Source: a virus
Virus record (IMG/VR): IMGVR_UViG_3300021373_003503
Coordinates: 1-24,104 of that record
DNA: 24,104 nt
Strand: one strand, 5' to 3'
Part shown: piece by piece, positions 1 through 24,104 of the stretch
How the letters are laid out: every line of letters begins with the position of its first letter
Numbering within the stretch: the first letter of the stretch is position 1
Made by a program: the position numbers and the translations under genes
Notes under the pieces: model-generated
What the model was told of the DNA's origin: nothing
What the model saw: only the letters and a program-made list of their open reading frames with translations
The model's database searches: none

Positions 1-866
1 TCATAACAATCTACTTCCCCTGAAGGCTCGACCAAAATGCAGTTATCTTTAGTAGCCCAATCTTTGTGAGATGTTGCATTAAGAACAACGCTCCATTTGC
101 CAAGACAAGTTGCGTTAAAAGCAGGAAGATTCCAGCCTTCTGCTCCAGAAAGGCCTGTAAGGTCAATGTCGATTGCATTTAAAAATTCATTAACTTCAGC
201 ATTCTTCTCTAAATAAGGTAAAAAATTAATATTAGAATATCTCTCTCCACCTAAAACAGCATTAATTGTTGCATCCATATCTTCTTGCTTATAGAATGGA
301 TTAGTAACCAAGCAAGATAGTTGGTATTTAGGATTGTTACCGTATTGCTTTAACCAAGTCTGAATAATTTTAGCAGTATGCTTTCTATGTTCAAACTTAC
401 CCATTAATCCAAAATGGGTTATGTCATTCAAGTATTCTTTTTTTGTTTCTTTGAAGTCTTTATCGAAACCCAATGGGCAGAACACACCGCCAAACAAGTC
501 AGAAGCGCAGGAAGAACTAAAAAACGTCTCGTCTTGAGCGTTATGAATTTTCTTCTCGATGTCTGTCGGTTGGTTGCATTCATAAAAAGTTAATAAATAC
601 TGATTAGAATTTTTTCTATTCTCAGAACCATTTAAATGCCAAATTTTTAAGCTTGGTATCTCCTTATTAAGATAGTCATACCTGTTATTAACACTGGTTT
701 CTATTTTTTTGACCAACTTTTCATCAGCATCATAAGCTTTTAGATCAATATTGCCTGTTGGCCAGATTCCTACGTCATAACCCCTATCGAAAAGCTCTCG
801 GATAATGTTAAAAGAAACATTACCGAGGCTTAACGAGTTGATAGGAGCTTCAACTAAAATCTTCAT
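1..866 (-). CDS. Glycosyltransferase, GT4-like (partial, C-terminus cut by window edge)
   Basis: The reading frame opens at an ATG on the minus strand (864-866) and runs off the left edge, giving 288 visible residues. It starts MKILVEAPINSLSLGNVS, a typical beta-strand opening of a GT-B glycosyltransferase. Around residues 242-252 it has AEGWNLPAFNA, which matches the donor-binding acidic motif of family GT4 (Glu, then Gly-x-x-x-Pro and a helix). That family transfers sugars from nucleotide donors; the acceptor here is unknown. The start overlaps the SSB stop by one base (TAATG), so it is translationally coupled to ssb in a minus-strand operon. It is separated from the main sugar operon on the other strand, so its link to that pathway is inferred. 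Family assignment is fairly sure, substrate is not. Confidence 0.72.
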   Translation of the reverse strand, partial: MKILVEAPINSLSLGNVSFNIIRELFDRGYDVGIWPTGNIDLKAYDADEKLVKKIETSVNNRYDYLNKEIPSLKIWHLNGSENRKNSNQYLLTFYECNQPTDIEKKIHNAQDETFFSSSCASDLFGGVFCPLGFDKDFKETKKEYLNDITHFGLMGKFEHRKHTAKIIQTWLKQYGNNPKYQLSCLVTNPFYKQEDMDATINAVLGGERYSNINFLPYLEKNAEVNEFLNAIDIDLTGLSGAEGWNLPAFNATCLGKWSVVLNATSHKDWATKDNCILVEPSGEVDCY

Positions 867-1261
867 TAAAACGGAGGCTCATCATCAGCTACTGGACCAG
901 CGGCGGCAGTAGCGGGAGCGGGGGAGGAATCAGAAGACTGGTTATCGTCCTTCTTACCAGAATTTAAGAATTGAATATTGTTTCCTCTGATAAAATATTT
1001 AGATTGAGGCTTACCTGTTTCCTTGTTTTCCCAAGTGTCCATAGCTAGTTCACCAGTGAACACAAACTCGCGTCCTTTCGTGAGGTATTTTGATGCGATT
1101 TCGGAAAGTTTATCCCAAACTTCAAGATCAATAAAGCATTTGGTTTTAGCATTGCTTTGAGAAATACCAATCCGAAGAGTGGTTACTGACTTCCCGCCAT
1201 TAAGTTGACGAGTGACCGGATCTTTTACAAGATACCCTACTGATGTAATACTGTTATACAT
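866..1261 (-). CDS. ssb: Single-stranded DNA-binding protein
   Basis: A 131-residue bacterial-type SSB. Residues 1-100 form the OB-fold, with landmarks GYLVKDPVTR, an EVWDKLSEIASKYL segment and KGREFVFTGEL, the usual pattern of the bacterial family (DPE-R, W-K-AE, KG-V-G-L). A Ser/Ala/Pro-rich linker follows and the protein ends DDEPPF, the acidic tip that SSBs use to recruit partner proteins. It would coat single-stranded DNA at phage forks and recombination intermediates. It is bacterial SSB rather than T4 gp32-like. It overlaps the upstream sigma-like gene by 8 nt and the downstream glycosyltransferase by 1 nt. No Shine-Dalgarno is visible (upstream bases on its own strand read aatcagaaaatt). 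Confidence 0.93.
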   Translation of the reverse strand: MYNSITSVGYLVKDPVTRQLNGGKSVTTLRIGISQSNAKTKCFIDLEVWDKLSEIASKYLTKGREFVFTGELAMDTWENKETGKPQSKYFIRGNNIQFLNSGKKDDNQSSDSSPAPATAAAGPVADDEPPF

Positions 1262-1823
1262 AATTTTCTGATTCTTTCTTGAATTTGGATAGATACCGAT
1301 TATGGATGTTAATCACCCCCTGAATACTCATTCCGAGGGCTTTAGCTATCTTCCTCCAAGGTGTGACCTTATTAGAAGCGCTATTGTATCTCATGTCAAT
1401 AATTTTTTTCACCCTTTTGTCTTTTTCTTTATCTAAAGAATTTTTAAATAAGGAAAAGACCTCATAATTCTCATGAAATTCGAACCCACCTTCGTCTTCC
1501 GGTTGTTTAATCAGATCCTCTAGGGGGCATTTTTTAAATTTTTTGTTTCTCGTTAAAGCATTCAAACATTTCCATTTAGCTTCGTTAGCTAGGTATGTCG
1601 TAAATTTAGCTCCTCTTGTAGGGTCATATTTTAATACAGAACTGTATATTGTGAATTCTTTTTCTAGGAGAATATTATCCCTATCTTCAGTATTCTTGTC
1701 CCCAGACAGGAACCTATCTACCATTCCATGATAAACTCCTGAGTGCCTATTGATGATTTCGACTAAGCTGTCGTTATCATTATTGGTTTTCACGTTTTCG
1801 ATTAATTCTTGATCCGTTTGCAT
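1254..1823 (-). CDS. RNA polymerase sigma-70-like factor (phage late-type)
   Basis: A 189-residue protein with the sigma-70 outline. Near residues 65-90 the segment KYDPTRGAKFTTYLANEAKW resembles region 2 of sigma-70 factors, where the family has F-D-x-x-(R/K)-G-x-x-F-x-x-Y. Near residues 155-180, WRKIAKALGMSIQGVINIHN has the shape of a region 4 helix-turn-helix. There is no region 1.1 and the protein is short, as in phage factors of the T4 gp55 type. It probably redirects host RNA polymerase to a phage promoter class. It is the first gene of a minus-strand operon with ssb and diverges from nrdB. The start at 1823 is the first ATG of the frame, preceded by A/T-rich DNA with a TATAAT box. The family is inferred from motifs only and could be a more distant sigma relative. 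Confidence 0.7.
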   Translation of the reverse strand: MQTDQELIENVKTNNDNDSLVEIINRHSGVYHGMVDRFLSGDKNTEDRDNILLEKEFTIYSSVLKYDPTRGAKFTTYLANEAKWKCLNALTRNKKFKKCPLEDLIKQPEDEGGFEFHENYEVFSLFKNSLDKEKDKRVKKIIDMRYNSASNKVTPWRKIAKALGMSIQGVINIHNRYLSKFKKESENYV

Positions 1824-1839
1824 TACTTTTAAAATGTTG

Positions 1840-1845
1840 ATTATA
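1840..1845 (-). promoter_or_regulatory. Candidate -10 box for the sigma/ssb operon
   Basis: A perfect TATAAT lies on the minus strand about 17 nt before the ATG of the sigma-like gene. That would put the transcript start about 10 nt upstream of the start codon. No clear -35 box sits at the expected distance, and TATAAT is common by chance in such A/T-rich DNA, so confidence is low. Confidence 0.3.
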
Positions 1846-1860
1846 TCTATTCTTTATTAT

Positions 1861-1884
1861 ATATATTATATTAATATAATATAT
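1861..1884. repeat. 24-bp perfect A/T palindrome
   Basis: Every base pair of this stretch is A or T and it is a perfect inverted repeat with no loop, centred on TTAA between 1872 and 1873. Each half contains TATAAT, one facing each way (1875-1880 on plus, 1870-1865 on minus). It could be a back-to-back promoter core, a binding site for a dimeric regulator or a DNA-unwinding element. Low complexity makes long A/T palindromes likelier by chance, but 12 matched pairs in a row inside a divergent promoter region is notable. Confidence 0.6.
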
Positions 1885-1938
1885 TAGATTCCTTTCCCCA
1901 GAGGTTTTACTTTAAAAGCAAACGTAACCTCACGGATT

Positions 1939-1968
1939 TTGACCGTATAACGGTATTATACGTATATG
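1939..1968 (+). promoter_or_regulatory. Candidate promoter for nrdB-nrdA
   Basis: TTGACC (1939-1944) resembles a -35 box and TATATG (1963-1968) a weak -10 box, with an 18-bp spacer. A transcript would start near 1975, leaving a leader of about 75 nt before the nrdB ATG. The inverted repeat at 1944-1962 fills the spacer, as an operator would. Just downstream, TATTTTTG (1969-1976) fits the Bacteroidetes -7 consensus TAnnTTTG, but no TTTG lies at the matching upstream distance. Confidence 0.35.
1944..1962. repeat. Operator-like dyad CGTATAA-N5-TTATACG
   Basis: A perfect 7-bp inverted repeat with a 5-bp centre (cggta). It sits in the spacer of the candidate nrdB promoter, a common place for a repressor site. 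A binding protein is not identified. Confidence 0.45.
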
Positions 1969-2050
1969 TATTTTTGTGTCAACAAAAAAAAATTAAAAAT
2001 TTTCGCTCGACACGCGACTAAATCGCTCTAAAAGTGTAACTATCTCTACC

Positions 2051-3022
2051 ATGATTTTTGAAGAACAAGTATCGCGTAAGCCTGACCATTATCCTTGGGC
2101 AGGAGAGTTTATCGAAGCAATGCACAACGGCTTCTGGACTGATAAAGAGTTCAGTTTTACGTCTGATTTGCAGGACTTTAACGTGATATTGAATGATCAA
2201 GAAAAAGAGATTATTGTGAGAACCCTCTCTGCAATCGGTCAGATTGAGGTTGCAGTTAAGAAGTTTTGGAGTAAGTTGGGTGACAATTTGCCACACCCAT
2301 CGTTTAGCGATTTAGGTTTCGTAATGGCTAATGTCGAAGTTATTCACAATAATGCGTATGAGAGGCTTTTAGAAGTCCTTGGTTTAGAGGAGGTTTTTGA
2401 AGAAAATCTGAAACTTGACTTTATTGAGGGACGAGTGAACTACCTTCGAAAGTACACCCATAAGTTTTACAAGAATAGTAAAAAGCAGTATGTTTATGCT
2501 CTTATTCTGTTCACCTTGTTTGTGGAGAATGTCTCTCTGTTTTCCCAGTTTTATGTAATCAACTGGTTTTCTCGTTACCGGAATGTTCTCAAAGATACCG
2601 ACCAACAGGTTAAATACACCCGTAACGAAGAAAATGTACACGCATTGGTTGGGATGAAGATCATCAATACTATCAGGCAAGAGCATCCTGAGTTGTTCGA
2701 TAAGGAGTTGGAGGACCGTATTCTTGACGAGGCTCAACAAGCTTTCAATGCTGAGAGTAAGATTGTCGATTGGATGATTAATGGTATTCAAGAGCAAGGT
2801 CTTAACGCTTCCATCTTGAAAGAGTTCATTAAGAACAGAATTAATGACTCGTTGCAAAAAATTGGCTTTAAACAAGCTTTCAATGTTGACAAAAATCTGC
2901 TGAAAGATACAATTTGGTTTGAAGAGGAGTTGCTAGGTAACAATGCTACCGATTTCTTCCATTCTCGACCTGTTGAATACTCAAAGAATTCGCAGACATT
3001 CAACGAAGAAGACTTGTTTTAA
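2051..3022 (+). CDS. nrdB: Class I ribonucleotide reductase, beta (radical-generating) subunit
   Basis: A 323-residue ferritin-like R2 subunit that makes the oxidant needed for ribonucleotide reduction by the alpha subunit. Visible metal ligands are E96-x-x-H99, E159 and E194-x-x-H197. The position of the usual first ligand, Asp (D84 in E. coli), is E66 here, by alignment of the helix containing EKEIIVRTLSAIGQIE. The radical tyrosine position (Y122 in E. coli) is Y103 in EVIHNNAY. A first-ligand Glu is a mark of the non-canonical classes Ic and, as I recall, Id. There is no N-terminal ATP-cone. The tail ends NEEDLF, the acidic C-terminus that docks on alpha. nrdA begins at the very next base after the stop. 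No Shine-Dalgarno precedes the start. Confidence 0.93.
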   Translation: MIFEEQVSRKPDHYPWAGEFIEAMHNGFWTDKEFSFTSDLQDFNVILNDQEKEIIVRTLSAIGQIEVAVKKFWSKLGDNLPHPSFSDLGFVMANVEVIHNNAYERLLEVLGLEEVFEENLKLDFIEGRVNYLRKYTHKFYKNSKKQYVYALILFTLFVENVSLFSQFYVINWFSRYRNVLKDTDQQVKYTRNEENVHALVGMKIINTIRQEHPELFDKELEDRILDEAQQAFNAESKIVDWMINGIQEQGLNASILKEFIKNRINDSLQKIGFKQAFNVDKNLLKDTIWFEEELLGNNATDFFHSRPVEYSKNSQTFNEEDLF

Positions 3023-4669
3023 ATGACTGAATATTATTGGCTAAATAAAGACTCTAGGTTATTCCTAGAGCGAGGTTACCTCAAAGATGGTGAAACTCCA
3101 GAGCAGAGGATTTGTGATATTGCAGATACTGCAGAACGGTATCTGGGTATTAATGGGTTTTCTGAAAAATTTGTAGGCTACATGAAGCGCGGGTTTTTCT
3201 CTTTAGCTTCCCCTGTTTGGTCTAACTTTGGACGCAAGCGAGGTCTTCCTATATCATGTAATGGGGTTTATGTTCCTGATAGAATGGATGGCATTTTAGC
3301 TAAGCAGTCAGAGGTCGGGATGCAAACAAAGCATGGATCAGGGACATCTGCTTATTTTGGGGATCTTAGAGAGAGAGGCGCTCCAATCAATTCTGGAGGG
3401 GAGTCTTCTGGGGCTGTCCATTTTATGGAGTTATTCGATAAGGTTGCATCTGTGGTATCTCAAGGAAATGTTCGCCGTGGATCTTTCGCTGCGTACCTTC
3501 CTATTGAACACCCAGACGTAAAAGAGTTCCTCCGTATCCGTAGTGAGGGCAATGCAATCCAAGAAATGTCTTTCGGTTTAACTGTTACAGACGAGTGGAT
3601 GAAATTAATGATTGAAGGAGACTCTGAGAAGCGTCAGATTTGGGCTTCAGTTATTAAAAAGAGGTTTGAGACTGGTTATCCATACCTTTTCTTCCAAGAT
3701 GCGGCTAACAAACAGGCTCCCGACTGCTATAAAGATAAGGATATGAAGATCTATGCTTCTAATCTTTGCAATGAAATATCTTTGCCGTCAAAAGAGGATG
3801 AGTCCTTTGTGTGCTGTCTATCATCTTTGAATCTTATCCACTGGGATGAGATTGTAGAAACGGACGCTATTGAAACTTTAACAATGTTTCTTGATGCGGT
3901 TATGGAGGAGTATATTATTAAAACTAAAAATATACCATTCATGGAATCCTCTCATAATTTTGCGAAGCGTCACAGAGCTTTAGGAATGGGTGTTCTTGGT
4001 TGGCACTCTTATCTACAAAGTAAAATGATCAGCTTTGAAAGTATGGAGGCTAAACTTCAAAATAGCTTTATCTTTAAGAAGATTCGTGAGCGTAGCGACA
4101 TAGCCACAATACAACTCGCAAAACTATTAGGAAGCCCTTTGTATTGCGAAGGCTACAATCGCAGAAATACTACAACCCTAGCTATAGCTCCAACTACTAG
4201 TAGTTCGTTTATTTTGGGTCAGGTATCACCATCTATAGAGCCTCTTAATTCAAATTACTTCGTTAAAAATTTAGCTAAAGGTAAGTTCACCTATAGAAAC
4301 CCATATCTTAAAACTTTATTAGCTGAAAAGGATAAGGATACTGATGAGGTTTGGATGAGTATCCTTGAGACTGGAGGTTCTGTTCAGCATTTAGCATTCT
4401 TAAGCGAGGAAGAGAAGGGTGTATTTAAGACATTTGGAGAGATTACTCAGAAAGAAATTGTCATCCAAGCGTCTCAAAGGCAGAAGTTTTTAGATCAAGG
4501 CCAGTCTCTAAATCTTATGATAGCCCCTAAATCTAATTTAAAAGAAGTGAATCAGCTTATGATTTTTGGTTGGGAGAGTGGGTTGAAAGGTTTTTATTAT
4601 CAAAGAAGCGCAAATCCTAGTCAAGAATTAGCTAGATCCCTTATGGAATGTAAATCTTGTGAAGGTTAA
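3023..4669 (+). CDS. nrdA: Class I ribonucleotide reductase, alpha (catalytic) subunit, without ATP-cone
   Basis: A 548-residue R1 subunit that reduces ribonucleoside diphosphates to deoxy forms. The active-site cysteine pair is C79 (LPISCNGVYVPD) and C264 (CCLSSLNL). N247, C249 and E251 in SNLCNEISLP match the Asn, radical Cys and Glu of the family. Y525-Y526 are the radical-transfer tyrosines, and the C-terminal C543-x-x-C546 is the redox shuttle. The protein begins directly in the catalytic barrel region. The roughly 90-residue N-terminal ATP-cone present in E. coli NrdA is absent, so feedback inhibition by dATP through that domain should be lost. It abuts nrdB with no gap; the beta-before-alpha order is the reverse of the common nrdAB order. 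No thioredoxin or glutaredoxin gene lies in the window. Confidence 0.95.
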   Translation: MTEYYWLNKDSRLFLERGYLKDGETPEQRICDIADTAERYLGINGFSEKFVGYMKRGFFSLASPVWSNFGRKRGLPISCNGVYVPDRMDGILAKQSEVGMQTKHGSGTSAYFGDLRERGAPINSGGESSGAVHFMELFDKVASVVSQGNVRRGSFAAYLPIEHPDVKEFLRIRSEGNAIQEMSFGLTVTDEWMKLMIEGDSEKRQIWASVIKKRFETGYPYLFFQDAANKQAPDCYKDKDMKIYASNLCNEISLPSKEDESFVCCLSSLNLIHWDEIVETDAIETLTMFLDAVMEEYIIKTKNIPFMESSHNFAKRHRALGMGVLGWHSYLQSKMISFESMEAKLQNSFIFKKIRERSDIATIQLAKLLGSPLYCEGYNRRNTTTLAIAPTTSSSFILGQVSPSIEPLNSNYFVKNLAKGKFTYRNPYLKTLLAEKDKDTDEVWMSILETGGSVQHLAFLSEEEKGVFKTFGEITQKEIVIQASQRQKFLDQGQSLNLMIAPKSNLKEVNQLMIFGWESGLKGFYYQRSANPSQELARSLMECKSCEG

Positions 4670-4675
4670 TTTCAT

Positions 4676-4696
4676 TTATACTTAAAATAAGTGTAA
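4676..4696 (+). repeat. AT-rich stem-loop between nrdA and the next gene
   Basis: TTATACTT and AAGTGTAA form an 8-bp stem with one G-U pair around a 5-nt AAAAT loop, 11 nt before the downstream ATG. No U-tract follows, so it does not look like an intrinsic terminator. It may be a processing or translation-control element, or only A/T-rich chance. Confidence 0.35.
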
Positions 4697-4707
4697 AGAA
4701 AAATACA

Positions 4708-5682
4708 ATGGAATTGGACTTTTCTAAGAAAATTAAAGATTTTTTGGAGCAAACTGACGCTGCAAAGCGCAGTGGCCCAAAAAGTGGAGCGCAAACACCC
4801 GCAAAACCATCAGAACGTAAGAAAGGTTCTAGTAAGAATAAGAAAGGTTCAGCTGGTGGTAAAGGTGGTTCAATAACATTTTCGGAAAAAGTTATTCAAT
4901 CCTTAAAAAACAAAGTAGCTGAACACAATAAGAAGCACTCTAAAAAAGTGACTCTTGGGCAGCTTAAAAAGATTTATCGTCGTGGTGCGGGGGCTTTTTC
5001 GTCTAGTCATCGTCCGGGAAAGACTAGGGGTCAGTGGGCTATGGCTCGCGTAAATATGTTCCTTAAAATGGTTAGAGGTGGCAAGGTTAAGAAGTCCTAC
5101 CGTGCTGCTGACCAAGATGTAGCAAGAGGATCGGAAGATTATTACCTTGAGCGTGAAGGAGAAGCTTTTGTAGATTTTGAAGATATTGAGTTTGATATAG
5201 CTCACATTGATTTGGTAAAAGTGGAAGCTAATGAATGGGAACAGGATGACTGCACAGAAGACTTGGAATACACTGAAGCGGAAAAGAAAAATCTTAATAA
5301 ACCTTTCAGATTAAAAGATGGTAAGAAGAAGTATGGGGTTTACGTCAAAAACCCAAAGACTGGTAATGTAGTAATGGTTAAGTTTGGTGATCCAAATATG
5401 GAAATCAAACGTGATGACCCAGCTCGCCGCCGCAGCTTCAGAGCTAGGCACAAATGTGATACAGCAAAAGACAAGACGACTCCTCGTTATTGGAGTTGCA
5501 AGTTCTGGTCTAAAAAACCTGTTAGTAAGATGGTTTCTAACGAAGTCTTAGCTTGGGATGAAGAAGAGGTCTATAGTGAGTGGACTTGGGATGATGAAGG
5601 GTTTGCAGATCATCAAGACTTGCTAAATGATTACCCTTTCCTGAGTGAAGTAAAACTGGTGGTTGAAGAAGAAGACCTATAA
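4708..5682 (+). CDS. Conserved phage protein with two domains of unknown function
   Basis: A 324-residue protein of three parts. Residues 1-55 are a low-complexity Lys/Gly/Ser-rich, basic and probably disordered tail. Residues about 60-140 hold a compact basic domain with LGQLKKIYRRGAGAF, HRPG and QWAMARV, ending YRAADQDV. Residues about 195-275 hold a second conserved block (KKYGVYVKNPKTGNV, VKFGDPNMEIKRDDP, FRARHKC, RYWSCKFW), with H248, C250 and C264 as possible metal or structural residues. From memory both blocks recur in large marine phages and algal viruses as domains of unknown function (I think DUF5824 and DUF5872). The segment between and after them is acidic. The function is not known; the basic tail suggests nucleic-acid contact or a head-associated role, but that is guesswork. 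Confidence 0.65.
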   Translation: MELDFSKKIKDFLEQTDAAKRSGPKSGAQTPAKPSERKKGSSKNKKGSAGGKGGSITFSEKVIQSLKNKVAEHNKKHSKKVTLGQLKKIYRRGAGAFSSSHRPGKTRGQWAMARVNMFLKMVRGGKVKKSYRAADQDVARGSEDYYLEREGEAFVDFEDIEFDIAHIDLVKVEANEWEQDDCTEDLEYTEAEKKNLNKPFRLKDGKKKYGVYVKNPKTGNVVMVKFGDPNMEIKRDDPARRRSFRARHKCDTAKDKTTPRYWSCKFWSKKPVSKMVSNEVLAWDEEEVYSEWTWDDEGFADHQDLLNDYPFLSEVKLVVEEEDL

Positions 5683-5690
5683 AGTATAAT
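5663..5690 (+). promoter_or_regulatory. Candidate promoter of the sugar operon
   Basis: TTGAAG (5663-5668), a 16-bp spacer and a perfect TATAAT (5685-5690) lie across the end of the preceding gene. The predicted transcript would begin close to 5697, only about 5 nt before the ATG at 5702, giving a nearly leaderless mRNA. This is the best sigma-70-like promoter match inside the rightward genes and sits exactly where the gene content switches from nucleotide to sugar metabolism. Confidence 0.45.
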
Positions 5691-5705
5691 CATGCATTAG
5701 CATGA
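5690..5705 (+). repeat. Perfect inverted repeat overlapping a start codon
   Basis: TCATGC-ATTA-GCATGA is a perfect 6-bp stem with a 4-nt loop. The right arm contains the ATG (5702-5704) of the first sugar-operon gene. An out-of-frame ATG CAT TAG mini-frame (5692-5700) lies in the left arm and loop. Either could affect initiation, if the transcript starts upstream of it. Confidence 0.45.
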
Positions 5706-6502
5706 GAGATACTATAGCCGTTTATGCCTTATGGCGCGACAGTGAGTCGCATATACTTAAAACTTTAAATCAATTAGAAGATTTAGAGTCTTTAGATTAT
5801 GACTTTGAGTATTATTTCTACGAGAATGACTCAAAAGATGCAACAGTTCCTTTACTAGAGCAGTGGCTGGAGAAAAGAACCAATAAGTTTCTTCATGAAA
5901 ATCTGGATGCGGAAAGTTTTGGCAGTGTCCAAAATGTAGAGAGGATGCAAATGCTTTGTGAGTTTAGAAACAAATGCAAAAATCTACTCACAGACAGTTC
6001 TTCAAAGTATACGCTAATGGTGGACTCCGATGTTAACTTTGAAAAATCTAATTTACAGTCACATTTAGAGCTTATAGAAAGGTTGGAGGATGCGGTATTG
6101 GTTACCCCTAATGTCAGGCAAAACATTCCAGATTATGCTTTTGAAGTAACTTCAGATTCTTACTATGATGTTTATCCCTTACTAGACAAATCAAACGATA
6201 AAGGATTATACTGGACAGATTGTCCATTCAAAAATGGATTGGATAGGATGAATTGGTCGTTAGGTAATCCAATCAAGTGTAATTCAGCGTTTGGAGGCTT
6301 TGCTTTATCTTATACAGATTTAATCAAACAAGTAAAATGGTCAACTGATGGCAAGTGTGATCACGTCAACTTCTGCAAAGAGTTGTCGGCTTTTGGTTCT
6401 ATTTATGTAGATCCTAAAAATAAGGTTAATGTGGAGGTCGATTTATCTAAACACGATTTAAATAGATTTAAAAATATAGCCAAACAGCAACTTAATGCAT
6501 AA
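5702..6502 (+). CDS. Glycosyltransferase, GT-A fold, GT69/CAP59-like
   Basis: A 266-residue putative sugar transferase. It opens with a beta-strand and has FYENDSKDATVPLL at residues 39-52. A stretch RMQMLCEFRNKC (residues 81-92) leads to MVDSDVNF (106-113), whose D108-x-D110 is the metal- and nucleotide-sugar-binding DxD of GT-A enzymes. The order of E-N-D-S-x-D, R-x-x-x-L-x-x-x-R-N and DxD recalls the CAP59/CMT1 mannosyltransferase family (GT69); that link is by eye. It is the first gene of the sugar operon and overlaps the next gene by 8 nt. No signal peptide or membrane segment is seen, so it should act in the cytoplasm. The sugar and acceptor are unknown. Confidence 0.6.
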   Translation: MRDTIAVYALWRDSESHILKTLNQLEDLESLDYDFEYYFYENDSKDATVPLLEQWLEKRTNKFLHENLDAESFGSVQNVERMQMLCEFRNKCKNLLTDSSSKYTLMVDSDVNFEKSNLQSHLELIERLEDAVLVTPNVRQNIPDYAFEVTSDSYYDVYPLLDKSNDKGLYWTDCPFKNGLDRMNWSLGNPIKCNSAFGGFALSYTDLIKQVKWSTDGKCDHVNFCKELSAFGSIYVDPKNKVNVEVDLSKHDLNRFKNIAKQQLNA

Positions 6503-7244
6503 TTCAGATATATCCGTAATTATTACAGGCCCAATAGACGATAGGACTTTTGAGGCTATAGATAGTTATCGCAGTCAGGGGTTTGAGGATATAATCGTGT
6601 CAACTTGGGAAGATGAGAATTTAGAATTACTTAATAAAACTAAACAAGAATATAAACTAGTTTTTAGTAAATACCCAAAAAACTTGAGCGAAATAAACAA
6701 TCAGGGTTGTCGCTTTTTTCAAGCTTTTACTACTTGGAAGGGGAGTAGGTTAGTCACAAATAAATATGTTATCAGGGCTAGGAGTGATGAACTCTACCCA
6801 GACCTTTCTAAGTTCGTGGGTAATATGAGAGATAATCCCAAAAAAGTTCATACTACAGATAATGGATTTTGGAAGATACATAAGTTTTGTTTTTCTTCTC
6901 ACCTGTTTGGTGGTGAAACTCAAATAATTAAGGAAGGCTGCTTCATGATGGTATTAAACGCAGAAAAAACTTTCTTAGGTAATCTACAATTAGATTACCC
7001 GGAGCAATGTTTCGGTTTTTATTTTTTGTTGGCTAATGGTTGTGATATAAGACTTAGTCCTTGGAAACAGGCATTCTACGAAAATGTATTCATAACCCCA
7101 TGTAAAGACTTGCCGGGGCATCTTCATTCTGGTCAGTCCTTTACCGGGTATAGGTTCAAGAGAAACACGGATTACCCTGATAATAGGCCAGACAGACATA
7201 AAAGAGAACAATTGTATCAATCATGTGAGGAATTTTTATGTTGA
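6495..7244 (+). CDS. WavE-like lipopolysaccharide glycosyltransferase
   Basis: A 249-residue protein with the pattern of the WavE lipopolysaccharide-synthesis family. A first strand SVIITGP (residues 7-13) is followed by DIIVSTWEDE (32-41), N69-Q70 near a hydrophobic helix, and YVIRARSDELYPD (91-103), in which the R-S-D core is the family's likely donor/metal site. WavE was named from the Vibrio cholerae core-oligosaccharide cluster; the reaction here is unproven. It overlaps the preceding transferase by 8 nt (ATGCATAA junction) and the neuB gene follows after a short gap, so it is in the same operon. No transmembrane segment is obvious. It is cytoplasmic or membrane-peripheral by inference. 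Confidence 0.6.
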   Translation: MHNSDISVIITGPIDDRTFEAIDSYRSQGFEDIIVSTWEDENLELLNKTKQEYKLVFSKYPKNLSEINNQGCRFFQAFTTWKGSRLVTNKYVIRARSDELYPDLSKFVGNMRDNPKKVHTTDNGFWKIHKFCFSSHLFGGETQIIKEGCFMMVLNAEKTFLGNLQLDYPEQCFGFYFLLANGCDIRLSPWKQAFYENVFITPCKDLPGHLHSGQSFTGYRFKRNTDYPDNRPDRHKREQLYQSCEEFLC

Positions 7245-7268
7245 CTTTCTTTTGAAAATAAATACTAT
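7241..7268 (+). promoter_or_regulatory. Candidate internal promoter before neuB
   Basis: TTGACT (7241-7246), a 16-bp spacer and TACTAT (7263-7268) precede the neuB ATG at 7276. Transcription would begin at or next to the ATG, so the message would be leaderless. The -10 box is poor, and this is one of only a few intergenic gaps in the operon. Low confidence. Confidence 0.28.
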
Positions 7269-7275
7269 TCTTAGT

Positions 7276-8109
7276 ATGGAAGAGACTTATATCATTTCGG
7301 AGATTGGCATTAATCACAACGGAGATCTAGATATAGCTAAGAAGCTCATTGATATTTCTGCTGCAGCTGGCTGCAATGCGGTCAAGTTTCAAAAAAGAAA
7401 TCCAGATGTTTGTGTTCCAGAACATCAAAAGTCTGTCATACGCGATACTCCTTGGGGAGAGATGACATATCTTGATTACAAATACAAGGTTGAGTTTGGC
7501 AAAGAGGAGTATGACGAGATTGACCGTTACTGTAAAGAGAAGGGTATAGCTTGGAGCGCTTCTCCTTGGGATTTAGACAGTTTAGAGTTCTTAAATCAAT
7601 ATGATATTCCATTTATCAAGATAGCTTCTGCCAGCATTACAGATAAAGAGCTTCTAAAGAAAACTTGTGAGACTGGTAAAAAAGTGATCATCTCTACAGG
7701 TATGAGTTCTGAAGAGGAGATTGATGAAGCTGTTGATATTCTGAAAGACAACGCTTCGGATTATGCAGTTTTGCACTGCAACTCGTCTTATCCCGCTCCA
7801 ATAGAAGAATTAAATCTTTCTTGTGTCAAAACTTTAAAAGATAAATACGGGTGTCAAGTTGGCTACAGTGGGCATGAATTCCGACTTGGCACTACAGTCG
7901 CTGCTGTTTATCTTGGGGCTACTATCATTGAGCGTCATGTAACTCTTGACAGGACTATGTGGGGTTCTGACCATATGGCTTCAGTTGAACCTCAAGGTCT
8001 TTTTAAACTTGTTAGTGGCGTTAGAGAGTTGGAACAATCTTTCGGAGATGGGGAAATTTCAGTTACAGAAACTGAAGCTGAAGTGAGAAAAAAACTTAGG
8101 AATAGTTAA
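7276..8109 (+). CDS. neuB: N-acetylneuraminate-type (nonulosonic acid) synthase, no SAF domain
   Basis: The enzyme condenses phosphoenolpyruvate with an N-acyl hexosamine (ManNAc or a related 6-deoxy sugar) to a nine-carbon nonulosonic acid. The start at 7276 gives 277 residues; the frame is open back to 7225, but those 17 residues overlap the previous gene and do not resemble the family. It begins YIISEIGINHNGDL, the family's signature opening, followed by VKFQKR, ISTGMSS, VLHCNSSYPAP, VGYSGH and IERHVTLDR, all TIM-barrel NeuB motifs. The usual NeuB (about 340-350 residues) has a C-terminal antifreeze-like SAF domain over the active site; here the chain stops after the barrel. The exact product (sialic, legionaminic or pseudaminic acid) cannot be read from the sequence. 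It overlaps the next gene by one base. Confidence 0.88.
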   Translation: MEETYIISEIGINHNGDLDIAKKLIDISAAAGCNAVKFQKRNPDVCVPEHQKSVIRDTPWGEMTYLDYKYKVEFGKEEYDEIDRYCKEKGIAWSASPWDLDSLEFLNQYDIPFIKIASASITDKELLKKTCETGKKVIISTGMSSEEEIDEAVDILKDNASDYAVLHCNSSYPAPIEELNLSCVKTLKDKYGCQVGYSGHEFRLGTTVAAVYLGATIIERHVTLDRTMWGSDHMASVEPQGLFKLVSGVRELEQSFGDGEISVTETEAEVRKKLRNS

Positions 8110-8930
8110 TGGATCTTTACAGGAAAGATATTTTCCAAGGAGGCTGGTTTTCTTTTCATTCTACAGTTGCAGATTGGGTAAAGACATCTAAAAATTTACA
8201 AACAGCCTTTTTTAAGAGCTTTATGTTCGATGAGGTCTTTGGGGAATCTAAGGTGACCGATGAGCTTTTAATAAAATCGGATATAGATTTCAGCTTTGTA
8301 AAAGATAAATCTGTTTTAGTTATTGGAGGTGGACCATCCTCTAAAACACTAACAGATAATCAAATAAGATCCTACGATCTAGTTTTTAGCTGTAATCATT
8401 TTTTTAAGAACGATTTGTTAAAAAAACATAAGATCCATTTAGCCTTAATTGGCGATGAGGTCAATTTTAATGACCCTGAGTTTTTAGAGTATGTAAACAA
8501 TCATAATCCTATTCTAGGCTTTGATCATTCGGCCAGAAGACCAGCTTTCAATTTATTAAAACTTAAGGAGAGTTACCCTTTATGTTTTATTTGGCTAACT
8601 AGATATTTTTCAAGGCTTGGTTATGTGCCTAGAGCTTGTGTGTTAGCTAAATTATTTGGAGCGTCAAAGATAGATTTTATAGGTTTAGATGGATTCAGAA
8701 CTAACGAACACTTTTTTGAGAAGGATAAAAATCCTCCTCCATTCAATAGCGTAAAAGAGTTTCAAGATCAGATGAGGGTGTTTTGTGAATACATGTTAAA
8801 CTGTCTAAAAATTGAAGTTGATAATTTCAACGATTTATCCAGTGATAATATTTATGAAGGTATATTAGAGAATGTAAAACTTAGTTATGAAAACGGCACT
8901 ATGTTACAGTGGGCAAATTGGAGCGTTTAA
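8109..8930 (+). CDS. DUF115/MptE-like protein, candidate nonulosonate transferase (copy 1)
   Basis: A 273-residue protein with a Rossmann-like core. Residues 68-78 read SVLVIGGGPSS, a glycine-rich nucleotide-binding turn. SCNHFF (94-99) and LIGDEVNF (113-120) follow, then FGASKIDFIGLDG (183-195). This pattern is that of the DUF115/MptE-like family, which includes 6-hydroxymethylpterin pyrophosphokinase and the Maf flagellin glycosyltransferases that attach nonulosonic acids. Its position straight after neuB favours a role in sugar transfer over pterin metabolism, but that is inference. A weak AGGA precedes the ATG. Its paralogue lies at 10486-11262. The 3' end is overlapped by the next gene for 44 nt. 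Confidence 0.62.
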   Translation: MDLYRKDIFQGGWFSFHSTVADWVKTSKNLQTAFFKSFMFDEVFGESKVTDELLIKSDIDFSFVKDKSVLVIGGGPSSKTLTDNQIRSYDLVFSCNHFFKNDLLKKHKIHLALIGDEVNFNDPEFLEYVNNHNPILGFDHSARRPAFNLLKLKESYPLCFIWLTRYFSRLGYVPRACVLAKLFGASKIDFIGLDGFRTNEHFFEKDKNPPPFNSVKEFQDQMRVFCEYMLNCLKIEVDNFNDLSSDNIYEGILENVKLSYENGTMLQWANWSV

Positions 8931-9663
8931 CAAAGCTTTGAATTCGCAAAATCAATCATTCATGAGTGATGTGGATGATATTTATGCATATACTTCAAAT
9001 GTTGTTTCCCATAAGACTTTGAGTAGACCTCAACTCAAACCTAATTCAGAAGTCTATGAGTATCTAAAGTCAGGGGAGGGTTGGAGAAAAAACCAGCCTT
9101 CATATGGTGTTGTTTACAAGATTGATGATTCTCAAGTTAACGATCTACTATCTTTAGTAAAAACAAAAAAACATTTTATAGAAGACGAATCTTTAGAGGA
9201 TACACTAAACGATTCAAACATGTCAAAGTGGCAATGGCTTAGAAAAAGGCAGCTATGGAAAATGTATCAGTGCCATCAGATGATTGAAGGCGACTACGAT
9301 ATTATTATTCGCTGTAGGTTTGAGTTTAATCCTTTTGTAAAGATCCCCATAAAAGATATTTATAAAACACACAACTCTGAAGACAAGATATTTTTATTTG
9401 GCGGGTGGAATTGCGTCGCCCCAATGATTTTCATGGATAAGTTCATGTGCGATGGCTTTGCGTTTGGGTCTCCTAAAGCTATGGGTGTCTTTTCCTCTTT
9501 ATACTTACAGGAGGAAGCTCATCCCTACGACCCAAAATATAAAGATTGTTGGGATAGGTTTGGGGATAATGTTGAATATCAGTTAGCAAAACATTTAGAA
9601 AAAAATAATATTGAATTAGTATATATAGGTAACAAGAGGTCAATGTACCATTTACAAAGATGA
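8887..9663 (+). CDS. Putative glycosyltransferase
   Basis: A 258-residue protein opening MKTALCYSGQIGAFNKAL, which matches the short opening (A-L-C-x-S-G-Q) of a group of putative capsule and LPS glycosyltransferases. A second hallmark is DIIIRCRFEFNPF (residues about 139-151), resembling the I-R-x-R-x-D segment of the same group. FGSPKAMGVFSSLY (about 194-207) follows, also typical of it. Because the opening motif starts at the ATG, I keep this start even though it overlaps the previous gene by 44 nt. The 3' end overlaps the FkbM gene by 4 nt. No reaction can be assigned; a cytoplasmic sugar transferase is the best guess. Confidence 0.5.
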   Translation: MKTALCYSGQIGAFNKALNSQNQSFMSDVDDIYAYTSNVVSHKTLSRPQLKPNSEVYEYLKSGEGWRKNQPSYGVVYKIDDSQVNDLLSLVKTKKHFIEDESLEDTLNDSNMSKWQWLRKRQLWKMYQCHQMIEGDYDIIIRCRFEFNPFVKIPIKDIYKTHNSEDKIFLFGGWNCVAPMIFMDKFMCDGFAFGSPKAMGVFSSLYLQEEAHPYDPKYKDCWDRFGDNVEYQLAKHLEKNNIELVYIGNKRSMYHLQR

Positions 9664-10508
9664 GAAAAATATTTATAGACTGTGGCTCACATGACGGATG
9701 TTCCGTTAGAAAATTCAAAGATTTATACGATAAACATAATGAATTTGAATATTTTTGTTTTGAGATAAATTCTCTTTTAAAACCTTTTTATAAAGATATC
9801 AAAGATGAAATCAACTTACAATTCAAGGGTGTTAGCACTGAATATGGAACAGTACCATTCTTAAGAATGGGGATGACTGGGGGTAGTACTATAGACAAAG
9901 CTAAAGCTCGTACTTTATATGAAAAGCAGTTCGCAAGAAAAGACTGTATGCTTTTTGACTTCCACGAAATTGCTAAATGTGGGGAATTGAAAAACTTACT
10001 AACAGAAGTTATAGATATCTCACATTGGATAAGACAAAACTTTTCAAAAGACGATTACATAGTCTTAAAAATGGATATCGAAGGGGCTGAGTATGCGATA
10101 TTGGATCACTTAATAAAAGATGAATGCGTTCATTTTCTGAATGAGCTTAAAATAGAGTTTCACAGAGGTAAGGTGAGCCGCTACATTGATAGATTAAAAA
10201 CTAAAAATAAAGACCTTCATATTGATTATAAATGGGACGCAATGCATCCTCCTTATCTTTTGAATAAAAAATCCGAAGAGTATTATTATACTTATGAAAA
10301 AGCTAAGTCTAAATACAGAGAAGATTTTTCTTATGAAGAAAAAATTAAGTGTTGTGAAAAGTTCGTAATGAATTTAAAAAATGAAAATAAAAAACAAGTT
10401 TTTTTTCAAAAATTCAAAATGTTTTTAAATGACTCTTGTTTAATTGACGATTGGAGGAGTTTTATCCGTAAGATAGCAAAAGAAGATGAAGACTTGGGAA
10501 AATTGTGA
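9660..10508 (+). CDS. FkbM-family SAM-dependent methyltransferase
   Basis: A 282-residue protein. IFIDCGSHDGCSV (residues 4-16) is the S-adenosylmethionine-binding motif I of class I methyltransferases, and VLKMDIEGAEYAIL (135-148) is the diagnostic FkbM block. FkbM enzymes O-methylate hydroxyls on sugars and other small molecules, so methylation of a surface sugar fits the operon. The last 100 or so residues are a Lys/Glu/Tyr-rich extension that is not part of the usual core. The 5' end overlaps the preceding gene by 4 nt (ATGA) and the 3' end overlaps the next by 23 nt. The substrate is unknown. Confidence 0.8.
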   Translation: MRKIFIDCGSHDGCSVRKFKDLYDKHNEFEYFCFEINSLLKPFYKDIKDEINLQFKGVSTEYGTVPFLRMGMTGGSTIDKAKARTLYEKQFARKDCMLFDFHEIAKCGELKNLLTEVIDISHWIRQNFSKDDYIVLKMDIEGAEYAILDHLIKDECVHFLNELKIEFHRGKVSRYIDRLKTKNKDLHIDYKWDAMHPPYLLNKKSEEYYYTYEKAKSKYREDFSYEEKIKCCEKFVMNLKNENKKQVFFQKFKMFLNDSCLIDDWRSFIRKIAKEDEDLGKL

Positions 10509-11262
10509 AGATAAAACTGATGCCTATTTCGTCTCTTCCGAAGATAGGTTTGTTGAAAGTGCCAGAGGGATAAGCTGGTTAGAACGTCAAAATATAAAAA
10601 AATCATCATTTAAATGCACTAGCAATTATATTTATGAGGATATAAAAGATTTTAATAAGTTTAAAAATTCTAAGATATTGGTTATTGGTGGTGGGCCATC
10701 GTCAAGTAGTTTGGAATTTGAACGAGAAGATTATGACTATATATTCTCTTGTAACCATTTTTTTAAATGCGAAAAATTCAAAGATATAAATCTGGATGTT
10801 TTGTTTGTTGGTAACGAAGTAAATACTTTTTCCATTGAATTCTCAGACTATTGTAAGAGGAGTTCTACTTATTTAGCTGCAGAAGATTTGAGCGATAGGT
10901 TGGCTCATTTATATTACTTAATTCATTATTTCCCTGAAAAAACTTTTTTATGTTCAAGTAGGTATCAAAGTAAATTCACGGGAACGGCTTCTAAAATGGT
11001 AATTTTTGCTTTAGAGCTGGGCGCAAGCCATGTGGACTTTATAGGTCTCGATGGGGTAGCTCCAGATTTTAAGTTTGGACAATTGGTGCCTCATGGATTT
11101 GAAGGGAAGAAGTTATTCAGAAAGAAAAAGATATCAGAATACCCAGATGTTATAAGGCATTATAAATATTTTGACGCTTACATCAGAGATTTTTACCCTA
11201 ACTGCAAGATAAACAATTTAGGGCGTTATAATAAATATAATTATTCTTATGAAGAACATTAG
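10486..11262 (+). CDS. DUF115/MptE-like protein, candidate nonulosonate transferase (copy 2)
   Basis: A 258-residue paralogue of the protein at 8109-8930. Shared blocks in the same order are ILVIGGGPSSSSL (residues 64-76; VLVIGGGPSSKTL in copy 1), FSCNHFFK (87-94), FVGNEVNT (107-114) and LGASHVDFIGLDG (178-190). Outside these blocks the two are quite different, so this is an old duplication or two separate acquisitions. As for copy 1, the family includes Maf-type nonulosonate transferases and a pterin pyrophosphokinase. The gene directly precedes a CMP-sugar synthetase, which would make the activated donor. It overlaps its neighbours by 23 and 14 nt. Confidence 0.62.
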   Translation: MKTWENCEDKTDAYFVSSEDRFVESARGISWLERQNIKKSSFKCTSNYIYEDIKDFNKFKNSKILVIGGGPSSSSLEFEREDYDYIFSCNHFFKCEKFKDINLDVLFVGNEVNTFSIEFSDYCKRSSTYLAAEDLSDRLAHLYYLIHYFPEKTFLCSSRYQSKFTGTASKMVIFALELGASHVDFIGLDGVAPDFKFGQLVPHGFEGKKLFRKKKISEYPDVIRHYKYFDAYIRDFYPNCKINNLGRYNKYNYSYEEH

Positions 11263-11932
11263 TGATATAGCTGTAATAGTGCAAGCTCGGTTAAATTCAG
11301 AGAGGGTCTCAAAGAAAATGACTAGATCATTTTGCGGGTCTAACCTTTTTGAAATAGGATTGCAAAAACTTTTAAAATCTACAATTATACCATCAAACAA
11401 TATCTTTGCTTCTGTTTATGAACAAGAGTTAATTGATATAGCTAATAACAATGGAGTTCAGGTTTACAAAAGGAGTTGCGATTCAGCAAACAATGATGAC
11501 TCTTTACAAAAAATTTACGAATGGCATGATAAACTTCCTTATAAACATGTTATAAAAGTTAATTTATGCTCGCCTCTTCTAAAAATAGAAACAATAGATT
11601 CTTTTGTTAAGACTTTTTTGAATCAAGAGGAAGACAACCTTTTCGGAGTAATCGAGCAAAAGGATTACTTCTGGAATAATAAGGGTAAGTTAATCACTCC
11701 TTGGCCTGAAGGCCAGACAATAATGAACACAAAAGCTGTTACTGAAACATACAAAGCTGCTCACGTTTTATATGCTTCTAGATTAGATCTAATATCTAAA
11801 AATATGTTTATGGGAGACTTCCAAAAAGAAGGGGGTATCAAACTTTACCCGATGGAAGAGTTAGAGTGCTTCGATATTGACTATGAGTGGCAGTTCAAAA
11901 CAGCAGAATTACTTTATGACAATATATGTTGA
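11249..11932 (+). CDS. CMP-nonulosonate synthetase-like cytidylyltransferase
   Basis: A 227-residue nucleotidyltransferase of the CMP-sugar synthetase type (NeuA/KdsB/SpsF group). It opens IAVIVQARLNSERVSKKM, the CTP-binding motif of the group, and carries VKVNLCSPLLK in the middle, resembling the family's L-x-P-T/S-x-P turn. Near the C-terminus CFDIDYEWQFKTAELL matches the metal-binding D-I-D then helix of NeuA. It would couple CTP to a nonulosonic acid made by the NeuB-like enzyme upstream. The first motif is closer to SpsF than to classical NeuA, so KDO or another CMP-sugar remains possible. It overlaps the previous gene by 14 nt and the HAD gene by 17 nt. Confidence 0.65.
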   Translation: MKNISDIAVIVQARLNSERVSKKMTRSFCGSNLFEIGLQKLLKSTIIPSNNIFASVYEQELIDIANNNGVQVYKRSCDSANNDDSLQKIYEWHDKLPYKHVIKVNLCSPLLKIETIDSFVKTFLNQEEDNLFGVIEQKDYFWNNKGKLITPWPEGQTIMNTKAVTETYKAAHVLYASRLDLISKNMFMGDFQKEGGIKLYPMEELECFDIDYEWQFKTAELLYDNIC

Positions 11933-12209
11933 TATAGATGAAACCATATTTATGACCCAAAATATGGATTATGAGAACAGCCAGCCATTTTTAGAACGGA
12001 TACAGAAAATTAATAAACTGTATGACGAAGGCCACACTATTGTATACTGGACAGCTAGAGGCTCTGGGTCTGGTAAAGACTGGTCAGAGGTGACTAAAGA
12101 ACAGTTTAAACGTTATGGTGTAAAACATCACACTTTAAAATTTGGCAAACCTGTGTATGATCTATTTATAGACGATAAGAATATTAACTCAGAAGTTTTT
12201 TTTAAATGA
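11916..12209 (+). CDS. Small HAD-family phosphatase
   Basis: A 97-residue minimal HAD hydrolase, counting from the ATG at 11916. The frame is open further upstream to 11877, but the family's first strand begins here (MTIYVDIDETIF). D6-x-D8-x-T10 is HAD motif I, with D6 the nucleophile. IVYWTARGS is motif II. KFGKPVYDLFIDDK supplies the motif III lysine and motif IV aspartates. There is no cap domain. Such small HADs occur in capsule and LPS clusters, where they remove phosphate from sugar phosphates. If the host pathway passes through a 9-phosphate nonulosonate, this could dephosphorylate it; that is only inference. It overlaps the upstream gene by 17 nt and the GDP-mannose dehydratase by 4 nt. 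Confidence 0.7.
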   Translation: MTIYVDIDETIFMTQNMDYENSQPFLERIQKINKLYDEGHTIVYWTARGSGSGKDWSEVTKEQFKRYGVKHHTLKFGKPVYDLFIDDKNINSEVFFK

Positions 12210-13234
12210 AGAAGGTGATCATTACAGGAGTGACAGGTCAAGATGGTAGCTTTATGGCTGATTACCTCTTGGAGAATACAGAGCATACCGTTGTGGCTGG
12301 CGTTCGTAGGTTGAGTGTAAAAAACCACCAGAATATAGCTCATCTGTTAGATAATCCTCGCTTTAAGCTTATTGACTTGGATGTTGCTGACCAAGCTAAT
12401 ACAGAGATAGTCATCGCTGAAGAGAAACCTGATTTTTTTATAAATTTTGCTGCTAATTCTTTTGTGGGTGTTAGCTGGAAGATGCCAGTTAATCATATGG
12501 AGACTAATGCTATGGCTGTTTTGTACCAGCTTGAGGCTATCCGTAAATATTGTCCCAAATGTCGATATTATAATGCTGGCTCCTCAGAGGAGTTTGGGGA
12601 CGTTCAATATTCTCCTCAGTCAGAACGTCACCCTTTACGCCCAAGAAGCCCTTATGGGGTCTCTAAGGCTAGTGCGAGGCATATGGTGAAGGTTTGGAGG
12701 GATTCCTATGATTTATTCGCTATTCAAGGTTGGCTATTTAATCATGAAGGAACTCGTCGTGGAGAGGAGTTTGTCACTCGTAAAATCACTAAGAATGTGG
12801 CTCGTATTAAAAATCAGTACATATTAAATCAATTTAAACCTCTTGAACTTGGGAATATTGATGCTAAAAGAGATTGGAGTGATTCAGAGGATTTCGTAGA
12901 GGGAATTTGGTTGATGTTGAACCAAGAAGAGCCTATTGAATATGTGCTGTCTTCTAATCAGACTTACACTATTAGAGAGTTTGTAGAGCAAGCGTTTAAC
13001 TTTGCTGGATTTGCGACTGATAAGTGCGAGTGGGTAGGAGAAGGTGTGGATGAAAAATATGTTCACGAAGGTAAAATTTTGATGAAGATAAATCCAGATT
13101 TTTATCGCCCTGCTGAAGTGGAACTTCTTTGGGGGGACTCTTCAAATGCCCGTAGGTTTCTAGGTTGGAAGCCTAAAACCGATTTCATAGGATTAGTGGG
13201 GAAAATGGTTGCACACGATCTCAAAGAATGGTAA
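12206..13234 (+). CDS. gmd: GDP-mannose 4,6-dehydratase
   Basis: A 342-residue short-chain dehydrogenase of the GMD family, converting GDP-D-mannose to GDP-4-keto-6-deoxy-D-mannose, precursor of GDP-fucose, GDP-rhamnose and GDP-perosamine. Residues 5-14 (IITGVTGQDG) are the NADP-binding glycine motif. Y150-x-x-x-K154 in SPYGVSKA plus the S126-S127-E128 segment in AGSSEEFG form the catalytic set. NHEGTRRGEEFVTRK is strongly GMD-specific. Length is near the family norm of about 340-370. No second-step enzyme (GDP-fucose synthase or reductase) is in the window, so the product must be finished by the host or by genes outside it. It is the last sugar gene; a 9-nt gap precedes the replication genes. 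Confidence 0.93.
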   Translation: MKKVIITGVTGQDGSFMADYLLENTEHTVVAGVRRLSVKNHQNIAHLLDNPRFKLIDLDVADQANTEIVIAEEKPDFFINFAANSFVGVSWKMPVNHMETNAMAVLYQLEAIRKYCPKCRYYNAGSSEEFGDVQYSPQSERHPLRPRSPYGVSKASARHMVKVWRDSYDLFAIQGWLFNHEGTRRGEEFVTRKITKNVARIKNQYILNQFKPLELGNIDAKRDWSDSEDFVEGIWLMLNQEEPIEYVLSSNQTYTIREFVEQAFNFAGFATDKCEWVGEGVDEKYVHEGKILMKINPDFYRPAEVELLWGDSSNARRFLGWKPKTDFIGLVGKMVAHDLKEW

Positions 13235-13243
13235 CTTAATCTC

Positions 13244-13687
13244 ATGCCAAGAGGTAAGAAGAAATGCCCTAGCTGCGAAATGTATGTCGCATCTGGGGTA
13301 TCTTCTTGTGATTGTGGCCACGTTTTCAAGAAAAAGAAGCTGGCTAAACCAAAGATAAAAAAAACTGATATTTTGAAAAGGCTTGTCGAAGAGCCACAAA
13401 AAAACAAGAGGGTATTCTTCTCAAGGGAAATGAAACTTCTGAACAACTTGGTCGATAAATATTCTCTAGAATTCATGAATGTCGTAAATTTTCATCGACA
13501 GTTTGATTCTTTAGCTTACTTAGTAAGCCCAAAACTGAAAGAGACGCTTGACAAAAAGTTTAGGGCATTTAATTATGTGGTAGATAAATCAAAATACCCA
13601 GAATATAATCTAGGTGAAAAAAGCGGTGAGGACAGATTTATAGAGAAGAAAAACAGAACGATAAAGGATTTTTTAACAGATGAGTAA
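13244..13687 (+). CDS. Zinc-ribbon protein of unknown function
   Basis: A 147-residue, strongly basic protein. The N-terminus is a small zinc ribbon with C8-x-x-C11 and C22-x-C24-G, resembling the C-P-x-C / C-x-C-G-x-x-F pattern of short zinc ribbons. A Lys-rich linker follows, then a helical segment (residues about 60-110). I do not recognise the rest. It stands first in the replication operon and overlaps uvsX by 8 nt (ATGAGTAA junction), so a DNA-related or transcription-linked role is plausible. No Shine-Dalgarno is seen. Confidence 0.6.
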   Translation: MPRGKKKCPSCEMYVASGVSSCDCGHVFKKKKLAKPKIKKTDILKRLVEEPQKNKRVFFSREMKLLNNLVDKYSLEFMNVVNFHRQFDSLAYLVSPKLKETLDKKFRAFNYVVDKSKYPEYNLGEKSGEDRFIEKKNRTIKDFLTDE

Positions 13688-14819
13688 AATGGCTAGTAAG
13701 AAGACGGTTGCAACGGTAGGTTCTAAAAGTTTATTGAATAACTTTTTAAAAAGCAATAAAGAAGATCATTTCAATTACGAAGATCAGATTAACTACAGGG
13801 TATCAAGTGGATCTTTAGAGTTTGATCATCACCTTGATGGAGGTTTTGGTCCGGGTTTACATAGGTTTGTTGGCATGAATGAGGGTGGAAAAACTTCAGC
13901 TTCCTTAGAAGTTATGAAGAACTTTTTAAAAATGCCTAAATCAAAGGCTGTTTACTTTAAAGCGGAGGGTAGGCTTTCTGATGAAATGATAAAGCGGTGC
14001 GGCGTTAAGTTTGTCTTTGATTATGAAGAATGGGAGGAGGGGACATGTTTTGTATTTGAGTCGAACATCTATGAGACATCAGTGGACTTGATGAGGCAAT
14101 TGGTATCTTCGAATGATGAGAAAAATAAATACTGTTTTGTTTTGGATTCCGTGGATGGTTTAATTAAAAAAGCGGATAATCAAAAGACGTTTGAAGACGC
14201 TGTTCAAGTGGCTGGGGGAGCGAATATCGCTGCCACTTTCATGAAGAAGATGTCCATCGCTCTTGCTAAAAGGGGTCATATGGCACTTTTTATCTCTCAA
14301 GTAAGAGCTGACATCAAGCTTGATCCATACTCTAAAGCTCCTGTTAGGCAGACGACTGCGACAGGCGGTAATGCTTTACTGCACTTCGCGAACTGGATCA
14401 TTGAATTCGAACCTAGATTTGGTGGAGATAATATATTGCTTAATCCATCAAACAAGAAAATGGACCCTAAGACCAACCCGGCAATTGGGCATTACGCTAA
14501 AGTTGTTGTTAAGAAGTCTCCAAATGAGAAGACTAATACTAGAATTTCTTATCCTATTCGTTATGGGAGGACTGGGGGCAACTCAATCTGGGTAGAGAAA
14601 GAGATCGTGGGAACTCTTGAGGCTTGGGAATTCATTAAAAAAGCTGGAGCTTGGATTTCAATAACAGAAGATTTTAGAGAAATTCTTGTTGAGGGAGGGT
14701 TTAATCTTCCTGAGAAAGTCCAAGGCGAGAATAAGTTATTTTCTTTGATTGAGGATGATCCGGCTCTTTGTCAATATTTAGTAGCCTACTTTAAGAAAAT
14801 GTTTAGCGGTGGAGAATGA
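13680..14819 (+). CDS. uvsX: RecA/UvsX-family recombinase
   Basis: A 379-residue strand-exchange ATPase. Walker A is G65-M-N-E-G-G70-K71-T72. The catalytic glutamate is E96 in VYFKAEGRL. Walker B is YCFVLDSVDGL (residues 151-161). The later segment LFISQVRADI matches the Q-containing strand of RecA before loop L2, which is followed by a Gly-rich TATGGNALLHFANW stretch. An Asn/Glu-rich N-terminal segment of about 50 residues precedes the core. In T4-type phages UvsX starts recombination-dependent replication and repairs breaks. Its closest kin by motif are phage UvsX/RecA proteins rather than host RecA. It overlaps genes on both sides (8 and 4 nt) in the replication operon. The gene symbol is used in the functional sense. 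Confidence 0.88.
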   Translation: MSKMASKKTVATVGSKSLLNNFLKSNKEDHFNYEDQINYRVSSGSLEFDHHLDGGFGPGLHRFVGMNEGGKTSASLEVMKNFLKMPKSKAVYFKAEGRLSDEMIKRCGVKFVFDYEEWEEGTCFVFESNIYETSVDLMRQLVSSNDEKNKYCFVLDSVDGLIKKADNQKTFEDAVQVAGGANIAATFMKKMSIALAKRGHMALFISQVRADIKLDPYSKAPVRQTTATGGNALLHFANWIIEFEPRFGGDNILLNPSNKKMDPKTNPAIGHYAKVVVKKSPNEKTNTRISYPIRYGRTGGNSIWVEKEIVGTLEAWEFIKKAGAWISITEDFREILVEGGFNLPEKVQGENKLFSLIEDDPALCQYLVAYFKKMFSGGE

Positions 14820-15223
14820 AGTTTTATTCTATAGATGGTAAACTCAGGAATCTTAAAAACCCTAGAAAATATCATATAGATTGGGATTCTTCTAGCAGGA
14901 GCAAATTCCAGAAAAACGTAAAAGATTTTCTTCATCCATATTGGGGGAACGATGTAGTTTTTGAAGAGTTTAGGATTGTTGGTACTCGATTGTCGCTTGA
15001 TTTTTACAACGCTAATAAAAAAATTGCTATTGAAGTCCAAGGCGCTCAGCATACAAAGTTTGTCAAGCATTTCCACAAGAATAGATACAAATTTTTAGAT
15101 CAACTGAAAAGGGATCAAAAAAAGCTCGACTTCTGTGACATAAACAATATAAAGCTCGTAGAGATATACCCGAATGATAAGGTGGACCAATCATTTTTTG
15201 AAAATCAAGACATTTATTTATGA
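14816..15223 (+). CDS. Small PD-(D/E)XK-type endonuclease
   Basis: A 135-residue putative nuclease. D62 in RLSLDFYN and E73-x-Q75 in KKIAIEVQGAQH form the D, E-x-Q core of a PD-(D/E)XK-like active site, in which the usual E-x-K lysine is replaced by Gln. HFHKNRYKFLDQLKRDQKKL and IKLVEIYP complete a pattern like that of Vsr/DUF559-type endonucleases. Its place between a recombinase and a helicase suggests DNA repair or junction cleavage rather than restriction. A homing-type nuclease is less likely because the gene is fully coupled by 4-nt overlaps on both sides. A GGAG lies very close to its start. Confidence 0.62.
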   Translation: MKFYSIDGKLRNLKNPRKYHIDWDSSSRSKFQKNVKDFLHPYWGNDVVFEEFRIVGTRLSLDFYNANKKIAIEVQGAQHTKFVKHFHKNRYKFLDQLKRDQKKLDFCDINNIKLVEIYPNDKVDQSFFENQDIYL

Positions 15224-15450
15224 GCGACGATAAAGAGGCTTTTTCCATACCTCAAGGATTTGTAGAAAAAATTTACGACATATCTGGGGATTCAGATAAA
15301 TATAAAGGCGTTATAATGGTTGTGGCTAATGAATTTGGAGACCCAATCGTATACAGTAAGTTTGATTCGTCTATTACAGAATTAGGTTTGACAAAAGCTT
15401 TGCATCAGTATTTACTTAAATTAGAAAAAGAATCTGGAGAAAGCTTATGA
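15220..15450 (+). CDS. Small conserved-context protein of unknown function
   Basis: A 76-residue protein that I do not recognise. The N-terminus is acidic and the middle has a short beta-like run (GVIMVVANEFGDPIVYSKF). An amphipathic C-terminal helix follows (LGLTKALHQYLLKLEKE). It has 4-nt ATGA overlaps with both neighbours, the nuclease upstream and the DnaB helicase downstream, which argues that it is a real gene. By position it could be a helicase-loading or helicase-regulating factor, but there is no motif evidence for that. Confidence 0.6.
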   Translation: MSDDKEAFSIPQGFVEKIYDISGDSDKYKGVIMVVANEFGDPIVYSKFDSSITELGLTKALHQYLLKLEKESGESL

Positions 15451-16985
15451 TTTATAGTTACGAACTAGAAAAGCAACTTTTAGCGGGGTTGTTGAAAGAT
15501 CCTCAATCTCTAATTGAGATCTCTAATTTTATTAGTCATAAAGATTTTTACTCTGAAACTTCTCTTTTACATGCGACCATATTCAGAGTAATCAAACAGT
15601 CTGTTGATGCTGGTGAGGAAGTAGATAATATTATTATAGCTCAAAGGGTTAATGAGGTAGGTCTAAGTTTTGAAGGTGATATAACTCCCGCTGAGTATAT
15701 TAAGTCCCTTTCTATGAGGTCTGTTCCGTCAGGGAACTTATTGAAGACTTGCAAGGAGGTAAAAAAATACTCAATCAGGAGGGAGATTGTAGAGTCTTCT
15801 GAAATGATAGCTAAGAAGATGAAGGCTATAGCTCCAGAGTCTTCTTATAGAGAGATTGTAGAAACCGCCGATCAGATCTATAACTCTAGAATAAATTTAT
15901 TTGATATCGGAAATGATGTTCCAGAAAATATCTATGATGATATGGAGCGTATGATAGAGGAGAGGGGCAACAATCCAATTGATGAGTTTGGAATGATGGG
16001 TCCACACAGTAAAGTCAACGATATCTATGGCTCTCTTTTACGCCCCGGTAACATCACTGTTATTGTGGCTCGATCTGGAGTGGGTAAGACTCAATTTTGT
16101 ATGGATTATGCTACAAAAGTAGCTTTGGAACACAACGTTCCGATTTTACATTTTGATAATGGCGAAATGAGTAAAGAAGAGCTAATTATGCGACAATGTG
16201 CGGCTCATTCTGGAGTTCCTATGCATTTATTGGAGAGTGGTAAATGGAGAAACGCTGGAGAGCAGGTTGTAGCTAAAGTAAGATCCGTCTGGTCTAAAGT
16301 TAAACATCTCAAATTTTACTACTACAATGTTGGCGGTATGGATGTTGACGTTATGATAAATACTCTTAAGAGGTTTTACTATTCTACCGTTGGTAGAGGT
16401 AATAAGATGGTATTTTCTTTTGACTATATAAAAACAACAAATAATTCTGCAGCTAACAAAAATGAGTGGCAGGTTGTTGGAGAAATGGTTGATAAGTTCA
16501 AAAGGTGTATCCAAAAAGAAATTCTTGAAGATGGAGATCCGGTAATCCCAATGATTACTTCTGTTCAGTCGAATAGGAGTGGCATCACCACAAACAGAAA
16601 CTCTCAAAACGTAATTGATGATGAGAGCATAGTGTCTCTTTCAGATAGAATCACTCAGTTTTGTTCTCATATGTTTATAATTAGGCGTAAGACTGAAGAT
16701 GAGATCCAGTTAGAGGGGGAGAGGTTTGGCACCCATAAAATGATTGGCGTTAAGTATAGAAGTCTTGGAAGAGATATAGCTGGTGCTATTGAGCCTGTCC
16801 AAGTTGAAGACTCTCTTCGTAAAAACTTTATAAATTTAAATTTTAACAATTTTAATATTTCGGAGCGAGGCGACTTAAGAGATATCGTCGCTGTTCAAAA
16901 TGGAGAAGCATTATTAGATGACAGTATACCAGATGCACCAGCAAGACAAGAAAGAGAAAGCGTCCCAGAGCTTGGTTCCTTCTGA
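15447..16985 (+). CDS. dnaB: DnaB-like replicative DNA helicase
   Basis: A 512-residue helicase of the DnaB family. Residues about 1-110 fit the all-helical N-terminal domain (YELEKQLLAGLLKDP opening). A linker follows, and a RecA-like motor starts near residue 185. Walker A is A208-R-S-G-V-G213-K214-T215. E240 in FDNGEM is the catalytic glutamate of motif H1a, and D326 in FSFDYIK is Walker B. VQSNR (about residue 370) matches the family's Q-L-N/S-R motif. The last 35 residues are acidic and probably disordered. It unwinds DNA ahead of the phage fork and should bind the primase encoded next. GGAG lies 7 nt before the ATG, one of the few good Shine-Dalgarno sequences here. The 3' end overlaps the primase by 68 nt. 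Confidence 0.92.
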   Translation: MIYSYELEKQLLAGLLKDPQSLIEISNFISHKDFYSETSLLHATIFRVIKQSVDAGEEVDNIIIAQRVNEVGLSFEGDITPAEYIKSLSMRSVPSGNLLKTCKEVKKYSIRREIVESSEMIAKKMKAIAPESSYREIVETADQIYNSRINLFDIGNDVPENIYDDMERMIEERGNNPIDEFGMMGPHSKVNDIYGSLLRPGNITVIVARSGVGKTQFCMDYATKVALEHNVPILHFDNGEMSKEELIMRQCAAHSGVPMHLLESGKWRNAGEQVVAKVRSVWSKVKHLKFYYYNVGGMDVDVMINTLKRFYYSTVGRGNKMVFSFDYIKTTNNSAANKNEWQVVGEMVDKFKRCIQKEILEDGDPVIPMITSVQSNRSGITTNRNSQNVIDDESIVSLSDRITQFCSHMFIIRRKTEDEIQLEGERFGTHKMIGVKYRSLGRDIAGAIEPVQVEDSLRKNFINLNFNNFNISERGDLRDIVAVQNGEALLDDSIPDAPARQERESVPELGSF

Positions 16986-18003
16986 AGAATTTGAGAGGGT
17001 TTTAGCTTCGATAGGCTATAAGCTTATTGATTGTGGCGATCATTGGAGATCTCAAGCTTTATACAGGAATGGGGATAATGCTACAGCTTTAAAGATTTAC
17101 AAAAATACTGGAGTATGGATGGATTTCGTTGAGCCTAAAGGGTCTCTACCTTTTGAGGCTTTAGTCAAAATGACTGTCGGAGATAATGAGAAAATTTCTG
17201 AAACTCTAAAGAATATCAAAAGCGATAAAGCTTACACAGCTTCAAGAGTAGATAAGATAGAAATGGAAAAATGTTACCCAGATGAGTGTTTAGATAAGTT
17301 GTTTCCTAATTATAAATTTTATAAAGATAAAGGAATTTCAGAACAGACGCAACTAGCTTTTAAAGTTGGTTTGGCTGGAGTGGGTAAGATGTATCGGAGA
17401 ATGGTGTTTCCAATATACAATGAAAATAAGCAGATTATTGGGTTCTCTGGGCGAAAGATAGACGATAATAATAATTATGCTAAGTGGAAGCATATAGGCA
17501 AAAAAAATACTTGGGTTTATCCGGCCCGTGTAGAAGGTAATGAATGTGGCTTAGAGATTGATAGGCTTAGCGAAGTTATACTGGTTGAGAGTATAGGTGA
17601 TGCTATGGCTCTGTATGACCAAGGTGTTAAAAATATCCTAGTGTTGTTTGGTTTATCTGCTAGCCCAAGTATCATCAATTACCTCTCCAGTAAAGTTTTA
17701 GATAATATTTACATCTCTACCAATAACGATTCTAACTCTTCTCAGAATAGGGGTTTAGTAGCTGCAATAAAAAACTATTTAAAATTAGCGAAACGTTTTG
17801 ATTTAAATGTCTTGACGATCAAACTACCACAAAATGGTAATGATTTTGGAGAAATGTATCAGAGTGGTTATAATATTAACAGCTGGCTTGATAGGCGTAT
17901 AGATCAACAAGAGCAGAAAGAGTATATTTGTAATTACGTCTCTAAGAATCCCCGGTTGTTTACTAAGGTTGAGAACGCTATGGCTAAGAAATTAAATGAT
18001 TGA
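16918..18003 (+). CDS. DNA primase, Toprim type, degenerate
   Basis: A 361-residue DnaG-like primase that would make RNA primers next to the DnaB helicase. Residues about 25-85 follow the outline of the N-terminal zinc-binding domain, ending VWMDFVEPKGSLPFEAL, but the Cys/His ligands are gone. MVFPIYNENKQIIGFSGRKI (162-181) is the basic segment before the Toprim domain. E224 in ILVESIGDAMAL is the Toprim glutamate. The usual D-x-D is N269-N270-D271 in ISTNNDSNS, so the first aspartate is lost, a form I recall from other marine phage primases. The first ATG lies 68 nt inside dnaB; an in-frame TTG at 16972 is an alternative start. It overlaps the next gene by 8 nt. Confidence 0.78.
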   Translation: MTVYQMHQQDKKEKASQSLVPSEEFERVLASIGYKLIDCGDHWRSQALYRNGDNATALKIYKNTGVWMDFVEPKGSLPFEALVKMTVGDNEKISETLKNIKSDKAYTASRVDKIEMEKCYPDECLDKLFPNYKFYKDKGISEQTQLAFKVGLAGVGKMYRRMVFPIYNENKQIIGFSGRKIDDNNNYAKWKHIGKKNTWVYPARVEGNECGLEIDRLSEVILVESIGDAMALYDQGVKNILVLFGLSASPSIINYLSSKVLDNIYISTNNDSNSSQNRGLVAAIKNYLKLAKRFDLNVLTIKLPQNGNDFGEMYQSGYNINSWLDRRIDQQEQKEYICNYVSKNPRLFTKVENAMAKKLND

Positions 18004-19021
18004 ACCTAAAACAGCTTTATCTGCAAGCAGAATCAAGACCGCTCAAGGATGCTCTTGGTTATACTGGTGTAAGTATAAACTTAAACTTCCAGATACCAGT
18101 AATGATGGGGCTAGGAGAGGCTCTATATGTCATTTGATTTTTGAAGTGCTTGGTGACCCACGCCACAGAAAACATTACGACAAAATTATGAAGGAGCAGG
18201 ATATTTTCTGTGTTCCTTGTGTTGAGCGTTTAGTGATGAAGCACGCTCGTCGGGAGGGTGTGGATGATGAAGACAATATCCAAATGATTAAAGAAATGAC
18301 TTTCAATGGTTTAAGTTATGATTTCTTTGGTTATGATTTGGATAAACCCACAGAAGAGCTTTCTGAGCAGGACTTCGACATAGTAAAAAATGATGGAAAT
18401 ATTGCTTACAGGATCAGAGGCTTTATTGATAAACTCTTTCTTTATAAGAAGCAGAAGTTCGCTTTGATCAGAGACTTTAAGACTAGTAAAGAGGTTTTTA
18501 AGGGCAAAGACGCTGAAGATAACATGCAGGATTTAATGTACAGCTTAGCTAGCCAACATTTATTTCCTGAATACAAAAACAAGCAGAGCGAATTTCTTTT
18601 TGTAAAATTTGATTTAGATCCTAACGCCAAGAAAAGTGGTGTTATGAGAATGCAGCCATTGAGTGATGAGGATCTTCTAGGCTTTGAAATGCAACTCACT
18701 GAGATACAGAAATACTTAGATAATTTTTCTGAACAGGATGCTGTGGCTAACATGGCGGCTGACAAAGGATTTCCATCAGACAGTTCTTTTAGTGGCCGAT
18801 TGCTTTGTGGTTTTGCAAAACAGAAAGGCGAATTGAAGAAAGATGGCAACATAAAATGGCATTGCTCCATGAAGTTTGATTTCTTCTACTATCTATTCAA
18901 AAATCCAGAGGGCCAAACTATAGGCTCTTGTTTTGAGGAAGATTTCTCTGAGGATATCGTACCAGAAGGTTGCACTTACGAAATACAATATTATAAGGGT
19001 TGCCCGTCTCATTGTTCTTGA
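17996..19021 (+). CDS. RecB/Cas4-like PD-(D/E)XK nuclease
   Basis: A 341-residue protein with the RecB-type nuclease pattern. The opening SASRIKTAQGCSWLYWC (residues 9-25) and R41-G-S-x-x-H46 match the family N-terminus. D145 in RGFIDKL, D160-x-K162 in LIRDFKTSK and Q178 in NMQDLMYSLA form the catalytic D / D-x-K / Q-x-x-x-Y set. C19, C25, C271 and C290 might bind an iron-sulfur cluster as in Cas4 and AddB, but the spacing is not the standard one. A role in end resection or recombination fits the neighbours. I see no other CRISPR genes, so a Cas4 function in adaptation is not supported. The PHP gene starts after about 30 nt. Confidence 0.75.
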   Translation: MIEPKTALSASRIKTAQGCSWLYWCKYKLKLPDTSNDGARRGSICHLIFEVLGDPRHRKHYDKIMKEQDIFCVPCVERLVMKHARREGVDDEDNIQMIKEMTFNGLSYDFFGYDLDKPTEELSEQDFDIVKNDGNIAYRIRGFIDKLFLYKKQKFALIRDFKTSKEVFKGKDAEDNMQDLMYSLASQHLFPEYKNKQSEFLFVKFDLDPNAKKSGVMRMQPLSDEDLLGFEMQLTEIQKYLDNFSEQDAVANMAADKGFPSDSSFSGRLLCGFAKQKGELKKDGNIKWHCSMKFDFFYYLFKNPEGQTIGSCFEEDFSEDIVPEGCTYEIQYYKGCPSHCS

Positions 19022-19054
19022 TTTTTTTGCAGATACCTGTAAACTGCAGGGGTG

Positions 19055-19798
19055 ATGACTCCTGTATTTAGATCTACATACTCTTATGGTAAAAGCATTT
19101 TGACTTTAGATGGACAGTCAAAAGAGTTTGGTGCGGATTCTCTAATTGAGATATGCCTTGATAATAATATTAAAGATGTGGTCTTGGTAGAAGACAATCT
19201 GACAAGCTTCATGAAAGCATTCAAGGCTTGTTCAAGCAGCGGCCTCAACTTGTATTATGGATTAAGGATTACTTTCTGCAATGATATGCGTGAAGAATCG
19301 AAGAGTTCTAATCATAAAAATATTATCTTCGCCAAGACTGACAAAGGATGTAAGCTTTTAAATAAAATTTACTCTTGCGCTTTCACGGAAGGGGATGGTC
19401 GAATAGATTATTCTACATTCAAGAATTATTGGGATTCAACATCATTGTCGTTTGTCGTGCCATTTTATGATAGTTATATATACGAAAATAATTTCCACCA
19501 AAAGAATTGCATTCCCGATTTAGATGGCTTAAATCCTGTGTTTTGGTCCGAGTGTAACGATTTGCCTTTTGACTATTTACTGGAAAGAAAGGTTAAAGAG
19601 GCTACAAAAAGAAAGCAATATAGGGTTGCTAAAGTAAAAACAATCTTGTATAAAGAGAAAAAGGACGTTGAAGCTCTTCAAACTTATAAGATTCTTACTA
19701 ATAGATCTTTTGGGAGGCCGTCAACACTTGCCAGTCCAGATTTAAACCATTTTGGCAGTCAAGAATTCTGTTTCGAAAGCTACCTTGAACAATCATGA
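19055..19798 (+). CDS. DNA polymerase III alpha PHP-domain protein (separate, metal site lost)
   Basis: About 247 residues resembling the N-terminal PHP domain of DnaE and nothing else. The family opening F-x-H-x-H-S-x-Y-S-x-L-D-G appears here as FRSTYSYGKSILTLDG; both metal-binding histidines are replaced (S and Y). The next metal motif (T-D-H-G) reads LVEDN. GLNLYYGLRITF stands for the family's G-x-x-P-I-x-G-x-E, IIFAKTDKGCKLLNKIYS for its L-L-A-x-x-x-x-G-Y-x-N-L, and VKTILYKEKKDVEAL for the segment before the palm. So the fold is probably kept but phosphoesterase activity lost. Start: ATG at 19055, with an in-frame GTG just before it at 19052; AGGGG sits only 2 nt upstream. It overlaps the exonuclease gene by 4 nt. 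Confidence 0.75.
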   Translation: MTPVFRSTYSYGKSILTLDGQSKEFGADSLIEICLDNNIKDVVLVEDNLTSFMKAFKACSSSGLNLYYGLRITFCNDMREESKSSNHKNIIFAKTDKGCKLLNKIYSCAFTEGDGRIDYSTFKNYWDSTSLSFVVPFYDSYIYENNFHQKNCIPDLDGLNPVFWSECNDLPFDYLLERKVKEATKRKQYRVAKVKTILYKEKKDVEALQTYKILTNRSFGRPSTLASPDLNHFGSQEFCFESYLEQS

Positions 19799-20427
19799 AC
19801 GATCAACTACTTAGATTTGATAAGAATCAAAAATATCTAGTATTAGATACTGAGACCGAAGGCTTGAACCTTGTCAAATCAAGGCCATACCAAGTCTCTT
19901 GGATTATTGCTCAAGGAGATAGGGTTCTAGAGAAGAATGATAGGTACATCTGGTGGGATGATCTTCAAATGTCAGAAGGGGCAGCTAGAATAACGAAGTT
20001 TAAATATGATTTTTATAAATCAAAAGCTGAAGACCTAGAGGACGTATGGAAAGATTTTTCTAAAGAGCTTTACAATCCAGAGTACAAAATCGTGGGGCAA
20101 AATCTTTTGGGGTTTGACGTTTACATGATAAATGTGTGGAGAAAGATTATGGGCTTGGCGTCAGATTATTCTTATGTTGACCGAATAATAGATACTCTGA
20201 GTCTGGCTAGAGCTATAGCTAAAGAAGATAAGCCTGACTTTGATAATTTTATGTGCTGGCAGTATGGTTGGAACAATTTTTTTCAAAGAGGTTTGAGGTT
20301 GGGGCAGCGCTCCTTACTTAAAAAATATAATATTCCACACGACGAAAATAGATTACATGATGCTCTTTACGACATCGAAATGAATTTTAAGGTTTTTAGA
20401 AAGCAGTTATACGATATAGAGCTATGA
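19795..20427 (+). CDS. DEDDh 3'-5' exonuclease (DnaQ/epsilon-like proofreader)
   Basis: A 210-residue exonuclease of the DnaQ family. Exo I is LVLDTETEGL (residues about 15-24) with the D-x-E pair. Exo II is VGQNLLGFDVYMI, carrying the family N-x-x-x-F-D. Exo III is RLHDALYDIEM with H-D-A-x-x-D, so it is the DEDDh subtype. All four acidic residues and the histidine are present and it should be active. It lies between the PHP gene and the polymerase core, with 4-nt overlaps on both sides, so proofreading for this polymerase is the obvious role. No C-terminal tail like that of E. coli epsilon is seen. Confidence 0.9.
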   Translation: MNDQLLRFDKNQKYLVLDTETEGLNLVKSRPYQVSWIIAQGDRVLEKNDRYIWWDDLQMSEGAARITKFKYDFYKSKAEDLEDVWKDFSKELYNPEYKIVGQNLLGFDVYMINVWRKIMGLASDYSYVDRIIDTLSLARAIAKEDKPDFDNFMCWQYGWNNFFQRGLRLGQRSLLKKYNIPHDENRLHDALYDIEMNFKVFRKQLYDIEL

Positions 20428-22964
20428 GATATAAAAATCCCTTTCCAGCAGGAGTAAAGTTGCCAGAGATTGTTGTGCCAAAAAGTGTCTTGGATGAGTT
20501 GGGGCTTGAAGATGGCAGTTCAAACAAACAGATCTTGTATGAGCTTTCTAGAAAAGGTTTAAGAGAGAAGGGCATTACGAAACTATCAAACAAAAAAGAA
20601 TACTATGATAGGGCCGTTATGGAGCTTGAGATTTTTGAGGAGTTAGGATTTATTGATTATATTCTCCTCAACTGGGATGTTCTTTACTTTTGTAAAAAGC
20701 AGGATATCCCAACAGGTGCTGGACGTGGATCTGCCGCAGGTTCATTAGTTCTGTATCTTTTAGGTGTAACAAACATTGACCCAATTGAATATGACTTATT
20801 TTTTGAGAGATTCGTGTCTAGAAGCAGAGCAAAACAAATTAAGCATGATGGTGAAGTTTTCCTTGACGGGTCTCTTCTTGCTGATGTTGATAATGATATC
20901 TCTTACAATCGCAGGAGCGAAGTTGTTAAATATATTGAGGAAAAATACAAAGGAAGAACATCAAAGATACTAACTTTAAACACTCTCAGTGGAAAGCTAT
21001 GCATGAAGGAGTGTGGGAAAATAGTGTCTGAGCTTAATGAGACCGACGTTAACCAAATAAGTGATAGTATCCCTAAACAGTTTGGTAAGGTCGCTAAATT
21101 AGAAGTCGCCTATGAAGATAGTGAATCATTTAAAAAACATGCAGACAATCATCCTAAAGCTTTTAAGATAGCTAGAAAGCTGGAGGGTTTAGTGAAGAAT
21201 ACTGGTGTTCACCCTTCAGGAATCTCAATTTGCTATTATCAGCAATCAGACATTATGCCCCTTCAAAAAACCAATGACGACTCTTTGGTCTCTGGTTATG
21301 ATATGGATGATGTAGCAAGCTTGAGCGTAAAGTTTGACATTCTTGGGCTTAGAACCTTATCTGTTGTCAATGATGTTTGCGAAGGGTTGGGTATAGATGT
21401 TAATAGTATAGATCCTCATGACCCTTTGATTTACACAGCGCTATCTAACTTGCAAAGTCCACAAGGGTTATTTCAGATTGAAGCAGATACAAACTTTAAA
21501 GTCTGCCAAAAAATCGCCCCGAGAAACCTTGAACAGCTTTCTGCTGTTGTGGCTATTGCTAGACCCGGAGCATTAGATTTCAAAGATAGGTATGCGGAAT
21601 ACGTTAAGACTGGAGAATCTCAGTCGGTACATGAATTCTTTGACTCTGTCTTGGATTACACGGGAGGCATCCCTCTTTATCAGGAGCAATTGATGAAAAT
21701 GGCTGTAAAAGTTGGGTTCAGTTTAGATGAATCAGAACAGCTTCGCAGGATTGTTGGTAAGAAGAAAGTAGATCAAATGCCAGCTTGGAAAGCTAAGATT
21801 AGTGAAAAAGTCAGTCAGCTTGAAAATGCAGATTCTGCTATAGCAGATGTTTTGTGGAAGGTCGCGGAAGACTCTGCGAACTACTCATTCAACAAATCTC
21901 ACTCTATTAGTTATGCGTATCTAGCGGCTATCACGGTTTATTTAAAATTTAAATATCCGCAAGAGTTCTTTTTAAGTTTGTTGAAGTTTGCTAAGTTTGA
22001 GCCTAATAGTCACGAAGAAATATCTAAAATATCTCAAGAGTTGATGCACTTTGATATCAAACTTTTACCCCCTGATTTAAACAAGTCAGATATAGATTTT
22101 AAAATAGAAGGTAAAAATATTAGATACGGTTTAAATTCAATCAAAGGGGTTTCTGAAAAGGTTCTAATAAACTTGTTGGAGTTCAGGGAGGAGGCTTTTC
22201 CGAATAAGTATAGTGTGTTTATAGCTGCTAAACAGGCGGGTTTAAATATTGGTGTTCTATCAGCTTTGATTCAAGCTGGGCTTCTAGATTCGTTTGTTAC
22301 TGCTAATAGATCTCATTTAGTTCTAGAGGCTCAGACTTTTAATATCCTTACAGACAGAGAAAAAAGAAACTTTATATCTTTGGGGGAAAAGCATGACTAT
22401 GACATATGTTGCTCTATAGATAAAGCTATTTCAGAGGAGTTAATTGCAGATGATAATAAAAGGATATTTGCAGATAGGAGAATTCAAACTATAAAAAAGA
22501 AAAGGTCGCCTTATGTAGAAATTTTCAAGAAAAATAAAAACTCCATAAAATATGCTAATTGGTATTTTGAAACCCAACTTTTAGGGTATAGCTACTCGTA
22601 TACTATTAGAGACATATTCAAGTATCCTGAGGATTACCAGTGTTCCGATTCTATAAAGATTGCTGGTGTTAGATCTGAAGTAAGATGTGTTGGAGTTTTA
22701 GTTGATATAACAAAGAGAACGAGCAGAAATGGCAATAAATATGCTAGGTTAGAGCTTCATGATGAGAAAGGCGTTATAAATGTGTTATTTATGGATAGTA
22801 ATAGGGAATCTCGCTTGACAGACTATTTAGACGCAGGTAATAAGTTACCTAATAAAGACGATGTCGTTATTGTGACAGGAACTAAGGGTGAAGACATAAT
22901 TTTTGCAAATACAATAAATACTTTAAAAGATAAAATTTACATGAAGCTTTCACAGGTAAAATAA
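20424..22964 (+). CDS. dnaE: DNA polymerase III alpha core (DnaE-type, lacking PHP)
   Basis: An 846-residue C-family DNA polymerase that begins at the palm. GAGRGSAAGSLVLYLLGV (residues 98-115) matches the DnaE fingers/palm signature. The catalytic aspartates are D154 and D156 in LLADVDNDIS (DFDVDF in E. coli), and D305 in VKFDILGLRTL. NTGVHPSG, GIPLYQEQLMK and YSFNKSHSISYAY are also DnaE blocks. Residues about 742-835 are a C-terminal OB-fold (IKIAGVRSEVR to DVVIVTGTKGE). There is an insert between the fingers and the catalytic loop (AKQIKHDGEVFLDG). E. coli DnaE is about 1160 residues; PHP gene plus this core give about 1090, so the chain seems split at the PHP-palm junction. It overlaps the exonuclease gene by 4 nt. 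Confidence 0.93.
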   Translation: MRYKNPFPAGVKLPEIVVPKSVLDELGLEDGSSNKQILYELSRKGLREKGITKLSNKKEYYDRAVMELEIFEELGFIDYILLNWDVLYFCKKQDIPTGAGRGSAAGSLVLYLLGVTNIDPIEYDLFFERFVSRSRAKQIKHDGEVFLDGSLLADVDNDISYNRRSEVVKYIEEKYKGRTSKILTLNTLSGKLCMKECGKIVSELNETDVNQISDSIPKQFGKVAKLEVAYEDSESFKKHADNHPKAFKIARKLEGLVKNTGVHPSGISICYYQQSDIMPLQKTNDDSLVSGYDMDDVASLSVKFDILGLRTLSVVNDVCEGLGIDVNSIDPHDPLIYTALSNLQSPQGLFQIEADTNFKVCQKIAPRNLEQLSAVVAIARPGALDFKDRYAEYVKTGESQSVHEFFDSVLDYTGGIPLYQEQLMKMAVKVGFSLDESEQLRRIVGKKKVDQMPAWKAKISEKVSQLENADSAIADVLWKVAEDSANYSFNKSHSISYAYLAAITVYLKFKYPQEFFLSLLKFAKFEPNSHEEISKISQELMHFDIKLLPPDLNKSDIDFKIEGKNIRYGLNSIKGVSEKVLINLLEFREEAFPNKYSVFIAAKQAGLNIGVLSALIQAGLLDSFVTANRSHLVLEAQTFNILTDREKRNFISLGEKHDYDICCSIDKAISEELIADDNKRIFADRRIQTIKKKRSPYVEIFKKNKNSIKYANWYFETQLLGYSYSYTIRDIFKYPEDYQCSDSIKIAGVRSEVRCVGVLVDITKRTSRNGNKYARLELHDEKGVINVLFMDSNRESRLTDYLDAGNKLPNKDDVVIVTGTKGEDIIFANTINTLKDKIYMKLSQVK

Positions 22965-22976
22965 GCGTAGTTATAT

Positions 22977-24104
22977 ATGATGTCTTTAACTGATTACAAT
23001 CTAACTCCAAAAGCTAAGAAGGCTATAAGGGATGCTAAACTCTTTGCGGCTTCAAATAGTCATAGCTTAATTAGAATTCCGCACTTGTTTTATGGATGCT
23101 TATGTAATCTTTCTGACAGGGTGGAGCTACTCTTTGAGAGTAGGGGTATAGAATATTCACCTAAGTATTATTTAAAAGATTTTAAAAGTTTTTGTAAAAG
23201 TAACAAAGATTATTTTTCAAGATCCAAAAATGAAAATGCTTGGCATGGCGAATTAAACAATATTATATCTGACGCTAAGTCGTTTGCTGATGATAACGAA
23301 GATTTCTTTGTTGGGGTTGATCATATAATGTATTGCATATTAAGGTCACCATTCTGCGAGGCTATACAATCAGATGTTTGCGATATCTTACACATGTCTG
23401 AAGTGCTTCTAGAATTAATTATAGACGCAAGTTTGGTTATTCCTAAATCTACTATTCTTGAATCTGAAAATCTTGACGAGGATAGTTTTATAGAGAAATT
23501 TAAAAAATCTCTTGATCAAAAGTCTCTAAATCAAGGCGGTGATAAATTTTTATCTGAATATTGTTTAAATCTGAACGAGCAAGTTCAACAAGAAAATCAA
23601 GTCCCTATAACATCTAGAGATGAAGAGATAGATAGCTTAATTGAGGTGTTATCTAAAAAAAATAAAAGTAATGCTATATTACTAGGTGATTCTGGAGTGG
23701 GGAAAACTGCAGTTGTTGAAGGGTTAGCTCAAAAAATAATTAAAGATGAAGTTCCGGCTCATATCGGTATATGCACTGTATATAGTGTTGATATAGCTTC
23801 TATGGTTGCAGGGAGTCAATACAGGGGCCAGTTTGAAGAGCGGTTTAAAGGTTTATTAAAAGAGGTTGAAGGTCGTCCTGAAGTTATACTATTTATTGAT
23901 GAAATCCATACTTTGATGGGTGCTGGCAATTCAAGTGATAATGGTATAGACGCTTCAAACATGCTTAAGCCTGCGCTAGCTAGAGGAGAAGTTAAATGCA
24001 TAGGGGCGACCACTTTTAAGGAATATGAGAGGTCTTTTAGTAAAGATCCCGCACTAAAGAGGAGGTTTGACAGGGTGCAAGTTGAAGAGCCGACAAAAGA
24101 ACAA
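22977..24104 (+). CDS. Clp/Hsp100 AAA+ unfoldase (partial, C-terminus cut by window edge)
   Basis: The frame is open from ATG-ATG at 22977 to the right edge (376 residues visible). Residues about 1-155 are helical and resemble a Clp N-domain, in two weak repeats. The AAA+ module follows: Walker A G237-D-S-G-V-G-K243-T244, pore-loop Y282 in AGSQYRGQFEER, Walker B VILFIDEIH (D308, E309), and RRFDRV near the arginine-finger region. This is a ClpA/ClpB/ClpC-type first ATPase domain that pulls protein substrates apart. Whether it pairs with ClpP depends on a tripeptide loop and second domain that lie beyond the edge. Its N-domain looks unlike the standard host form. It follows dnaE by 12 nt and is probably in the same operon. 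Confidence 0.88.
   Translation, partial: MMSLTDYNLTPKAKKAIRDAKLFAASNSHSLIRIPHLFYGCLCNLSDRVELLFESRGIEYSPKYYLKDFKSFCKSNKDYFSRSKNENAWHGELNNIISDAKSFADDNEDFFVGVDHIMYCILRSPFCEAIQSDVCDILHMSEVLLELIIDASLVIPKSTILESENLDEDSFIEKFKKSLDQKSLNQGGDKFLSEYCLNLNEQVQQENQVPITSRDEEIDSLIEVLSKKNKSNAILLGDSGVGKTAVVEGLAQKIIKDEVPAHIGICTVYSVDIASMVAGSQYRGQFEERFKGLLKEVEGRPEVILFIDEIHTLMGAGNSSDNGIDASNMLKPALARGEVKCIGATTFKEYERSFSKDPALKRRFDRVQVEEPTKEQ

Follow-up and report, generated by a model that had tools for sequence, protein, structure and literature searches.

It has long been asked what use bacterial replicases have for a PHP domain, which is often inactive. In cells and in most other phages this scaffold and the polymerase core lie in one chain. 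The E. coli PHP domain binds the exonuclease epsilon (PMC3919608), and a PHP domain stabilises the polymerase according to Barros 2013, as cited in PMC5636811. PolC carries its nuclease as an insertion within the PHP domain and has an N-terminal OB domain (PMC3919608). Split phage polymerases are already known, but where do they break? In the group 2.2 jumbo phages Pol III alpha is spread over separate genes, with the cut inside the catalytic module, the genes distant from one another, the other Pol III domains absent and a family B polymerase present (Iyer et al. 2021, PMC7824862). The marine Cellulophaga phage phiST has two adjacent Pol III alpha genes, gp044 and gp045, and a DEDDh gene nearby. 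Its cut falls within the NTPase/palm region, gp044 holding PHP and the first third of PF07733 and gp045 the rest, and no nuclease gene separates the two. Pbunavirus E79 and Wifcevirus WFH have a DEDDh gene directly beside dnaE, but PHP and core form one chain and the nuclease gene is upstream of both. The gp43A/B replicases of Aeromonas phages 25 and 44RR are split as well, but they are family B enzymes of unrelated fold, made of two chains; in phage 25 the two chains purify together and show activity (PMC2988022), so split phage replicases can assemble. A cut at the PHP/palm boundary appears undescribed, and for such a cut with a nuclease gene between the pieces no description was found in the literature searched, mostly without subscription journals.

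The locus considered here lies in a viral stretch of 24,104 nucleotides (the window, meaning the whole stretch analysed). Its open reading frames include three intact plus-strand genes, named here PHP, EXO and POL in that order, each overlapping the next by the motif ATGA. The features are as follows.

13680..19021, + strand: upstream replication genes, from Pfam and PHROG matches
starts 13680, + strand: UvsX/RecA-like gene
starts 14816, + strand: homing-endonuclease-like open reading frame
starts 15447, + strand: DnaB-like helicase gene
starts 16918, + strand: primase gene
starts 17996, + strand: PD-(D/E)XK nuclease gene
19055..19798, + strand: PHP, a free-standing PHP subunit of 247 aa; whole DnaE-type PHP domain by predicted fold, metal site lost
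19795..19798, + strand: PHP-EXO stop/start overlap, ATGA, read from the sequence
19795..20427, + strand: EXO, a DEDDh 3'-5' exonuclease of 210 aa, the predicted proofreader
20424..20427, + strand: EXO-POL stop/start overlap, ATGA, read from the sequence
20424..22964, + strand: POL, a DnaE-type polymerase core of 846 aa with palm, thumb, fingers, HhH and C-terminal OB, without PHP

The PHP gene ends at 19798 and could begin with GTG at 19052 or ATG at 19055; the latter is the likely start because homologues begin MIPLFKS. The upstream replication genes are mostly colinear in a 140-kb relative (G001), and a ClpB-like ATPase gene follows POL (Pfam/PHROG). Scanning the window for Rfam families and tRNA genes gave no hit.

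How good is the case that the first protein is a PHP domain? By sequence the match is weak: the Pfam PHP family is reached at 6.8e-5, below the cutoff, and the N-terminal part of the phage-polymerase profile phrog_405 at 1.3e-7, POL matching positions 328-1081 of that same profile. The structural comparison is more telling. For an AlphaFold (AF2) model with a pLDDT of 84.6, the top 18 PDB matches are all DnaE-type Pol III alpha (E 4e-10 to 2e-6, TMq 0.63-0.74), among them the PHP domains of the E. coli, Thermus and mycobacterial enzymes, and DnaE structures are matched well ahead of PolC. By its predicted fold the first protein is a complete DnaE PHP domain. Aligned with fused DnaE, it extends as far as the PHP domain does, and POL starts just before the palm; the break therefore falls at the domain boundary.

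The metal site is a different matter. Of its nine ligands (HHDHEH[C/H]DH), eight are absent in 137 of 137 distinct homologues among the matches listed, and at the ninth position Glu replaces Asp in all 137 of them. An active PHP nuclease is ruled out, with at least eight of the nine ligands gone from every homologue. The E. coli PHP domain is also degenerate, with 5/9 ligands altered (PMC5636811), whereas here all or all but one are lost. The gene is nevertheless under purifying selection: dN/dS is 0.062 against the relative L001 and 0.10-0.15 in the other pairs with measurable dS, a range (0.06-0.15) taken from non-saturated pairs only, dS being above 1 in most pairs and saturated in several. 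Ligand loss together with purifying selection makes this a maintained but metal-free PHP.

EXO matches RNase_T (Pfam, 2.3e-11) and phrog_192, 'DNA polymerase exonuclease subunit' (3.6e-18), and its active-site residues D18, E20, D108, H188 and D193 are kept in 142/142 homologues among the matches listed. The protein ends where its nuclease fold ends, and at 210 aa it seems to lack a C-terminal tail of the E. coli epsilon type. E. coli epsilon binds PHP through that tail, so any docking of EXO on PHP would have to differ from that in E. coli. Searched by tblastn against isolate phages, neither PHP nor EXO gave a match.

POL is matched in Pfam by DNA_pol3_alpha (1.4e-56), the finger domain (6.9e-28), HHH_6 (8.5e-17) and OB (3.2e-4, below the Pfam cutoff). 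The catalytic core corresponds to the PF07733/PF17657 matches, and the whole catalytic module is in one chain. HHH_6 lies at 545-630 and OB at 755-820, hence the OB domain is C-terminal to (HhH)2, and nothing further follows it. The POL profile retrieves Taq DnaE at 3.4e-105 and PolC at only 1.4e-6. The catalytic Asp residues 154, 156 and 305 are present in 143/143 homologues among the matches listed (numbering of the 846-aa protein; 152, 154 and 303, two lower, in HMM-trimmed numbering). The predicted structure of POL is poor (pLDDT 67, pTM 0.52) and its interfaces are unreadable.

How does this set compare with its closest counterparts? It resembles bacterial DnaE with a separate epsilon in core sequence, in the order palm, fingers, HhH and OB, in PHP fold and in having a separate DEDDh nuclease. 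It differs in that PHP is a gene of its own, the EXO gene stands between PHP and core, and nothing comes after OB; the DnaE-type trait of PHP and core in the same chain is absent. Unlike the group 2.2 phages, it is cut at the PHP/palm boundary, with the whole catalytic module, clustered genes and no family B polymerase found. A sequence-only reading of this DNA had described three separate genes with 4-nt overlaps, had placed the 19055-19798 protein in the PHP family and had called the core DnaE-like with a C-terminal OB-fold; the open reading frames and both ATGA junctions bear out the first point, the phrog_405 and PDB matches the second, and the Pfam and Taq DnaE matches the third.

Is the arrangement a peculiarity of one contig? 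Relatives were gathered by three POL scans of IMG/VR and one of genome contigs, taking the best 80 matches per scan. At least 228 loci, at least 154 of them distinct by sequence, carry all three genes, and the order PHP, EXO, POL on one strand holds in 154/154 distinct sequences with the full set among the matches listed. The same reading had proposed looking for this order in other phage genomes and had argued that a whole gene between PHP and core speaks against a sequencing frameshift. Both suggestions prove sound: with that intervening gene and 154 distinct sequences of the same arrangement among the matches listed, frameshift or misassembly is ruled out. Both junctions are contiguous in 87 of the 154; other relatives have IMPDH-like, SET-domain, cupin, FkbM methyltransferase or LAGLIDADG genes inserted between the three. 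Twelve viral loci lack PHP, each truncated by a contig edge, and no PHP-POL fusion occurs among the members listed. Wherever a member has enough DNA upstream, PHP is there as a gene of its own, and it is always the first of the set.

In outward searches the most distant split forms have about 52% identity, and beyond them come only fused forms, at about 33% or less, among the best 80 matches per scan; no isolate phage exceeds about 33% identity. In a core tree of DnaE-type sequences the 29 split representatives form one clade (SH-aLRT 100) on a long stem, apart from 14 fused forms. Several fused sequences are long branches, which leaves the order among fused forms unsure, and we claim the unity of the split clade alone. 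Terminase and UvsX likewise have only remote matches among isolates (about 21-27% identity). The three-gene replicase belongs to a widespread lineage of large uncultured phages that is probably aquatic. Related genome contigs are found in MAGs of mixed label (Flavobacteriaceae, Saprospiraceae, Verrucomicrobiales, Halobacteriovorax and others).

What would such a set of genes do? A gene for a dead PHP that is fixed next to those for an active nuclease and a core lacking PHP suggests an enzyme held together non-covalently, with PHP as scaffold of the core and dock of the nuclease. In the mechanism we propose, PHP, EXO and POL would be made together, with translation coupled at the gene overlaps, and the three chains would bind non-covalently. 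The PHP chain would take the place of the covalent PHP domain of DnaE, where it would steady palm and thumb and hold the exonuclease docked close to the primer end. A self-assembling three-part enzyme fits the evidence best; we infer that the chains physically assemble, that PHP acts as scaffold and as dock for the nuclease, and that the enzyme is the main replicase. We consider it likely that this is the main replicase of a large uncultured phage lineage, a family C, DnaE-type enzyme of three co-made, non-covalently bound chains with PHP steadying palm and thumb and docking EXO. With somewhat less assurance, we also favour a family C replicase with three obligatory subunits, whose dead PHP, acting in trans as the adaptor between EXO and core, has become fixed across the lineage. 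The metal-free PHP on one side, and the invariant DEDDh and polymerase Asp residues on the other, are a clean division of labour. If the proposal is true, the PHP domain that all bacterial replicases have needs no covalent attachment. The locus adds another cut point to those of the known split phage replicases. A separate dead PHP in a natural enzyme can also be omitted, swapped or titrated to probe folding, proofreading and fidelity.

Could PHP instead have left the polymerase for another job, as a regulator or as the scaffold of some other replication protein, while the core works PHP-free? The sequence of PHP diverges more quickly than that of the core, and in relatives other genes often part it from EXO, as would suit a protein employed elsewhere, and the PolX2 group of X-family polymerases is wholly without PHP (PMC12926913). 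This reading is nonetheless unlikely, as it sits poorly with a PHP gene that heads the set in all members with sufficient DNA upstream and has a predicted fold specific to DnaE; and since its own active site is lost, a scaffold role is the simplest.

A three-part enzyme might also be an accessory or repair polymerase, with another enzyme copying the phage genome. There is a precedent, in that a family B polymerase accompanies the split minimal Pol III alpha of one jumbo-phage group (Iyer 2021, PMC7824862), and the contigs of the lineage are fragments. Each of 12 contigs of 139-211 kb, possibly incomplete, has a single DnaE core and none has a family A or B polymerase (PF00136 included), which supports the main-replicase role. 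The three genes also adjoin those for the DnaB-like helicase, primase and UvsX, a setting that argues against an accessory function, and we regard this alternative as improbable. Clamp-loader-like ATPases are present; searches with PF02768 and PF02916 gave no match for a sliding clamp.

Is the locus then a relic of, or an intermediate toward, PolC, with an exonuclease captured between PHP and core? Along the DNA the genes follow one another much as the PolC domains do (PHP, exonuclease, core), and among solved structures EXO is best matched in sequence by the nuclease domain of a PolC-type polymerase (1.1e-6). That match is non-specific, because DnaQ and E. coli epsilon also match EXO. PolC is a single chain with its nuclease within PHP and an N-terminal OB, whereas here a whole PHP, complete to its C-terminal end and free of any exonuclease insertion, precedes EXO; there is neither an N-terminal OB nor a PolC-type core, the OB being C-terminal. 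The DnaE-type core and predicted PHP fold, the C-terminal OB, the uninterrupted PHP and the single split clade on its long stem rule out kinship with PolC and make a relic or intermediate very improbable. The PolC parallel drawn by the sequence-only reading is accordingly a weak one, good for gene order and for nothing beyond it. Its idea of a 'snapshot' of domain insertion is unsupported, because the best 80 matches per scan, from which some intermediates could be missing, include none that links fused with split forms or DnaE with PolC.

Split inteins or RNA processing might join the pieces again, so that the mature enzyme is an ordinary single chain. This is hardly credible, even with a relative (L175) that bears a split intein inside POL, an Alicyclobacillus phage (KKP_3916) whose DnaE gene is in pieces and other phages with genes fractured by split inteins (Dassa 2009, as cited in PMC6892783): no intein family of Pfam matches the window PHP or POL, a complete gene, EXO, lies between the two and overlaps both, and the IMPDH-like, SET, cupin and LAGLIDADG genes that fill the same gaps in relatives exclude RNA splicing or frameshifting that would restore a single chain, so that intron or intein rejoining at the PHP-EXO-POL junctions is ruled out.

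In one relative, L175, the DnaE-type polymerase core is itself interrupted by a natural split intein (L175:6001-8985, CALFSW010000260.1; junctions SFNK|C... / ...VTSN|SHSIS), and as a consequence the L175 polymerase is encoded by four genes. At two other related loci, L134 (on the same contig as L205) and L163, a stretch of 170-260 aa is joined in frame to the N-terminus of the core (L134:5251-8583 and L163:216-3263). What is this extension? It has no Pfam match, and by eye it looks like a PD-(D/E)XK nuclease, judging from an EVK motif.

Some relatives also carry genes between the three polymerase genes. IMPDH/GMP-reductase-like and SET-domain genes are present between the PHP and exonuclease genes, and cupin, FkbM methyltransferase and LAGLIDADG genes between the exonuclease and the core. 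Example gaps at two such loci are:
L093:4258-5211
L102:4809-5360

Immediately downstream of the core in the window lies a ClpB/ClpA-like ATPase gene, with a counterpart at the same position in the 140-kb relative:
22977-24104, ClpB/ClpA-like ATPase (phrog_4871, 3.8e-78)

Nearly all of the 12 large related contigs have clamp-loader-like AAA+ ORFs (e.g. G018:183094-183786), but no sliding clamp was recognised in these contigs with PF02768 or PF02916. Which clamp would such loaders serve? It may be a diverged one, or the host clamp may be used.

Elsewhere, the window has these genes:
2051-4669, ribonucleotide reductase, small and large subunits
7225-8109, NeuB-like
11249-11932, cytidylyltransferase
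12206-13234, GDP-mannose dehydratase
The last three are a phage-carried sugar cassette, perhaps sialic-acid-like.
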